A stretch of 64,000 nucleotides of DNA from an uncultured bacterium (GTDB lineage Bacteria > Bacillota_I > Bacilli_A > RFN20 > CAG-826). The DNA lies in the NCBI GenBank assembly GCA_949290395.1, contig CASERQ010000005.1:49761-113760 (forward strand). Reading direction: 5' to 3'. A program made the translations under genes and the position numbers. The notes under the pieces were generated by a model that made no database searches, was not told where the DNA came from, and saw only the letters and a list, made by a program, of their open reading frames with translations. This document shows, one piece after another, positions 1 through 64,000 of the stretch (positions are counted from its first letter, which is position 1; each line of letters begins with the position of its first letter).

Positions 1-1
1 C

Positions 2-529
2 AGTTGTAACATTTATTTAGCGTTTCTAATTGCAAATAAATTAAAAATTCCAAAGAAGGTCTATAAAGCTATTTCCGAAGTTCATTCCTATGAGCATAAT
101 ACAATTGAGCATGCTGTTCTCATTTATAATGAATTATTCCCTGCATTAAACAATAATCAAATTATGATGATTAACAAAATTGCAAAATCGAAAAAAGTTT
201 ATTATGAATTAGTTGGAAATATGATTGATAAAAAATTGGACCTGCTAAATTGGTTAAACTATTTATATGAACGTTTTTATAGTAGAGACAGTCTTAAAAT
301 TGAAGAAGTAAAAAACGTTGCTAGAGGCATTGGAAAAGGGAAAACAGTCAATTACCATAAAAATTATTTTTATGGATCGTTTAAAAACAGAGAAGAGGAC
401 TTAGATAATGGCTTAGAATTTCTATTTGTTAATAAACTTATTGAAGTTAGTTATAGGAATAAAACCATAAATCCTAATTATGCAGGTTATATATTGCTTA
501 AAAGTATCAATAAAAATTTTTGGTACTAA
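2..529 (+). CDS. Unknown protein, 5'-truncated by the window edge
   Basis: The reading frame is open from base 2 to the TAA at 527-529, so the gene starts outside the window; the first in-window ATG (164) is internal. About 175 residues are visible. I do not recognise the family. The end (N-G-L-E-F-L-F-V-N-K-L-I-E-V, then N-Y-A-G-Y-I-L-L) has the look of a small winged-helix fold, but that is only an impression. It lies 24 bases before the dehydrogenase at 554 on the same strand and may be cotranscribed with it. Confidence 0.6.
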   Translation, partial: SCNIYLAFLIANKLKIPKKVYKAISEVHSYEHNTIEHAVLIYNELFPALNNNQIMMINKIAKSKKVYYELVGNMIDKKLDLLNWLNYLYERFYSRDSLKIEEVKNVARGIGKGKTVNYHKNYFYGSFKNREEDLDNGLEFLFVNKLIEVSYRNKTINPNYAGYILLKSINKNFWY

Positions 530-553
530 TTTTTATAGAGGTGAATAGATATT

Positions 554-1330
554 ATGGAATACACATTAATAACCGGAGCTGCAAGTGGCCTAGGAAATTC
601 ATTTGCTAAACTTTATGCAAAAGACAAAGAAAATTTAATTTTAGTTGACATTAACGAGGAAAAACTTCAAAAAGCGACAGAAGAATTAAAAACTATTAAT
701 TCTGAAATTGATATTCTTACCTATGTAGCCGATGTTTCTAATATCGACAGATTAAAAGAAATTGTTAAAGACATCGATGATAAAAATTTATTTGTTTCTC
801 GTTTAATTAATTCAGCCGGATTTGGTGATCGAGAAGATTTTTTAAAGATGAATATCGATAAGCAAATCAAAATGACAGAAGTTAATTGCAACGCTTTATT
901 ATATTTGTGTCACGCTTTTGGAACTAAAATGGCTATGGCAAGAAACGGCCATATCATTAATGTTTCATCAATTGCTGGTTTTATCCCTGGACCTTACATG
1001 TGTACATATCATGCAACAAAAGGATATGTATATCTTTTAAGTGAATCAATTGCTTATGAGCTTAAAAAGTTCGATGTAAAAGTTTTAACTTTATGTCCTG
1101 GGCCATTTAATTCAAACTTTGTTAAAGAAGCACACAATGACTTTACTTTTAAAAAGATAAAACCATTAGAATCAAGTGAAGTTGCATTAAAAGCGTATAA
1201 AGCTTCTAAAAAAGGCAAAAGAATTCTTATTACTGGTATGAAGAATAAGTTAACTATTTTCATTACTCGTTTAGCACCTAGAAGACTTATTACAATGGTC
1301 AGTGCTAAGAATATGAAACCTAATGCCTAA
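554..1330 (+). CDS. Short-chain dehydrogenase/reductase (SDR)
   Basis: A 258-residue classical SDR that should reduce or oxidise a carbonyl/alcohol using NAD(P)H; the substrate cannot be told. Visible motifs in order: the nucleotide-binding TGAASGLG near residues 7-14, NSAG near 86-89, the catalytic Ser in VSSIAG and Tyr/Lys in YHATK, then the CPG after the fifth strand. D (LVDINEEK) after strand 2 hints at NAD rather than NADP. The start ATG has a GAGGTGA site at 537-543. The C-terminal tail is basic and hydrophobic, as in the DltE/YqjQ-like SDRs of Firmicutes. The family call is firm, the function open. Confidence 0.9.
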   Translation: MEYTLITGAASGLGNSFAKLYAKDKENLILVDINEEKLQKATEELKTINSEIDILTYVADVSNIDRLKEIVKDIDDKNLFVSRLINSAGFGDREDFLKMNIDKQIKMTEVNCNALLYLCHAFGTKMAMARNGHIINVSSIAGFIPGPYMCTYHATKGYVYLLSESIAYELKKFDVKVLTLCPGPFNSNFVKEAHNDFTFKKIKPLESSEVALKAYKASKKGKRILITGMKNKLTIFITRLAPRRLITMVSAKNMKPNA

Positions 1331-1431
1331 AGTTTTTTTATTCACAATCTTTCTTATATAGTAAAAAAATTTAATAAGAGTAGAATATTTCTCACAGGGG
1401 TTAATTTTTCTTTAAAAGTAGTGAGGATTTT

Positions 1432-2061
1432 ATGAAAAAGAAAAATTGGATTTCAAAATCAGTAAGTTTAGTTACTTCAATTCTTTTAATTGTCCTTGGA
1501 GTTTTAGCAATTTTTGCAAAAGATTTTTTTTCATCTGCTCTTGGATTAATTAGTGGAATCTTTTTAATCGCGATTGGTGTTTTAAGTATTGTATACGCAG
1601 TAGCCATTAAAAAGATGATCCTTGGTAGCGGATGGTTAATAGTCCAGGGCATTCTTGCTATTGTTTTAGGTATTGCTTTAGCAACTATTCAAGACGCTTC
1701 AATTACTGCTATCTCTATGATTTTAGCTACATGGTTAGTAATAAGAGGTGTAGCTAAAATGTGGGATTCAACAACATTGAGAAGATTTAGAGTTTCAACG
1801 CGGTGCTTAACTCTTACTCTTGGGGCTCTTTATTTTATTCTTGGTATTCTTCTTTATATCTTTAACTCGTTTACTAACGACTTAATAATTGTTTTAATTG
1901 GTGTTTTCTTTATAGTAAGCGGTTGTTTAAACATCGTTGAACTCTTTGACATTTCTAAAAGAGAAAAACGTGAAGAAAGAATTATTAATTCGCTTAACAA
2001 ATCTATCGATAATGATGTTGACCACATTGATATCGATTTTACAAAAGATAAGAAAGATTAA
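1432..2061 (+). CDS. DUF308 / HdeD-like membrane protein
   Basis: A 209-residue integral membrane protein with about six hydrophobic helices spanning residues 10-165, arranged as three similar helix pairs with Gly/Ile/Leu-rich segments such as VLGVLAIFAKD and ILGILLYIFNS, the pattern of the DUF308 family that includes E. coli HdeD. The last 45 residues are charged and cytoplasmic, ending in an acidic D-rich stretch. A GTGAGGA Shine-Dalgarno lies just before the ATG. DUF308 proteins have no settled biochemical role; stress protection is only known for HdeD. It is followed by a 550-base noncoding gap. Confidence 0.8.
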   Translation: MKKKNWISKSVSLVTSILLIVLGVLAIFAKDFFSSALGLISGIFLIAIGVLSIVYAVAIKKMILGSGWLIVQGILAIVLGIALATIQDASITAISMILATWLVIRGVAKMWDSTTLRRFRVSTRCLTLTLGALYFILGILLYIFNSFTNDLIIVLIGVFFIVSGCLNIVELFDISKREKREERIINSLNKSIDNDVDHIDIDFTKDKKD

Positions 2062-2616
2062 ACTAAGTGCATTTTTAAAAAGCAGTAGTAATTCCAATAC
2101 TCGCCAACTTAGAATTCTTTTCGCCTTATAAAATTGCAGTTTTTAATAAAGGTTTATTACTTATCTTGATTAAATCTTTGACTTCAAACTTTCTAAGCGT
2201 TAACGAAGTCAGAATTAATGCTAGAAAAGTTTAGATTTAAGCTTAGACAAGTTAAGAAACCTTTTGGAAACTATTAAGTGTAAAAAAAGAAGGTGTTTGG
2301 TCCACTGATAGTTTCCAAAAAGTTTCTTCTACTAATACAAAATAAGTAATTTCTAAAATAATTTAAAAAATCTAATGTTACTGGTAAAAAATTACTTCAA
2401 AGAATAAAACTAATTTTCTCTTCTTGATAATTAATACAAGTTCTGCAGGGATTTTGTTGGGAAAAAATATATATTTTGTATTGTTTTTTTGAAATTATAT
2501 TTTCTAGTTCAAAATTATTCAAAACAAAACAAAAAAATCATAAAAGTTGATTAACTTTTTAAAAACAATACTTTTTCTAGATTAATTATTATAAAGATAA
2601 TAGAATAGTGCTTGCT
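2062..2616. other. Long intergenic region with inverted repeats
   Basis: No convincing gene in either strand. It holds an imperfect inverted repeat with arms 2186-2203 and 2215-2232, and a nearly perfect 21-bp inverted repeat with arms 2254-2274 and 2308-2328 (one mismatch that is G-U pairable) around a 33-base loop. A small hairpin (arms 2542-2548 and 2553-2559, loop GATT) precedes the next gene. The folding potential suggests an untranslated RNA, a decayed small element or a leader; none can be chosen from sequence alone. Confidence 0.5.
2254..2328. repeat. 21-bp imperfect inverted repeat, 33-base loop
   Basis: The left arm reads AAGAAACCTTTTGGAAACTAT at 2254-2274 less one base of context, and its reverse complement lies at 2308-2328 with one C/T difference. 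There is no T-run after the right arm, so it is not a standard intrinsic terminator. Confidence 0.6.
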
Positions 2617-4020
2617 ATGAAAATTGATAAGGCAAGGATTTATTCATATATTTATTTTTTCTTGATAGCTCTATTTATAGGTTTATCAACTTTATATATC
2701 CAAGGAATGGTATCTAGCATTGGTAGTTTTCCTCCTTTTAATAAAGGATTTGAAAACATTGAACTACCTTTAATTATTACTTCGCCAATTCTTCTAACGA
2801 TACTATTTGGATTAATCATGTTTTATGCTTATAAAACAAAACTTTTTAAGTTTAACGCTAGAAACATAATTATAATCGCTGGATTCCTTGTAATGTTTCT
2901 TTACATGGCGCTTATTATCTTTTTAAAAGATGCAACGCATGCCTATAACATTGCTTATCAAGGAGTGAATGATTTACCTAGTTTAAAAGAAAAGCTATAT
3001 TCTTTATTTAGTTTTTATTTAAATTTACTTGCGATATTTACACTCTTAAAATTTCTTAAACCTGTTAAAGGATATAAAGAAGTAACTATTGTTGTTTTGT
3101 CTGTTTTTATATTAATAGCAGTTGCTGCAATTATTTATTCTTTAATTTTTGAAATTGATAAATATGCTAATTTTGATTTAGTTGATGATTTATATGATAA
3201 ACCTTATAGCAATCTTATAATGTCTTTCTTCTATATCGGGAATAGCTTTGGACATACTGTATATAACGCAATTCTTTCAATTGTTGTAATGGGATTTTTA
3301 TTTAGAAAAGATTATATTCATTTATTTACTTTAATCTTCTTCCCATTTGTTTTTTACAGCAATTGTAGAGCTTCGATTCTTTCGACTATTTTCCTTTTAT
3401 TTTTAACTTTACTTGTTTGTTTTGTTAGAAGTTATAAGAAAAATATGGTGAAGTTTTATATTTTAGGCGCAATCTTCTTCTTAATATTAGGACTTTTAAT
3501 AATTGATATTGGTTATTATCCTCTTGTTACTTATACTCTTGAAGATGGATCAACAACTTTAAAAGCAATGCTTGATGATATGATTGTTTCTTTTGAAGAA
3601 GATAGACTTGGAATTATTTATGATGTTATAAAAATTGATCCACTTGATAGATTCTTAGGTTTTGGCTTTGGTCCTAACTATATTGTTAGTAGAACTTATG
3701 GCTATTATTATTATGTTCATAATGCAATTTATGAAGTTTTAATGATTGGAGGCGTTCCTTTCTTCTTATTCATTGGTTTAATCTTTGCTGTTATGTTTTA
3801 TCGCTTTTTCTTATATCGCTTTAAAACAAGAGATTCATTATATTTATCTTTATTTATAATTTTATTAATCACTGAAACTATATATGGTTTATTTGAAAGT
3901 CACGTAACCTTAATATTTGATTATCAGGGAATGGTTTTATCTATTTTAATTATCGGTCTTCCTAAACTTTTCTTTGAAGCTGACATAAATGGTAAAAACG
4001 AAAATTATATTAGAATGTAA
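2617..4020 (+). CDS. Polytopic membrane protein, O-antigen polymerase/ligase-like (paralogue 1)
   Basis: 467 residues from the ATG at 2617 (a GTG at 2608 is in frame; neither has a clear Shine-Dalgarno). About 10-12 membrane helices. It has features of the Wzy_C/WaaL superfamily: a late external loop containing YYYVHNAIYEVLMIGGVPFF, and YSNCRASIL after a mid-protein helix, comparable to the SR-A/S motif of ligases. A role in polymerising or attaching a lipid-linked glycan at the outer membrane face is inferred. The next gene is a close paralogue with the same motifs in the same order, ending YGLFESHV before the last helix. The gene lies upstream of the capsule-type operon on the same strand. 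Confidence 0.7.
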   Translation: MKIDKARIYSYIYFFLIALFIGLSTLYIQGMVSSIGSFPPFNKGFENIELPLIITSPILLTILFGLIMFYAYKTKLFKFNARNIIIIAGFLVMFLYMALIIFLKDATHAYNIAYQGVNDLPSLKEKLYSLFSFYLNLLAIFTLLKFLKPVKGYKEVTIVVLSVFILIAVAAIIYSLIFEIDKYANFDLVDDLYDKPYSNLIMSFFYIGNSFGHTVYNAILSIVVMGFLFRKDYIHLFTLIFFPFVFYSNCRASILSTIFLLFLTLLVCFVRSYKKNMVKFYILGAIFFLILGLLIIDIGYYPLVTYTLEDGSTTLKAMLDDMIVSFEEDRLGIIYDVIKIDPLDRFLGFGFGPNYIVSRTYGYYYYVHNAIYEVLMIGGVPFFLFIGLIFAVMFYRFFLYRFKTRDSLYLSLFIILLITETIYGLFESHVTLIFDYQGMVLSILIIGLPKLFFEADINGKNENYIRM

Positions 4021-4157
4021 GCATAAATTTTTCAAAAAACTTGCAAAACTTAAACATTTTTTTTGAAATAATTCTCTTATCTAGTTCATTTTAAGGCTTT
4101 AGAAAACCTTACTTTTTATTTAGATTATGAAAACGCTTTCCAAAAGTAGATAATACT

Positions 4158-4180
4158 CTTTAATTGTTTTACAATTAAAG
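4158..4180 (+). promoter_or_regulatory. Leader hairpin directly before the second polymerase-like gene
   Basis: A perfect 10-bp stem (CTTTAATTGT / ACAATTAAAG) with a 3-base loop ends two bases before the ATG at 4183. No Shine-Dalgarno is visible, and if transcribed the stem would cover the initiation region. It could also be a dyad operator. A similar 10-bp/3-base hairpin stands at 5883-5905. Confidence 0.5.
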
Positions 4181-4182
4181 CG

Positions 4183-5850
4183 ATGGAAAAAAGAAGTACA
4201 AGTTTGAGGGGGCTTATATATCTTGTTCTTGTTGCTATAGCTATTATAGCTTCTTTTGTTTACGGTTCACTAATGGAATCAAACATTGGTTCTTTTGATG
4301 AATATGGGCCAAGAATGCCTCTTTTACCATTATATGCAATAATCTTAATTCCAATTTTAATCACTTTATATTTTGTCTTTTTAAACATTGCTTCTTTAAA
4401 ACTTAAGTTTACAAGATGGAAATGGGAAAACACAGTTTTTATACTCTTAATCATCTTTTTTACGATTTACATGCTCGTTCTTTGTTTAACAAGCGATGTA
4501 AGCGATTCGATTAATCCTAATTTTCCTTTAAAAGATGAACTACCTACATTAAACGAAAGAATTTGGGGATTTTTCTCTTTTTATTTAGGACTCCTTAATA
4601 TTTATGCATTTTTATTTTTAATTAAACCAGTCGATGGTTATAAAACTTTTGTAACTTTAATCTTACTTGCTTTAATCATGTATGCAGTTGCTGCAATCAT
4701 TTATTCCTTAATTGTTGAATGGGATAAATATGTAAACTTTAAAGGTTTTGAAGATATTTACGATAAACCTTATGAGAATTATATTTTTTCATTTTTTGCG
4801 ATTGGAAATATATTTGGACATACTTTATTTGCGGCGATTATTGCTTTAATCGCGCTTTCAATGTTTTATAGAAAATATTGGATTTTATTCTTTATTTTAT
4901 TTTTTCTTCCATTTGTTGTTTATTCAAACTGCAGAGTTGCTTTAATAGGGTGCGCGATTTTAATTTTAGGAATTGTTATTTATCTTTATATTAGAAGTTA
5001 TAAATATTGTAGATGGCTATTTTATGTTTTAACTGTAATCCTTGTTTCAGCTGCAATTCTTCTAGTTGTTGATTTATTTATTTATAACTTTATTTATATT
5101 GAGTTTGGAAATGGCAAACACTTATCAATAAAAGAACTTTTTGATTCTGTTGTTAACTCTTTTAAAAACGATCGTTTAAACATTATTGAAAAAGTTCCTG
5201 TATCAACAAGCGATATCTTATTAGGAGTTGGCTATGGAATTCAATTTTTCCTTCCACGCACATATGGCCATCATTATTATTTTCATAACGTTGTTTATGA
5301 GGTTTTGATGGCAGGTGGTGTTCCTTATTTAATTTTCTTATTAGTTATATTAATTTATATTTTTGTTAAAGCAATTATCTTCGCTAAAAGAAATCGTAAT
5401 TATCATCCTTTAGGATTTTTCTTAATTGTTTTTGGAGCTTCAGTCTTCTATGGATTATTTGAATCACACGTTCCTTTATTTAACAATTATATAGGTATTG
5501 TTATGGGTTTTTTCCTTGTGCTCCTTCCAAATCTTTTTATGAATGAAAAGTGGAAAACTAACTTTGCAACAAAAGAAAGTGGCATTATTAAAAATGGCGG
5601 AAGTATTGTTTTTGATGTTTACTATTTATTTGATGAATCAAAAGCAACTGAGTTTAAAGAAATGGCCAACCTAAATGACAACATTATTAATATTTTAAAA
5701 AAGTTTTGCAGGGATTTTTCGTTAGATGCCACATGGAAAATAGATTTATGTTTAAATAAAAAAGGAGATTATTTTCAAAATGATTATTCAATAAATAACG
5801 TAAATGTTTCTTTTGATTATGAAAATAAGATATTAAAAATAAGTCTCTAG
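4183..5850 (+). CDS. Polytopic membrane protein, O-antigen polymerase/ligase-like (paralogue 2, with extra C-terminal domain)
   Basis: 555 residues. The first ~450 align by eye with the preceding gene: shared S-N-I-G-S-F near the N terminus, YDKPYEN, IGNIFGHT, VYSNCRVAL, YYFHNVVYEVLMAGGVPY and YGLFESHVPLF, so the pair is a tandem duplication. Unlike paralogue 1 it carries about 100 extra residues after the last helix (from about 455), a soluble and mostly polar domain that I do not recognise. About 10-12 membrane helices; probable polymerase or ligase of a lipid-linked glycan. Divergence is substantial, so the duplication is old and the two probably differ in substrate. Confidence 0.7.
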   Translation: MEKRSTSLRGLIYLVLVAIAIIASFVYGSLMESNIGSFDEYGPRMPLLPLYAIILIPILITLYFVFLNIASLKLKFTRWKWENTVFILLIIFFTIYMLVLCLTSDVSDSINPNFPLKDELPTLNERIWGFFSFYLGLLNIYAFLFLIKPVDGYKTFVTLILLALIMYAVAAIIYSLIVEWDKYVNFKGFEDIYDKPYENYIFSFFAIGNIFGHTLFAAIIALIALSMFYRKYWILFFILFFLPFVVYSNCRVALIGCAILILGIVIYLYIRSYKYCRWLFYVLTVILVSAAILLVVDLFIYNFIYIEFGNGKHLSIKELFDSVVNSFKNDRLNIIEKVPVSTSDILLGVGYGIQFFLPRTYGHHYYFHNVVYEVLMAGGVPYLIFLLVILIYIFVKAIIFAKRNRNYHPLGFFLIVFGASVFYGLFESHVPLFNNYIGIVMGFFLVLLPNLFMNEKWKTNFATKESGIIKNGGSIVFDVYYLFDESKATEFKEMANLNDNIINILKKFCRDFSLDATWKIDLCLNKKGDYFQNDYSINNVNVSFDYENKILKISL

Positions 5851-5882
5851 AGTGATAATTTTTAAAAGTTTATTAAACTATT

Positions 5883-5905
5883 ACATAAATCTTTAAGATT
5901 TATGT
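5883..5905 (+). promoter_or_regulatory. Leader hairpin upstream of the initiating transferase
   Basis: A perfect dyad ACATAAATCT / AGATTTATGT with a 3-base centre, 65 bases before the ATG at 5971. There is no following T-run, so it is more likely an operator or RNA-stability element than a terminator. Same geometry as the hairpin at 4158-4180. Confidence 0.5.
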
Positions 5906-5970
5906 ATCAAAAAACAACTTTAAAAACTCTTATAGAAATTATAAATATTCGTGTTAAAGGAGAAAAAAAG

Positions 5971-7560
5971 ATGAGTGAACTTAAAAATAAAGATTTAGCA
6001 GAAAACAATTCATCGCCAAAAACAATCGATCAAAATCAAGATTTATATGATGATGATATGTATCTCGACGATGTTTACTCTTTAAGAAGAAGATTACAAA
6101 ATATCGAAAAAATTGTTGTTGTTTTGCTCGCCCTAATTTCTTTCCCAATATCACTTGGTATCCTTTATGGTTTAAATTATTCGAGCCAACTTTTAACATA
6201 CCCTGGTTACATTTATTTTATTGTTGAATGGTTGGTTTCTTTCCTTTTAATTATCTTTTTGGAATTTGCTACTAAGAATGTTTCAATCTTAAAAGGATTA
6301 CTTCAAACATTTTTTGTAAGTTCTTTCTTTTCTTTCTTCATAAGTTTAGCAACTTCCTTTATTTGGGAAACAGCAGCATCAATTGAAGGTGCAGATTGGC
6401 TTAAACTTAGTTTAGGAGCTGCGGCTTTCTATGTTATCATTTTAACTATTTGTAGAATTGTCTTTGCTATTTTAGATAAGCATCATATGAAAATTACTTT
6501 AATTGTTGGACCAAAAGATGATGCAGAAAACTTAGCAAGAAAATTATTAAGCGAAAAAAATTCATACTTTAAAATAAGATATATTTTCTACGAAATTGAT
6601 GGAAAAATCAGCGATAAAATCTTTACGAAATTTAAAAACGTTAATGAGATAATTCTTTTAAACACTTTAACCCAGAAGAATAAACAAAGATTAATGTATT
6701 TCTTTACATCAAGCTTGAATAAAGACCTTTATCTTTGCTCAAATTATTTTGATATCATTATTACTTCTTTAAACAGTAGAAATATTGGTGACATGTTGGC
6801 TTTTGAGCAAAGACCCTTAAGAATCAATCTTGTTGAAGGTATCGTTAAAAGAATTATGGATATTGTAATTTCTAGCATATTTTTAATTTTAACATTACCT
6901 GTTTGGCTTATCGTACCTCTTGCAATTAAACTTTATGATAGAGGGCCAGTTTTCTACTCTCAAGTGAGACTTACAAAAGACATGAAGGAATTTAAAATTT
7001 ATAAGTTTAGATCGATGAAAGTTGATGCTGAAAAATATGGTGGAGCACAACTTGCAAAGGCTCATGACGATAGAATTACTCCAATTGGAAAATTTATAAG
7101 AGCAACAAGACTTGATGAAATACCTCAAATCATTAATATCTTAAAAGGGGATATGAGTTTTGTCGGTCCTAGACCTGAAAGACCAGAATTTGTCAAAGAA
7201 TTCTTAAAAGAAAATGAAATCTACAGATATAGATATAACGTAAAGGCTGGTTTAACCGGTTTACAACAAGTTAAGTGTACATATCATACAGATTTTAATG
7301 ATAAGTTAAGATATGATTTAAACTACATTTCTGAATACTCTATTGGCTTAGATTTTTATATTATTTTAATGACTATTAAAACTGTTTTATCAAAAGGAAT
7401 GGCAGAAGGTGTTACTATTGATAACGTTAATTTCCATGAATTTTTGAAAGCTTATGATCATGAATTTAATCAACATGACGATTATATCCGTGTTCTTAAC
7501 CATAAGAGACATTTCGATGACGAAACTGGAATTATTATTCCTTTAAAGAGGAGAAAATAA
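5971..7560 (+). CDS. Polyprenyl-phosphate sugar-1-phosphate transferase (initiating enzyme, WbaP/CpsE type)
   Basis: 529 residues from the ATG at 5971, chosen because AAAGGAG at 5957-5962 sits at good spacing; an in-frame ATG at 5902 lies inside a hairpin and lacks a site. Loads the first sugar phosphate onto undecaprenyl phosphate. Order: acidic cytoplasmic tail, four helices (about 45-165), a Rossmann-like middle domain, a re-entrant helix (about 295-320), then the catalytic bacterial sugar transferase domain with KFRSM, TRLDEIPQ and a D-M-S-F-V-G-P-R-P-E motif that carries the conserved catalytic residues. The hexose versus amino-sugar specificity cannot be read. First gene of a tightly spaced run to 15515. 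Confidence 0.93.
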   Translation: MSELKNKDLAENNSSPKTIDQNQDLYDDDMYLDDVYSLRRRLQNIEKIVVVLLALISFPISLGILYGLNYSSQLLTYPGYIYFIVEWLVSFLLIIFLEFATKNVSILKGLLQTFFVSSFFSFFISLATSFIWETAASIEGADWLKLSLGAAAFYVIILTICRIVFAILDKHHMKITLIVGPKDDAENLARKLLSEKNSYFKIRYIFYEIDGKISDKIFTKFKNVNEIILLNTLTQKNKQRLMYFFTSSLNKDLYLCSNYFDIIITSLNSRNIGDMLAFEQRPLRINLVEGIVKRIMDIVISSIFLILTLPVWLIVPLAIKLYDRGPVFYSQVRLTKDMKEFKIYKFRSMKVDAEKYGGAQLAKAHDDRITPIGKFIRATRLDEIPQIINILKGDMSFVGPRPERPEFVKEFLKENEIYRYRYNVKAGLTGLQQVKCTYHTDFNDKLRYDLNYISEYSIGLDFYIILMTIKTVLSKGMAEGVTIDNVNFHEFLKAYDHEFNQHDDYIRVLNHKRHFDDETGIIIPLKRRK

Positions 7561-7565
7561 CTTTC

Positions 7566-8390
7566 ATGAAAGGTAATATGAGACTTTGCTGTTTAATGTC
7601 GATTTATAAAAAAGATAATGTTGAATGGGTTGAAGAAGCGATTAAAAGTGTTGTTAATCAAACAAAAATCCCTGATGAATTTTTAATTGTTGGCGATGGG
7701 CCATTAAATAATGATTTGCAAAATCTTATAAACTCATATTCTGAAAAATTCCCATTTATTAGATTCATTACCTATCCCGAAAATAAAGGTTTATGGTTCG
7801 CGTTAAAGTACGGAGTTGAAAAAACTGAATGCGAATTAATTGCCAGGATGGACTCCGACGATATTTGCGACAACAGAAGATTCGAATTAGAGTTTGATGA
7901 ATTTCAAAAAAATCCTTCTTTAACAATGGTTGGATCAAACACTGTTGAGTTTGAAAACTCTATAGATAATGTTATTTCAACTAGAAAAATGCCTCTTAGT
8001 GACGAGGAAATAAAAAAATATTTAGAAACACGCAACCCTTTTATTCATTCTTCAGTAATGTTTACAAAAGGAAGCTGCTTAAAAGCTGGAAATTATCAAA
8101 ATAGTTATCTTTGCGAGGACTATGATCTTTGGGCTAGAATGTTTTTGTCAAATGCTGTTTTCAAAAATATTGACCAAAACTTAGTTTATATGAGAGTCGA
8201 CAAGAATTTTTATAAAAGAAGAGGTGGCTTGAAATATGTTAAAGCTATTCTAAAATTAAAGAAATTCTTATATAAAAATAAGATTAGTTCTTTCAAAAGT
8301 TATTTTATATCAAGTTTAGCAACTCTTGTAATTGGGCTTTGTCCAAACTTTATTAGAGAATTCTTTTATAAAAGGTTTTTGAGATCATGA
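7566..8390 (+). CDS. Family 2 glycosyltransferase
   Basis: 274 residues, GT-A fold. After the first strand (LCCLMSIYKKD) comes SVVNQT and FLIVGDGP, with the metal-binding RMDSDD near residues 95-100, as in the WcaA/AmsE subgroup that adds sugars to lipid-linked repeat units. The C-terminal helix is hydrophobic (about 245-262) and probably membrane-associated. GAGGAG at 7549-7554 precedes the start. It overlaps the next gene by ATGA, which indicates translational coupling. Donor and acceptor unknown. Confidence 0.9.
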   Translation: MKGNMRLCCLMSIYKKDNVEWVEEAIKSVVNQTKIPDEFLIVGDGPLNNDLQNLINSYSEKFPFIRFITYPENKGLWFALKYGVEKTECELIARMDSDDICDNRRFELEFDEFQKNPSLTMVGSNTVEFENSIDNVISTRKMPLSDEEIKKYLETRNPFIHSSVMFTKGSCLKAGNYQNSYLCEDYDLWARMFLSNAVFKNIDQNLVYMRVDKNFYKRRGGLKYVKAILKLKKFLYKNKISSFKSYFISSLATLVIGLCPNFIREFFYKRFLRS

Positions 8391-9445
8391 AAAAGATTTT
8401 AATGATACTAACAACTTTAAAGAAAAGCGATGGCGTAGCTAGTTTTTGCATGAACTATTATTCTCATATAAATCATGATAAGTTTAAAGTTGATTTTGTT
8501 GTCCATAATGATGAAGTATATGATGACTACAGGAATTTAATTGAACAATCAAATGATAAAATTTTTGTTTTTCCAACTTTATCACCTTTAAATTTTAAAG
8601 ATATCAAATCACAATTTTTAAAAATTTTAAATGATGGAAATTACGATGTCTGTCATTGTAATTTATCAAATATGGCATTTATTTATTTAAAACTTGCTAA
8701 AGAAAAAGGTGTTAAAGAAAGAATTATTCATTCGCATGCAACAAAATTTTCTGACTCTAAATTAAAGTCCATCAGAAACTATCTTCTATGGAAAATTGGT
8801 AAAAAATATGCAAATAAGAATCTTGCTTGTTCTAATCTAGCCGGAAAATTTCTTTTTAAAAAGGGTAAATTCACGGTAGTAAATAACTGCATTTCTTTTG
8901 ATAGATTTAAATATGATTTCGAAAAAAGAAAAACGTTTAGAAATGAGTTCGGCATTAATGATAACGACATTGTTTTTGCTTGTATTGGAAGAATTTCAAA
9001 GCAAAAAAATCAATTATTTATAGTAAAAAACCTTGCAAAACTCTTACCAAATTCTAAATTTTACTTTGCTGGTTCGAATGCTTCTGATAAATATTATGAA
9101 AAATTTAAAATAGATCTTCCAAGTAATTGCATTTATTTAGGAAGTCTTGATAAAGTGGACAATTTGTTGAATGGTTCGGATGTTTTACTTATGCCTTCTA
9201 AATTTGAAGGACTCCCAGTAACGGCCATTGAAGCGCAAGCAACAGGTCTTACCTGTTTTCTATCTGATAAAATTACAAAAGAAGTTAATCTAGGCCTGTG
9301 TTCTTTTTTAAAGTTAAATGCAAAAACTTGGAAAGAAAAAATAACTTTAGGCAAACTTCCTGATAGAGTTAGTGGCTATTTTGAGGAGTATGACATTGGA
9401 AAACAAGTTAAAAAACTTGAATCAATCTATAACGAGGAATTTTAA
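8387..9445 (+). CDS. Family 4 glycosyltransferase
   Basis: 352 residues with a GT-B fold. The N-terminal part has the acceptor-domain GVASFCMNYY loop and IIHSHATKFS; the C-terminal part has the donor-binding ACIGRISKQKNQ, then MPSKFEGLPVTAIEAQATG, where the E-x7-E motif lies. This is the EpsF/CapM-like group. It starts in an ATGA overlap with the previous gene and ends two bases before the next ATG. Sugar unknown. Confidence 0.92.
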   Translation: MKKILMILTTLKKSDGVASFCMNYYSHINHDKFKVDFVVHNDEVYDDYRNLIEQSNDKIFVFPTLSPLNFKDIKSQFLKILNDGNYDVCHCNLSNMAFIYLKLAKEKGVKERIIHSHATKFSDSKLKSIRNYLLWKIGKKYANKNLACSNLAGKFLFKKGKFTVVNNCISFDRFKYDFEKRKTFRNEFGINDNDIVFACIGRISKQKNQLFIVKNLAKLLPNSKFYFAGSNASDKYYEKFKIDLPSNCIYLGSLDKVDNLLNGSDVLLMPSKFEGLPVTAIEAQATGLTCFLSDKITKEVNLGLCSFLKLNAKTWKEKITLGKLPDRVSGYFEEYDIGKQVKKLESIYNEEF

Positions 9446-9976
9446 ATGAAAAAAATTATCTTAAAAATTTATACATTACTACAAAAAATCTTTTTTAAGA
9501 TACGTTTTGGCAAAAAAATTTTAATCGGAAAAAATTGTAAGTTTGGCAAAAATAATTATTTTAAAATAAGAAAAAATACAAATGTTGGAATAGGAAACAA
9601 TTTTCTTTCAAGGAATAATGTTACTATAAATACAGAAAAAGGCGGTTCAATCGTTATAGGAAAAAATGTTTTTATTAATTCAAATTCTATGGTTGTTGCA
9701 CTTGGGGATAATATTTTAATTGGAGACAATGTCCTAATTGGAGATAACGTTACTATAATTAATCATAACCACTTAAAAATTGATAACGAAAGTTTTGATT
9801 ATAAAGCAATTACGATTGGTAGTAATGTATGGATCGGATCTCACTCTGTAATTTTAGAAGGTGTTCATATTGGCGATAATGTCAAAATTGCAGCTGGTTC
9901 TATTATTACAAAAGATGTTCCAGATAACACAACCGTAATTCAAAAAAAGGAGAATACATACATTGAAAGAAAATAA
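9446..9976 (+). CDS. Left-handed beta-helix (hexapeptide) acyltransferase
   Basis: 176 residues built largely of [LIV]-G-x4 hexapeptide repeats from about residue 28 to 165 (for example IGDNVLIGDNVT and IGSNVWIGSHS), including the conserved N-H of the loop IINHNH, as in the sugar O-acetyltransferases WcaF and NodL. It probably O-acetylates a sugar of the repeat unit. The N terminus is basic and amphipathic. An AACGAGGA site precedes the start. The last 14 bases overlap the next gene. Confidence 0.9.
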   Translation: MKKIILKIYTLLQKIFFKIRFGKKILIGKNCKFGKNNYFKIRKNTNVGIGNNFLSRNNVTINTEKGGSIVIGKNVFINSNSMVVALGDNILIGDNVLIGDNVTIINHNHLKIDNESFDYKAITIGSNVWIGSHSVILEGVHIGDNVKIAAGSIITKDVPDNTTVIQKKENTYIERK

Positions 9977-10844
9977 AGTTGCCATTTTAATTTGCTTTCA
10001 CAAGAATTTTCATCAATTGTTTAGATTTATAAAATGCTTTGATGTTTCTCTTTTTGATATATTCGTTCATATTGATAGAAAAACAACAAGGGAAGATCCT
10101 TATTATGAAAAAGTTAAAAATTTACCAAATGTAAGTATTTTAAATGAAGAAAACTCCTTTGATGTAAACTGGGGCAAATTCTCACTAGTTGAAGCACAGC
10201 TTAGCCTTTTAAAAGAGGCTTCTAAGAATGAGTATCTTTATTACCTATTTTGTTCAGGACAAGATTTTTTGGTAAGAAAATCAAAAAGCTTATATGCATA
10301 TCTAAAAGATAATAGAGAATTTTGTTTAAATGATTTAGTCACATCTGATGTTTCTAGATTTGAAAGAAGAAACAAATATAGAATTTTTGAATTCTGTTAT
10401 AAAAGAGATTTTTTATCAAAAATTTTAAAAAAGATTTATTTTTCAAAGTTAAATTTATTTAAGTTTTTGTTTATTAGAAGCGATTACAAAAAAATAATAA
10501 AAAATGTGAAATTTTATTATGGAAGTAACTGGATTGGTATTAATTATGGAATGGCTAAAGAAGTGTTTGATTTTATTAATTCCATTAGGGGATTTCCTGA
10601 TTTTATGAAGAAAAGTCTTATTCCTGATGAATCATTTTTCCAAACAATTCTTATCAATAAAGGATTTAAATTTAAAGAGGGCGTGTTTTATATTGATTGG
10701 TCTGAAGGCAAATCTTCCCCTAAAATTTTGAATGAATCAGACTATTTTGATATTATTAAGTCTAACAAATTTTTAGCGAGAAAATTTGACGAAAAAATTT
10801 GTGATAGTATTATTCAAAAGTTTGAAGAAGAGGTAGGAAGTTAA
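9963..10844 (+). CDS. Family 14-like glycosyltransferase (core-2/I-branching enzyme type)
   Basis: 293 residues, TTG start at 9963 supported by GGAG about ten bases upstream. The opening VAILICFHKN, FVHIDRKT, the W-G-K-F-S-L-V-E-A segment and the later GSNWIGINYGMA and IPDESFFQT are the landmarks of the branch family (GT14), whose members transfer beta-linked N-acetylglucosamine or xylose. Bacterial members are common in capsule clusters. The overlap with the acetyltransferase gene suggests coupled translation. Confidence 0.85.
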   Translation: MKENKVAILICFHKNFHQLFRFIKCFDVSLFDIFVHIDRKTTREDPYYEKVKNLPNVSILNEENSFDVNWGKFSLVEAQLSLLKEASKNEYLYYLFCSGQDFLVRKSKSLYAYLKDNREFCLNDLVTSDVSRFERRNKYRIFEFCYKRDFLSKILKKIYFSKLNLFKFLFIRSDYKKIIKNVKFYYGSNWIGINYGMAKEVFDFINSIRGFPDFMKKSLIPDESFFQTILINKGFKFKEGVFYIDWSEGKSSPKILNESDYFDIIKSNKFLARKFDEKICDSIIQKFEEEVGS

Positions 10845-10845
10845 T

Positions 10846-12150
10846 TTGGTTATTACTAAGAACAAAGTATTATTTTTAGCATTAATATGTTTAACCATAT
10901 TAGGTTTTTTTGTAACTGTTCCTATTCAATTTCTTTCGGTTGGTATTTTTTTATCCTTAATAATATATATTGTATTTGTATTTCAAAAGATTGATGTTTG
11001 CTTTTCTTTGATGATGCTATTTCTACCGTTGCAGGGACTTTTTGACAATAGCGGATTTGTTTATTTTTATAATATTTTAATTTTTCTTTTTGCTTTAAAA
11101 CTCTTCTATCATTCAGGGATGAGATTATATCCGCCACTTTTGGTAATTATATTTTTATATATTTATAATGCTGCTTTACTCTTTATTAACTTTACTGATT
11201 TATCTTCTTTTTTAGGCGCAACATCATTTTTTGTTAGCATTACATGTTTTCTATATGCTTCAAGGATGAAAGAAAAACTAAGCTTTTTAAACAAGCGCAA
11301 TTTAATAATGTATTTTATTGGTTGTCTTTTAAGTGGATTTTTTAGTTACTTTAATCTATTTAGAGAATTTGGTTTTAGTTTAGATATTAGACTTGTGAGT
11401 TTAGCAAGAGACGCAAATTATTTTGCTACATATTGCTTATGTGGCTTCTTTTTAAGCACTTTTTATATTGTTAAAATTGCAAGAACAAACAGTGAAAAGT
11501 GGCTATTTAGAATGATGAAATACGCTTTTTTAATTCTTGGGTTATTAACGACGTCTAAGATGTTTTTACTTTTGCTAGTAGTCGGAGTTGCGATATCTAT
11601 ATTATTTAATTTGCGTTTTTACAAAATAAAAACTATAGTTTTGCGGGTTTTTTTGATAATTGGCGCTGTTTTAGTGCTCTATTTTACTGGGATTTTAGAG
11701 TTTTTTATTGATAGATATATAGGTAGAATTGATTTTTCAGACATCACAACTGGACGTGTTGAAATCTCTTTAGCTTTTCTTGAAGAACAATTTAAAAGTG
11801 TTCCAAGAGTCCTTTTTGGTGTAGGTACAAATTACAATAACGTCTATAATATTCAATACAATTCGGAACATATGTCTTGTCATATGGCTTACTTAGAAAT
11901 GTTCCTTTCTTTAGGTCTTTTTGGAAGCCTTGTTTTTATGGGTTTAATTTTTAGCATACTTTATCGTTTTTGGAAAAAGTCACCTTTTTATCTTAATCAT
12001 CTTTCATATGCTTTAGCATTATTTTTACTTTGCGCTTTAGCTCTCCCTATTTTTACCAACGATGCAATGTGGATTTTTGCGTTATATCTTGTGGGAATAA
12101 TATATAGTGGAAACAAGTTATTATATAACGCTAGAGGAAGAAGAGCATGA
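10846..12150 (+). CDS. Wzy-type polysaccharide polymerase (putative)
   Basis: 434 residues with about 11-12 hydrophobic helices and little else, as usual for Wzy. TTG start at 10846 one base after the previous stop, behind AGAGGTAGGA. A long external loop (about 285-345) contains GRVEIS and VLFGVGTNYNN followed by HMAYLEMFLSLGLFG, the arrangement seen in O-antigen polymerases and ligases. It is inside the glycosyltransferase operon and next to the flippase, so it is the best candidate for the repeat-unit polymerase of this locus. Confidence 0.8.
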   Translation: MVITKNKVLFLALICLTILGFFVTVPIQFLSVGIFLSLIIYIVFVFQKIDVCFSLMMLFLPLQGLFDNSGFVYFYNILIFLFALKLFYHSGMRLYPPLLVIIFLYIYNAALLFINFTDLSSFLGATSFFVSITCFLYASRMKEKLSFLNKRNLIMYFIGCLLSGFFSYFNLFREFGFSLDIRLVSLARDANYFATYCLCGFFLSTFYIVKIARTNSEKWLFRMMKYAFLILGLLTTSKMFLLLLVVGVAISILFNLRFYKIKTIVLRVFLIIGAVLVLYFTGILEFFIDRYIGRIDFSDITTGRVEISLAFLEEQFKSVPRVLFGVGTNYNNVYNIQYNSEHMSCHMAYLEMFLSLGLFGSLVFMGLIFSILYRFWKKSPFYLNHLSYALALFLLCALALPIFTNDAMWIFALYLVGIIYSGNKLLYNARGRRA

Positions 12151-13133
12151 ATTTAAACTATAAAGTAATGCTTAAAGATGTATTAAAACATCCTTCGGTT
12201 GTTAAATATTTCTTTTCCAAGTATTTAAATATTAAAAAGAAAAATAAGTCTCCTGAAGGTTTAGAAGAGAATTTATATGATAAGTTAACTCCTAGATTTT
12301 TCTCTGCTTTTAAAAGAATATTTGAAAAATCTTATGCAAAGTCTAAAGAGATAGAGAACCCTAACTTTAAAGAGATTGAGTTAGACTCAAAAGGGACAAT
12401 TTTTGTTTTTTGGTATCAAGGATTTGATAACTTACCAGAAATTTATGACATATGTTTAAAATCTCTTAAAAAGCAAAATTCAGACAAAAAAATAATATAT
12501 CTCGACAAAACTAACTACTTAAATTACGTTAATATAAGTAAAAATATAATTGATAAATTGGATAAGGGCAAAATTTCAATAACTCATTTTTCTGATATTT
12601 TGCGTTTTAATATCCTTGCTAAATATAAAAAAACTATATGGTGTGATGCAACGTTATTTTTTATCAAAAGTATCCCTGATTCTTATTTTGATTTGGATTA
12701 CATTAATATTTCTAAACAACAAGATTTTGACAAGAATGAATATAATATTTATCCAAATTTTGATTATGGAAACGTTTATTTCATAGGTGGAGAAAATAAA
12801 AGTGTCTTTAGATTCCTTTCGTATTTCTGGGAATTTTATTTAGAGTCTTTTGGACAAGTTTACGATTATTTTTCTTCAGCTATGGCTATTGAATATTTTA
12901 AAAGAAATAATCCTGAATTTAGCAAAATCGTTGCAAATCGACCATTAAATAATGAAAAATCTGAATCTTTACTCCCTCTTATAAACGAAATTGCTTCAAA
13001 AGAAAAAGCTAGTTGTTTTCTCTCAGAAACTACATTTTTCTATAAATTAAATTGGCACCCAAAATATATTGAAAAGGATAATAATGCCCTAACTTTTTTT
13101 GGCGAGATTAAGAAAGAATATGGAAAAAACTAA
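12147..13133 (+). CDS. Capsular polysaccharide synthesis protein, GT32-like glycosyltransferase
   Basis: 328 residues, ATGA overlap with the polymerase gene. The motifs IFVFWYQGFDNLPE, then HFSDILRFNILAKYKKTIWCDAT, match the Pfam 'capsular polysaccharide synthesis' group related to GT32/OCH1 enzymes: an aromatic-rich entry (usually W-x-Q/G) and a D-x-D-like site, here reduced to C-D-A. That the second Asp is not in the usual place is the same in other members of the capsular subgroup as far as I know. Late PNFDYGNVYFIGG follows. Sugar unknown. Confidence 0.8.
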   Translation: MNLNYKVMLKDVLKHPSVVKYFFSKYLNIKKKNKSPEGLEENLYDKLTPRFFSAFKRIFEKSYAKSKEIENPNFKEIELDSKGTIFVFWYQGFDNLPEIYDICLKSLKKQNSDKKIIYLDKTNYLNYVNISKNIIDKLDKGKISITHFSDILRFNILAKYKKTIWCDATLFFIKSIPDSYFDLDYINISKQQDFDKNEYNIYPNFDYGNVYFIGGENKSVFRFLSYFWEFYLESFGQVYDYFSSAMAIEYFKRNNPEFSKIVANRPLNNEKSESLLPLINEIASKEKASCFLSETTFFYKLNWHPKYIEKDNNALTFFGEIKKEYGKN

Positions 13134-14583
13134 GTCGTTTAAAGTAAACGTTATCTTTAACACTATCTATCAAATATTGGCCTTGTTAACCCCCTTAATT
13201 ACAACGCCATATATTTCTAGAATCTTCAATAGCGATTTAATTGGAAGATATTCTTTTTTATATTCAATTGTTACTTATTTTACTTTAGTAGCGGCTTTTG
13301 GCTTTAATGATTTTGGAACCAAAATCATCTCTGAAAATCGTGATAATTATGGTGCAAGATCTAAGATTTTTTCAAATATTTATATAAGTAAAATGATTTT
13401 ATCAATCGTTGTTTTGATAATTTATGGTTTTACTTTTTTTACTTTTTTAGGCGATCCCTTATCTTTGACTCTCCTTCTAACAATGGCGCTTTATATAGTT
13501 ACAATTGCTATTGACCCAATATTTTATTTTCAAGGAACTGAGAATTTTGTAAGTATTTGTATTAGAAATATTATAGTGAGAGTTCTTACCTTAGTTCTTA
13601 TTTTTATTTTTGTTAGAACAAGCGACGATCTTTATGTTTATAGTTTAATACTTTCAGCTGGTAATTTTCTTTCTGTTTTCATTATGCTTTTCTCTTTAAG
13701 AAAAAAGGTTTCGTTAGTCAAACCATCTTTAAGTGAGATGAAAAGTTTAACCATTAAGTCTGCGCCTTATTTTATTCCTTTAGTAACGAATACTTTATCA
13801 ATGTATGGATATCAGACTTTGCTTGGATTTTTTGGCAATGATACTTATAGTGGGCTTTATGCGCAAACAACTAAATTTACTTCCATATTAATTGGCTTAA
13901 TAAGTTCGATAAGTGTAATTGTTCTTTCAAGAATGTCTTACCTAAACAAGACAAAGCAAGAAGAAGAATATAATAGAAAACTTGGCCAAATTTCAAGATT
14001 ATATTGGCTAATAAGTTTACCTTGTTTTGCCGGGCTTCTATTTATTAACCATGATTTAGTTCCATGGTTTTTTGGAGATGACTATATCGATGTAGTTCCT
14101 TTGGTTTATATTATGGCAGGCTGCGTATTATTCTCTTCGCTAAATACGTTAATAACAAATCTCTATTTTAGACCAAATGATAGGATTAAAACTCACACAA
14201 TTATCGTTCTTGTTAGTACAGTGATTGGCGTTACTTTGGCTGTAGTTTTAATTTATTTCTTCAATGCAATTGGCTGCGCGATAGCTACAATTTTTACAGA
14301 TGTTCTAAGAACAATACTATTTGTTATCTATTCTAAAAAGGAGTTTAATTGGAAACTTTTCTTGAAGGAAATTAAGATACCAATTTTAAGTACTATTGTT
14401 ATGTCAGTTGGTTTAGGCGCTTTCCTCTTTTTAAATTATTATTTCTTCAATTTATCGACAACTTTTGTGATTATCATTATAGTAATGATTGGCGTTATCT
14501 TTTATGGTTTGGCCTTACTTATTTTTAAAGAACCATTTACAATTGGTGTTGTTAAAGGAATTTTGAGGAAATTAAAAAGATGA
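13120..14583 (+). CDS. Wzx-type polysaccharide flippase (MATE/MOP family)
   Basis: 487 residues with about 12-14 helices. Begins with the typical N-terminal VNVIFNTIYQILALLTPLIT followed by PYISRIF, as in capsule and O-unit translocases of the MOP superfamily that move undecaprenyl-linked units across the membrane. The ATG at 13120 is preferred to an in-frame TTG at 13099 because the family starts with a short charged segment; it overlaps the previous gene by 14 bases. It overlaps the following glycosyltransferase by ATGA. Confidence 0.9.
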   Translation: MEKTKSFKVNVIFNTIYQILALLTPLITTPYISRIFNSDLIGRYSFLYSIVTYFTLVAAFGFNDFGTKIISENRDNYGARSKIFSNIYISKMILSIVVLIIYGFTFFTFLGDPLSLTLLLTMALYIVTIAIDPIFYFQGTENFVSICIRNIIVRVLTLVLIFIFVRTSDDLYVYSLILSAGNFLSVFIMLFSLRKKVSLVKPSLSEMKSLTIKSAPYFIPLVTNTLSMYGYQTLLGFFGNDTYSGLYAQTTKFTSILIGLISSISVIVLSRMSYLNKTKQEEEYNRKLGQISRLYWLISLPCFAGLLFINHDLVPWFFGDDYIDVVPLVYIMAGCVLFSSLNTLITNLYFRPNDRIKTHTIIVLVSTVIGVTLAVVLIYFFNAIGCAIATIFTDVLRTILFVIYSKKEFNWKLFLKEIKIPILSTIVMSVGLGAFLFLNYYFFNLSTTFVIIIIVMIGVIFYGLALLIFKEPFTIGVVKGILRKLKR

Positions 14584-15515
14584 TAAGCGTTATTGTCCCT
14601 GCTTATAATGTAGAAATGTATATTGAGAGTTGCTTAAACTCTATTTTGAACCAAAAATTTTCAGATTTTGAAGTCATTATTGTTGATGATGGTTCAACTG
14701 ATAATACTTTTAATGTTTGCCAAAAATTTAAAGATGAACGAATTAAAATATTTCATACGGAAAATCATGGGTTAAGTGAAGCAAGAAACTACGGTATTGA
14801 AAAATCATCTGGTGATTATCTTACTTTTATTGATAGTGACGACTATATTTCGGAATTTTATTTGTCTGATTTAATGAACTCGATTGAAAAATTTAATTCA
14901 GATATTTCTATGTGTGATTATGTTTCTACTCCAGGTGATGATTGTGTATTTGTTAGAAGCGATGAAGAAAAAGTGATGTCTTCAATGAAATGCTTAAGCG
15001 AAATTCTTTATCAAAAGAAATTTATTAACTCGGCTTGGGGTAAACTTTATAAAAGAAACCTTTTTGGAAATGTTAGATTTCCAAAAGACAGACTTTTTGA
15101 AGATTTGCACGCCATATGTCCTCTTTTTATTAACGCAAATTCTGTTTCTTACACTGGGAATAAAGATTATGCTTATAGAAAAAGAGAAGGAAGCATCATG
15201 CTATCTTCTAAAAGAAGAGAAAGAGCAGATGAATATCTATTTATTAACGATGTGCTATTATCTTTTTTAAAATACAAGACTCTTAAAAAAGCAATCTATT
15301 CTAGGACTTTTACAAATTCAATCGACTATATATATTTAAATTATAGATATCGTGATGAACTTGCTTTTAAAGAATTTAAAAAAGCTAGAAATTATGCTTC
15401 TAAGGTTATCTTTTCTAAAGCTGCTTTTAGTTTAAAAATTTATGCGCTAATTTGTATATGTGTACCAACAAAATTAGCTCTTCAAATGATTGATAAAATC
15501 AAAAAGAAAAAATGA
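14580..15515 (+). CDS. Family 2 glycosyltransferase
   Basis: 311 residues. Canonical GT-A signatures: ISVIVPAYNVE at the start, VIIVDDGSTDNT (about 34-45), GLSEARNYGIE, and LTFIDSDDYIS with the metal-binding D-x-D near 85-90; then AWGKLYKR, as in the EpsH/CpsI-like subgroup. C-terminal ~70 residues are basic with one hydrophobic stretch. Last gene of the coupled series from 5971; 92 bases of noncoding DNA follow. Confidence 0.92.
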   Translation: MISVIVPAYNVEMYIESCLNSILNQKFSDFEVIIVDDGSTDNTFNVCQKFKDERIKIFHTENHGLSEARNYGIEKSSGDYLTFIDSDDYISEFYLSDLMNSIEKFNSDISMCDYVSTPGDDCVFVRSDEEKVMSSMKCLSEILYQKKFINSAWGKLYKRNLFGNVRFPKDRLFEDLHAICPLFINANSVSYTGNKDYAYRKREGSIMLSSKRRERADEYLFINDVLLSFLKYKTLKKAIYSRTFTNSIDYIYLNYRYRDELAFKEFKKARNYASKVIFSKAAFSLKIYALICICVPTKLALQMIDKIKKKK

Positions 15516-15607
15516 TATTTAGTACTTGAATTGATTTAAAAAGATTGCAAAATTCATATTAAATTGAGAATTACTAAAAACAACAAGGAGATTTTAAAAG
15601 TAGATTA

Positions 15608-16567
15608 ATGAACTATCTAGTTACAGGCGCAGCAGGATTTATTGGAACTAACTTTGTATTATCGTTTTTAAAAAACGAATTACACGAAGATGATTTTTTA
15701 ATTGCGCTTGATAAAGTTAGTGAAGTCTCTAATAATGTAGTTCCTTCTATTAAAGATAATAGACTTCTATTTTTAAAAATAAATTTACTTGATAAAGATG
15801 ATTTAGAAGAAGTATTTAAAAAATATAAAATAGGTTGTGTCATTAATTTTGCGGCGGAAACTCATGTTGATCGTTCAATTTTAAATCCAGAATATTTTTT
15901 CTTAAATAATGTTATTGGAACTGCTAATTTACTTGAACTTTCTTATAAATATAAAGTTAAAAGATTTCATCAAGTTTCAACTGATGAAGTGTATGGTGAT
16001 ACCTCAATTAATTCTTTAAAAAGATTTAAAGAAACTTCCACTTTAAAACCTAATAATCCATATAGCGCATCAAAAGCAAGCGCGGATTTAATTGTGCTTT
16101 CTTTTTGTAAAACTTATAAGATGAACGTTACGATATCACGTTCTTCAAATAATTTTGGCGAATATCAATATAAAGAAAAAATAATTCCTCTTGTTGTCTC
16201 TAAAGCTTTGAAAGGTGAAAAGATTCCTCTTTATGGAAATGGAAAAAACATTAGAGACTGGATAAACGTAAAAGATCATAATGATGCAATTGAATATATT
16301 TTAAAACACGGCAAAAAAGGAAATATTTATAATATTTCAACTCATAATGAACATTCAAATATTGAACTTGTAACCTATATTCTTAAAAAACTTAATAAAA
16401 GTTTAGATTTAATTTTTTATTCTAAGGATAGATTAGGACACGATAAGCGCTATGCGCTTGATACTAAAAAACTTGAAAATTTAGGTTTTAAATTTAAAAA
16501 TGAGCATTCATTTTTTGAAGATTTAGATGAATGTATTGAAAAACTAAAGGAAGATTTTCTTAAATAA
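15608..16567 (+). CDS. RmlB-like NAD-dependent sugar dehydratase/epimerase
   Basis: 319 residues, extended SDR. The NAD-binding TGAAGFIG, then AAETHVDRSI, STDEVYGD, PYSASKASAD and NNFGEYQYKEKIIP are close to dTDP-glucose 4,6-dehydratase (RmlB), including the T-D-E of the dehydratase active site and Y-x3-K. It would make a 4-keto-6-deoxy nucleotide sugar; no rmlA/C/D is present in this window, so the final sugar is not defined, and a UDP-linked substrate is possible. AAGGAG at 15585-15590 is far (about 18 bases) from the ATG, so the start is a little uncertain. Confidence 0.85.
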   Translation: MNYLVTGAAGFIGTNFVLSFLKNELHEDDFLIALDKVSEVSNNVVPSIKDNRLLFLKINLLDKDDLEEVFKKYKIGCVINFAAETHVDRSILNPEYFFLNNVIGTANLLELSYKYKVKRFHQVSTDEVYGDTSINSLKRFKETSTLKPNNPYSASKASADLIVLSFCKTYKMNVTISRSSNNFGEYQYKEKIIPLVVSKALKGEKIPLYGNGKNIRDWINVKDHNDAIEYILKHGKKGNIYNISTHNEHSNIELVTYILKKLNKSLDLIFYSKDRLGHDKRYALDTKKLENLGFKFKNEHSFFEDLDECIEKLKEDFLK

Positions 16568-16653
16568 TTCATAAATCTAAAAATATTTTTTCTTTTTTCT
16601 TAATTAGTGGCTTTGTATTTAGTAGAGGCACATTTTTAAGAAAGGAGAAAATT

Positions 16654-17013
16654 ATTAAAGTTTATTATAAAAATAAAAGTGTAAAAACACTTTGCGAGAA
16701 TTATTCAAAAGCACTTAAAAAATTAGGGAAGAAGTTAAGTGACGAGTTAAGAAAAATATTAATTGCTTTAGAAAGCGCGCCCCGCCTTATAGATTTTTAT
16801 AATTTGCCTCAATATAAATCTTTGCATAAGATTAAATATCTATATCATGGAGCCTATTCTGTAACTTTTAATAAGAAAACTCAGTTTCGTTTACTTTTTC
16901 ATCCATTAGATAATGAAGGAGAAGTTTATTTAAATATCGTAAGTGAGGACGATATGTTTTCTTCTTGCAAAACAGTAGAAATATTAGAGGTTAACAATAA
17001 ACATTATGGATAA
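16654..17013 (+). CDS. higB: HigB/RelE-family toxin with apparent ATT start
   Basis: The frame gives about 119 residues starting IKVYYKNKSVKTLCENYSKA and containing LHKIKYLYHGAYSV and FRLLFHP, the pattern of the HigB 'plasmid maintenance killer' branch of the RelE superfamily, which cleaves mRNA on the ribosome. No ATG, GTG or TTG lies in frame upstream of the family's usual N terminus; the only start with a Shine-Dalgarno (AGGAG at 16643-16647) is ATT at 16654 (or 16651). A TTG at 16804 would remove nearly half of the fold. The stop overlaps the antitoxin ATG by eight bases. Confidence 0.8.
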   Translation: MKVYYKNKSVKTLCENYSKALKKLGKKLSDELRKILIALESAPRLIDFYNLPQYKSLHKIKYLYHGAYSVTFNKKTQFRLLFHPLDNEGEVYLNIVSEDDMFSSCKTVEILEVNNKHYG

Positions 17014-18076
17014 AAATGTAGTTAATGCTTTTTCGCCTAAAGTTTATATTTTTGATGCGTTAAATTCTTTAAATAAATCTCTTGATGAATTTATAAAAGA
17101 AATCAACGATAAAGAAGTCATTTTATATTTAAAAGATAAAATAAAAATGAATGAAAAAGTGAGTAAGGCGCTAGAAAATTACTTTAATGTTTCGAGTGAT
17201 TTTTGGTTAAATTTAGAAAAAAGGTATGAAGATGATTTAAAACTGATAAAAGAAAATAAACTTAAAGAAAAAGAAGAAAAAATCTTAAGTTTAATTCCTC
17301 GTTCGTTTTTAAATGAAAGTATATTGCTAGATAAAAAACTTTTAACAAAAGAAGAAATTATAAAAACTCTTAAGGAAAAATTAAAACTTAATTCTCTTAT
17401 TGAATTACTAAGATTTAATAAATACGTCTTTAATAAAACGCATTTTAATAAGAAGGAAGGAGCTAAAGAAAAAGTTTTAAAAAATATCTGGATAACACTT
17501 GCTATTGAGTTATCTAAAGAGATAGAAGTAAAGGAATTTAACGAAAAAGTCTTTAAAACCTCACTAAAATTTCTAAAATCACTATCTTTATATACTTTTA
17601 AAGATGTTAGAAAGACTTTAGAAAGCACCTTAAATGAATGTGGAATAAAGCTAGTTATACTTCCTTATTTAAACGGCTCAAACTTAAGGGGATTTACAAG
17701 ATTTAATAAAGAAGAAAATAATTATCTTGTTGCAATTAATGACTGTGGAAAAGATTTAGATAAATTCTGGTTCACTCTATTTCATGAGTTAGGTCATATT
17801 TATTATAAAGATAATGAACATTTAAAAATGAGTTTAGAAGATAATAGTCTCGATGAAGATGAAATAAAAGCAAACGAGTTTGCTGAAAATTCTTTAATTG
17901 ATAAAGAACATTATCTTGAATTTATTCTTAATAATAATTTTTCAATAAGAGCAATAAAGGATTTTGCACTTAAAGAAGAAATTGATGTTTCTCTTGTTAT
18001 AGGTAGACTTCAAAAAGATAAGTTTATTCCTTGGAGCTATTATAATAAATATAAGAAAAAATATTTAATTCTTTAA
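17006..18076 (+). CDS. HigA-type antitoxin fused to an ImmA/IrrE metallopeptidase
   Basis: 356 residues. The N-terminal ~75 residues follow the HigA layout, with a helix-turn-helix region that ends in VSSDFWLNLEKRYEDD, the normal end of HigA XRE domains. The C-terminal domain carries the zinc-protease HELGH at 260-264 and a downstream E-I-K-A-N-E-F-A-E segment supplying the third ligand, as in ImmA/IrrE proteins that cut repressors. Upstream partner is HigB. Inference: the antitoxin neutralises HigB and its own peptidase domain may set its lifetime. The translational overlap keeps the pair in step. Confidence 0.88.
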   Translation: MDKNVVNAFSPKVYIFDALNSLNKSLDEFIKEINDKEVILYLKDKIKMNEKVSKALENYFNVSSDFWLNLEKRYEDDLKLIKENKLKEKEEKILSLIPRSFLNESILLDKKLLTKEEIIKTLKEKLKLNSLIELLRFNKYVFNKTHFNKKEGAKEKVLKNIWITLAIELSKEIEVKEFNEKVFKTSLKFLKSLSLYTFKDVRKTLESTLNECGIKLVILPYLNGSNLRGFTRFNKEENNYLVAINDCGKDLDKFWFTLFHELGHIYYKDNEHLKMSLEDNSLDEDEIKANEFAENSLIDKEHYLEFILNNNFSIRAIKDFALKEEIDVSLVIGRLQKDKFIPWSYYNKYKKKYLIL

Positions 18077-18090
18077 ATTTCATAACTTTT

Positions 18091-18165
18091 TACATCAAAT
18101 TTATGCTTTTATACATCAATATTTAATAACTTGATGTCTTTTAATGGTGTAAAATAACCTTGATG
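18091..18165. repeat. ACATCAA repeats, probable operator
   Basis: TACATCAA occurs at 18091-18098 and 18112-18119, exactly 21 bases apart (two helical turns), with its inverted form TTGATGT at 18131-18137 and TTGATG again at 18160-18165 overlapping the start of the DUF1836 gene. The layout is that of a multi-site operator between the antitoxin and the regulator gene. Confidence 0.6.
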
Positions 18166-18807
18166 AGCATTAATTTCGATGATTTAAAAGTTTATTTAGA
18201 AAATTTAGATAATTTTAAGTTGCCTCTTTTTGAAGAAATTCCAGATGGAATTAAAATGGAAGGCGTTATTGAATACCTTTCATCTCTTTTAAGTGAGTTT
18301 AATAATCAAAATGACCCTAATATTACAAATTACATGATTAATAATTATGTAAAAGCAAAAGTTATTAGTGCTCCAGTTGAAAAAACTTATACTAGAGAAC
18401 AAATTGCTTATCTTATTTTTATATCTTTTGTAAAAAGCGTAGCCCCTTTAAGAAATATGGCTTCTCTTATTTCAATTGATATAGATTACATGAGAAAAAC
18501 TAGTGAACTTTATGCTTTCTATAAAGATGTAGAAGAAAGAACTTTAAAAGAAGTTATAAGAAAGTCAAAAGAAATATTAGAGAAAAAAAGAGAGAACGAA
18601 GAAGAAAACAACGAATTTTTAAAATACGCTGATACAGCTTTTAGATTTTATATTGATGCAAGCGTTAAAAAAGCTATTGCTGATTCAATAATGAAAGAAA
18701 TAAATGAGTCTATATTACCTTCAAAAACTTTGAAAGAAGAAAAGAAGGAAAAAATATATGAGAAAAAGATCCTTGATGAGGAAGCTAAAGTCTTAAGTAA
18801 GAGGTGA
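18163..18807 (+). CDS. DUF1836 family probable transcriptional regulator
   Basis: 214 residues from ATG 18163. Middle section ITNYMINNYVKAKVI...KTYTREQIAYLIFISFVKSV matches DUF1836, the family of B. subtilis YkrK, a DNA-binding repressor with a MerR-like helix-turn-helix. The C-terminal ~70 residues are highly charged and helical. No Shine-Dalgarno is obvious; ACATCAA repeats cover the upstream 75 bases. It ends 11 bases before galE, so it may be cotranscribed with galE. A role in controlling either the toxin genes or galE is inference. Confidence 0.8.
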   Translation: MSINFDDLKVYLENLDNFKLPLFEEIPDGIKMEGVIEYLSSLLSEFNNQNDPNITNYMINNYVKAKVISAPVEKTYTREQIAYLIFISFVKSVAPLRNMASLISIDIDYMRKTSELYAFYKDVEERTLKEVIRKSKEILEKKRENEEENNEFLKYADTAFRFYIDASVKKAIADSIMKEINESILPSKTLKEEKKEKIYEKKILDEEAKVLSKR

Positions 18808-18818
18808 AGGAGGAATTT

Positions 18819-19865
18819 ATGAAAGTTTTAGTTACAGGTGGATTAGGATTTATTGGAAGTCATACTGTCGTGACTCTTATTGAAAATGGGTACGATGTTG
18901 TAATTGTTGATAACCTTTATAATTCAAAGTTAGAAGTATTAGATCGTATTAAAATGATTACTGGAGTTCTTCCTAAATTCTATAAACTTGATTGTGCATG
19001 TGTTAAAGACATGGATGAACTTTTTGCTAAAGAACATCCAGATTCCATCATTAATTTTGCTGGATATAAAGCAGTTGGTGAAAGCGTTAAAAAACCATTA
19101 ATGTATTATGAAAACAATTTAAATATCTGCTTTGCTTTATTTAGAGCAATGGAAAAATATGATGTTAGAAACTTTGTTTTCTCTTCTAGCGCTACAGTTT
19201 ATGGCTTGCCAGATCGAGTCCCTTTAACAGAAGAAGCTCCTGTTAAGAGCGCAACTTCTCCATATGGAGAAACAAAAGTAATGATTGAAAGAATCTTAGA
19301 AGATATGGCTTTTGTTCATAAAGATTGGAACATTGCTATTTTAAGATACTTTAATCCAATTGGTGCTCATAAATCTGGCTTACTTGGTGAAGATCCTAAT
19401 GGCATTCCAAACAATTTGCTTCCTTATATCAATAAAGTTGCAGTTGGTGTCTTAGATAAATTAAAAGTTTATGGAAATGATTATGAAACAGTTGATGGAA
19501 CTGGCGTTAGAGATTATATCCATGTTGTTGATTTAGCAAAAGGTCACTTACTTGCTTTAAGAAAATTAAAATCTAATCCAGGACTTGTTATTTATAATCT
19601 TGGAACAGGAAAAGGTACATCAGTTTTAGAAATTGTTCAAGCTTATGAAAGAGCAACTGGCGTAAAAATTCCTTATGAAATTGCTCCTCGTAGAGATGGA
19701 GATGTTCCAATTAATTTTGCAGCTACTGATAAAGCTGAAAAAGAACTTGGCTTTAAATGCGAATATACTGTTGAAGATGCTTGTTTAGATGGCTATAATT
19801 TCCAAAAAGCTGAAATGGAAAGAAATGCCACAAAAGAAAACAAAAAGCCTGCAAAAACCTTATAA
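18819..19865 (+). CDS. galE: UDP-glucose 4-epimerase
   Basis: 348 residues from the ATG at 18819, preceded by GAAGGAGG at 18807-18813 (an upstream in-frame GTG at 18804 overlaps that site and is rejected). Signatures: VTGGLGFIGSHTV, NFAGYKAVGESV, SSSATVYG, the catalytic SPYGETK (Tyr-x3-Lys), ILRYFNPIGAH and GVRDYIHVVDLA, all characteristic of GalE. It interconverts UDP-glucose/UDP-galactose (possibly the N-acetyl forms) and supplies galactose donors for the polysaccharide locus upstream. An intrinsic terminator follows. Confidence 0.95.
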   Translation: MKVLVTGGLGFIGSHTVVTLIENGYDVVIVDNLYNSKLEVLDRIKMITGVLPKFYKLDCACVKDMDELFAKEHPDSIINFAGYKAVGESVKKPLMYYENNLNICFALFRAMEKYDVRNFVFSSSATVYGLPDRVPLTEEAPVKSATSPYGETKVMIERILEDMAFVHKDWNIAILRYFNPIGAHKSGLLGEDPNGIPNNLLPYINKVAVGVLDKLKVYGNDYETVDGTGVRDYIHVVDLAKGHLLALRKLKSNPGLVIYNLGTGKGTSVLEIVQAYERATGVKIPYEIAPRRDGDVPINFAATDKAEKELGFKCEYTVEDACLDGYNFQKAEMERNATKENKKPAKTL

Positions 19866-19889
19866 TTTTAAATAGTTAAGATTTATAAT

Positions 19890-19928
19890 GGGCAGATTTT
19901 CTTATAGAAATCTGCCCGTTTTATTTAC
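19890..19928 (+). terminator. Intrinsic terminator of galE
   Basis: Perfect 10-bp GC-containing stem GGGCAGATTT (19890-19899) / AAATCTGCCC (19908-19917) with an 8-base loop, followed by GTTTTATTT. Confidence 0.85.
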
Positions 19929-19941
19929 TAAGAAAGTAAAA

Positions 19942-20163
19942 TTAAAGCTCAAGATTATTTTCATTTAACAAGAATTCTTTAAGTCCGAGTATCAAATAAC
20001 CTTTTTCGGTTCTTCTTGGTTTAATGTTATTTCCTACAATTATTATTTTTTTAAAGGAGTCATTTAACTTATCAAAAGCTTTAGTTTCTCGAATCCATTT
20101 TTCTTCACTAGGAAGAACAAAGGAAGATTGTATGTAATATTTTCTTATGCTCTCGATTCGCAC
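19942..20163 (-). pseudogene. C-terminal relic of a DUF4143-type AAA ATPase
   Basis: About 73 residues containing R-K-Y-Y-I-Q-S-S-F, then R-E-T-K-A-F-D-K-L-N-D-S-F-K-K-I-I-I-V and G-Y-L-I-L-G-L-K-E-F-L-L, which is the usual ending of the large family of ATP-binding proteins with a C-terminal DUF4143 nuclease-like domain. The rest of the ~400-residue protein is missing; the adjacent minus-strand frame (20164-20200) has coding-like remnants in another phase. I read it as a deletion remnant. The assignment rests on this short match only. Confidence 0.55.
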
Positions 20164-20220
20164 ATGACGTCGATAAAAGAATCTCTTTTTATGGCTTTTA
20201 AACTTTTGACAAAATTTCTC

Positions 20221-20258
20221 ACTTCAGATTTTGGTGCATTTGCACCTTTTTCTGAAGT
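20221..20258. repeat. Hairpin-forming dyad in relic region
   Basis: ACTTCAGA (20221-20228) pairs with TCTGAAGT (20251-20258), and GGTGCA (20233-20238) pairs with TGCACC (20241-20246), separated by a symmetrical internal T4/T4 loop. The T-run is inside the stem and not after it, so it is not a typical terminator. Confidence 0.45.
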
Positions 20259-20406
20259 GGATAGTATATTTACTTAAGCGAAAGTTCAGTTATTTTAACT
20301 AGTATCTAAGCGTGCTATTCATTATGAAATAGCAGTTGTAGAAACTTTTAAACTAAAGCAATCTTAAAGAAAGGTATTTATGTTGTTTTAACTATACTTA
20401 TGTTTT

Positions 20407-21774
20407 TTATTCCTGATATAACTTATTATTAATACTCCAATATCCTGTTTTTCTAGATCCATTCCTTTCTAAAATACCATTTGTCATTAAATCTTTTAGA
20501 TGCCTATAAATCGTTGGTTCGGATTTGTTTAGTATCTTTTTAAGTTCTGGAATTGTAACGTTTTTATCTTTTATTATCTCGGATAGAATCTTGCTATCAA
20601 AAGATTTTATCTTATCATTTATCTTATCATTATCTGGCTTTATCTTATCAAAATTGGATGAGAAATTACGTTCAAAGACGAAAGTAAAACCAAATTCATC
20701 GTTTTTATAATAATACTTAACATTATTTTTATTGCACAGGGTAAAAGTTCTTTCAAATCCAGTACCAAAAGAATCAATATAGCCACATTTATATAGAATG
20801 TCGGATATTAAAATGTTTCGAATTTTGCTTCCTATCTCGCCTCTAGCAAATTTTATTGGATCAATATCTTTATAAATAGAACCTGGATTATAAATTTTCA
20901 CAGAGGATCTAAATATAACAAATTGAATCGAATCACTTTTAACTGCGTATTTACAATGAGCAAAACTATTGTTTACGATTTCTCTTATAGCTTTAATTGG
21001 AATCTCAGGAGTATCAATTCTTTCAATACCTAAAATCTCAGATTTAAAAGTAATGTGGTTTTGGATATAGGATGTAGCTTCTTCTATGCATTCAAAAATG
21101 TTTCCTCTAAATTGTTTAATTTGTCCAAATTCACTTCTTGTATCGGTTGGATAATTTGCTTCTTTTATAAGAAGTGGCTTACCTTTACCAAATAAATAAT
21201 ATCCAGCATTATTTATCTTTCCATCGCTAGTAAGTAGTTTTAGTTTTGTTAAAGCTTTTCCAATATCTTCATAGATATAATTGAGCCTTCCTTTTTCGTT
21301 AGCGAGTCTTATGATTTTAATTAATAATTCTTCGTCGATATCATCAAATGTATAATCAGTAGGCTTTTCTTCCCAATTTAAATAATTATCTTCTTTTTGT
21401 TCAAAAAAGTGTTGAAGTTGACTATTTGTCATAGGAATATCGCCATCATCAACTCTAGTGTAATATCTACCATAAGCTGAATATGGAGTATCGTTTCCTT
21501 CTACAAAAATTCTAATTACATCCGCGTCATCGATTTTAACGACATCAATATCTAATCTTGTTGGTAGTGGTTTTAAATTTGTTCTTATTTCGTTAGAAAC
21601 ATCAGAAAGTGTTTTTTTAGAAATTTCAAATTTATGAACTTTATTGTCTGGTCTGATTCCAAAATATAATTCACCTTGATTGCTTTTATTAAGCATTGAA
21701 GATAGTGAAATTACACTTTCTTTAAGCTCTAAAAGTGACTTTTTATATTCTAAAACAACACTTTCTTCTTTCAT
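20407..21774 (-). CDS. AlbA_2 (Schlafen-like) ATP-binding putative regulator
   Basis: 455 residues. N-terminal E-Y-K-K-S-L-L-E-L-K-E-S and GELYFGIRPDNKV (residues ~7-60) match the AlbA_2 domain; the middle has the C-terminal ATPase-type segment I-R-E-I-V-N-N-S-F-A-H; the end (about 400-450) is a winged helix, TIPELKKILNKSEPTIYRHL. The linker before it repeats D-K-I-N/K. Such proteins are probable nucleic-acid-binding regulators, often near mobile or toxin-antitoxin genes. GGAG precedes the start. Upstream, TTATCTTATC appears twice, and the same word recurs in the linker coding sequence. Confidence 0.82.
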   Translation of the reverse strand: MKEESVVLEYKKSLLELKESVISLSSMLNKSNQGELYFGIRPDNKVHKFEISKKTLSDVSNEIRTNLKPLPTRLDIDVVKIDDADVIRIFVEGNDTPYSAYGRYYTRVDDGDIPMTNSQLQHFFEQKEDNYLNWEEKPTDYTFDDIDEELLIKIIRLANEKGRLNYIYEDIGKALTKLKLLTSDGKINNAGYYLFGKGKPLLIKEANYPTDTRSEFGQIKQFRGNIFECIEEATSYIQNHITFKSEILGIERIDTPEIPIKAIREIVNNSFAHCKYAVKSDSIQFVIFRSSVKIYNPGSIYKDIDPIKFARGEIGSKIRNILISDILYKCGYIDSFGTGFERTFTLCNKNNVKYYYKNDEFGFTFVFERNFSSNFDKIKPDNDKINDKIKSFDSKILSEIIKDKNVTIPELKKILNKSEPTIYRHLKDLMTNGILERNGSRKTGYWSINNKLYQE

Positions 21775-21796
21775 TGGTTTGCTCCATTCAAATAAT

Positions 21797-21827
21797 TTAT
21801 CTTATCGTTTTTCAATTTTATCTTATC
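21797..21827. repeat. TTATCTTATC direct repeat, 21-bp period
   Basis: TTATCTTATC at 21797-21806 and 21818-21827, exactly 21 bases apart, upstream of the AlbA_2-type gene. The same word also occurs inside that gene near 20610-20650, where it encodes the D-K-I linker. Candidate operator, or a trace of repeat slippage. Confidence 0.45.
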
Positions 21828-22057
21828 ATTTATCTTTTCATTTTTATAAATTTATATTATGAGATGATATCAAGAAAGGAGTCTTTTTTAACTAAAAAAT
21901 CTTTCCGTCCATGGTTTTTGCTTTATAAAAATATGATGTTGGTTCTTTCTTTATTTGCCACATTTCACGGGGTGACAAGCGAGAAAAACCTAAGTTTTTT
22001 CAGATCCTTAAATTCTCAAGGAAATGTTGGAGTTTCAAAATCATTTAAGTTTTAAAA

Positions 22058-22099
22058 ACGTCTTTTACAACTATGCAATTTTATAGAAGTAAGAGACGT
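22058..22099 (-). terminator. Putative terminator of tRNA-Gln
   Basis: On the minus strand ACGTCTCTTAC pairs with GTAAAAGACGT (one G-U) around a 20-base loop, followed by TTTTAAAA. It starts 12 bases after the tRNA 3' end. Confidence 0.55.
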
Positions 22100-22110
22100 A
22101 AATATTAAAG

Positions 22111-22187
22111 TGGCTGCTCCAGCTGGACTCGAACCAGCAAGAACCATGTTTCAGAGACATGTGACTTTACCATTTGTCTATGGAGCA
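22111..22187 (-). tRNA. tRNA-Gln (CTG anticodon)
   Basis: On the minus strand the cloverleaf is complete: acceptor TGCTCCA/TGGAGCA, anticodon stem CATGT/ACATG with loop CTCTGAA (anticodon CTG), T stem GCTGG/CCAGC with loop TTCGAGT, and an encoded 3' CCA. It reads CAG codons. In so AT-rich a genome a separate TTG isoacceptor is expected elsewhere. Confidence 0.9.
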
Positions 22188-22323
22188 AGCATAGATATTC
22201 TAATATAAAAGAAGAAAGATAGTTAATGAAATTGGAAAAGAAGAAGGATGATTTTTGGGGTGTTTTGATTAAATTACTATCTATTTATTACTAATTTCTT
22301 TAAAAAACATAGTGAGATATTTA

Positions 22324-22354
22324 TTGACACTCTTTAAAACCTACTTGAAAATAA
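22324..22354 (+). promoter_or_regulatory. Putative promoter of the SHOCT gene pair
   Basis: A perfect -35 TTGACA at 22324-22329 and AATAAT at 22349-22354 (19-base spacing, longer than ideal) lie about 55 bases before the start at 22408. Confidence 0.4.
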
Positions 22355-22407
22355 TGTTATGAATTATTTTTACTTAATTATTAAGTAAAGGGAGGGAGTT
22401 ATATCAA

Positions 22408-22857
22408 ATGGTAAAAGCGGCAAAAGTATTTTTAATTCTTGGTATGGTAGGTAGTGCAATTGGTGCATTAGCTATGCTCATCATGGGCATAATTACAGCA
22501 ATAGCTGTAGATCTAATGGGTGGTATTTTGCTTATCATATACACTTTTATTCTTCTTGTTCCTTTTGTAATTGATTACGTTGGTTACAAAAAAATAAATA
22601 ATGCAACAAGAGCAAAAGAGTTAACAACAATTGGCATTCTTACATTAATTTTTGGTGGAATTATTCCAGGTATTTTAATTCTTTTAATTAAAGATGAAGA
22701 TTTAGGTGTTTCAACTTATGTTAAAAAAGAAACAAAACCTACTGCAGATAGTCTTGAAAAAGAATTAAAAGATTTAAATACATTAAAAGATAATGGCGTA
22801 ATTACTCAAGAAGAATACGAAAGTGCTCGTAAAAAAATCATCGATAAGAACTTATAG
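22408..22857 (+). CDS. Small membrane protein with C-terminal SHOCT domain (1)
   Basis: 149 residues. Three to four hydrophobic helices (about 6-32, 38-58, 74-95) followed by a charged linker and a short C-terminal LKDLNTLKDNGVITQEEYES, a SHOCT domain (residues ~120-147), which is a short oligomerisation-like module found at the ends of many membrane proteins. GGGAGG precedes the start. The next gene has the same organisation with a shorter membrane part, so the two form a paralogous pair. Function unknown. Confidence 0.75.
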   Translation: MVKAAKVFLILGMVGSAIGALAMLIMGIITAIAVDLMGGILLIIYTFILLVPFVIDYVGYKKINNATRAKELTTIGILTLIFGGIIPGILILLIKDEDLGVSTYVKKETKPTADSLEKELKDLNTLKDNGVITQEEYESARKKIIDKNL

Positions 22858-22879
22858 TATTTAGGGGAAGGTATTAAAT

Positions 22880-23236
22880 ATGAAAACGGCAGCTAAAGTT
22901 TTTATTATTATTGGAATTGTTACTGGCTTTTGGCTCATTGTTCCTTTAATTGTTGGCATTATTGCTTTAAAGAAATTAGAAAGTGCTAGTTCACATAGTG
23001 AACTTGTAGGAATTGGCGTTGTTACTTTAATTTTCTGTTCATTACTTGGAGGCTTATTTATGCTTCTTGTAAAAGATGAAGATTTAAATAATATAGTACC
23101 AGAAGTCAAAATAAGTGAAAGTAAAGACGACGATTCAATCGTCGATAAAATTCAAAAACTTAGCGAACTTAAAAAAGATGGAACGATAAGTGATGCTGAG
23201 TTTGAAGAATTAAAGAAAAGCGTAATTGAGAAATAG
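22880..23236 (+). CDS. Small membrane protein with C-terminal SHOCT domain (2)
   Basis: 118 residues; 22 bases after its paralogue. Two to three helices (about 5-28 and 48-66), the shared sequence LLVKDEDL after the last one, and a C-terminal SHOCT segment, KIQKLSELKKDGTISDAEFE. Both proteins share V-G-[I/T]-x-T-L-I-F-x-G-type helix 3 wording, consistent with tandem duplication. Start backed by GGGGAAGG. A terminator follows directly. Confidence 0.75.
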   Translation: MKTAAKVFIIIGIVTGFWLIVPLIVGIIALKKLESASSHSELVGIGVVTLIFCSLLGGLFMLLVKDEDLNNIVPEVKISESKDDDSIVDKIQKLSELKKDGTISDAEFEELKKSVIEK

Positions 23237-23264
23237 TGGACTAGTAATAGTCCATTTTTTCTTT
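23237..23264 (+). terminator. Intrinsic terminator of the SHOCT pair
   Basis: TGGACTA (23237-23243) / TAGTCCA (23248-23254), loop GTAA, followed immediately by TTTTTTCTTT. Confidence 0.85.
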
Positions 23265-23293
23265 AAATATGTTTTTAGTTCTTCTTCATGTTC

Positions 23294-23935
23294 TTAAGCT
23301 CCGCTTTTTAAAGTGTCTTCTATAAATTCAGGAGTAATATCTTCTTTCTTGAAACTATTATTTAGAGAATAACAACGAATATATTCGTTATATTTATATT
23401 CTTTATTGAGTTTTTCATAGAGCGCTTTTGTATCTTTTTTATTGAGTGCTTTAAATCCATTTAAAGCATATTTTTCAAGCAGTGTTTTTATGAATTCCTT
23501 GTTCATTGAATGCATTAAGTAGTGATTATAACGCGCTAAGAAAAACTTAAGAGGTTCATCTCTTTTAAAGTTTTTCTTAAGATATGTTTTACTTGCAGCA
23601 ATTGTATCTGCAACATATTCAAGAGAATATTTATATGGAATCTTTTTAAGAATGAAGTCTCCTTTAAATTCACTTATCCAATATTCAAAGTGGTGTTTAT
23701 TGTGATTTGTGTGATGAGTAAATACATCAGAATATAATCCATTATCTTTTCTTTCATTTAATATTGGAGAAAAGTTTCCTTCATAGTATTTAGCGCTTTT
23801 AGAAAATTCTAAGTGAGTAAATTTAGAAAGATCATGAACGATTCCTCTTAGAGGAATCCCAAGTTTACATGTATTAGCAAAAACAAGATAACGATGATTG
23901 AAAACTACTTTTAAATGTTTAAAGAAATTCTTCAT
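23294..23935 (-). CDS. DUF5662 family protein
   Basis: 213 residues. GIPLRGIVHDLSKFTHLEFS, then AKYYEGNFSPI and THHTNHNKHHFEYW carry the His/Asp-rich conserved pattern of DUF5662, an HD-like arrangement that may bind metal. No function is established; database names such as 'catalase' for this family are unreliable. No Shine-Dalgarno lies before the ATG. It is divergent from the fibre operon and shares with it the 357-base gap that contains a 20-bp palindrome. Confidence 0.75.
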   Translation of the reverse strand: MKNFFKHLKVVFNHRYLVFANTCKLGIPLRGIVHDLSKFTHLEFSKSAKYYEGNFSPILNERKDNGLYSDVFTHHTNHNKHHFEYWISEFKGDFILKKIPYKYSLEYVADTIAASKTYLKKNFKRDEPLKFFLARYNHYLMHSMNKEFIKTLLEKYALNGFKALNKKDTKALYEKLNKEYKYNEYIRCYSLNNSFKKEDITPEFIEDTLKSGA

Positions 23936-24292
23936 AAAAAGATTTTAAAACAAAATTAGAAGAAGTAGTTATATAAAGATGAAATATGATTTTATAACCA
24001 AGTTATTAATAGTTTACGTATTTGTGTCATAGCTTAAAAATAGCGATAAATATGGAATTAAAAAGGAAATCAACACGTGTTGATTTTAATTTTAAGCCTT
24101 TTTTGTTGCTAAATTTTTGCAATAAAAATATATTTCAAAAATAAATATGGAAAACCTTTTAAAACTAAGATATTTTTGTAAGTGATAACATTCTTAAAAT
24201 ATTTAGAAAATATTTAGGCTAAAAATTCTCTTGTCGAAGACTTCGTTTTTTTAGATATCATTTAAGAAAGAAAAAGGAAGGATTTATAAAAT
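23936..24292. other. Divergent intergenic region upstream of the fibre-type operon
   Basis: No coding signal. It holds the 20-bp palindrome at 24067-24086, two direct copies of AAAATATTTAG near 24196-24220, and a very short CGAA/TTCG stem with T7 at about 24236-24250. An AAGGAAGGA site precedes the ATG at 24293. No -35/-10 pair stands out. Confidence 0.5.
24067..24086. promoter_or_regulatory. Perfect 20-bp palindrome, candidate operator
   Basis: AAATCAACACGTGTTGATTT is fully self-complementary with no loop. It lies between divergent genes about 205 bases before the fibre gene and 130 before the DUF5662 gene, so a terminator is not expected there. It fits a binding site for a homodimeric regulator with the core CAACACGTGTTG. 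Confidence 0.6.
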
Positions 24293-25090
24293 ATGATGAA
24301 AAGAAAATTTTTAGCTGTATTTTTACCTATAATCGGAACTGTCGCTGTTGTCGGCAGTGGTTTTAGTGCTTGGTATTTCGGAACTTCGACATCAGGAGCT
24401 GCTAAACCTTTTAGCGATGAGATTAATGTTGATATCACTCAAGTTGTTAACAATGAGGGCAAGACTAAGTTAACTATTGATACTAATGCCGAAAAGGATG
24501 AGATGTTCCATGGACAAGATTTATATTTAGATCAAGGCGGGTCGGATGTTAACGGTCTAAATTATGAAGATTCAGGTATTCTTTTTAGTAACAAAGCTAT
24601 CACTGGACAAGCATCTGATTATACAGCGGCTAATGACCTCTTTTTTGAGTTTACAGTTTCTTTAGAAGAAGATGTGCTAAATGGTCTTACTTTAGAGAGG
24701 TTATACGATGCAGGGATGGAATTAAAAATTGCTTTTAAAATTACTCTTCCAGAGAATTTAGCACAATATATAAAATTCCAAGACAATGTTTCACTCGAAG
24801 GAAGTGTAGATGCTAAACAAGATTTAACTCTTACTAATGGTAAAGTTGAATGGACAGTACCTGATCCAGCAGGAACAGCAGGAAGCACAAATCCAACGAC
24901 TTCTGGCACTTGGAAATGGACATTTAGATTAGACTGCTCTACAACTGGTACAGAAAATGCGTATAAGAATGCTTTGTTTACGTGGGTTGACACCAAAAAA
25001 CCTACAAACATGGAAACTTTCACAGCAATGGATACAGCTTTAACAACAGTTTCTCCAATTACTTTTGGCGTTACCGCTACTATTGCTTAG
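24293..25090 (+). CDS. Secreted fibre-like protein A (TasA/camelysin-like context)
   Basis: 265 residues. The N terminus (basic MMKRK, a hydrophobic core to about residue 22, then GSGFSAWYFGTS) is a signal peptide with the position of the conserved motif that in TasA/camelysin precursors is a G-x-x-[A/F]-x-F type site for SipW. The rest is soluble, beta-rich and Thr/Asp-rich, without Cys pairs of note, an LPxTG motif or a second membrane segment. The family is unrecognised. It is the first gene, with a strong AAGGAAGGA site, and is followed by a stable hairpin; I infer it is the major, most expressed subunit. Confidence 0.7.
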   Translation: MMKRKFLAVFLPIIGTVAVVGSGFSAWYFGTSTSGAAKPFSDEINVDITQVVNNEGKTKLTIDTNAEKDEMFHGQDLYLDQGGSDVNGLNYEDSGILFSNKAITGQASDYTAANDLFFEFTVSLEEDVLNGLTLERLYDAGMELKIAFKITLPENLAQYIKFQDNVSLEGSVDAKQDLTLTNGKVEWTVPDPAGTAGSTNPTTSGTWKWTFRLDCSTTGTENAYKNALFTWVDTKKPTNMETFTAMDTALTTVSPITFGVTATIA

Positions 25091-25114
25091 TTTTTAACTC
25101 ACAAATCCCCTTTA

Positions 25115-25157
25115 CTAAACGTATGGGCTCTATGCCTTTTCAGGCCCATACGTTTAG
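25115..25157 (+). promoter_or_regulatory. 14-bp intercistronic hairpin between fibre gene and peptidase gene
   Basis: CTAAACGTATGGGC (25115-25128) pairs perfectly with GCCCATACGTTTAG (25144-25157) around a 15-base loop. No U-run follows, so it is more probably an mRNA-stabilising or partial-attenuation element that keeps protein A in excess over the downstream peptidase. Confidence 0.65.
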
Positions 25158-25176
25158 CCATAATTAGGTATTTTAA

Positions 25177-26247
25177 ATGACTGGACAAGAATTATTAGGA
25201 AACGTTGCTTTTTATGTATCTTTGATAGTCGTTATTGCAATGGCAATAACTTTTTCTATACTTTTTGGAATTTACGGATACTACAAAATTAAACATATTA
25301 AGTATGGACATGAAGACATTCAATTAGAAAAATCACTTCGTAATAGATATAAAGAGATTATACGTAAAAACGAAGACAAGAATTTAAAGATGTCCGATGT
25401 TGAACATAGTAGAATGGCAAATAAACCAGACTATGTTTTAGTCCAAAATGATCCACATGTTAAAACATTTACTTTAGTTGGCGAAAAAGAAGTAGAAGAA
25501 AAGCTTGAACCAACAACAGTAGTAGAAGCAATCCTTGAAGAAAAGAAAAAATCAAAGAAATGGAGAGTTGTCTCTAATATTTTCTTTGCCATTTTTTATA
25601 TTCTTTTGTTGATTTTATTAGGAGTTTCTATTGCATTTAACGTAACTAATCGTCAGTTATATATTGGGAACCAAGGACTTGTTACTATTAGAACAGGTTC
25701 AATGGAAACTGCTAATGAAAACAATGACTACCTTTTTGAAGAGGGTTTAGATAAGCCAGAAGACCGTATTGTTCAATATTCTCTTATTAGTGTCACAAAA
25801 GTAACCTCTCCTGAAGATATGGAGCTTTACAAGATTTATGGATATAGAACTGAAGACAATATTCTTGTTTTCCATAGACTTATTCGTATATATACAAGTC
25901 CAGAGTCTGGCATTACATATTACACATTTAGAGGTGATGCTAATGAAGAATCACTAAGTTTTGAACTTCTTTTAGAATTTGATGATATTGAATGTATGTA
26001 TAGTGGCTTCCAAAATTATGGACTTGGTGTTGCAATTACTTACCTTCAATCAAATATTGGTCTTATTGCAATACTTTCAGCATTTATCTTCTTAATTACA
26101 TATCAAACTACAGAATATTATATTGAAAAAGCTTACGATGCTAGAACTCAGTTTATAGCAAAAGAAATAGATGCAGGGAAGATTATATCTAGCTTGCCTC
26201 CAAATCTAACTAAGAAACAAGTGAAGAAAATGGGAGAGAAAATATGA
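25177..26247 (+). CDS. SipW-like (ER-type) signal peptidase I
   Basis: 356 residues, much longer than SipW (~190). Order: an N-terminal helix (8-32), a ~95-residue charged cytoplasmic insert, a helix (131-152), the catalytic domain, and a C-terminal helix (about 286-306). Catalytic residues of the S26B type are visible: Ser175 in RTGSM, His233 in VFHRLIRI (where bacterial-type enzymes have Lys), and G253-D254 in FRGDANEE. It should cleave the signal peptides of the neighbouring secreted proteins on the outer membrane face. The overlap with the next gene is ATGA-like. The initiator region has only a weak AGG. Confidence 0.85.
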   Translation: MTGQELLGNVAFYVSLIVVIAMAITFSILFGIYGYYKIKHIKYGHEDIQLEKSLRNRYKEIIRKNEDKNLKMSDVEHSRMANKPDYVLVQNDPHVKTFTLVGEKEVEEKLEPTTVVEAILEEKKKSKKWRVVSNIFFAIFYILLLILLGVSIAFNVTNRQLYIGNQGLVTIRTGSMETANENNDYLFEEGLDKPEDRIVQYSLISVTKVTSPEDMELYKIYGYRTEDNILVFHRLIRIYTSPESGITYYTFRGDANEESLSFELLLEFDDIECMYSGFQNYGLGVAITYLQSNIGLIAILSAFIFLITYQTTEYYIEKAYDARTQFIAKEIDAGKIISSLPPNLTKKQVKKMGEKI

Positions 26248-27071
26248 TGTCTTCTCTTTCACGCAAACTTCTTGGTTTTATTATTGCGCCTTTAGGCGCT
26301 TGTTCCATAATTGGAACAGGATTTGCTTCTTGGCTTTTTGGTGGACTAGAAGATACAGAAACTGCTGGCCCTTTTGAACATGAAGTAAACGTTACGACAG
26401 AGGTTAAAAACGGTACATTTGAAATTGTTCAAGCCCCAACTCTTTTACTCTTTTCTGAAGGAACGCTAGGAGCAAGCAATCTTTTTGATGGAATTACTTT
26501 TTATTCAGAAAAAGAAGTTACTTTACCTGGCAGCGACACGCCTGTAACTACAACCGAAAGTGATTCTACATTCACTTTTAGATATATTTATGATGATCCA
26601 ATTTTAGTTGATGAAGAAGCGATAGGAATGAAGCTTAATATTGGTATTAATTTTGAGCTTATTACAAAAAATCCTAATCAAGACAACTTAATGGAAAATT
26701 TCTTAGAAATTTCTAGTGGAATTAAAGATGAAGAGAATGGATATCGTAGAGAAGATACAACAGAAAATGGTGAGTATTACTTCTTTATAACTGATAATCC
26801 TGAATACGCTTTAACTACACTCCATTTTAATGTAGAAACAAAAGATTACACTGTTGACTTAGAAAACAATCAAACAAAGAAAACTAAATGTCTTGAGTGT
26901 AGTGTTGCACTTAACCAATTTTTAAGATATGAAAACGCTGATGTTAAACCACTTGACGCTACAAATTACGCAAAATTAAATAATGCTATTAGAAATGGAC
27001 AATGGGGTTTTAATATTAAACTTATATCCTACTTTACTATTTTAGAAGAAGGAGGTAATCAAAGTGTTTAA
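26244..27071 (+). CDS. Secreted protein B of the SipW-linked operon
   Basis: 275 residues. A signal-peptide N terminus (basic S-R-K, hydrophobic 10-28) ends in GTGFASWLFGGL, the same motif as protein A. Then FEHEVNVTTEV mirrors FSDEINVDITQV of protein A, so the two are distant paralogues over at least the first 50 residues. Remaining residues are beta-rich, acidic and without a membrane anchor. Proposed minor subunit or anchor of the fibre. The gene begins inside the peptidase gene (overlap 26244-26247) and its end encodes the AGGAGGT site of gene C. Confidence 0.7.
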   Translation: MMSSLSRKLLGFIIAPLGACSIIGTGFASWLFGGLEDTETAGPFEHEVNVTTEVKNGTFEIVQAPTLLLFSEGTLGASNLFDGITFYSEKEVTLPGSDTPVTTTESDSTFTFRYIYDDPILVDEEAIGMKLNIGINFELITKNPNQDNLMENFLEISSGIKDEENGYRREDTTENGEYYFFITDNPEYALTTLHFNVETKDYTVDLENNQTKKTKCLECSVALNQFLRYENADVKPLDATNYAKLNNAIRNGQWGFNIKLISYFTILEEGGNQSV

Positions 27072-30000
27072 AAAGTTTACACATATTTTTGGTTTACTTA
27101 GTCTTCTTTTAGTTGCTAGTGTTGCAACTGGTCTTTCTATTTGGCATTTCGGAGGAAATACCAAACAAGAAGAAACTATTGAAACAGGACAAAGTGAAGA
27201 AGATAGTCACGTTTATCCTGATAACATATTAGAAAACTATGAGTTTGGTAATAAAAAGAATTTAAACCAAAAATACACATATATTTTCTTTCCTTCAACA
27301 CTTTATAATGAGTTTTATAACGATAGCCAATCTGATTCAGACATTAAAGCGACACCTGAAAAAATATTTGGTTATAACGAAGTTGTTTTAGATGATTTTG
27401 GCAACCCTGTAACCGATGAAAATGGGGTTAGGTATAATATAGTTGATGGTTCTGGACTTGATGGTTATAGTAATTATTATGATTATTTAAAAGAATATTT
27501 AAATGGTCAATCATATTCCTATCTTAAAAATGTTGCTGATGGAAGTGGAAGTCTGTTTACTAGTGATTATCCTGCTCATGGTGGCGTATTGTTTGATTAT
27601 TGGGAAACTAGTGGGTACTATTATTACAACAGATTAGTAATTAATGATCAATACGCATTTAATCATAGAAATTTTTACCAATTTTTAATGACCTATGATC
27701 AAGCAGCTCAAAACAAAAATACTAACTATTGGTCTCGGGATCATAATAGTGGGCTTGGTTACTATCATCATTACAATTACAAACTTAATCAATATTCTTA
27801 TGGTGTGAACCGTAATAATGAAATACTTTCTCCTTATTATCTTCCTAATGATGCTGAATACCCATCTAGTTCTTTCAATGGTACTACTATTCAATACAAT
27901 TTCGGTTTGGACTTGACGTATGATTATATGAATCGTCGAAGTGAAGTTGGAGTTTATATTAGTCGTCTTCAGACAAACGGGGCTTTGAGCACCGAAGACA
28001 ACGAAAATGAAGAATGGGCAAGGAAACGTAATTTTGATGAGCAGCTTCAAGAAAGAAGACAATATCGTAATGACCGTTTTGGTTTTTGGGTTGATTTTTA
28101 TGATTGGAGTGAAACAACAAATAACCCAAATCAAGGGTTAAGAGACCAATATAATCCTTATTCAGGCAGTCGATATCTTCCTATTTCAATTACGGTTAAT
28201 GGTAATTTAACTCCCGATGTAATGGCTCAAATTTTACCAGAAGTGTCTGCTTCTATGTTTGATGATTATAACTACGCTGATTTTACAACTGGTGCTTGGA
28301 TATATAATAGTGGCAACAATAAAGATGCTAATATGAATGCAGTAAATTATTTCAATTCTAAAGACACTAGTAATATTTTTGATATTATGCAAAATCCAGC
28401 TCAATATGCTGATGAAGATGGGGTTATTCGACTATATCCACTTTTTAATAACTCTAAAGGAATGTCTACTAAAAATTTGGGTAATGATAGAGACGCTTTA
28501 AAAGTAACTTTTGATTATAAAGATGAAACAAGCACTGAAGCAAAAATCATCACGCATAAAAAGATGACTTATTCCTCTGAATGGGCAAATGTTAGTGAAT
28601 ATGGACTTGATGTTCGTTATGCAGTTTTGACGAATGTTGATTTAAAGAAAGAATTTTATGACCAAATATCTATAATTGGGCAAATTTCTTATGGTGGAAC
28701 CAGCCCATGGCAAGGCTCTCATCCGTGGAATACTCAATTCTCGATATCTGGTAGTCAGATTGATAGTTTCATAGAAAGCTTTGGAGAAGGTTTATATACA
28801 TTCTATTTGGTTATTGGAAATAGTGCTAAATCTGTGGGGCAAGGTAATGTTCGCTCTTTAGCTGGTATTGAGAATTATTTAACTGGGAATAGTTATCGAA
28901 ATTCATTTCCGAATTTGTTTCAAAAAAATCTATTGACACGGGATGAACTAACAGGCACTAATGACCCTTATTACCGTGACTTTAATATCACTCCTAAGGA
29001 CGCCCAACAAGCACAATCTGAACCTCGTAGACCTATTGCGTTATTTGCTGAAAAAGTTACTAATTTAAGACTTGTTAGCGATATTCCTATTATTGAAAAC
29101 GAAAATGGCACACCATCTGCAAACCAAGATTGGAATGCTATTGACCAAAATGTTCAACAAGGTTTATTAGATGCACATAACTTTATCATAGCTGATGATG
29201 TTACGACTTATGACAAGGATAATGACGGGAATGTTGTTGGTCAAGGTGAAAAAGTTACAAACCCTTATGTCTATTTTATTCAAAATGCTGATTTTAGATA
29301 TGTAAATAACCTTTATTTTCAAATACGTTTTTCTAATCAATATATTGCCGATTCCTTAAGAGTCGTTACTGATTTTGAGGATTATTCAGAAGATCCAATT
29401 CTTGTTCAAGGCGTTAAAGAAGGAACAATAAATACTGGAGCGCCACATCAATTTGTTGATTTTCAAGTAACTAAAGATACGAGACTTGAATTGGAGTCCC
29501 AAAATTCAATAGGTGAATTTTTTATTCAAAATATTGAAAATGTCAAAGGAAGCGATGGCAAAACTAGAAGCGGATTTAAATTAAAAGATTACTATGCTAG
29601 AGGAATTTACGATATTATTCTTGTTTCTAACGGATCCGTGACTTTAGATAACGACAAAACCCAAAGAGTTTATAATATGTACATTAATCGTCATACAAAC
29701 AGTTTTATTAAGCTATTTGATGACGACCCAGGTACTTTTGAATATAACGATGGTAATGTAAAAGGAACTTTTGTCTCGCATAAACAAAAAGGTGAAAGTT
29801 TAGTGAATGGTGAGCCAACTGATGGCTCTGCTTATGCTAGTGCTAGTACAAATTTGATTTGGAATGGTCAAACTTATCTTGGAGAAACTTTAACAACAGC
29901 ATCCGTTGGCACTACTGGTTCGTTTATTGATGCACTCAATAGTTATGGTTTAGACCCATCAAAAACTTACAAAATAGTCGACGCTGTCACTCACGACCCT

Positions 30001-30132
30001 GTGGCTTATTATAAAAATGGTGTTGTTTATAACGCTCATGGAAATACAAGTGGGAATAATACTTTAGACCTCTTCATGGTCCTTAAAAACTACGTTTTAT
30101 ATATTGAAGAGCTCAAAACAACAAGTGCTTAG
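27064..30132 (+). CDS. Large secreted protein C of the SipW-linked operon (1022 residues)
   Basis: GTG start with AGGAGGT at 27050-27056. The N terminus (basic, hydrophobic 8-24, then ATGLSIWHFGG) carries the same motif as A and B. The mature part is Tyr/Asn/Asp-rich, for example GYYHHYNYKLNQYSYGV near 230-250, with no Cys-rich, LPxTG, SLH or recognisable catalytic domain and no C-terminal membrane helix. Possible adhesin or fibre-tip/scaffold protein. It ends at a bidirectional terminator. I do not recognise its family; it may be lineage-specific. Confidence 0.7.
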   Translation: MFKKFTHIFGLLSLLLVASVATGLSIWHFGGNTKQEETIETGQSEEDSHVYPDNILENYEFGNKKNLNQKYTYIFFPSTLYNEFYNDSQSDSDIKATPEKIFGYNEVVLDDFGNPVTDENGVRYNIVDGSGLDGYSNYYDYLKEYLNGQSYSYLKNVADGSGSLFTSDYPAHGGVLFDYWETSGYYYYNRLVINDQYAFNHRNFYQFLMTYDQAAQNKNTNYWSRDHNSGLGYYHHYNYKLNQYSYGVNRNNEILSPYYLPNDAEYPSSSFNGTTIQYNFGLDLTYDYMNRRSEVGVYISRLQTNGALSTEDNENEEWARKRNFDEQLQERRQYRNDRFGFWVDFYDWSETTNNPNQGLRDQYNPYSGSRYLPISITVNGNLTPDVMAQILPEVSASMFDDYNYADFTTGAWIYNSGNNKDANMNAVNYFNSKDTSNIFDIMQNPAQYADEDGVIRLYPLFNNSKGMSTKNLGNDRDALKVTFDYKDETSTEAKIITHKKMTYSSEWANVSEYGLDVRYAVLTNVDLKKEFYDQISIIGQISYGGTSPWQGSHPWNTQFSISGSQIDSFIESFGEGLYTFYLVIGNSAKSVGQGNVRSLAGIENYLTGNSYRNSFPNLFQKNLLTRDELTGTNDPYYRDFNITPKDAQQAQSEPRRPIALFAEKVTNLRLVSDIPIIENENGTPSANQDWNAIDQNVQQGLLDAHNFIIADDVTTYDKDNDGNVVGQGEKVTNPYVYFIQNADFRYVNNLYFQIRFSNQYIADSLRVVTDFEDYSEDPILVQGVKEGTINTGAPHQFVDFQVTKDTRLELESQNSIGEFFIQNIENVKGSDGKTRSGFKLKDYYARGIYDIILVSNGSVTLDNDKTQRVYNMYINRHTNSFIKLFDDDPGTFEYNDGNVKGTFVSHKQKGESLVNGEPTDGSAYASASTNLIWNGQTYLGETLTTASVGTTGSFIDALNSYGLDPSKTYKIVDAVTHDPVAYYKNGVVYNAHGNTSGNNTLDLFMVLKNYVLYIEELKTTSA

Positions 30133-30161
30133 TTTAAAACGATTAATATTATTTCAAAACA

Positions 30162-30192
30162 AAAATCATTCCCATTCTGGGAATGATTTTTT
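30162..30192. terminator. Bidirectional terminator between convergent genes
   Basis: AAAATCATTCCCA (30162-30174) / TGGGAATGATTTT (30178-30190) with loop TTC. T-runs flank it on both strands, so it can serve gene C (+) and the Lys-rich protein (-). Confidence 0.9.
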
Positions 30193-30204
30193 ACTAAAAA
30201 CAAT

Positions 30205-31824
30205 CTATTTAAATGTATAAATAGTTGATATACCTAGAAGTCTTAATCCTGGATCTCCAATTATGAAGTGCTCTGCGTTAACAATAATTCCATTCTTATC
30301 TATAGTAAAGTTATAAGAAGAATCTTTTTCGTCTTTTAAAATATAGACATCATTTTTTTCTGAGTAGTAATAAAGTGTCTTTTTATCATATTGACTAATG
30401 ATGTTTTCTTTAACTTTTGAATCATATGAGAAGTAGTTAACAAAATAATTATCAAATTTGTCTTTTAAATATGATTCAACTTCACTTTCTGAGAAAGTGA
30501 TAGTTTCGTTGTTTGTTTCTTTTACTTTATATTCATCACCAGAATTTTCTAAAGAAGTGATTTCAATAATGTTTTCTTCTTCGCTAGTAAAGGTAGTTTC
30601 CTTATAGTAATAGACGTCATTTATATTAGAATATTCAATTTCTAGAGTTAAAGAAGAATCTCCAGTTTGGGATTCTGTATAATCAAAACTTAAAGTTTTA
30701 AGAGAATTAAAGAAGTTTTCTTTAGTTAAGAAATTATCTTTATTTATATCTTCTTCATTTATTTCTTTAATGTCGCCATCTTGTCTATTTAGAATTATTG
30801 GAAGAGCAATAGCTAACGCTAAAACAACTACAAAAGAAATAGAAAGTACTAATGTAGGAATGAGTTTATTTTTCTTAGAAGTATTAGTTTTTTCATTACT
30901 TTCAGATTTAATAACTTCAATTGGTTTATTATCAATTGTTATTATGTTTTGATTTTCCTTATTTTCTTTATTTTCTGAAGAATCTAGATGTTCTGCAAGG
31001 TTTTTGTCAGAAACAGGAGAAGTATCTTCTACCTCAACGCTAGTTTTATCTTCTAATTTCTCTTCAATTTTGTCTTCATCTATTTGCTTGATCTCTTCTT
31101 TTTCTTGAGGTGCTTTATCTTTTTCTTCGTTTTCTAAAGAATTAGTTTCTTCTTTGGAATCTAAATTTTCAGGGGTTTCCTCTTTTTCTTTAGGATGAAG
31201 AACAGTATCAATGACATCTAATTTTTTGTTTTCGTTATTTTCTTTTTCCTTTTTATTTTCTTCTTTTTCTGGATCAAGAATTTCCGGGTTATCGATAACT
31301 TCTTTTTTGCTTTCTTCATCGTTTTTAACTTCTTTGAGTTCTTGCTCCTTTAAAGAGACAAGAGAGTTATCTGTAACTACTTGTAAGCTTTTATTACTTT
31401 CTTCTTTATCGTTTTTAACTTCAGTCAAATTTAAAGAAGAATTATCTTTTTCCTCGTTTAAAACAGGTAGAGCGATAATATTAGACGTCTCATCCGTTTT
31501 AATAGTATCTTTCTTTTTATTAGTGGTTTCTTTTGGTTTGTTAATCTTCTTAGTAGTTGTAGCTTCTTTAGACCTTGTAGTCTTTTTCTTAGAAGTAGAT
31601 TTTTTCTTTGCGCTTGTTGTGGAAGTTTTCTTTTTTGACATAGTTGAAGTGCTTTTCTTCTTAGAACTTGTCTTTTTTGTTGAACTCTTCTTTGTGGTTC
31701 CTTTCTTTTTCTCAGTCTCTTCTTTTGCCTCAACTAATTCTTTTCCATCAACAAAAACGCTATGAGATTTATCATCGCCATAATCTTCTTCAATAATGAT
31801 TGTAGTGCGTCTTTTCTTTGGCAT
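30205..31824 (-). CDS. Single-pass membrane protein with H1-like Lys/Ser/Thr-rich cytoplasmic tail
   Basis: 539 residues. Residues ~35-115 are dense in K, S and T (KKSSTKKTSSKKKSTS type), like histone H1 or bacterial Hc1 tails; ~120-315 are acidic and Glu/Asn-rich; one helix spans about 320-344; the last ~190 residues form a soluble domain with Ser/Glu/Tyr-rich beta segments. The basic part should be cytoplasmic, so the protein may tether nucleic acid or another polyanion to the membrane. No known family was recognised. Low-complexity sequence makes other frames look open. No Shine-Dalgarno; a -10 lies 16 bases from the ATG. Confidence 0.7.
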   Translation of the reverse strand: MPKKRRTTIIIEEDYGDDKSHSVFVDGKELVEAKEETEKKKGTTKKSSTKKTSSKKKSTSTMSKKKTSTTSAKKKSTSKKKTTRSKEATTTKKINKPKETTNKKKDTIKTDETSNIIALPVLNEEKDNSSLNLTEVKNDKEESNKSLQVVTDNSLVSLKEQELKEVKNDEESKKEVIDNPEILDPEKEENKKEKENNENKKLDVIDTVLHPKEKEETPENLDSKEETNSLENEEKDKAPQEKEEIKQIDEDKIEEKLEDKTSVEVEDTSPVSDKNLAEHLDSSENKENKENQNIITIDNKPIEVIKSESNEKTNTSKKNKLIPTLVLSISFVVVLALAIALPIILNRQDGDIKEINEEDINKDNFLTKENFFNSLKTLSFDYTESQTGDSSLTLEIEYSNINDVYYYKETTFTSEEENIIEITSLENSGDEYKVKETNNETITFSESEVESYLKDKFDNYFVNYFSYDSKVKENIISQYDKKTLYYYSEKNDVYILKDEKDSSYNFTIDKNGIIVNAEHFIIGDPGLRLLGISTIYTFK

Positions 31825-31839
31825 AAACTTTATGAGTTA

Positions 31840-31869
31840 ATTATAGCCTATTTATCGAATTTTAGCCAA
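31840..31869 (-). promoter_or_regulatory. Promoter of the Lys-rich membrane protein
   Basis: On the minus strand TATAAT (31845-31840) and TTGGCT (31869-31864) are spaced 18 bases. The transcript would start only about 10 bases before the ATG at 31824, where no Shine-Dalgarno is seen. Confidence 0.55.
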
Positions 31870-31886
31870 AAATCGTTCGCTTTAAA

Positions 31887-31915
31887 TTGTATTATAAATT
31901 TTTTAAATTTATAAT
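31887..31915 (+). promoter_or_regulatory. Promoter of the GT2 operon, probably leaderless
   Basis: TATAAT at 31910-31915 with TTGTAT at 31887-31892 (17-base spacing). Transcription would begin near 31921-31923, at or next to the ATG at 31924. Confidence 0.5.
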
Positions 31916-31923
31916 TTTACTAT

Positions 31924-33237
31924 ATGGATTACCAAACAATTGTTAACTGGATAGATATAGCGCTAGTTTTAGCACTTATTTTCTTTTGTTGTTTTCTTTG
32001 GTATTATTTTTTATTTTTTGCATCCGCTAGTAAAAGACCAAAGCTTTTACCAAAAGCTTTAAAATATGCTAGATTTGCAGTTTTAATTCCTGCAAGAAAC
32101 GAATCTAAAGTTATTAAAAATATCTTAACAGCTTTAAGTAAACAAAATTATCCTCGTGATTATTTTGAAGTTTTTGTTATTGTTGAAAGCGAAGATGATC
32201 CAACAGTAGAAATTACAAAAAGCTTTGGATTTAAAGTTGTAGTCAGAAAGAATTTAGAAAATAGAAGAACAAAAGGTTTTGCTCTTGATGATGCTTATCA
32301 AGAAATTAAAAGAAGTGAAGAGGACTTTGATGCTTTTATGATTTTTGATGCCGATAACGTTATGGCTCAAAATTATCTTTCTTTAATGAATGATGTTTAT
32401 CAAGCGGGCTATCAAGTCGGAGTTGGCTATCGTAGTTTTACAAACGCTACTAAAAACTGGGTTTGTGGATGTAGTGCAACTCTTTTTTCATTCATGAATC
32501 AATTTACTTCAAAGGGAAGAAGTTTCTTTTTTGAAAAAGCAACTTTAACTGGAACTGGATATTTCATTGTTAAAGAGATTGTTGACAATGAAGGCGGATG
32601 GATATGGAATGGGATGACGGAAGACGTCCAGCTTACAACATATTGCTACTATCATAACGTAAGAATGCATTATTATCCTTTTGCTAAATATTTTGATGAA
32701 CAACCAGATAAATTTAGAACACTTAATAAACAACATGTTCGTTGGTTGTGGGGATTTTTTGCTTCTAGAAAAGCATTTAAGAAAAATACCAATGTATATC
32801 CTATTAAAAGCAAAGCTAAAAGAACTTTAGCTTTAATTGAATATAATTCATCAATTTATCCTTTTATTATTTATACCGTTATTACTTTTTTATGTAGCCT
32901 TGCTTCTTTTGGTTTATTTATTGCAAGTTGTTTTGAAGCTCCTGAATATTCAGGATGGTTACTAGCTCACGCAATTTTCCAATTCTCAATTTTATATCTA
33001 ATCTTTATATTTATTAGCGCGTTTACAATTGCAATAGATAACAAAAATCTTAAATTCTCTGCTTCACAATGTATTACTATTTGTTTAACCTATATGGTAT
33101 TTTTCTCAAGTTTTCTCCTAGCACTATTTGATGGCTTGTTCCATAAAAAGAAAAGAACTGATTGGTCTACTATAGAACATAAAGGTGATATTATTGATCA
33201 CGACGCATTGGAGAGTGAAAATGGCAAAAGAAAGTAA
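31924..33237 (+). CDS. Membrane-bound processive-type family 2 glycosyltransferase
   Basis: 437 residues. A helix (about 10-32), the GT2 catalytic domain with the D-A-D at 142-144, a later T-E-D at 232-234 and Q-H-V-R-W at 270-274, then three to four helices (300-400). The D,D,D,QxxRW set is that of membrane synthases such as cellulose, hyaluronan or glycolipid synthases, so it probably makes a polymer or a lipid-linked glycan at the cytoplasmic membrane. It overlaps the following acyltransferase gene by 17 bases. No Shine-Dalgarno precedes it (see the promoter entry). Confidence 0.85.
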   Translation: MDYQTIVNWIDIALVLALIFFCCFLWYYFLFFASASKRPKLLPKALKYARFAVLIPARNESKVIKNILTALSKQNYPRDYFEVFVIVESEDDPTVEITKSFGFKVVVRKNLENRRTKGFALDDAYQEIKRSEEDFDAFMIFDADNVMAQNYLSLMNDVYQAGYQVGVGYRSFTNATKNWVCGCSATLFSFMNQFTSKGRSFFFEKATLTGTGYFIVKEIVDNEGGWIWNGMTEDVQLTTYCYYHNVRMHYYPFAKYFDEQPDKFRTLNKQHVRWLWGFFASRKAFKKNTNVYPIKSKAKRTLALIEYNSSIYPFIIYTVITFLCSLASFGLFIASCFEAPEYSGWLLAHAIFQFSILYLIFIFISAFTIAIDNKNLKFSASQCITICLTYMVFFSSFLLALFDGLFHKKKRTDWSTIEHKGDIIDHDALESENGKRK

Positions 33238-34039
33238 AGGTCATATATTCTACTATAAAGATGAATTAAATGATGACTTTGAAAAAACTAAGACTTTAAA
33301 AAGAATAGAATTACCAAAAGACTATAAATATATTCATACAAATATATTTTTTAGAGCATTTTCTTTTTGGCTTTATTGGTTTGTTGCTTTACCAGTTTTA
33401 GGCTTAATTACTCTATTTGGCGGAATAAGCGTAAAAGGAAAAAACAAAATTAAAAAACTTAAAAAAGAAGGGGGGTTTGGCGCATATTTTTATATGAATC
33501 ACACATCTTTTTGGGATATGATAGTGATTCAAGTTCGTGTTGCTGGATTTAAAAGATGTAATATTATTGGCTACACTGATACACTTACTCTTCCTCGATT
33601 TGTTCGTTTTTTAGCTATTGCTTTAGGATTTGTACCTTTACCAAGTTCTTTAAAAGATTTTAGAAAATTTGAAGAGTGCTTAAAGCACACAAAAGATAAA
33701 AAAAGATTTATGATTATATTTCCTGAAGCTCATATTTGGCCTTATTACACGAAGATTAGACCATTTATTGCAACTTCCTTTAAATATCCTGCAAAGCTCG
33801 AAGCTCCAGCTGTGCCTTTAGTAACCTGTTACACCAAAAGAAAAATTTCTAAAAAACCAAAAATTACAATTAGAGTAGGCGATCCTGTCTATCCTAAAAA
33901 AGAATTAAGTTTAAATGAAAACAAAGATTATATGAGAAATGAGTGTTATAAAACTATGTGTGATATAGCAAGTAAACACTCAACATACTCATATTATGTA
34001 TATAAGAAGGTAGAAGATGATGAAGTTAAAACCAATTAG
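33221..34039 (+). CDS. PlsC-like lysophospholipid acyltransferase family protein
   Basis: 272 residues from ATG 33221, preceded by GGAGAG. One to two N-terminal helices, then the acyltransferase signature N-H-T-S-F-W-D with His94 and Asp99 (the H-x4-D site), and later FPEAHIWP, a relaxed form of the F-P-E-G motif. This is the 1-acylglycerol-3-phosphate acyltransferase superfamily. Being overlapped by a membrane glycosyltransferase it may acylate a glycolipid or lipoglycan rather than lysophosphatidic acid. The G-to-A change in the second motif is unusual. Confidence 0.8.
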   Translation: MAKESKGHIFYYKDELNDDFEKTKTLKRIELPKDYKYIHTNIFFRAFSFWLYWFVALPVLGLITLFGGISVKGKNKIKKLKKEGGFGAYFYMNHTSFWDMIVIQVRVAGFKRCNIIGYTDTLTLPRFVRFLAIALGFVPLPSSLKDFRKFEECLKHTKDKKRFMIIFPEAHIWPYYTKIRPFIATSFKYPAKLEAPAVPLVTCYTKRKISKKPKITIRVGDPVYPKKELSLNENKDYMRNECYKTMCDIASKHSTYSYYVYKKVEDDEVKTN

Positions 34040-34802
34040 AAAAAGACAAGCAAAGTATGTTATCTCAAGAAACTTTTATTCTCATTTAGCTTTTTATATT
34101 CTTTTTTCTTTGTTTATATTAGCTGTTCTAATTTTTTCTATTACTAGTGTTTCATATCTTGCAGGTGTACCAACAAGTTCTTTTCCATTAGATGCTTGCG
34201 ATAAAGCAAGTGAAGATTTTAACTATTTTTATTGTTTAATAATTGATGCAAAAGATTCACCATTTTTTAATTCAATTTTCTATTTCTTACTTGTTCTTAT
34301 AATTGTTGCAATCTTAGCTTTAATTATTTTAAATGTTATCTTTATTGTTAATAGATTCTACTTTGTGCGACTTGTAAAAGAAAAAAGCTTCGGAGCAGTT
34401 ATATATAAAATAGAAAATAATAAGATTTTTTATCTTTTACTTAAGATGGGCTATGGACATACTTCTTTATGTAAAGGACATCAAGAAGAAGGAGAAAGTG
34501 ATGAAGAAACTGCTATAAGAGAAATTAAAGAAGAAACAAGTTTAGATGTTAAACTTGATACTTCCTTTAAAATCAAAATTACTTATAGTCCAAGTGAACT
34601 TTCTTTAAAAGATGTTTATTTTTATCTAGCTACACCAATTGATACAAGTGTTGTTCCAAAAGATGAACACGATAATGAAGTTGACTCATTAGAGTGGTGC
34701 GACTTTGATGAAGCAATGTATAAAATAACTTACGACTCGGATAGAAACGTACTTTATAAAGCACATAAACATATTCTTAAAAATTTTTCTGAGAAGAAAT
34801 AA
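34017..34802 (+). CDS. Membrane-anchored Nudix hydrolase
   Basis: 261 residues, overlapping the acyltransferase gene by 23 bases. Two helices (about 22-47 and 84-112) precede a soluble Nudix domain, whose box GHQEEGESDEETAIREIKEE (about residues 156-175) has the G-x5-E-x7-R-E-U-x-E-E spacing with the final Gly changed to Ser. Nudix enzymes hydrolyse nucleoside-diphosphate compounds. Anchoring it to the membrane is unusual and may direct it to a nucleotide-sugar or lipid diphosphate. AGAAGG precedes the start. Confidence 0.8.
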   Translation: MMKLKPIRKRQAKYVISRNFYSHLAFYILFSLFILAVLIFSITSVSYLAGVPTSSFPLDACDKASEDFNYFYCLIIDAKDSPFFNSIFYFLLVLIIVAILALIILNVIFIVNRFYFVRLVKEKSFGAVIYKIENNKIFYLLLKMGYGHTSLCKGHQEEGESDEETAIREIKEETSLDVKLDTSFKIKITYSPSELSLKDVYFYLATPIDTSVVPKDEHDNEVDSLEWCDFDEAMYKITYDSDRNVLYKAHKHILKNFSEKK

Positions 34803-34955
34803 AAAGAAGTAATTAGCCTTTTAGGGAGTTTATTTTTATGAGTTAATAAAGTAAAAACTTTGCAAATTATTTTTTTGACGAAATTTAATAGGCGAACTTG
34901 GTTATTTAGGAGTGTAGAAAGTAGATCTTCCAGCGCCATGTTTTTTCCTAAAAAA

Positions 34956-34998
34956 ATTCTTTTCTCCTAATTTGTATATTATTCTAGGAGAAAAGAAT
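34956..34998 (-). terminator. Terminator of the AraC-family gene
   Basis: On the minus strand a perfect 14-bp stem (arms 34998-34985 and 34969-34956, 15-base loop) is followed by TTTTTT. It lies about 45 bases after the stop at 35044. Confidence 0.75.
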
Positions 34999-35043
34999 AC
35001 TCACCATTTAAGAGTAAAATTTTAAGATTTATAGATTTTTCAT

Positions 35044-36248
35044 TTAATTAATATTGTTATTTTTGTTTTTGCGGTACTCAATAGGAGTTAGCCCATACTC
35101 CTTTTTAAATACATTTTGAAAATAACTTTGAGAAGAAAAATTTAGGATGATACTAATATCCAAAACAGAATTTGAAGAGAATTCTAAAAGATTTTTTGCT
35201 TCTTCAAGTTTAACTTTGGTAATGTATTTTCCTAAACTTATTCCGGTTTCTTTTTTGAAATTAGTTAAAAAAGAAGTTCGTCCTCTTTGCACACTATTTA
35301 AGACATCATCTAAATTAATGTGATTTGTAACATTACTTTTAATGAAGTCTATTGCTCTTAAAGTATCGCGTGAAAAATTGGATTCCTTTTTTACGCTTCT
35401 AACTTTTTTAGTGAAATTCATTACAGCAAGCATTCTAAGATTGCTTATAGCTTCAATTGAATTAAGCTTTTCACATTCCTGTGTGTAGAAATCTATTAAA
35501 TTATAAGCATCTTCAACACCAACCCCGCCTTTAATTAAAGGTCCTTTTCCTAAAACAGCAATTAAACCAATAAAAAGATTTTTTTGTTGTCTTAACTGAG
35601 TCTCGGCTAACTTTCCTTCACTAAATTTAACGTTTTTTGCGATATAGTTAAAAAAGTTTTCTAATCCTTCTATATCTCCGTTTTCAATAAATCTAGATAG
35701 TCTTTGTTCAAGTTCGTAGGTACCATGAGTTCTATTCTCATAACTTTCTTTAATAAAATTCTGAGCACGTTCTTGATCTAATGCTGGTTCCATCTCTTTA
35801 GTTTGAGAAAAAAAGCATCAACTATATTGATGTCTTCGTCGTTTAATAAATAATTTAAAAGAGAAGAAAAATGTAAAAAAGTTATATAGTTTGCAGAAGT
35901 TGAATCATAGATTTTGCTCTCTAATGTATCTATTTCAGCGTTTGTTAATGAATAAAAATATTTAATATTAGCAATTGCTTTTTCATCTAAATCTTTAATG
36001 ATAAAAGGGCCGACGATTATTTTGTTGTTACTCTTTTTATCTATTATTAGGTTATATATTCCAAGTTGGCCTTCTTTTTTTATGAATGTTTTGTTTTCTT
36101 CGACTCCCAAAAAATATTTATAGATTTTAGGATAAAATTCATTTGAAGCATAAAGTTTTATTAACTTATCATCCTCACTATAAAGTGCCATCTCAATGTG
36201 ATTTATAGCATAAAGTTTATCTAATAATTTTGTAAGATGATTGTTCAT
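35044..36248 (-). pseudogene. AraC-family regulator split by a frameshift in an A/T7 run
   Basis: Two overlapping minus-strand frames form one ~400-residue regulator: 36248-35778 (156 residues, ligand-type N-terminal domain) and 35793-35044 (linker and a C-terminal double helix-turn-helix, FLTNFKKETGISLGKYI ... YFQNVFKKEYGLTPIEYR). The break lies at T7 (plus-strand A7 at 35808-35814): one extra T would give D-A-F-F-S-Q-T-K-E-M and restore one frame. It may be phase-variable, a slippage site, a real lesion or a sequencing error. It is divergent from the glycosidase operon, which it probably controlled. Confidence 0.75.
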
Positions 36249-36257
36249 ATGAATAAA

Positions 36258-36288
36258 TTTACAATATTATGAATTGTTTTACAATATT
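36258..36288. promoter_or_regulatory. Direct repeat TTTACAATATT, candidate AraC-type operator
   Basis: TTTACAATATT occurs at 36258-36268 and 36278-36288 (20-base period) between the divergent regulator and the GH2 gene. About two helical turns is the usual spacing of half-sites for AraC-family proteins. Confidence 0.6.
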
Positions 36289-36328
36289 CTACATATATTT
36301 TAGTTTAGTCTATATATGGATAAGAAAA

Positions 36329-38656
36329 ATGGTACTAAATTTTAACGAAAATCGGTTTTTAGTTGATGAAAACGGAAACAAAAGAGAAGTTGAAGTTCCC
36401 TTTGATTTAATGCTGGGCGAAAAAAGATATGAAAATTCACCAAATAGCTCTGAAGGAAGCTATTTCAAGGGTGGAATTTATCATTATCAAAAATTTTTTG
36501 ATGTAAATGTAAGCGCTTGCAATGATTATTTTGCTCTTCATTTTTGGGGTGCATATAGAAAAGCAACAGTTTTAATAAACGATGATAAACTTAAAATTAA
36601 TAAAAATGGATTCAATGATTTTTATGTTGAATTTAAAGCTAAAGAACATAATAAAATTGATGTGATTGTTGATAATTCATTAATTCCTAATTGTAGATGG
36701 TACACAGGAAGTGGGATTTATAGAGATGTAGAGTTAATTCATAAAAAGAAAAATGAAATTAAAAGAGTGTTTGTTAAAACTTTAGATTATAAAACAAGAA
36801 AACTTGCAATTAATGTCGATTCAAATGCTCCTTATGTTTACGAAATTTACGATGAAACAAATTTAATTTATAAAGGAAGCGAGAAAATTATATCCCTCGA
36901 TAATTTGAAATTATGGAATTTAAATAGCCCAAAATTATATTCACTTATTGTTAAATCTGAAAATGATGAAGAGCGAGTTAAATTCGGTGTTAGAAAAGTC
37001 GAATTAATTCCTTCTAAAGGTTTATTTTTAAATGGTGAAAGAGTTATCTTGAAGGGCGCTTGCATCCATTCAGATAATGGATTTTTAGGAGCAGCTTCTT
37101 TTAAAGACATTGAAAGAAAGAAAGTTGAAATGTTAAAAGAAAATGGATTTAATGCCATTCGATGCTCTCATAATCCTTGTTCACATTTATTTTTAGATAT
37201 CTCTGATGAACTAGGAATGCTAGTAATAGACGAAGCTTTTGATGGCTGGTTTATTCCTAAAAATTATCATGATAACGCTAGAATTTTTGAAGAAGTTTAT
37301 GAAGACACAATCAAAAATATGGTGTATAAAGATTTAAATCACCCTTCGGTTATTATGTATTCTTTTGGAAATGAATTGACAGAAGTTGCAACAGAAAAAG
37401 GCTTAAAAACACTAAAAACCATGCAAAACCTCGTTAAAAATTTAGATGATACACGTTTTACAACCTGTGGTGTTAACCTATTAATTGCTGTTTACTATAA
37501 ACTTGGAATAGGTGTTTATAAAGATACAAAAACGTATGAAGAAAAACCTCTACCAGACCGTAAAAAAGGTTATAAAGAAAAGAAAAATGGTTCATCTTTC
37601 TTTAACGCAATGATGCAAAAACTTGGCGGTTTAATGTTTTTCATGGCTAAATCTAAAATGGCTGGCAAAGTTGCGAATGATGTTTCAAAAATTATCGATG
37701 TAGTTGGTTTAAATTATGGAACGCCACGTTATAAGATTGATTCAAAAAAACATCCTGAAAGATTTATGATTGGAAGCGAAACGATGGTCAAACATATTAA
37801 AGTTAATTATCTTTCTTCTTTTAAATATCCTAATGTTCTTGGTGATTTTATATGGAGTGGAATCGACTATTTAGGTGAAGCTTGTAGCAATGATTTTAGA
37901 TATTATTCCTATAAAGGTTTACCTTTATTAGCTGGAGCTGGAGTTATTGATTTTTCATTCAAAAAGAATGCAGAAATGGATTATGTTTCAACAATTTGGA
38001 ATGAAGAAATTACACCAAAAATCTTTGTTTCACCATTAAATCATTATAATGAAACACCATTTAAAAGTGCTTGGCGTTTTACTGATAAAATTTCTTCTTA
38101 TAATTTCAAAGGTTATGAAAATAAAAAATGTGAGATTGATGTTTTTAGTTCAGCTTATAAAGTTAAACTTTTAATAAATGATAAAGTAATTGGAATTAAA
38201 AAACTTAAAGATTCAAAAGCCATTTTTAAAACAAAATATAAAGAAGGTGGAGTTAAGGCTATTGCGATAGACAAAAATAACAAAGTGCTTTCAACTTCTA
38301 AACTTATAACTGGTCAAAAGTTATATCTTAATGTTAGAACTTCTAAAGAGAAACTAAGTGTAAAAAACAAAGATATTGCAATTTTAGAAATTGAATTTGT
38401 TGATGAAAATGGTGTTATCTATCCTAATATAGAAACCGATATTCAAATATCAACAAGTAATAATTTAAAACTCATGGCTTTAGGAAGCGCAATCACAGTA
38501 ACAGATGAATCTTACTTAAATGATCACTTTAAAACTTATCGAGGAAGAGTTGTTGCCTATGTTAAAGCTGTTAATGATAAGGAGAATATTGGAACAATAA
38601 GAATTCATAATGATTTAGTCGAAGATAAAGAAATAAAAGCGGAGGTTTTAAGATGA
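36329..38656 (+). CDS. GH2 glycoside hydrolase (beta-galactosidase-like)
   Basis: 775 residues from ATG 36329 (an upstream in-frame ATG at 36269 lies inside the operator repeats and adds 20 hydrophobic residues). Domain order: jelly-roll (about 1-150), Ig-like (about 150-220), TIM barrel (about 225-510), further beta domains. The acid/base E349 lies in FGNELTE and the nucleophile E484 in IGSET, giving a retaining exo-glycosidase. The exact sugar (galactose, glucuronic acid, mannose) is open; in this operon a side-chain sugar of xylan or xyloglucan is plausible. No signal peptide, so cytoplasmic. Overlaps the GH3 gene by ATGA. Confidence 0.88.
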   Translation: MVLNFNENRFLVDENGNKREVEVPFDLMLGEKRYENSPNSSEGSYFKGGIYHYQKFFDVNVSACNDYFALHFWGAYRKATVLINDDKLKINKNGFNDFYVEFKAKEHNKIDVIVDNSLIPNCRWYTGSGIYRDVELIHKKKNEIKRVFVKTLDYKTRKLAINVDSNAPYVYEIYDETNLIYKGSEKIISLDNLKLWNLNSPKLYSLIVKSENDEERVKFGVRKVELIPSKGLFLNGERVILKGACIHSDNGFLGAASFKDIERKKVEMLKENGFNAIRCSHNPCSHLFLDISDELGMLVIDEAFDGWFIPKNYHDNARIFEEVYEDTIKNMVYKDLNHPSVIMYSFGNELTEVATEKGLKTLKTMQNLVKNLDDTRFTTCGVNLLIAVYYKLGIGVYKDTKTYEEKPLPDRKKGYKEKKNGSSFFNAMMQKLGGLMFFMAKSKMAGKVANDVSKIIDVVGLNYGTPRYKIDSKKHPERFMIGSETMVKHIKVNYLSSFKYPNVLGDFIWSGIDYLGEACSNDFRYYSYKGLPLLAGAGVIDFSFKKNAEMDYVSTIWNEEITPKIFVSPLNHYNETPFKSAWRFTDKISSYNFKGYENKKCEIDVFSSAYKVKLLINDKVIGIKKLKDSKAIFKTKYKEGGVKAIAIDKNNKVLSTSKLITGQKLYLNVRTSKEKLSVKNKDIAILEIEFVDENGVIYPNIETDIQISTSNNLKLMALGSAITVTDESYLNDHFKTYRGRVVAYVKAVNDKENIGTIRIHNDLVEDKEIKAEVLR

Positions 38657-41094
38657 AATTTAGATGCTTTGGGAATAGAACTAGTGAAGAAACACTTTTA
38701 GAAAAAGCGAATAGAGAAATTGCTAAAGAAGCCGCTCTTGAAGGCATAGTCTTACTTAAAAATGAAGATCATGTTTTGCCTTTAAAGAATAAAAAGATTG
38801 CTCTTTATGGAAATGGAGCAAGAATGACTATTAAAGGCGGAACAGGAAGTGGTGATGTTAATGAAAGATATAGCGTTAACATTTATGATGGTTTAAAAAA
38901 TAATGGATTTGAAATTTTATCTGATAAATGGCTTGACACTTTTGATAAAGACTATAACGAGAAGAAAAGAAAATTTAATGAAAAAATAGAAGAAGACATC
39001 AAAAAATTTAACATTTTTCAAACAATGCAGATGTTTTGTTATATTGGCGAACAACATCTTGAATATCCCGTTGCAACAAAAGTAAACGAAGAAGATTTTG
39101 TAGATACTGACACATGTGTTTATGTTTTATCTCGCCAAGCAGGAGAAGGAAAAGACCGTGAACTTAAAAAAGGCGACTATTATTTAACTGATATTGAAAG
39201 ATATAACATTCATGAATGCTCAAAAAGATATAAAAATTTCGTTTTAGTAATTAATGCTGGAAGCATTATTGATTTATCCTTTATCAAAGAAGAAGATATT
39301 AAATCAATTGTATTTTTATCTCTTGCTGGAGAAGAAGGCGGGAATGCATTGGGTGAAATTTTATCTGGAAAAGTAGCTCCAAGTGCAAAGCTTGCTGATA
39401 CATGGGGTTTAAATTATGAAGATTATCCTTCATTTGATACTTTTTCTTCTTTAAGAAAAGACCCATCTTTTGATGAATATAAAGAAGGTATCTTTGTGGG
39501 ATATCGTTACTTTAATAAGAAAAATATTAAACCATTATTCCCTTTTGGCTATGGTCTTTCTTATACTGATTTTAATATTGAATTTAAAGGATATGAAGTT
39601 AATAAATCTTTGGTAAATATTAATTTTGAGGTTAAAAATATCGGCAAAGAATTTAAGGGAAAAGAAGTTGTTCAAATTTACATTTCTAAACCAGAACACG
39701 ATATTCCTGTTGAAAAAGTAGCGTTAGGAAGTTTTGTTAAAACACCTTTCTTAAACCCTGGAGAAACCGAACTTATTAGTACAAGTTTTGATTTAAAAGA
39801 TTTTGCTATTTTCGATGAAGAAAAGAGTGAATATGTTTTAGAAAATGGCACTTTTGCAGTGTTTTTCTCAAATTCAAGCGAAAATTTGAAGCATATTTTA
39901 GATTTAGAAGTTAAGGAAAATATAGTCATTAAAAAGGTTAATAAAGTTGGGAACTTTAAAAACGAATTCAAAGATTTAGCTATTAAATCGGATGATATTG
40001 ATTTAAATAAAGTTGAAAAAGTTTTAATAAACGAAGTCACAGAAGAAACAAAAAATCCTGAAAAAGATTTATCAAAATTTGACCCACTCTTAAAGAAATT
40101 AACTAATAAAGAATTAATTAAACTTGTTAGTGGTGGCGGATATGGTGGCAAATACTATAATCGTGTCATGGGGGCAGCTGGAAGAACAACAAGCGACTTA
40201 CTTAAAAAAGGAATTCCAAATATCTGTTTAAGTGATGGTCCTGCTGGAATTAATGTTATCCAAAAAGTCGGATATACAAAAAGAGGTGGAATTAAATATA
40301 TCGATGAGTTACCACAAGCTTGGCAATGGGGATGGATCAAAAAATATGGGAAACTATTCATCTCAAATAGTAAGAAAGTAATTAGAGTTTATTCTTATGC
40401 AACCGCTTTTCCTTGTGAAACTTTATTGGCTCAAACCTTTAATAAAGAACTCGTTTTTAAAGTTGGTGAAGCGGTTGGGAAAGAAATGTTAAATTTTGGA
40501 GTCAGTTTTTGGCTTGCTCCAGGTGTAAACATTCACCGCAATCCACTTTGTGGAAGAAATTTTGAATATTATAGTGAAGACCCAATTTTAACAAGCGAGA
40601 TTTGTTCTTCTTTAGTTAAAGGTGTTCAAAGTGTAGGTGGGGTTGGCGTAACAATTAAACACTTTTGTTGCAATAACGAAGAAAACTTTAGGACAACAGT
40701 AAGTGCAAATGTTAGCGAAAGAAGTTTAAGAGAAATTTACTTTAAGCCATTTGAACTTATTATTAAAAAAACAAATCCAAAAGCCTTAATGACTTCTTAT
40801 AACAAAGTTAATAACAACTATGTTGTTAATTCTTATGATTTAATTACAAATTATTTAAGAAAAGAAGTTGGATATGAAGGCTTAATTATGTCGGATTGGA
40901 ATGCAACTCATAATTGTTCACACATAGAAGCTTTAAAAGGAGGGAATAATTTAATAATGCCAGGCGACAAAAAAGTTAGAAAAGATTTAGAATGTGCTTT
41001 AAAAGAAGGCAAATTAAATAGAAAAGTACTATTAGAAAATGCTCGTTATGTATTAGATGCAATTTTTAATAGTGAGATAAATAAGGAGTTTTAA
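38653..41094 (+). CDS. GH3 beta-glycosidase with permuted domain order
   Basis: 813 residues. The GH3 C-terminal type domain comes first (VLLKNEDHVLPL near 35, GEEGGNALGEILSG near 225), then a fibronectin-like domain (about 310-400) and then the catalytic barrel: LSDGPAGIN, LAPGVNIHRNPLCGRNFEYY, GVTIKHFCCNNEE and the nucleophile Asp748 in MSDWNATH. This swapped order is known for some Ruminococcus and Butyrivibrio beta-glucosidases. Likely acts on beta-glucosides or beta-xylosides in the cytoplasm. Starts inside the GH2 stop. Confidence 0.9.
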   Translation: MKFRCFGNRTSEETLLEKANREIAKEAALEGIVLLKNEDHVLPLKNKKIALYGNGARMTIKGGTGSGDVNERYSVNIYDGLKNNGFEILSDKWLDTFDKDYNEKKRKFNEKIEEDIKKFNIFQTMQMFCYIGEQHLEYPVATKVNEEDFVDTDTCVYVLSRQAGEGKDRELKKGDYYLTDIERYNIHECSKRYKNFVLVINAGSIIDLSFIKEEDIKSIVFLSLAGEEGGNALGEILSGKVAPSAKLADTWGLNYEDYPSFDTFSSLRKDPSFDEYKEGIFVGYRYFNKKNIKPLFPFGYGLSYTDFNIEFKGYEVNKSLVNINFEVKNIGKEFKGKEVVQIYISKPEHDIPVEKVALGSFVKTPFLNPGETELISTSFDLKDFAIFDEEKSEYVLENGTFAVFFSNSSENLKHILDLEVKENIVIKKVNKVGNFKNEFKDLAIKSDDIDLNKVEKVLINEVTEETKNPEKDLSKFDPLLKKLTNKELIKLVSGGGYGGKYYNRVMGAAGRTTSDLLKKGIPNICLSDGPAGINVIQKVGYTKRGGIKYIDELPQAWQWGWIKKYGKLFISNSKKVIRVYSYATAFPCETLLAQTFNKELVFKVGEAVGKEMLNFGVSFWLAPGVNIHRNPLCGRNFEYYSEDPILTSEICSSLVKGVQSVGGVGVTIKHFCCNNEENFRTTVSANVSERSLREIYFKPFELIIKKTNPKALMTSYNKVNNNYVVNSYDLITNYLRKEVGYEGLIMSDWNATHNCSHIEALKGGNNLIMPGDKKVRKDLECALKEGKLNRKVLLENARYVLDAIFNSEINKEF

Positions 41095-41097
41095 GTT

Positions 41098-42399
41098 ATG
41101 TCTTTTCCAAAAAATTTTCTTTGGGGCGTATCGACATCGGCCACTCAAATTGAAGGTGCCTATGATGAAGATGGAAAATGCTTAAGTATCTGGGATTGTG
41201 TTCCAAAAGGCAAAGTCAAAAACAATGAGGATGCCAAAGTTGCATGTGATCATTACCATCTTTATAAAAAAGATGTCGCTCTTTTAAAAGAACTTGGGGT
41301 CAAAGTTTATCGTTTTTCAATCGCAATGTCGCGTATTATGCCTCTTAACGAGGAAGTTAATGAGAAGGGATTAGAATTTTATAGCAAGTTAGTCGATGAA
41401 CTTCTTGCTAATGGAATTACACCAATGGTTACTTTATACCACTGGGATCTACCTTTTTGGCTTGAAGAGAATGGAGGATGGAGAAGTAAAAGCATAGTTA
41501 AATATTTTGAAATCTATACTAGAGCTGTTGTTGAAAAACTATCTGATAGAGTTCAATATTGGTTATCTTTTAATGAGCCAGCTTGTTTTTTATTTAATGG
41601 ATACGTTCAAGGAGAACATGCTCCCTTTATAAAAAATCCATTATTAATTTCAAAAATTAGTCGTAACTTTTTCTATGCTAATGCAGCTGTTATAAGAACA
41701 ATAAGAAAATACGCTAAAACCAAACCAGAGGTTGGTTTAAGCTTTAATTGCTCGGCAATGGTGCCTCTTTCTGAAAGTAAAGAAGATATCGAAAAAGCAA
41801 GAAAAGTTACCTTTGAAAGCAAAGGTGGAATCCTTGCAAATACTTGGTTTTTAGACCCTGTTTTAAAGAAAAACACTGTAAAAGTCTATGGAATTTATAA
41901 AGTTACACAAAAAACATGTGATGAATGTTATGAACCTTTAGACTTTATTGCTCTTAACAACTATTCTCCATTTGCGGATTATACTTCGAAAGAAAAGAAA
42001 GAATATGAACGGAGTAATATGCTTGGCTGGGAAAATAATGGCAAGGGATTATATTGGTTAGTTCGTTTTATTTATGAAAGATATAAGTTACCGATTTTTA
42101 TCAGTGAAAATGGACTTCCTCTTGATGATAAATTAGTTGATAAGAAAGTTCATGATGAAGAAAGAATTCGCTACTTAAAAGATTATCTTTCAAATTTAGA
42201 AAGAGCCTGCGATGAAAATATACCTGTTTTTGGTTATTCATATTGGTCATTTATGGATAATTTTGAGTGGGCAGAAGGTTATAAGCCTCGTTTTGGTTTA
42301 ATTTATGTAAATTTTGAAAATCAAGAAAGAATATTTAAAGATAGCGCATATTTTTATAAGGAAGTTATTGCCACAAACGGCAAAAATATAAAGGAGTAG
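41098..42399 (+). CDS. GH1 beta-glucosidase
   Basis: 433 residues. FLWGVSTSATQIEGA at the start, acid/base E160 in LSFNEPACF and nucleophile E337 in ISENGLPL are the hallmarks of GH1 retaining enzymes. Retains Q (SATQIEG), H and N residues of the sugar-binding -1 site. No phosphate-binding signature (S..K.Y) of 6-phospho-enzymes was seen, and no PTS genes are nearby, so an unphosphorylated beta-glucoside or related disaccharide is the likely substrate. Cytoplasmic. Three bases after the GH3 stop. Confidence 0.93.
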   Translation: MSFPKNFLWGVSTSATQIEGAYDEDGKCLSIWDCVPKGKVKNNEDAKVACDHYHLYKKDVALLKELGVKVYRFSIAMSRIMPLNEEVNEKGLEFYSKLVDELLANGITPMVTLYHWDLPFWLEENGGWRSKSIVKYFEIYTRAVVEKLSDRVQYWLSFNEPACFLFNGYVQGEHAPFIKNPLLISKISRNFFYANAAVIRTIRKYAKTKPEVGLSFNCSAMVPLSESKEDIEKARKVTFESKGGILANTWFLDPVLKKNTVKVYGIYKVTQKTCDECYEPLDFIALNNYSPFADYTSKEKKEYERSNMLGWENNGKGLYWLVRFIYERYKLPIFISENGLPLDDKLVDKKVHDEERIRYLKDYLSNLERACDENIPVFGYSYWSFMDNFEWAEGYKPRFGLIYVNFENQERIFKDSAYFYKEVIATNGKNIKE

Positions 42400-42403
42400 G
42401 AAA

Positions 42404-44131
42404 ATGGAACAAGTAGAAAAGAAAAAAGGCCTACTTGAGCGTTTACTCGGATCAAAAGTTAATACAACGGGTGTTTCGTGGAAAGAAAAATATTTAGGAC
42501 ACCTTATTGGTCCTTTAGGTTTAATCCTTGTTGTAAACACAGTAGCAGCCCTTGTTGAGAAATTTTTTACTCAACAATCAGCAATCCTTTTTCAAAATAA
42601 TCCTGATGGATTAGCGGGAATTGGAACAACTTACGAAATCATCATGACTGTAACTAAGATTTTAGCAGTTGTCTTTAGTATAGCGGTTGGATTTTTGATT
42701 GAAAAAATTCCTTCAAAGTATGGAAGATTTAGGCCAATTTATTTCTTTGTTGGAATTTTAACTTTAATAATTTGTTGCTTGATATTCCTTTTCCCTGGGA
42801 ATGTTCTTGGTGAATCGTATTGGGCATATTTCTTTACAATGTTTATTATTTATAACGTTATATGTACCCAATATTTCTATCTTTTTAGAGATAACATTGT
42901 CTCGCTTTCAACCCATAATAAGGTTGAAAAAACGCAATTAACATTCTTTAGAAAATTATGTTGGACATTAATTAGTGGTATTTTAATTGGTTTACTTGTT
43001 AACTCTGTGGTCTTACCATTCTGGCTTGATAAAGATATCAATGGTTATTCAATTTTACTTATTATTCTTTCTGTTATTTCTATCCCATTATTTTTCTTGG
43101 AATATTATTACACAAAAGAAAGAATAATTGATGAAGAAACAAAAGAAGAAGAAAAAGATGTTAATAAAGTTCCTTTAAAAGCTCAATTTAAAGCTTTATT
43201 AAAAGACAAATATTTCATTATTTTATTTATTCTTACAACAGTTATTACAATTAGTGATAACTTCAAAGGCGGAAACGTTCAATATTATTACATTAAATAT
43301 TTATTAGGTGGAGCTGAAAATGGAGCAATGTTCTCTGTTTATCAAATTGTAACTGGTGTACCTCTAGGGATTGGGGCCTTTGCAATCTATCCTCTTGCAA
43401 AAAAGTTTGGTGTTAAAAACGTTACTTTAGTTGGCTATATTTTATTCTTTATTGGCAGTGTAATGGGTCTAATTGCTCCAGATAATATTGCTATTGCTTA
43501 TGTTGGTGGATTTATTAGACAAATTGGACAATTACCAAATGCTTATATTTTTGCAACATTAACCTGCTTTGCTTATGATCACGTCGAATTTAAAAACGGA
43601 TTCAGAGTTGAAGGTTTACTTGCTGCTTTAATTTTCTTTGGAATTACTCAATTATGTGCAGCTCCATTTGCTGGTGGTTATGAATCTTCATTACTTCAAA
43701 TGGGATTTACTGATATTGAAGGCTACGTTCCTACTGAAGAGATGAAAAATTATATGGGTTTCTGCTTCTATGGTGTTGACTTTATTGTTTCCATTATCTT
43801 TATAATTCTTCTTCCATTTGTTACGGTTGAAAAGAAGATCGATTTCATGAATCTTGAACTTACTCGTAGGCAAAAACAAGCAACGCTTGATGCTGGAAAA
43901 GTTTGGATTGAACCAAGTGAAAGAGAAAGACTTGAAGATATTGAAGCTAAGAGAACTCTTGAAGAAAATCGTATCAAAGATTTAAAAGCAAAATGTGAAA
44001 GAAAAGGGTTAGACTTTGATACTGAAAATCAAAAATATCTTGATAAACAAAAAGAAAAAGAAGCTAAAAAGGAAGCAAAACTTGCAAAAAAGGCTGCAAA
44101 AACCAAACAAAAAGAAGAAAAAAAGAAATAA
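42404..44131 (+). CDS. GPH-type (MFS) sugar:cation symporter
   Basis: 575 residues with about 12 helices. Elements of the glycoside-pentoside-hexuronide family: an N-terminal cytoplasmic segment, R-P at helix 4, a long central loop near 245, SVYQIVTGVPLG and later helices rich in Gly/Phe. The C-terminal ~100 residues after the last helix form a Lys/Glu-rich coiled coil. It sits between GH1 and GH43 and lacks any ABC components nearby, so it is the probable entry point for xylo-oligosaccharides (XynB/XylP-like). A GGAG site precedes the ATG. Confidence 0.85.
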   Translation: MEQVEKKKGLLERLLGSKVNTTGVSWKEKYLGHLIGPLGLILVVNTVAALVEKFFTQQSAILFQNNPDGLAGIGTTYEIIMTVTKILAVVFSIAVGFLIEKIPSKYGRFRPIYFFVGILTLIICCLIFLFPGNVLGESYWAYFFTMFIIYNVICTQYFYLFRDNIVSLSTHNKVEKTQLTFFRKLCWTLISGILIGLLVNSVVLPFWLDKDINGYSILLIILSVISIPLFFLEYYYTKERIIDEETKEEEKDVNKVPLKAQFKALLKDKYFIILFILTTVITISDNFKGGNVQYYYIKYLLGGAENGAMFSVYQIVTGVPLGIGAFAIYPLAKKFGVKNVTLVGYILFFIGSVMGLIAPDNIAIAYVGGFIRQIGQLPNAYIFATLTCFAYDHVEFKNGFRVEGLLAALIFFGITQLCAAPFAGGYESSLLQMGFTDIEGYVPTEEMKNYMGFCFYGVDFIVSIIFIILLPFVTVEKKIDFMNLELTRRQKQATLDAGKVWIEPSERERLEDIEAKRTLEENRIKDLKAKCERKGLDFDTENQKYLDKQKEKEAKKEAKLAKKAAKTKQKEEKKK

Positions 44132-44137
44132 AAAGTT

Positions 44138-45601
44138 ATGAATCCATTATTAAAATTTGACACATACATACCAGATGTTGAAGCTCATGTAATTGATGAT
44201 GAAGTTTATCTATATGGGTCTCATGATAAAAAAGGTGGTAGAGCATTCTGCTTGGAAGATTATGTTTTTTATCACTCTAATGTAAATGATTTAAAAAACT
44301 TCAAAGCTGAAGGAGTTAGTTATTTAAGAAGTGAAGATCCTCATGGAATAGATAAATCTAAACCTGTTTCATACTACGCTCCAGATTGTGTTAAAGGAAA
44401 TGATGGAAATTATTATCTTTATTACTGCGCGATGGGATCAAATACTAAGCCATTTGGTCCTATCTCGGTGGCAAAAAGTGCTAGCCCATTTGGTCCTTTT
44501 AAATATCTTGGTGATTTAAGATATCAAAATGGTCAAGTTGTCCAAAAATTTTTAAATAATGACCCTACCGTCATAAATGATAATGGAAAAATTTATGTTT
44601 ATTATGGATGGGGTCTTGGAAGAGATTTTTCTAGTAAAGTTTTTGGACCTTTATATAACTTTGTTTTATCTAAAATTACAGGAAGAAGCGTAAAAGAAAT
44701 CAAAAAGACTAAGCCTTCAATTATGGATTGCGCTTTTGTAGAAATTAATCCTCAAGATATGCTCACAGTAATTGAAGGCCCATTTTCAGTTCTTCCTTCT
44801 AAAACTAGTGCAAAAAAAGGTAGCGAATTTTATAATCATCCATTTTATGAAGCACCATCAATTCGCAAATTTAATAATATTTATTATCTTATTTATTCAA
44901 GTGGCGTAAATGGAGAGTTGGCTTATGCAACAAGTTCACTTCCAAATAAAGATTTTAAATATCAAGGAGTAATTATTTCTTCAGCAAATATTGGTTATAA
45001 AAATAACAAGATTTATGAAGATAATGTTTCAACAATTCATGGATCGGTTGAAAAAATTAAAAATGAGTATTACGTTTTTTATCATAGACTAACTAAACAA
45101 TCTAATTTTGAAAGATGGTCCTACGCCGAAAAGATTAAGATGGATGAAAATGGTAAATTTATTCAAGCTGAAATGAGTACGAGTGGTATTGGGGATTATC
45201 TTGAAAAAGGAAAAGTTGAAGCAGTTAGAGAATGCGCCTTATTTAATGAAAATAGTGGTTATATCAAGCAAGGCAAATTATCTAATTCGCCATATGTTAC
45301 TTATGATAAAGATGAATATTTTATTACGAATTTAACTTTAAAATCTCACGTTCGTTATCAATATTTTAAAGTTAAAGATTTAATAGAAATTAGTTTGAAA
45401 ATTAGAGGAATCGGAACAGGAAATTTAATTCTTTTCTTAAATAACAATAAAGTTACAAGTTTAAAACTTTTGGGATCAAAAAAGTGGAAAGAATATAAGT
45501 TAGAAATTCCTTCTTTTACAAGTGATGAGTTAAGAATCGAATTTGTTTTCGATGTGGATAAAAACTCAAGATTTGATTTTTTAGAATTTAATTTAAAGTG
45601 A
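44138..45601 (+). CDS. GH43 family beta-xylosidase/arabinofuranosidase
   Basis: 487 residues. Five-blade propeller enzyme with its catalytic residues in PDVEAHV (Asp near 12), DPTVINDNGKIYVYYG (pKa-modulating Asp) and FYEAPSIRK (acid Glu near 247). The final ~120 residues are a beta-sandwich resembling CBM6 or CBM35, which would bind the oligosaccharide. No signal peptide, so it cleaves imported arabino-xylo-oligosaccharides. Inverting mechanism is known for the family. The start follows the symporter by six bases; specificity between xylose and arabinose is not resolved. Confidence 0.88.
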   Translation: MNPLLKFDTYIPDVEAHVIDDEVYLYGSHDKKGGRAFCLEDYVFYHSNVNDLKNFKAEGVSYLRSEDPHGIDKSKPVSYYAPDCVKGNDGNYYLYYCAMGSNTKPFGPISVAKSASPFGPFKYLGDLRYQNGQVVQKFLNNDPTVINDNGKIYVYYGWGLGRDFSSKVFGPLYNFVLSKITGRSVKEIKKTKPSIMDCAFVEINPQDMLTVIEGPFSVLPSKTSAKKGSEFYNHPFYEAPSIRKFNNIYYLIYSSGVNGELAYATSSLPNKDFKYQGVIISSANIGYKNNKIYEDNVSTIHGSVEKIKNEYYVFYHRLTKQSNFERWSYAEKIKMDENGKFIQAEMSTSGIGDYLEKGKVEAVRECALFNENSGYIKQGKLSNSPYVTYDKDEYFITNLTLKSHVRYQYFKVKDLIEISLKIRGIGTGNLILFLNNNKVTSLKLLGSKKWKEYKLEIPSFTSDELRIEFVFDVDKNSRFDFLEFNLK

Positions 45602-45607
45602 GGTTTT

Positions 45608-47161
45608 ATGGAATTAATTTTAAAAAACTTAAATAGTAAAGAAATTAAAATGAGAAATGATAAGTGGCAATTTTGTATTGGAAATTGTCACGCAGCACTT
45701 TTATTAAGAAAAGACATGGTTGAACATCTTAAAAAAGTTCATGAGGAAACAGGAATTGAATTTATTCGTTTTCATGGGTTATTTGATGATGATATGCTTG
45801 TTATTCAACGTTTATCAGATTATTCATATTTTAAGATGATGCCATTTTCGCGTTCAATTTACGAATATAACTTTTTAAATGTTAAAAAAGTAATTGATAA
45901 TGTTTTAGAGTGTGGCTTTAAACCTTTTGTTGAACTTTCTTTTATGCCTGAAGCACTCGCAAAAAAGAAAAAATATGGTTTAAGATATAAAAACAATATT
46001 TCTGTACCTAAAAGTTACGAAAAATATTATAAGTTCATCCATGACTTTGGTGAATTCCTAGTTGAACACTATGGAAAAGAAGAGATTGAAACTTGGAAAT
46101 TTGAAGTTTGGAATGAACCAGATTTAGGAATTTTCTTTAATGGTAGTCAAAAAGATTACTTTAAGTTATATAAGAATGCCTATAAAGCTTTAAAAGACGT
46201 TGATCATAAATTAGAAGTAGGCGGACCATCAACTAGTAAATGTAAATGGCTTAAAGAGTTTGCAGAATTTGGTGAGAAAAATGGCTGTAAAGCTGATTTT
46301 ATTACAACTCATCATTATGTTGGTGATGCTTTTGGTAATACTTTTGAATTTAAGGATTCAATGAGCATTATTAAAAAAGCTCATGATGCTAAAAAAGCAG
46401 GACTTGATATTGAAACAACTTATGAGAAATTTTTCTATAAAAAAGATAAATATGTAAACTGGCCAAAATCGATGTTTAAAAAGATGGACAAAAAAGCTCA
46501 TGATGAGATTCCTAACTATCCTCTTTATATTACAGAATGGTCCACAATGGCGGTTTATTGTTCGCCATACCACGATGATAAAGTAGCAGCAACATTTGCT
46601 TTAAAATATGCTTTAGAAATGGATGATTCAATAGCCGGCGCCTCATATTGGTGTGCAAGTGATATTTTTGAAGAATCATTTATTCATAATAAGCCTTTTT
46701 ATGGTGGGTATGGCGTAATAAATAATGTTGGAATTCCTAAACCTGTATTTTACGCGTTTAGACTTTTAAATAATTTATCTCACGAAGAACTTGTTTTAGA
46801 TAAAAATGAAGAAAATGAGGTTGAGTATCACTTATATAAAAAAGATTCCGGCTATGAACTTTTATTTTTTAACCAAGATTTTGATATCGATAAAAAGTTA
46901 AATGAAAAAGTCGATGTAATAATTGAAGGTAATTTTAAAGAAGTTAATTTATATCGAATTGATAAAGATCACGTTAATCCTAAAAAAGAGTGGATTAAGT
47001 TAGGGGCTAAAAAACTTTTATTAGATGAAGAAGTTGAAGAAATCATTGAAAAATCTAAACCTAAAAAGGAAAAAGTTAATTTTACAAGTGATGGAAATTC
47101 AACAAAACTTAGTTTTGTCGCTGAAGGAAACTCAATTTATTTATATGAATTTTTTAAGTAG
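45608..47161 (+). CDS. GH39 beta-xylosidase
   Basis: 517 residues. The acid/base E170 is in FEVWNEPD and the nucleophile E310 in YITEWST, a standard GH39 pair in a TIM barrel (about residues 15-380), followed by a beta-sandwich. Likely releases xylose from the nonreducing end of xylo-oligosaccharides, retaining mechanism. Compared with the ~500-residue family norm it is full length. GAGG precedes the start and the gene lies between GH43 and xylA, so it completes the xylan side. Confidence 0.92.
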
Positions 47162-47172
47162 AGGTTAGTAGA

Positions 47173-48486
47173 ATGAAAAAATATGATGAAATCAGAAAAA
47201 TTGAATATGTAGGGCCTAATTCAAAAGAACCATTTGGATTTAAATATTACAACCCGGATGAAGTTATCTTAGGCAAAAAAATGAGAGAACATTTAAAATT
47301 TGCCCTCTCCTACTGGCATACTTTAGATTATGTAGGCGTTGATATGTTTGGCGGGCCAACAGAAGATAAGTCCTGGGGCGAGAAAGAGCCGATGAAACTT
47401 TATAAAAAAAGAGCAGATATGGCTTTTGATTTGATGGAAAAACTCTCAATAGATTATTATTGTTTTCATGATGTTGATATTGCTCCTAAAGGCAAGAATC
47501 TCAAAGAATTTTTAGCCAATTTTAATGAAATGGTTGAGTATTTGCAGACTTTACAAAGAAAGTATAATAAAAAATTGCTTTGGTGTACTGCGAATAATTT
47601 TGGAGATAAAGCTTTTATGGCGGGTGCTGCAACCTCACCTAACGCTGATGTTTTTGCTTTAAGTGCTGCCAAAGTTAAAGCTTGTTTAGATGCAAATATT
47701 AAGCTTGGCGGATCTGGTTATGTATTTTGGGGTGGAAGAGAAGGATATGACACTTTATTAAACACAAATATGAAACTTGAACTTGATAATCTTGGTTACT
47801 TCATGCAAATGGCAAGGGATTATGCTCGTAGTAAAGGCTATAAAGGTGATTTTTATATTGAACCAAAGCCAAAAGAGCCAACCAAACATCAATATGACTT
47901 TGATGCTGCAACAACCTGTAATTTTTTAAGAACTTACGGTTTATTAGGTGATTTTAAATTAAATATTGAAGCAAACCATGCTACTTTGGCAGGTCACACT
48001 TTTGAACACGAATTGAGAGTTGCACGAGTTAATGGCGCTTTTGGAAGTATTGATGCTAATCAAGGCGACATGCTTTTAGGATGGGATACTGATCAATTCC
48101 CAACAAATGTTTATGACACAACCCTTAGTATGTATGAGGTTTTAAAAGAAGGCGGATTTAAAAATGGCGGATTAAATTTTGACGCCAAAACTCGTAGACA
48201 ATCAAATACTTTAGAAGATATTTTACTTGCTTATATTGCTGGAATGGATGCATTTGCTCTTGGTTTAAGAAAAGCTGTTAAACTTATTGAAGATGGTAGA
48301 ATTGATGCTTTTAAAGATGAGAGATATAGAAGTTATAAGGAAGGAATTGGTCAAAAAATCATGCAAAAATCCACTAATTTTGATGAATTATCAAAGTATG
48401 CTCTTGAGCATGATGAGATTAATGTTGAAAGCGGAAGACAAGAATATCTTGAAAGTGTCTTAAATTCAATATTGTTTGAGAAATAA
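47173..48486 (+). CDS. xylA: Xylose isomerase
   Basis: 437 residues, full length. FWGGREGYD and the metal-binding [15 protein letters not shown] are characteristic, as is FHDVDI with catalytic His/Asp. Converts D-xylose to D-xylulose for the pentose phosphate pathway, needing two divalent metal ions. AGAGGTTAG precedes the start. It lies between the GH39 xylosidase and xylulokinase, which shows that xylose is the main product used. Confidence 0.97.
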
Positions 48487-48488
48487 AA

Positions 48489-49943
48489 ATGTATATTGGT
48501 GTAGATTTAGGAACTAGTTCTTTAAAAATCTCTTTAGCGAATGAAAGAGGAGAAATTATTGATTCAGCAAGTGAAGTAATAAAACTTTTTAATCCTCTAC
48601 CAAATTATTATGAGGAAAATCCAAATGAATGGTTTGAAGCACTATTGAAAGGCTTGAATAAGTTAAAGAGTAAATATGATTTAAAGGATGTTCGAGCAAT
48701 GTCTTTTTGTGGACAAATGCATGGGCTTGTTATTTTGGATGAGAACGATGAAGTTATAAGAAACGCCATTTTATGGAACGATTCAAGGACTGTTAATGAA
48801 GTTGAGTATTTAAATAATGTTATTGGGAAAAACATATTAATTGAAGAAACTTCTAATATTGCATTATGTGGATTTACTCTTCCTAAACTGCTTTGGGTTC
48901 AAAAACATGAACCTAATAATTTTTCCCGCATTAAAAAAATAATGCTTCCTAAGGATTATCTTGTTTATAAAATTAGTGGAATCTTTGCAAGTGATGGTAC
49001 AGATTTGAGTGGAACATTATTTTATGATGTAAAAAAGAATAAATATTCTAAAAAAATGTTAGAGATTGCAGGAATAAATGAAGATGTTTTACCTAAAATC
49101 TTTAATTCTTATGATGTTGTTGGGAAGATAAAAAAAGAAATCTCTGATTTAACGGGCTTAAATGAAAACTGCAAAGTAGTTTGTGGAGGAGGAGATCAAG
49201 CAGTTGGTGCAACCGGAACTAAAACTTTAAAAAACGGGGATGTGTTTATATCTTTAGGAACTTCTGGAACAGTTTTTGCCTCTTTTGATAAATATACCTG
49301 TGATTCAGAAGCTAGAGTCCATACTTTTAGACATACAAATAATAAATTTCATTATTTAGCATGCACTTTATCAGCAGCAAATTCTTTTACTTGGTGGGTA
49401 GAAAAAATCTTGAAGAAGAATGATTTTGATTTAGTTTTTAATGAAATGAATGTTAAAAATATAAGTAATCTGATATTTTTACCTTATTTATGTGGAGAAA
49501 GAAGTCCAATAAATAATCCTGAAGCTAAAGGAGCGTTCTTTGGACTTAATGATTTTTATCAAACTAAAGATTTAACAAAGGCTATTGTTGAAGGAGTTTG
49601 TTTTTCTCTATTTGATAATTACAAAGTTTTTGAGGAATTAGGGATTGATACTGATGTTATTAAAGTAATTGGCGGCGGAAGCAAAAACGTAAAAATTCTA
49701 CAAATCTTAGCTGATATAATGGGCAAGAAAATCGAAACTATTTCAACAAGTGATGGCGGAAGCCTAGGAGCGATTATTCTCGCAATGAAAGGCGATCAAA
49801 AAGATAAAACTCTTGAAGAGATAGCAGAGCAATTGGTGAACGAAAAGGAGATATATAACCCTAATTTAGAGCTTCATGAAAAGTATCTTGTTAAGTATTT
49901 AAAGTATAAGAGATTATATCTTGCTACTAAAAATTTAATGTAG
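48489..49943 (+). CDS. xylB: Xylulokinase
   Basis: 484 residues of the FGGY kinase family. YIGVDLGTSSLK (phosphate-binding), FCGQMHGLVILD (the XylB substrate-loop motif), ILWNDSRT, VVCGGGDQAVGATGT and VIGGGSKN near the C terminus. Phosphorylates D-xylulose to xylulose 5-phosphate. Two bases follow the xylA stop, and the pair is almost certainly cotranscribed. Confidence 0.96.
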   Translation: MYIGVDLGTSSLKISLANERGEIIDSASEVIKLFNPLPNYYEENPNEWFEALLKGLNKLKSKYDLKDVRAMSFCGQMHGLVILDENDEVIRNAILWNDSRTVNEVEYLNNVIGKNILIEETSNIALCGFTLPKLLWVQKHEPNNFSRIKKIMLPKDYLVYKISGIFASDGTDLSGTLFYDVKKNKYSKKMLEIAGINEDVLPKIFNSYDVVGKIKKEISDLTGLNENCKVVCGGGDQAVGATGTKTLKNGDVFISLGTSGTVFASFDKYTCDSEARVHTFRHTNNKFHYLACTLSAANSFTWWVEKILKKNDFDLVFNEMNVKNISNLIFLPYLCGERSPINNPEAKGAFFGLNDFYQTKDLTKAIVEGVCFSLFDNYKVFEELGIDTDVIKVIGGGSKNVKILQILADIMGKKIETISTSDGGSLGAIILAMKGDQKDKTLEEIAEQLVNEKEIYNPNLELHEKYLVKYLKYKRLYLATKNLM

Positions 49944-50032
49944 TAACCTCGTGATAAAAAATGCTATTTATTCACAAAAAGCCTGCAAAACCTAAGTTTT
50001 TGAGGAAAAATTTCTTATTGGAGGTCCAAACT

Positions 50033-52612
50033 ATGAAAATAATTAATATTAAATGTGAGTATTTAACTAATCCAATTGGTATAGACATTTTGCATCCTCG
50101 AATTACATGGTGTTATGAAAGCGAAAGTAATAACGAGTCTTTTGTGCAAAAATATTTTATTGTTCATTATTCTATCAATAACAACAAAGAAAAAGATGAC
50201 ATAATGGTCACTTATTCAATGAACTATACTTTTAAAGATAAATTTAAAAGCAGAGATATTGTTAATTATTGGATCGAAGTTGTTGGAGAGGATGGAAACC
50301 ATTATTTTAGTGAAAAAAATTCATTTGAATTCGGGTTACTAAACAAAGAAGATTTTGAAGCAAAATGGATTAGTGGAAATTATAAGGCTAAAAAGGGAGA
50401 AAGATACCCTGCCGACTATTTTAAGAAAACTTTTAATGTTGAAAATTTAAAAGAGATTAAAAAAGCTAGAGTTTACGATAGTGCTTGTGGGCTTTATGAA
50501 ATTTATATTAATAATCTTAGAGTTGGTGATTTTATATTGGCACCTGGTTCTACTGGTTACAAGAAAAGAATCCAATACCAAACATATGATGTTTTGCCTT
50601 TATTAAAGGAAGGTAATAATGAAATTATCATAATATTAGGTGATGGTTGGTATAGAGGAAATAATGGGGGTAGTGGAAAACCAAATACCTTTGGTAAAAC
50701 TTCAAAACTATATTTTCAATGCGAACTATTCAATTCTTTAGGAATGACTCAAAAAATTTTATCAGATGAATCATTTTTATGGTCAAATAAGGGACCAATT
50801 ATTTTTAACGACATTAAAGATGGTGAAATTTATGATGCAAGAAAGACTCTGTCTTTCTTAAAAAACTGTCGAGTAATTAAAAACGCCAAATATAACTTAA
50901 GAGCCTCAAACAATTATTTTATTAAAGAAAAAGAAATTCACTCGCCAATAAAAGAAATAATTACACCTAAAGGCAAGCATGTTTTAGAATTTGAAAATAA
51001 TTTAAGTGGATATGTTTCTTTCAAAGTTAATGCTCATGAAGGAGATATAATACACATTGTTATGGGTGAATATATTGATGAAAAAGGGGAGTTTTCTTTA
51101 CTAAATATTCAAGATCATACAAAGTATGGCGACACTCCACTACAAGAAATTACCTATATCTGTAAAGAAGGAGTTAATGAATACAAACCAAGATTTTATT
51201 ATGGTGGTTTTAAATATGCGTTAATCGAGTCTGATGTTAAATATTCTCTTTCGGATTTTAAGCAAGTTGGAGTTTATAGTGATATCTCTTTAATTTCTGA
51301 TTTTGAGTGCTCGAATAAATTGGTTAATATTTTTCACACAAATACCATTAACTCATTGAAAGCAAATTCTGTTGATGTTCCTGCTGATTGTCCTACTCGA
51401 GAAAGAGCAGGTTGGACTGGTGATTCGCAAATATTTTTTAATAGTGCAGCTTATCTAACAGATTATCAGCCATTTATTAGGAAACATATAAATGATTTAA
51501 TTGATCGTCAATTTAAAAATGGAAGATTTTCTTATATAGTTCCAACTGTTAATGAGCCATTTTTTCTTTATACGATGAATGGATCTGTAGGTTGGGCCGA
51601 CGCTGGAATCTTAATACCTTATAGATTTTATAAATTATATAACGATAAAAATTATCTTCTTTCTGTCTATGAGCCAATGAAAAAGTACATTAATTTTGTT
51701 ATCAAAAGAATTGGTAAATGGGGTGGTCCAATATCTAAAAATGTAAAAATATCATCAAAAAACAAGAAATATTTAGTACGCAGAGGTCAATCTTTTGGAG
51801 AACGGGCAGAGCCTGATGAAATTTATCCTCAAGTTTGGACTGACACTGTTTTTCCTCATCCTGAAGTTTCAACGGCCTATACCCATTATATTTTATCTTG
51901 CTTTAAAGAGATTGAAGAAGTGTTAAATCATAAAGAAGAAGCTAAAAAGTTAGAAAAATATATTGATGGCACAAAGAAAGCTTATCAAGAACTTGTAACT
52001 TTAAAGGAGTTTTCTTTAGATACAAAAAGACAAGCTCTACTTGTTAGACCATTATATTTTAATCTTCTAAATGAAAAGCAAACTCAATATGCAAGAAAAA
52101 AACTAATTGAAGATTTAAATGAATTTAATTGGAGAATTGGCACTGGATTTTTATCAACTCCATTCATCCTTTTTGTTTTAAAGGAAATAGATCCTGAATA
52201 TGCTTATCATCTTTTAGAAAATGAGGAAAAACCAGGTTGGCTCTATATGGCTAAAAATTCTACCGGTTCAATTTGGGAGAGCTGGGAGGGCGTTAAAAAA
52301 GATTATGGGCTATCTTCATTAAATCATTATTCAAAAGGTGCAATGGTTGAGTTTTTATATAGAGCTGTTTTAGGGATTAACGTTAAACATGAAAATGAGT
52401 TTGAAATTACGCCTTGCGTTGGTGGAACATTTAAATTCGCAAAGGGTTTCTATACATCTTTATTTGGAAAAGTCTCGGTAGAATGGGAAAGACAAGAAGA
52501 AAATGTAGTTTTTAAAATTAATATCCCTTTAAACACAAAAGCGAAGTTTAAGTTTAAAGATTATGAAAAGAGTTTAACTAGCGGAGTGAATACTATTATT
52601 GTTAAACTCTAA
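50033..52612 (+). CDS. GH78 alpha-L-rhamnosidase
   Basis: 859 residues from ATG 50033, chosen for GGAGG at 50020-50024; an ATG at 49961 would add 24 residues without a site. DVPADCPTRERAGWTGD in the middle is the GH78 signature with its catalytic acid region, followed by VGWADAGILIPYRF and, late, TGFLSTPFI and SIWESWEG in the (alpha/alpha)6 barrel. Removes alpha-L-rhamnose from rhamnoglycans, flavonoids or pectin. No signal peptide. It ends the operon, at a position suggesting optional use. Confidence 0.92.
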   Translation: MKIINIKCEYLTNPIGIDILHPRITWCYESESNNESFVQKYFIVHYSINNNKEKDDIMVTYSMNYTFKDKFKSRDIVNYWIEVVGEDGNHYFSEKNSFEFGLLNKEDFEAKWISGNYKAKKGERYPADYFKKTFNVENLKEIKKARVYDSACGLYEIYINNLRVGDFILAPGSTGYKKRIQYQTYDVLPLLKEGNNEIIIILGDGWYRGNNGGSGKPNTFGKTSKLYFQCELFNSLGMTQKILSDESFLWSNKGPIIFNDIKDGEIYDARKTLSFLKNCRVIKNAKYNLRASNNYFIKEKEIHSPIKEIITPKGKHVLEFENNLSGYVSFKVNAHEGDIIHIVMGEYIDEKGEFSLLNIQDHTKYGDTPLQEITYICKEGVNEYKPRFYYGGFKYALIESDVKYSLSDFKQVGVYSDISLISDFECSNKLVNIFHTNTINSLKANSVDVPADCPTRERAGWTGDSQIFFNSAAYLTDYQPFIRKHINDLIDRQFKNGRFSYIVPTVNEPFFLYTMNGSVGWADAGILIPYRFYKLYNDKNYLLSVYEPMKKYINFVIKRIGKWGGPISKNVKISSKNKKYLVRRGQSFGERAEPDEIYPQVWTDTVFPHPEVSTAYTHYILSCFKEIEEVLNHKEEAKKLEKYIDGTKKAYQELVTLKEFSLDTKRQALLVRPLYFNLLNEKQTQYARKKLIEDLNEFNWRIGTGFLSTPFILFVLKEIDPEYAYHLLENEEKPGWLYMAKNSTGSIWESWEGVKKDYGLSSLNHYSKGAMVEFLYRAVLGINVKHENEFEITPCVGGTFKFAKGFYTSLFGKVSVEWERQEENVVFKINIPLNTKAKFKFKDYEKSLTSGVNTIIVKL

Positions 52613-52680
52613 AAATAATTAAGATTTGCAAGGTTTTTTACAAAAACTGAAATATTTTAATAATAAAATTAGAGATATTT

Positions 52681-54237
52681 TTAAAAACTTAAATCATCTT
52701 TTGATACTTCATTAAGTCCGTCTTTTCTTAATAAATAAACTTTATCGAAAACGCTTTTAATAAATTTTCTATCATGAGAAATTGCTATAATTGCTCCTTT
52801 AAAAGACTTTAAAGCTTCGATGAAAGAGTCTAATGAGAAAGGCGAAATATTTCTTGTAGGTTCATCAAGAATAAGAATTTCATCATTATCTAACACCATT
52901 TTTGAATAGAAAATTTTGGCTTTTTCGCCACCACTTAAAGAAGAAATTGCTCGATCCATTTCTTCTTTTTTAAATTTTAAGCTGCCTAGATAAGTATAAA
53001 CTTTATCAAGTTCTTCCTTTTTATTAGATTTAATAAGATATTCTAAAGGAGTTTTATAAGTTAAAAGAAGGTCTTCGTAGTTTTGAGGCATATAGCCAAT
53101 TTTAAAGTCTTTTTCTTTTAACTTTTCGTAGATTATCTTTAAAAGCGTTGTTTTTCCAACGCCATTATCTCCGATAATGACAACCTTTTCAGTGCCTTTT
53201 ATGAATAAGTTTATAGGTTTAGAGATTAAAATATTTTCGTTAATTTTTAGTTTTTCTAATTCTAAATCAAGAACGATCTTAGAAGCAGGAATGAGTTCCT
53301 TATCGTTATTAAATTTTAAGATTATAGAATCTTCAACTTCGAACTTTTGAGTTAAATTATCTTTTTGTTTTTTAAGTCTTTTTTCCATTGATTTTACGGA
53401 ATGCATCTTATCTTTTAAGTTTTTAGCTTCAGATGGATTTTGTCGAGAAACCGTGTTTAACGCATAGTCTACGCTATCATAAACTCGACGATATTTTTCC
53501 ATTTTCTTATCAAAATTCTCTTTATCTTTTTTAACTAGTTGAGAATTTCTATCTAAAAAAGATAATCGTTCTTTTTTGTAATCTTTATAAGATAAATTTT
53601 TTAAAGTAGTACGAGGTTCGCTTTTTGATTGAAGTGATTCAAAGTGAATTATTCTATTAGTACAGTTAGAAAGTAAATCTTCATCGTGAGATATAAAAAT
53701 AACAGGAATAGATAAAGAATTGATGAAATTTTCGAGCATCTTTAATGAAGAAATATCTAAATCATTACTTGGTTCATCTAAAAATAGAATAGTAGGTTCG
53801 TTGATTAGGATTGTAAAAAGTAAAAACTTAATTCTTTCTCCGCCACTCAATGAGTTAATTTTAAAATTAGAATCATTTAATTTATCTTCGTTAATCTCAA
53901 ATGTATCTAAAATCTTATAGAAAAGAGAGTAATCTAAAGAAGTGTAGTCAATAACTTCGTTTAAATATTCATTTAAAGAAAGGTTAAGCTTAGATTCGTC
54001 AAGCATTTGAGGGAGATAACCAATTTTTTCGTTTTTGATATTGATTTCGCCTTCAATTTCTAGATATTCACTAGCTTTTTCTTTATCAAGAAGCGACAGT
54101 AAAAAAGAAGATTTTCCATTTCCTTCTTCACCAATTAAGCCAATCTTATCGCCTTCATTTAAGGTAAAAGAAAAATCTTTTACAAGAACTCTTAAATCTT
54201 TTTTATTTGTTAAAGTTAGGGTTTTTACAATTAGCAT
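52681..54237 (-). CDS. ABC-F family ATPase (antibiotic-resistance-type features)
   Basis: 518 residues, two ATP-binding domains with no membrane parts. Walker A GEEGNGKSS and GDNGVGKTT, signatures LSGGE in both halves, and Walker B LDEPSND and LDEPTRNISPFS. The ~80-residue linker between them is basic and helical. ABC-F proteins act on the ribosome E site. The LDEPTRN-SP form is one I associate with drug-protection (Lsa/Vga-like) rather than housekeeping members, so target protection is a reasonable guess only. No Shine-Dalgarno. Confidence 0.82.
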   Translation of the reverse strand: MLIVKTLTLTNKKDLRVLVKDFSFTLNEGDKIGLIGEEGNGKSSFLLSLLDKEKASEYLEIEGEINIKNEKIGYLPQMLDESKLNLSLNEYLNEVIDYTSLDYSLFYKILDTFEINEDKLNDSNFKINSLSGGERIKFLLFTILINEPTILFLDEPSNDLDISSLKMLENFINSLSIPVIFISHDEDLLSNCTNRIIHFESLQSKSEPRTTLKNLSYKDYKKERLSFLDRNSQLVKKDKENFDKKMEKYRRVYDSVDYALNTVSRQNPSEAKNLKDKMHSVKSMEKRLKKQKDNLTQKFEVEDSIILKFNNDKELIPASKIVLDLELEKLKINENILISKPINLFIKGTEKVVIIGDNGVGKTTLLKIIYEKLKEKDFKIGYMPQNYEDLLLTYKTPLEYLIKSNKKEELDKVYTYLGSLKFKKEEMDRAISSLSGGEKAKIFYSKMVLDNDEILILDEPTRNISPFSLDSFIEALKSFKGAIIAISHDRKFIKSVFDKVYLLRKDGLNEVSKDDLSF

Positions 54238-54253
54238 AAATTTCTATGAAGTT

Positions 54254-54259
54254 ATTATA
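54254..54259 (-). promoter_or_regulatory. -10 element of the ABC-F gene
   Basis: TATAAT on the minus strand, 17 bases before the ATG. The untranslated leader would be about 10 bases and has no Shine-Dalgarno. Confidence 0.45.
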
Positions 54260-54300
54260 TAACAACAGTAGAGTTTATTTTTGGAAAACTAATCAAAATA

Positions 54301-54365
54301 TAAATTGTTTATTTCCCACAGAAAACACTAAAAAATAATATTATCTATGGGAAATAAACAATTTA
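54301..54365. repeat. Perfect 18-bp inverted repeat upstream of the ABC-F gene
   Basis: TAAATTGTTTATTTCCCA at 54301-54318 and its exact reverse complement at 54348-54365, with 29 bases between. A third partial copy (GAAATAAACAAT) is at 54444-54455. It could be a hairpin (attenuator) in a longer minus-strand transcript, a terminator from upstream, an operator or the ends of a lost small element. Confidence 0.75.
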
Positions 54366-54574
54366 GTTATATCTATACATTAAAAATGAACTTTTTAAAA
54401 GAATTATTGAGGAATAAAAATTGAAAATTAAATCGGGTGATAAGAAATAAACAATAAGTAACGAAAATCTTTCTTTATACTCTAAAGAACTATTTATTGG
54501 TTGCTTAAAAAAGCTTTAAATTAAGCATTAACTACGCAAAACTAAATTATTTTATCTATTTTCTTTTTTATTTT
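54366..54574. other. Noncoding gap before the fucosidase relic
   Basis: I see no gene or clear terminator here apart from the partial GAAATAAACAAT copy at 54444-54455. Confidence 0.4.
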
Positions 54575-55580
54575 TTAATACTTTTCTTCGACTTCTTTTA
54601 AGATTTTAATCGCTTCAAGAGGAATTCTTCCAAGCCAATCTGGACCAACATTAATTAAATAATTAACGCCAAGTTTTTCTAACTTTAATCTATTTTCAAG
54701 TATTTGATCTGAATTTTTCAGTTATTGTCAATAGCACTATAACCATAAGTATCATTTAAAGTGCAAGCAGATTCAAAAAGATTATATGGATTATATAAAT
54801 TTCTATTTTCATCTCTTAACTCGTTTGAATCATAAACTAAGTTTTCACCTTCTTTAGGAATGCAGTTATCGCCTAAACTAATGTAATCATACATGCCATT
54901 ACTCAAACGAGAATTAATTAAACAATTTGGTTGAAGTTTTTTAACAAGATTAAAGAAAGCTTTACTATATTTACGATCACTTTCAAGAGGCATATCAAAC
55001 CACATTAAAAATATGTGGCCATAGTTCGTTAAAAGTTCCTCAACTTGAGGAAGCATTTTTTCATTAAATACTATGTCGTATTTTCTTTCTTCGGCTTGAT
55101 AGTACCAATTATTAAAACATGAACTGCCTGAGCTCCGGGTTTCTTTGTTTTTAAAATAACCAGCGTACTTTTCGTGCCAGTCAATAACCTGAGAATAATA
55201 AAGACCTAGTTTTAAATCATATTTCTTACAAGATTCAGCCATTTCTTTGATTAAGTCTCTTTTATTGTGGGTGTAGATGTTAAAATCGCTAACTTTTGAA
55301 TTAAAAAGAGCAAAACCTTAATGGTGCTTCGCAGTAATAACGATATATTTCATTCCACATTCTTTAGCGAGTTTACAAATATAATCACTATCAAAATAAA
55401 TCGGATTAAAAACTTCAGCGAGTTTATTAATTTCGTCCATTTTAATTTTCTTATCAAACTCAATCCATTCAGCGTATCCATTACATTTTCGTTATTATAA
55501 GTTCCACCAAGTAAACTATATAAACCAAAATGCATCATTAAGCCGTATTTTGCTTCTTTGAAAAATTTAATGTTGTCCAT
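54575..55580 (-). pseudogene. Decayed GH29 alpha-L-fucosidase
   Basis: About 330 codons in three frames, minus strand. Start: FFKEAKYGLMMHFGLYSLLGG (55580-55500), then [29 protein letters not shown], a TAA at 55318-55320 where the family has Asp in KHHDGFALF, then MAESCKKYDLKLGLYYSQVID and DTYGYSAIDNN, and finally, in a third frame, NYLINVGPDWLGRIPLEA. Lesions: a frameshift near 55478-55505, that nonsense codon, and a one-base loss at about 54717 (TGGAAAAAT to TGAAAAAT). It was an enzyme releasing L-fucose and is now inactive. Confidence 0.9.
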
Positions 55581-55851
55581 ACGAAAATCCTTTTAATAAT
55601 TAAAACTTTCTAATATTTATATTAATAGTCGTAGATATTTATGAGCGATAATTTCTTAAAAAGATTGTGAACTTTGATTTGCTTTAACTAGACTTCCTTA
55701 TTTTCCCGAGCCGGTTTTATCTAATGATGTCTTAAATATTGAGCTAAGTTAAGTAGGAATAGTGCTATGTATGATGAAACCAGTTTTATATTTTTAACAT
55801 CTCAAACTAAGGTTTGCTTCTAAAGAAGGCTTTAATTCAACTTTACTGACT

Positions 55852-55887
55852 TGTCCAGATAAATGTCCATATAAATGTCCAGATAAA
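55852..55887 (+). repeat. Three tandem 12-bp repeats TGTCCAGATAAA
   Basis: Units at 55852, 55864 and 55876; the middle one has T for G at position 7. In one frame they read C-P-D-K, C-P-Y-K, C-P-D-K followed by I-R-F and a stop, resembling the repetitive linker of AlbA_2-type proteins; possibly a coding relic. Confidence 0.8.
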
Positions 55888-55931
55888 ATTCGTTTTTGAT
55901 TTTTATGCATTTAATAAAATTTATAAAAAGA

Positions 55932-55948
55932 GTCCGATTTTTTCGGAC
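55932..55948 (-). terminator. Putative terminator of tRNA-Thr
   Basis: GTCCGA / TCGGAC with a 5-base loop; on the minus strand it is followed by CTCTTTTTA. It lies about 180 bases beyond the tRNA 3' end. Confidence 0.5.
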
Positions 55949-56128
55949 AGATCTTAATATAATCTTGCAGGTTTATGATTTGGATCAAAATTTTTAAAGA
56001 TATTTACTTAATCATAATGTGTATTATATTTTTATTAATAAAGTACAGCGTTTTAACGAATTGCTTTTTAGAAATAAAGTTTGATAATGAACAAGTCGTG
56101 CAACGTTTGGTGAGTGTTTTGATAAAAT

Positions 56129-56204
56129 TGGTGCCGACTAAAGGCCTCGAACCTTCGACCTACTCATTACGAATGAGTTGCTCTACCAGCTGAGCTAAGT
56201 CGGC
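56129..56204 (-). tRNA. tRNA-Thr (CGT anticodon)
   Basis: On the minus strand: acceptor GCCGACT/AGTCGGC, D arm GCTCAGCTGGTAGAGC, anticodon stem ACTCA/TGAGT with loop TTCGTAA (anticodon CGT), T loop GTTCGAGG region, and encoded ACCA end. It reads ACG. Confidence 0.93.
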
Positions 56205-56321
56205 GCTTAATCATTATAACGGAAATTAATTTAATTTTATATACCTATTATTTGGCTTAAATTAGCCTTGTTTACTAATTTTAAGGCGTGATATATAATC
56301 TTTCCATATGAGGCGCTAAGT

Positions 56322-57335
56322 ATGGATGAAAAAGAGAAAGAAGTAAAAGAAACTAAAGAAGTAGTTCTTGAAAAATATAATACAAAATCCTGGTTTAAAT
56401 CGGGTTTTACAGGGTTTTTGCTTGGGTTAGCAGTTATTTTACCAGGAATTAGTGGCTCAACAATTGCTATTCTATTCAAACTTTACGACAAACTTCTTTA
56501 CTCAGTTAGTAATATATTTAAGAAATTTAAAGTTTGCTTTTTATTTTTGCTTCCTATTTTACTTGGTGGATTAATTGGTTTTATACTTGGCTTTTTTGTA
56601 ATTCAAAATGTCATTGAAAATTATACTTTTATTGTTGTTTCAATATTTGGTGGATTAATGCTAGGGGCAGCCCCTGAAATAGTTCAAGTTATTAAAAAAG
56701 AAAAAATAACGCCACTTAGAATCTCTTTAGTGCTTATTGGACTTGCTATCCCAATTGTTTTAAGTGCATCATTTGCTAGCATTCAAGAATTAGATGTTTC
56801 ATATTTATTTAATGATTTCCCTTGGTGGATTCATATTGTTGCTTTTTTAGTTGGAATTCTAATTTCTTTAACACAAATTATTCCAGGCTTATCGGCAACA
56901 GTTTTGCTTATGTCAATTGGCTTTTTTCAACCAATGATGGGAGCTGTTCATTTTGATACGCTTATCAATCAACCTATTTGGATATTGTTTTTCTTAATGT
57001 TTATTTTAGGATTTGTTGTTGGATTTTTCTTACTCAGTAAATTTTTTACTCTTTTATTTAAAAAATATTATGTGAATATGTATTTTTTAATAACAGGTTT
57101 AACTTTTGGTTCAATAATCTCTGTTTTATACAACAAAGACGTTTATAACGTCTATATAAATGTTTGGCCAAATGATCCGACTAAAATGGCAATTGATTTA
57201 GGAGTTGGAATTCCTTTATTTGTTATTTTTGCTGTCTTAGCTTTCCTCCTTGTTTTATATATGCAAAAAAGAAAGGCAAAAGAGAGCCAAGAATTAATCG
57301 AAAATAAAGAGAGTGAAACTATAGAAAATAAATAG
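56322..57335 (+). CDS. DUF368 polyprenyl-phosphate carrier (PopT-type)
   Basis: 337 residues with about eight to ten helices. The opening GLAVILPGISGSTIAILFKLYD is the DUF368 signature, a G-x-x-x-x-P-G-[VI]-S-G-[GS] loop, and the second half carries the mirrored IIPGLSATVLLMSIG, showing inverted repeat topology. DUF368 proteins were recently shown to return undecaprenyl phosphate to the inner face (PopT, alongside DedA-type UptA), which fits a genome with a surface-polysaccharide locus. GAGG precedes the start. Ends six bases from the convergent gene. Confidence 0.85.
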   Translation: MDEKEKEVKETKEVVLEKYNTKSWFKSGFTGFLLGLAVILPGISGSTIAILFKLYDKLLYSVSNIFKKFKVCFLFLLPILLGGLIGFILGFFVIQNVIENYTFIVVSIFGGLMLGAAPEIVQVIKKEKITPLRISLVLIGLAIPIVLSASFASIQELDVSYLFNDFPWWIHIVAFLVGILISLTQIIPGLSATVLLMSIGFFQPMMGAVHFDTLINQPIWILFFLMFILGFVVGFFLLSKFFTLLFKKYYVNMYFLITGLTFGSIISVLYNKDVYNVYINVWPNDPTKMAIDLGVGIPLFVIFAVLAFLLVLYMQKRKAKESQELIENKESETIENK

Positions 57336-57341
57336 TTACAA

Positions 57342-58442
57342 CTATTCATTAAAGGCGAAAAGATATAATTCTCTCTCGCATTTATTTCCACCAGCGTGCC
57401 CTCCCTTAAATCCGATAGGTTCATCAGCATCATAAAAAGTATATTTATCTTTGGAGATTAAGAAGTAGTCGCCTAAAGTTTCATCTAGATTAGGGTGTTT
57501 ATTTCCTTCTCCAAGAAGACCTTCATTAAGTAACTCTTCTTTAGAATAAATATAGAAATAATCGCCATAATATTTATTAGCAAGTTCTTTAAACTTTTCT
57601 TTATTTTTTACAAAAAAGCTTGCAAAAGAGCCTTCAATTACAAAAAACGGTTTAGATAGTGTAGCAAAGAAATCGTCGTGTTCTCTAATGGAGATTTCTT
57701 CAACATCCATAAATCCATGATCAGCAACAAGTAAAAATAAGGTATCTTTATTTTCTTCAACAAGAGTTTTTAATTTGCTTTCAAGGTAAATTAAGTTTTC
57801 TTTTATCGTGTTATTAAAGCGACCATTATCATGCAGCAAATGATCTGGATTAGATGAATATACATAAACAAAGTCGTGAGTTTTTATAAGTTTATCAGCT
57901 TCTTCAAAAAATTTATCAAAGTCATCTTCCTTAAAATGATTTTTAAAGAGGAAACTTGAAATGCTTGTGGCATTTACCTTTTGCGAAGCATTAAGTAGTT
58001 CCCAAATATAAGTTGGTTTTAAGATATTTTGTTGAACACTTGGATAAATTTTTGAGTGCTCTCTTTTATCGTTAGAAGAAAAAACATTAATTGGAGCACT
58101 GTGTTTTTTAAAATATTGTGTCCATCCAACATGTCCGTTTTCATAAGGATATAAACCTGTTGTAATAGCAGTTGTTGCTGCAACAGTTGTAGGAGGAAAA
58201 ATACTTAACAATTCAAATTTTTTATGTGAATAAATATAAAGAATATCGTTTTTATAATAATCAGCGATAACTTTTCCAAATCCATCAAAAAGAACAAGAG
58301 CAATCTTTTCTTTTTTGGTCTTCGCCAAAATTTCATCAACTTTCTTTAATGTTGGGTGAAAAGTAGGAATATTAAAAAAATTAAGTATTGAATTACTAAG
58401 ATTTACTAAAGTGTTTTCTTTGTCTAAATATAATTTTTCCAT
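57342..58442 (-). CDS. Alkaline-phosphatase-superfamily phosphodiesterase (nucleotide pyrophosphatase-like)
   Basis: 366 residues from the ATG at 58442. FDGFGKVI supplies the first metal Asp, then PTTVAATTAITTGLYP carries the Thr nucleophile region, and VADHGFM and HAGG the later metal-binding Asp/His. This is the type I phosphodiesterase group that resembles PglZ/ENPP enzymes. Neither ATG 58442 nor 58472 has a ribosome site; 58472 lies right after the U-run of the rpsD terminator, so I prefer 58442. Substrate unknown; there is no signal peptide. Confidence 0.8.
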   Translation of the reverse strand: MEKLYLDKENTLVNLSNSILNFFNIPTFHPTLKKVDEILAKTKKEKIALVLFDGFGKVIADYYKNDILYIYSHKKFELLSIFPPTTVAATTAITTGLYPYENGHVGWTQYFKKHSAPINVFSSNDKREHSKIYPSVQQNILKPTYIWELLNASQKVNATSISSFLFKNHFKEDDFDKFFEEADKLIKTHDFVYVYSSNPDHLLHDNGRFNNTIKENLIYLESKLKTLVEENKDTLFLLVADHGFMDVEEISIREHDDFFATLSKPFFVIEGSFASFFVKNKEKFKELANKYYGDYFYIYSKEELLNEGLLGEGNKHPNLDETLGDYFLISKDKYTFYDADEPIGFKGGHAGGNKCERELYLFAFNE

Positions 58443-58472
58443 AGCACAAAAGAATAACACACTTTTAAGCAT

Positions 58473-58497
58473 AAAAAAACAGCCAGTTTCCCGGCTG
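58473..58497 (-). terminator. Terminator of rpsD
   Basis: On the minus strand CAGCCGG / CTGGCTG (58497-58480, one G-U) with a GAAA tetraloop, followed by TTTTTTT to 58473. It ends just before the next possible start at 58472. Confidence 0.9.
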
Positions 58498-58523
58498 CTA
58501 ACTTTGCTACATTTAAGTTATTA

Positions 58524-59150
58524 CTAGATAATTCTGTTGTAGTATTCGACGATGAGAGCTTCGTTGATTTCTTTAGAAAGTTCGCTTCTTTCTGGTAATC
58601 TAACGAATCTTCCTTCCATCTTTTCCTTGTTGATTTCAACATAAGGAACTGTAACAGTTGTGTTATCTAAAGACGTTTTAATAACAGCGATATCTTTGCT
58701 GTTTTCTTTGATGCCAATGACATCGTTAACATTACAAAGATATGATGGAATATCAATTGTTTTACCATTAACAACGATGTGTTTGTGGTTAACAAGTTGT
58801 CTTGCAGCTCTTCTAGTAGGTGCAAATCCTAATCTGTAGACTAAGTTATCAAGTCTTGATTCAAGGATTGTCATGAATGCTGTACCTGTAACACCTTTTG
58901 ATTTTCTAGCTTTTAAGAATAATCTTCTAAATTGTTTTTCGTTAACACCATAAAGATCTCTTAATTTTTGTTTTTCGGTGAGTTGCTTTCCATATTCGGA
59001 TAATTTCTTTCTTTCAGCACCGTGTTGTCCTGGTGCGTAATCTCTCTTATCACCTTTCTTTAAAGTGTGGCCGTTAAATTCTTCGCCTGTTCCTAAGAGT
59101 GAAAATTGTAATCTTCTAGCTCTTTTCCATTTTGGTCCTGTATATCTCAT
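58524..59150 (-). CDS. rpsD: 30S ribosomal protein S4
   Basis: 208 residues, full length. [14 protein letters not shown], then the S4 RNA-binding domain [39 protein letters not shown] are unmistakable. Assembles early on the small subunit 5' domain. Its RBS AAGGAGGAG is strong. It stands alone here with its own terminator, as in Bacillus. S4 represses its own mRNA in many Firmicutes. Confidence 0.98.
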
Positions 59151-59320
59151 TTTTTCTCCTCCTTACATTGTAAAGCGGGTTACTAACTCCTTACTCCTAC
59201 GGTGAACAAATACGAGGTTCGCTTCTGTAGCCTAAGTTACTACTGTAGTCATTGACTTTTGTTTCACTAGACGAGTCGTGTTAATAATGCTGCATTTACA
59301 TGCCTATAAAGGATACAACG
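59151..59320 (-). promoter_or_regulatory. Possible rpsD autoregulatory leader
   Basis: The ~170 bases upstream of rpsD are noncoding and contain several self-complementary parts, such as CGAACCTCGT and GTAGGAGTAAGGAG, compatible with a structured S4-binding leader as known in Firmicutes. The fold could not be checked. Confidence 0.35.
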
Positions 59321-59466
59321 TTTGAAGCGAGATATCAAATATTATTTTCTTTATATATGACAGTTCTAGTCTTATTTTTTATTTAGAACTCCTTATGGAA
59401 AAAAAGGAATCTATTTTCACACAACAAAAATAAGGAAGGTTTAAATTTGGATGCGAGTTTTTAAGT

Positions 59467-59678
59467 ACTTCACACTGAGTAAAGCGAAGTGTGAAGTAAG
59501 TGTGAAGTTTGACTTCAAAGTGGTGTGAAGTTTTTCGTTGTTTTGAGTGCAAGATATAACTTTAAGAATGAAGTAAGTGGATGAATGATTTCGAATTTTT
59601 GCGATAAAATGAGCAAAATATTTGCTTCACACTTATTGAAGTGAAGTGTGAAGTAAGTGTGAAGTTTTACTTCACACT
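59467..59678. repeat. Cluster of GTGTGAAG/CTTCACAC repeats
   Basis: At least eight copies of GTGTGAAG in both orientations lie between 59467 and 59678. Two 32-base direct copies (59486-59517 and 59643-59674) differ at one base. Two hairpin-capable pairs of ACTTCACACT/AGTGTGAAGT exist: 59467-59476 with 59488-59497, and 59656-59665 with 59669-59678. The stretch encodes no plausible protein. Confidence 0.8.
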
Positions 59679-59788
59679 GGGAATTTATGTATTCATTCTT
59701 CTTAGCAAATTGTAAGGTATATACGATTAATGAAAGTACATTTATTACCATGTAATAACTTTAGCCCTTTCATATAGAAAAAATGTGA
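59679..59788. other. Noncoding stretch before ezrA
   Basis: Together with 59321-59466 this is intergenic. I see nothing in it beyond the repeat cluster and the ezrA promoter region. Confidence 0.4.
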
Positions 59789-59809
59789 ACTCTAGTATAA
59801 AATACTAGA
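59789..59809 (+). promoter_or_regulatory. Dyad overlapping the ezrA -10
   Basis: CTCTAGTAT (59789-59797) / ATACTAGAG (59801-59809), 3-base centre, a perfect 9-bp dyad. TATAAA at 59795-59800 would be the -10 inside it, with AGAAGGTG just downstream as the ribosome site. It could be an operator or a hairpin. Confidence 0.5.
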
Positions 59810-59824
59810 GAAGGTGTTTAAAAA

Positions 59825-61564
59825 ATGAATATTATAGTACTTGATGGTTTATCAACCGAGTTAATTATTACTTTAGTTGTATGCGTTATTTTTGCTGTGT
59901 TTCTTCTAGGCATTGTCTTTTATTTTGGACTTTGCAAATTTTATTTGAATAAAAAGAAATGTCGTAAACAACTTGAAATTTATCAATCAAAATATGAATA
60001 TTTACATGCTCTTTTAACTGGTCAAGATAATTCATACATTCAAAGACTTGAAATCATTTCCCGTACTAATCTTTTATATAGTGATATTCATGCCTCATAC
60101 TTCAAAAGAAGTAAAGAAATCAGAGAAACAATTGATCAAAAGTACCAAGATATTCTTTTCCAACTTCAAAGTTATTTAGAAGATAACAAAACTCGTGAAT
60201 TTAAACTTTATCTAAAAGAAAAAATGCCTATCTTGAAACAATATGAAGATGCAGTTAATAGTTTAAATAGCGATCTTGTTAACGTCATTAAACCAGAAGA
60301 AGATGCTCGTCAAATGATGTTAAATGAAAAAGAAAAATTAAGAGACGTTAAATCTAAATTTAATTTCAATGAGAATGATTTAACTTTTGTTGCGTCAAGT
60401 TTCCAACAAGTTTTCTTAAAAATTGATAGAAAATGTAATGAATTTGAAGATTTAGTTGAAAATGCAAATTATGATGATGCAAAAGCAATCATTCCTGAAA
60501 TTGATAAAGTCTTAAATCTTTTAGATAAATTAATCGATCAAATTCCAGGACTTGTTAAAGAAGTTAATGATGTTATTCCTCAAAAAGTAGAGCATTTAAA
60601 AAATGAATATGAAAGACTTTTAAGAGATGGCAAACCTTTAAATCATCTTCATGTTGAACAAGTAATTGATGAAATTAATGATGCTTTAGAAACTGAAAGA
60701 TCAAATATCAAAAACTTAGCTATTTCTCATATTGCTAGTGAAACAGAGCAAATTGAGTCAATTATCGACAATATTTTAGAAAAATTTAAGGAAGAAGAAG
60801 CGGCTTTTGATGAATTCAATACCAAAAAAGACGTTATTATTAGTGAATTCTTAAATTACGACAAAGAACTTGTTAAGATTAATAATAATATTGTTAATTT
60901 TAAAAAAGTTTATATTCTTGATGAAGATCACGCTAACGAACTTGAAAATATAAGAAACTTAGTTGAAGACGTTAGCATTAATAAACGTCGTCTTGATCAA
61001 TATATGAGAAACGTTGAACCTTATCCTTATTCTGAACTTTTAGAAAAATTAAAACTTTTAGAAAATGGAACTCGTGAAATTAGTTCAAGAATTAACTCTT
61101 TCAATGATTATTTGATTTCTCTTAAAAAAGATAGTGAACTTGCTTATAAAAATATTCAAACAAAATATGAACTTTTAAAAGAACATGAAAAAATCATTAG
61201 AGATTTAAAAGTAGAAAAATACGTTGATTATTTCCAAATCAGATTTGAGGATTGTTATGCATTAATTGATGATATTTCTAAAATTTTAATGAAAGTCCCA
61301 ATTGATGTTAACCAAGTTAACCAATATCAAAGAGAGTTAAATGATAAAGCAAATAATCTAGTAAAGGAAATTCAGGATTTAGACAACTATAGACGCCTTG
61401 CAAGTGAAGACATTTTGCTTGTTAATAGAGATAGAATGAAATTTTCCGAAATTAATAACATCATTTCTCAAGCTGAAACTTTATATTTAAGTGGTGATTT
61501 CAAGTCGGCATATGAAATGAGTGAACAAGCTTTAAATAAATTAAATTTTAGGGATAAACAATGA
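59825..61564 (+). CDS. ezrA: Septation ring formation regulator EzrA
   Basis: 579 residues: one N-terminal helix (about 12-35) and then a long cytoplasmic array of helical bundles, with ANYDDAKAIIPEIDKVLNLL followed by LIDQIPGLVKEVN typical of EzrA. It regulates FtsZ ring positioning at the membrane. Synteny with nifS-type desulfurase and thiI downstream is the same as in Bacillus. Ends in an overlap with the desulfurase gene (ATGA). Confidence 0.92.
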   Translation: MNIIVLDGLSTELIITLVVCVIFAVFLLGIVFYFGLCKFYLNKKKCRKQLEIYQSKYEYLHALLTGQDNSYIQRLEIISRTNLLYSDIHASYFKRSKEIRETIDQKYQDILFQLQSYLEDNKTREFKLYLKEKMPILKQYEDAVNSLNSDLVNVIKPEEDARQMMLNEKEKLRDVKSKFNFNENDLTFVASSFQQVFLKIDRKCNEFEDLVENANYDDAKAIIPEIDKVLNLLDKLIDQIPGLVKEVNDVIPQKVEHLKNEYERLLRDGKPLNHLHVEQVIDEINDALETERSNIKNLAISHIASETEQIESIIDNILEKFKEEEAAFDEFNTKKDVIISEFLNYDKELVKINNNIVNFKKVYILDEDHANELENIRNLVEDVSINKRRLDQYMRNVEPYPYSELLEKLKLLENGTREISSRINSFNDYLISLKKDSELAYKNIQTKYELLKEHEKIIRDLKVEKYVDYFQIRFEDCYALIDDISKILMKVPIDVNQVNQYQRELNDKANNLVKEIQDLDNYRRLASEDILLVNRDRMKFSEINNIISQAETLYLSGDFKSAYEMSEQALNKLNFRDKQ

Positions 61565-62688
61565 TCTATTTTGATAATGCAAGCTCAACAAGACCAATAA
61601 AGGAAAGTCTTGATGTTTTTTATGAAGCGAGTTTGAACTCATACTTTAATCCTAATTCAATTCATGCTCCTAGCATGAAACTTTTTAATGAAATTAATAG
61701 AATCAAAGATAATTTTTTACGTAAACTTAAGCTCGATTCAACTTATGAAGTTATTTTTACAAGTGGTGCAAGCGAATCAAATAATCTTGCTGTTATTGGT
61801 TACGCTTTAAAAAATCAAAATAGAGGTAAAAAATTAATTTCAACTAAAATAGAGCATGAAAGCATTTTAGAAGTGTTTAAATATTTAGAAACTTTAGGTT
61901 TTCAGGTTACTTATTTAGATATTAATGAAAAAGGCGAAATCGATATTGAATATTTTAAAAAAGTAATCGATAAAGATACAATTTTGTGCTCAATAATGCC
62001 TGTTAATAATGAAGTAGGGAATATTTTAAATATAAAAGAAATAAAAGAAATTATTAAAAATTATCCAAAGTGTGTTTTACATTGTGACGCCGCTCAAACT
62101 CTTGGCAAGGAAAAATTCGATTTTTCCTTGGCTGATATGTTTACAATTTCAGCCCATAAAATTTATGGTATTAAAGGCATTGGTGCTCTTATTAAAAAGA
62201 AAAAAATCATGCTCAAACCTATAATTTATGGAGGAGGTCAAGAAGGAGGACTTAGAAGCGGAACCCTTGATTATCCAGCAATTCTTTCTTTTAACACCTC
62301 ACTTAATTATGTAATTGATAATTTTAACGAAATTCATAAAAAGATTAAGGTTTTGCAAGGCTTTTTACTTGAAGAACTTAGTAAAATTGATGAAGTTAAG
62401 ATAAATAACTATCAAAATTCAACGCCTTATATTGTAAATTTTTCCTTAAAAACGAAGAAAGCTAGCGTTGTTGTTGAAGCTTTATCTAACAAAGAAATTT
62501 ATTGTTCAAGTGTTTCAGCTTGTAACTCTAAAAAAGAAAGTCCATCGCATGTATTACTGGCGATTGGAAAAAGCGAAAAAGATGCGTATAATTCTATTCG
62601 TCTTTCTTTAGGGAAAGATAATTCGCTCGAAGAATGCGAAGAATTTATCAAAGTTTTTAAAGAAATTATTAGTAGTGTCAGAGGTTAA
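61561..62688 (+). CDS. Cysteine desulfurase (NifS/IscS family, NifZ-type)
   Basis: 375 residues. A PLP enzyme: DAAQTLGKEKFDF near 175-188, ISAHKIYG with Lys200 as Schiff-base lysine, and the active-site Cys321 in SVSACNSKK. It removes sulfur from cysteine to pass it on to ThiI. In Bacillus the equivalent pair (nifZ-thiI) makes 4-thiouridine in tRNA. Overlap with ezrA is ATGA, and three bases separate it from thiI. Confidence 0.93.
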   Translation: MIYFDNASSTRPIKESLDVFYEASLNSYFNPNSIHAPSMKLFNEINRIKDNFLRKLKLDSTYEVIFTSGASESNNLAVIGYALKNQNRGKKLISTKIEHESILEVFKYLETLGFQVTYLDINEKGEIDIEYFKKVIDKDTILCSIMPVNNEVGNILNIKEIKEIIKNYPKCVLHCDAAQTLGKEKFDFSLADMFTISAHKIYGIKGIGALIKKKKIMLKPIIYGGGQEGGLRSGTLDYPAILSFNTSLNYVIDNFNEIHKKIKVLQGFLLEELSKIDEVKINNYQNSTPYIVNFSLKTKKASVVVEALSNKEIYCSSVSACNSKKESPSHVLLAIGKSEKDAYNSIRLSLGKDNSLEECEEFIKVFKEIISSVRG

Positions 62689-62691
62689 GAT

Positions 62692-63852
62692 ATGGAATAC
62701 AACACGATTATTGTAAGATTTGGAGAAATGTCAACGAAAGGAAAAAATAAAAGGGATTTTATTAATTCTTTAGCTCGTTCAATTAGACATTCTTTAAAAG
62801 ATAATGAAGACGATTATGAAATGATTATCCGTCATGATCATATCTATTTAAATTTAATAAATGAAATTCCTGATATTGTTGAAAAACTTAAAGATATTAG
62901 TGGAATGTATTCTTTTTCACTCGCTTTGAAAATCGACCAAGATTTAGACAATATTTTAGAAACTTCTTTGAAAATTATTAGAGAAGAAAAAGGCGATACT
63001 TTCAAAATTAGAACTAGAAGAATTGATAAATCTTATCCTTTTATTAGCGATGAAATTAATAGAAAAATCGCAACTATTGTCTTAAAAAACACTCAAAAAA
63101 GAGTTGATGTTCATAATCCAGATATTTTACTTGATATCGAAATTAGAGAAGACGCAGCTTATTTATTTACTGAAACTGTTAAAGGAATGGGCGGCTATCC
63201 AAGTGGGACAATAGGAAAAAGTTTGATGATGTTAAGTGGCGGAATTGATTCACCTGTTGCTGCTTATTTACTTCTTAAAAGAGGCGTTGATATAACCTGC
63301 ATCCACTATGCTTCCCCGCCTTATACAAATAGTGGCGTTATAGATAAAATTGAAGATATCCTTCATAAATTAACAAAATATCAAACAAAGATTAAGTTAT
63401 ATGTAATTCCTTTTACAAAGATTCAAGAAAAGATTTATGAAATATCTCCTGAAGGCTATCCAATTACTATCATGAGAAGAATGATGTATCGTTTAGCAGA
63501 ACGCCTTGCTAATAGACTTAGAATAAATTCTATTTCAAATGGTGAAAGTATTGGCCAAGTTGCTTCTCAAACCATTGATTCAATTAATGTAATTAATGAA
63601 GTTACAAATATGCCTGTTTTAAGACCACTTTGTATCTTTGATAAAGTCGATATCATTAAAATCAGTGAAAAAATTGGAACTTATGATATTTCAATTAGAC
63701 CTTTTGAAGATTGTTGTACAATTTTTGCTCCAGTCAGACCTAAAACTTCTCCAAAACTTGAAGAATGTATTGAAATAGAGAAGAAGTTTGACTTTGAACC
63801 TTTACTTGAAGAAGCACTTAAAAATGCAGAACTTAAAATAATTAAAGACTAA
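62692..63852 (+). CDS. thiI: tRNA 4-thiouridine synthase ThiI
   Basis: 386 residues. N-terminal ferredoxin-like and THUMP domains (about 1-165, with GEMSTKGKN near 11) bind tRNA; then the P-loop SGGIDSPVAAYLL near 182-194 adenylates U8. There is no C-terminal rhodanese domain, the usual short form in Gram-positives. C (EDCCTIFAP) supplies the sulfur-carrying or structural cysteines. Adjacent desulfurase is the sulfur donor. Followed by an intrinsic terminator. Confidence 0.96.
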   Translation: MEYNTIIVRFGEMSTKGKNKRDFINSLARSIRHSLKDNEDDYEMIIRHDHIYLNLINEIPDIVEKLKDISGMYSFSLALKIDQDLDNILETSLKIIREEKGDTFKIRTRRIDKSYPFISDEINRKIATIVLKNTQKRVDVHNPDILLDIEIREDAAYLFTETVKGMGGYPSGTIGKSLMMLSGGIDSPVAAYLLLKRGVDITCIHYASPPYTNSGVIDKIEDILHKLTKYQTKIKLYVIPFTKIQEKIYEISPEGYPITIMRRMMYRLAERLANRLRINSISNGESIGQVASQTIDSINVINEVTNMPVLRPLCIFDKVDIIKISEKIGTYDISIRPFEDCCTIFAPVRPKTSPKLEECIEIEKKFDFEPLLEEALKNAELKIIKD

Positions 63853-63868
63853 TAAAAAACAAAAGAAA

Positions 63869-63902
63869 AATGCCGCTCATGATTGAGCGGCATTAATTTT
63901 TG
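63869..63902 (+). terminator. Intrinsic terminator of ezrA-nifZ-thiI
   Basis: AATGCCGCTCA (63869-63879) / TGAGCGGCATT (63884-63894), loop TGAT, followed by AATTTTTT. Confidence 0.92.
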
Positions 63903-63906
63903 GCCC

Positions 63907-63957
63907 TATAAAATCTAGCGGGGTTTTAAAATTCTAACCTCCCCGTTTGATTTTATA
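63907..63957. other. Structured noncoding stretch at the window end
   Basis: TATAAAATC (63907-63915) pairs with GATTTTATA (63949-63957), and CGGGG (63919-63923) with CCCCG (63941-63945). A further stem GTTCTT/AAGAAC (63976-63991, loop GGCG) follows. Could be the leader or terminator of a gene outside the window. Confidence 0.45.
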
Positions 63958-64000
63958 AAAAAACCTTTCATAATTGTTCTTGGCGAAGAACATACATGAA

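Follow-up and report, generated by a model that had tools for sequence, protein, structure and literature searches.

A SipW-like signal peptidase encoded with three secreted proteins outside known families: a putative fibre or matrix system in a small bacterial genome

The cassette and its peptidase

Four open reading frames, A to D, lie on one strand (+) between positions 24293 and 30132 of the window, the whole 64,000-nucleotide stretch of DNA that was analysed, in a host genome of 1,372,557 bases that is 96% complete. As shown in Table 1, a SipW-like signal peptidase (B) is encoded among three secreted proteins of 265, 275 and 1022 residues (A, C and D, respectively), just as the initial annotation had described it. 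B and C overlap by 4 bases and C and D by 8, and an 86-base gap separates A from B. An Rfam scan of the window returned two tRNAs and nothing else, and we found no description of this four-gene cassette in the open-access literature.

Table 1. Features of the cassette, with positions in the window
Feature	Position	Strand	Basis and remarks
A	24293..25090	+	ORF; secreted protein of 265 aa; 181 homologues at E ≤ 0.001; structure model; C is its paralogue
A signal peptide, residues 1-25	24293..24367	+	Predicted; hydrophobic segment 6-24; columns aligned by eye to the TasA site
A signature, residues 21-29 GSGFSAWYF	24353..24379	+	Gly21, Gly23, Phe24, Trp27 and Phe29 in 130/130 rows
Stem-loop between A and B	25115..25157	+	Perfect 14-bp stem, no U run; z -3.9
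B	25177..26247	+	SipW-like ER-type signal peptidase, 356 aa; sub-cut-off matches to NF046067 and TIGR02228; hydropathy
Ser175 of B	25699..25701	+	Invariant, 55/55
His233 of B	25873..25875	+	Invariant, 55/55
Asp254 of B	25936..25938	+	Invariant, 55/55
C	26244..27071	+	ORF; secreted A paralogue of 275 aa; 39 matches at E ≤ 0.001 including itself; hhalign
C signature, residues 24-32 GTGFASWLF	26313..26339	+	Gly26, Trp30 and Phe32 in 50/50 rows
D	27064..30132	+	ORF, GTG start; secreted protein of 1022 aa; 162 matches at E ≤ 0.001 including itself; structure model
D signature, residues 23-29 GLSIWHF	27130..27150	+	Alignment columns 25, 27 and 29
D N-terminal hallmark, residues 57-81 (ENYEF...YTYIFFPSTLY)	27232..27306	+	Tyr71, Pro77 and Tyr81 invariant in 91 rows

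B matches the SipW model NF046067 with an E value of 1.8e-8, its 34.1 bits being below the cut-off of 190, and TIGR02228 at E 4e-5, also below cut-off; a comparison of B with PDB sequences gave no match. The Ser, His and conserved Asp expected of an ER-type signal peptidase are present at the residues named in the initial annotation, and all three are invariant in the family peptidases aligned. By hydropathy, B has three hydrophobic segments, as expected for a membrane-embedded enzyme. The host genome encodes three more SipW-like genes, that is, four peptidases. One of them (locus L007) is preceded by six secreted proteins, 243-279 residues long, whose signatures are of the VGFSAW type, another (L005) follows an 803-residue protein and a 62-residue ORF, both signature-bearing, and the last one (L006) lies amid several secreted proteins that give no match to the signature expression and show looser motifs by eye.

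The stem-loop in the gap after A has a z value that none of 200 shuffles reached. Among 19 cassettes, values below -4 were found after A in nine, compared to 0/29 control gaps, and at a threshold of -2.5 the counts were 10/19 and 5/29 (rank test, p 0.045). The loops have their place in common, not their sequence. Given that it lacks a U run, we read the structure as a likely stabiliser of the A message.

The three secreted proteins

A, C and D have one hydrophobic segment each, at the N terminus, and no second one. Each segment ends in a signature (GSGFSAWYFG in A, GTGFASWLFG in C and ATGLSIWHFG in D), in such a way that a common pattern, [GA]-[ST]-G-[FL]-x-x-W-x-F-G, marks the end of all three signal peptides. 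The pattern first proposed, G-[S/T]-G-[F/L]-x-x-W-x-F-G, is thus common to the three proteins except for its first position, which can be Gly or Ala, as D has ATG. Within the D family, the 89 rows with a letter have Ala (47) or Ser (42) at position 25; position 27 is Phe (76) or Trp (13), and position 29 is Phe (83) or Leu (6). The whole genome was scanned on both strands for DNA that could encode the first seven positions, using a degenerate pattern and, as a control, the same pattern reversed. Four matches were found versus one for the control, corresponding to A, C, a signal-bearing ORF of 62 aa that begins 215 bases upstream of another SipW-like gene, and an unrelated membrane protein. The signature common to A, C and D exceeds chance. 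The model for SipW-cognate signal peptides (TIGR04088) had 0 matches in the host genome at E ≤ 10, and matched in 8 of 14 control genomes.

In Bacillus subtilis, the TasA cleavage site is described as having Trp at P2 and Phe at P2', residues reported to impede LepB, the general signal peptidase of E. coli, whereas SipW copes with them (PMC10269814). When the signature of A is aligned by eye with TasA, its Gly occupies -3, Phe -2, Ser -1 and Trp +2. The same frame accommodates C, and also D, except that the -2 residue of D is mostly non-aromatic. By this analogy, the predicted cleavage sites would be Ser25/Ala26 in A, Ala28/Ser29 in C and Ser25/Ile26 in D. A cut after the small -1 residue would leave an aromatic residue at +2, as in TasA, which would make these precursors unsuitable for a general signal peptidase, and we regard the predicted cleavage of all three proteins by B as very likely.

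A and C are paralogous across their mature parts, as detected by hhalign. Alignments were built with 120 of the 181 matches plus 9 locus copies for A, 38 of 39 plus 11 for C, and 79 of 162 plus 11 for D. The structure model of A is a predicted beta-sandwich, which may or may not correspond to the jelly-roll fold of camelysin/TasA subunits, and TasA is absent among the fold matches listed for it. The initial annotation regarded the three proteins as unlike TasA or camelysin, and the HMM searches bear this out: the camelysin/TasA family PF12389 matched none of A, C and D and had 0 matches in the host genome, and among 247 genomes searched it was found in 22, none of them of the host's family. 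Neither A nor C matched NCBIfam; against Pfam, A had no match and C a single chance-level row. When all 130 rows of A were compared with Pfam, only chance-level matches appeared, PF12389 being absent among the 25 of 37 families listed, and the 50 rows of C gave no credible match to a family of Pfam or NCBIfam, PF12389 included. The Pfam family ICMT, which appeared in 23 of the 50 C rows (best E 0.034), was judged to be due to the hydrophobic N terminus. The A profile matched no PDB sequence, and the only match of the C profile, to an anti-CRISPR protein (E 0.014), was judged to be due to chance. A search of A against a viral structure library gave nothing below E 0.001. Neither a mixed and poorly alignable set of 18 TasA-type proteins nor, by hhalign, the six secreted proteins of L007 gave a match when compared with A and C, although one of the six is weakly matched by the model of A (E 0.0009) and by that of C (E 0.0018). 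Four of these six proteins rank 4, 5, 6 and 12 when codon usage is scored against EF-Tu and S4. By the same measure A ranks 60 of 85 genes; this ordinary rank speaks against abundance of A, and codon usage was rejected as a sign of it.

After residue 26, D contains 8.3% Tyr and 10.4% Asn, compared to 5.6% and 6.9% in the ORFs of the window of at least 150 aa, and it has no LPXTG, so its earlier description as a Tyr/Asn-rich protein without a wall anchor holds. Over its whole length D is conserved in 79 database homologues (40-72% identity), and 25 columns of its 91-row alignment never vary, Asp440, Arg456, Glu663 and His877 among them; the part retained between families is mainly the N-terminal hallmark. 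The D of the window has no family in Pfam or NCBIfam, its profile matched no PDB sequence, and its structure model showed no clear, recognised fold. Homologues that are clearly enzymes would have spoken against the fibre reading, and none appeared: no enzyme family convincingly matched A, C or D.

Distribution and linkage of peptidase and substrates

A single-sequence search detected D in 12/146 genomes from the family, and a profile search in 28/279 from the order, belonging to 9 of 56 genera and 3 families; "lineage-specific", the term used at first, is narrow. The peptidase adjoins D in 27 of the 30 D loci read; of the exceptions, one (L173) is cut by the contig end, and in two genomes (G371 and G372) the peptidase lies at a distance of about 9 kb or on a different contig. 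At two distant loci the partners of D are missing, which was counted against the reading as a fibre system, as was the absence of TasA among the fold matches listed for A. The genes are arranged as A-B-C-D or, within part of the genus, as A-D-B-C, and other families carry multiplied genes of the A/C type.

The peptidases were sampled from 80 distinct places in 146 genomes drawn from the larger family, joining second pieces of one gene and excluding a match to the peptidase model that was a fragment of just 66 residues. The best 55 of these 80 places were used, leaving out 25 weaker ones, and 10 from the D search were added. In the tree of the resulting 65 peptidase domains, from family and order, 36 loci that include B split from the other 29 with a support of 98/91. 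On this tree, 2 changes were needed for the label "D known at that time", carried by 26 loci, compared to 20.5 in shuffles. A D neighbour was called by a profile match (23 of the 36 loci) or by an N-terminal motif written after reading the loci (10). By this rule, A/C-like neighbours were found in 36/36 and D-like ones in 33/36 loci of the clade of B, ten of which hold D by construction since they were found via the D search. When only the 26 loci found via the peptidase are considered, A/C-like neighbours are present in all 26 and D-like ones in 23, 15 of them called by profile and 8 by the motif. In the other clade the same rule gave D in 0/29 loci, and A/C-like neighbours were found in 9/29; a same-strand neighbour with a loose signature lies within 6 kb in 16 of these loci and is lacking in 13. 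One of the three D misses in the clade of B (L129) has a D that is a profile match in the search of the order (E 4e-9), and the other two (L128 and L133) have proteins of 801 and 833 residues, D-like by eye. From these neighbour counts, the peptidase line of B is tied to substrates of the A, C and D type. The possibility that the peptidase occurs equally often without such substrates, which would have weakened the first reading, is contradicted for the clade of B.

Relation to known systems and proposed mechanism

The cassette resembles tapA-sipW-tasA of Bacillus subtilis, as far as described in the sources cited (PMC9674648, PMC10151520, PMC10269814), in having an ER-type peptidase beside secreted substrates, two of them small, with sites that here are predicted to have a small -1 and an aromatic +2 residue. 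It differs in that A, C and D match no camelysin model, A and C are paralogous, a third protein of around 1000 residues belongs to the set, and several peptidase sets occur per genome. With sipW-tasA-calY of Bacillus cereus it shares two related small subunits, there reported to co-assemble after processing by SipW (PMC13082335); those subunits are camelysins, and that account, as far as available, notes no counterpart of D. In contrast to sortase-assembled Gram-positive pili, sequence inspection found none of the three secreted proteins to have an LPXTG sorting signal, and the place of the sortase is taken by a SipW-like peptidase. Archaeal bundling pili are also described as a TasA-like system (PMC9674648). 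In design, the cassette parallels the SipW-TasA system behind the biofilm fibres of Bacillus, but its putative fibre proteins are outside the known families.

We judge the cassette to be a SipW-type fibre or matrix system. What stands of the initial reading in these terms is a SipW-type peptidase with its own secreted, non-camelysin substrates. In the mechanism that we propose, B would cleave A, C and D after the small -1 residue, freeing a W-x-F tail that, from the overlay on TasA, could act as a donor strand and enter the next subunit, in such a way that the three proteins would assemble outside the cell as a fibre; we give this mechanism an even chance of being right. Polymerisation by N-terminal strand exchange is plausible by analogy with TasA, which is reported to polymerise via an N-terminal stretch, residues 28-38, whose contacts include Phe29 (PMC9674648). 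A is likely the main subunit, whose share among the products the stem-loop would raise, and C is likely a minor or starting subunit; both would mix in the fibre, as described for TasA and CalY in B. cereus (PMC13082335). D, whose large body has a similar tail, is likely a terminal adhesin or scaffold and would initiate, terminate or anchor the fibre, in the way that TapA is reported to start TasA fibres (PMC10151520). Whether the system goes as far as a second, independent class of SipW-dependent polymer is doubtful, though possible: here A and C, outside the TasA family, would polymerise via an invariant W-x-F tail serving as both peptidase signal and donor strand, with a giant cap or anchor of new fold and with several sets side by side in a 1.4-Mb genome.

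Instead of a fibre, the same cleavage could yield a complex anchored at the surface or an adhesive coat, with W-x-F as a mere recognition element for the peptidase. The signature accounts for processing without any polymer, the largest and most elaborate member, D, is conserved over its whole length, and the codon usage of A is ordinary. On the other hand, Phe29 or its equivalent, two residues past the inferred +2 position, never varies in A or C, which is beyond what cleavage alone should need, and A-type genes are multiplied in relatives; we consider a coat unlikely. Two further explanations seem to us quite improbable, to a similar extent. In one, the N-terminal segment stays uncut, A, C and D being membrane-anchored and B acting on something else; a single N-terminal hydrophobic segment in each protein would suit such anchoring, but positions -3 and -1 retain small residues, the Ser, His and Asp of B do not vary, and the peptidase clade and the substrates co-occur. 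In the other, D is some kind of enzyme or binding protein, exported with A and C as helpers. Its invariant columns, with Asp, Arg, Glu and His among them, would agree with such a function, but no family, PDB sequence or clear fold was found for D, and conservation across families is mainly that of the N-terminal hallmark.

If the proposed fibre mechanism is right, a group of bacteria with small genomes would own a dedicated surface-fibre pathway that is invisible to the present protein families, and one genome would hold several dedicated pairings of a SipW-type peptidase with substrates of its own. The cassette would then make it possible to test what distinguishes the substrates of SipW from proteins cleaved by the general signal peptidase, and whether cleavage and assembly may both rely on one aromatic tail.

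Surroundings of the cassette

Upstream of the cassette (the secreted proteins A, C and D, with the SipW-like peptidase B), a gene cluster for surface polysaccharide was found at positions 4183-16564 of the window, with matches to an O-antigen ligase-like protein (weak), a sugar transferase, a glycosyltransferase, a capsule synthesis protein, a flippase-type protein and an epimerase. On the other side, D is adjoined by a convergent gene for a 539-aa protein, which has a long part rich in Lys, Glu, Ser and Thr and one apparent membrane segment, and for which no Pfam match was found.

Features located in the window and in related loci
Feature	Location	Strand
539-aa protein	window 30205-31824	-
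62-aa ORF	L005:5689-5877	
SipW-like peptidase with C-terminal extension	L132:7187-9541	
SipW-like peptidase with C-terminal extension	L133:6472-8121	
SipW-like peptidase with C-terminal extension	L136:4627-7668	
SipW-like peptidase with C-terminal extension	L137:7601-10294	
SipW-like peptidase with C-terminal extension	L161:7385-10534	

Related genes in other genomes

Cassettes of other families of the order (L171:4637-14933 and L167:7926-12980) contain either five A/C-like proteins of increased size (299-580 aa), placed around D, or a group of six A-like genes (189-241 aa), as if the subunits had been duplicated or enlarged. At five loci, the SipW-like peptidases carry long C-terminal extensions, built, as judged by eye, from at least one copy of a common domain of around 120 residues.

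Among 247 genomes of the class, 22 encode camelysin-type proteins (PF12389), and the window's family is not represented in these 22. Several of their loci (L070-L094) have tandem copies adjoining a signal peptidase-like ORF, the signature being the typical GGTxAYF.

Further SipW-like loci of the source genome

At L005:3268-6857 (C2, around 76 kb), a third SipW-like gene of the bacterium's own genome is preceded by a protein of 803 aa, whose InlB-repeat and Ig-like matches are weak, and by a 62-aa ORF that is barely more than a signal peptide bearing the signature, followed by an acidic tail. At L007:7521-13366 (C2, around 305 kb), another SipW-like gene comes after six secreted proteins, which are 243-279 aa long and bear signatures of the VGFSAW type. 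Since four of the six show codon-usage ranks of 4, 5, 6 and 12 among 85 genes, this set may be the better expressed surface system.
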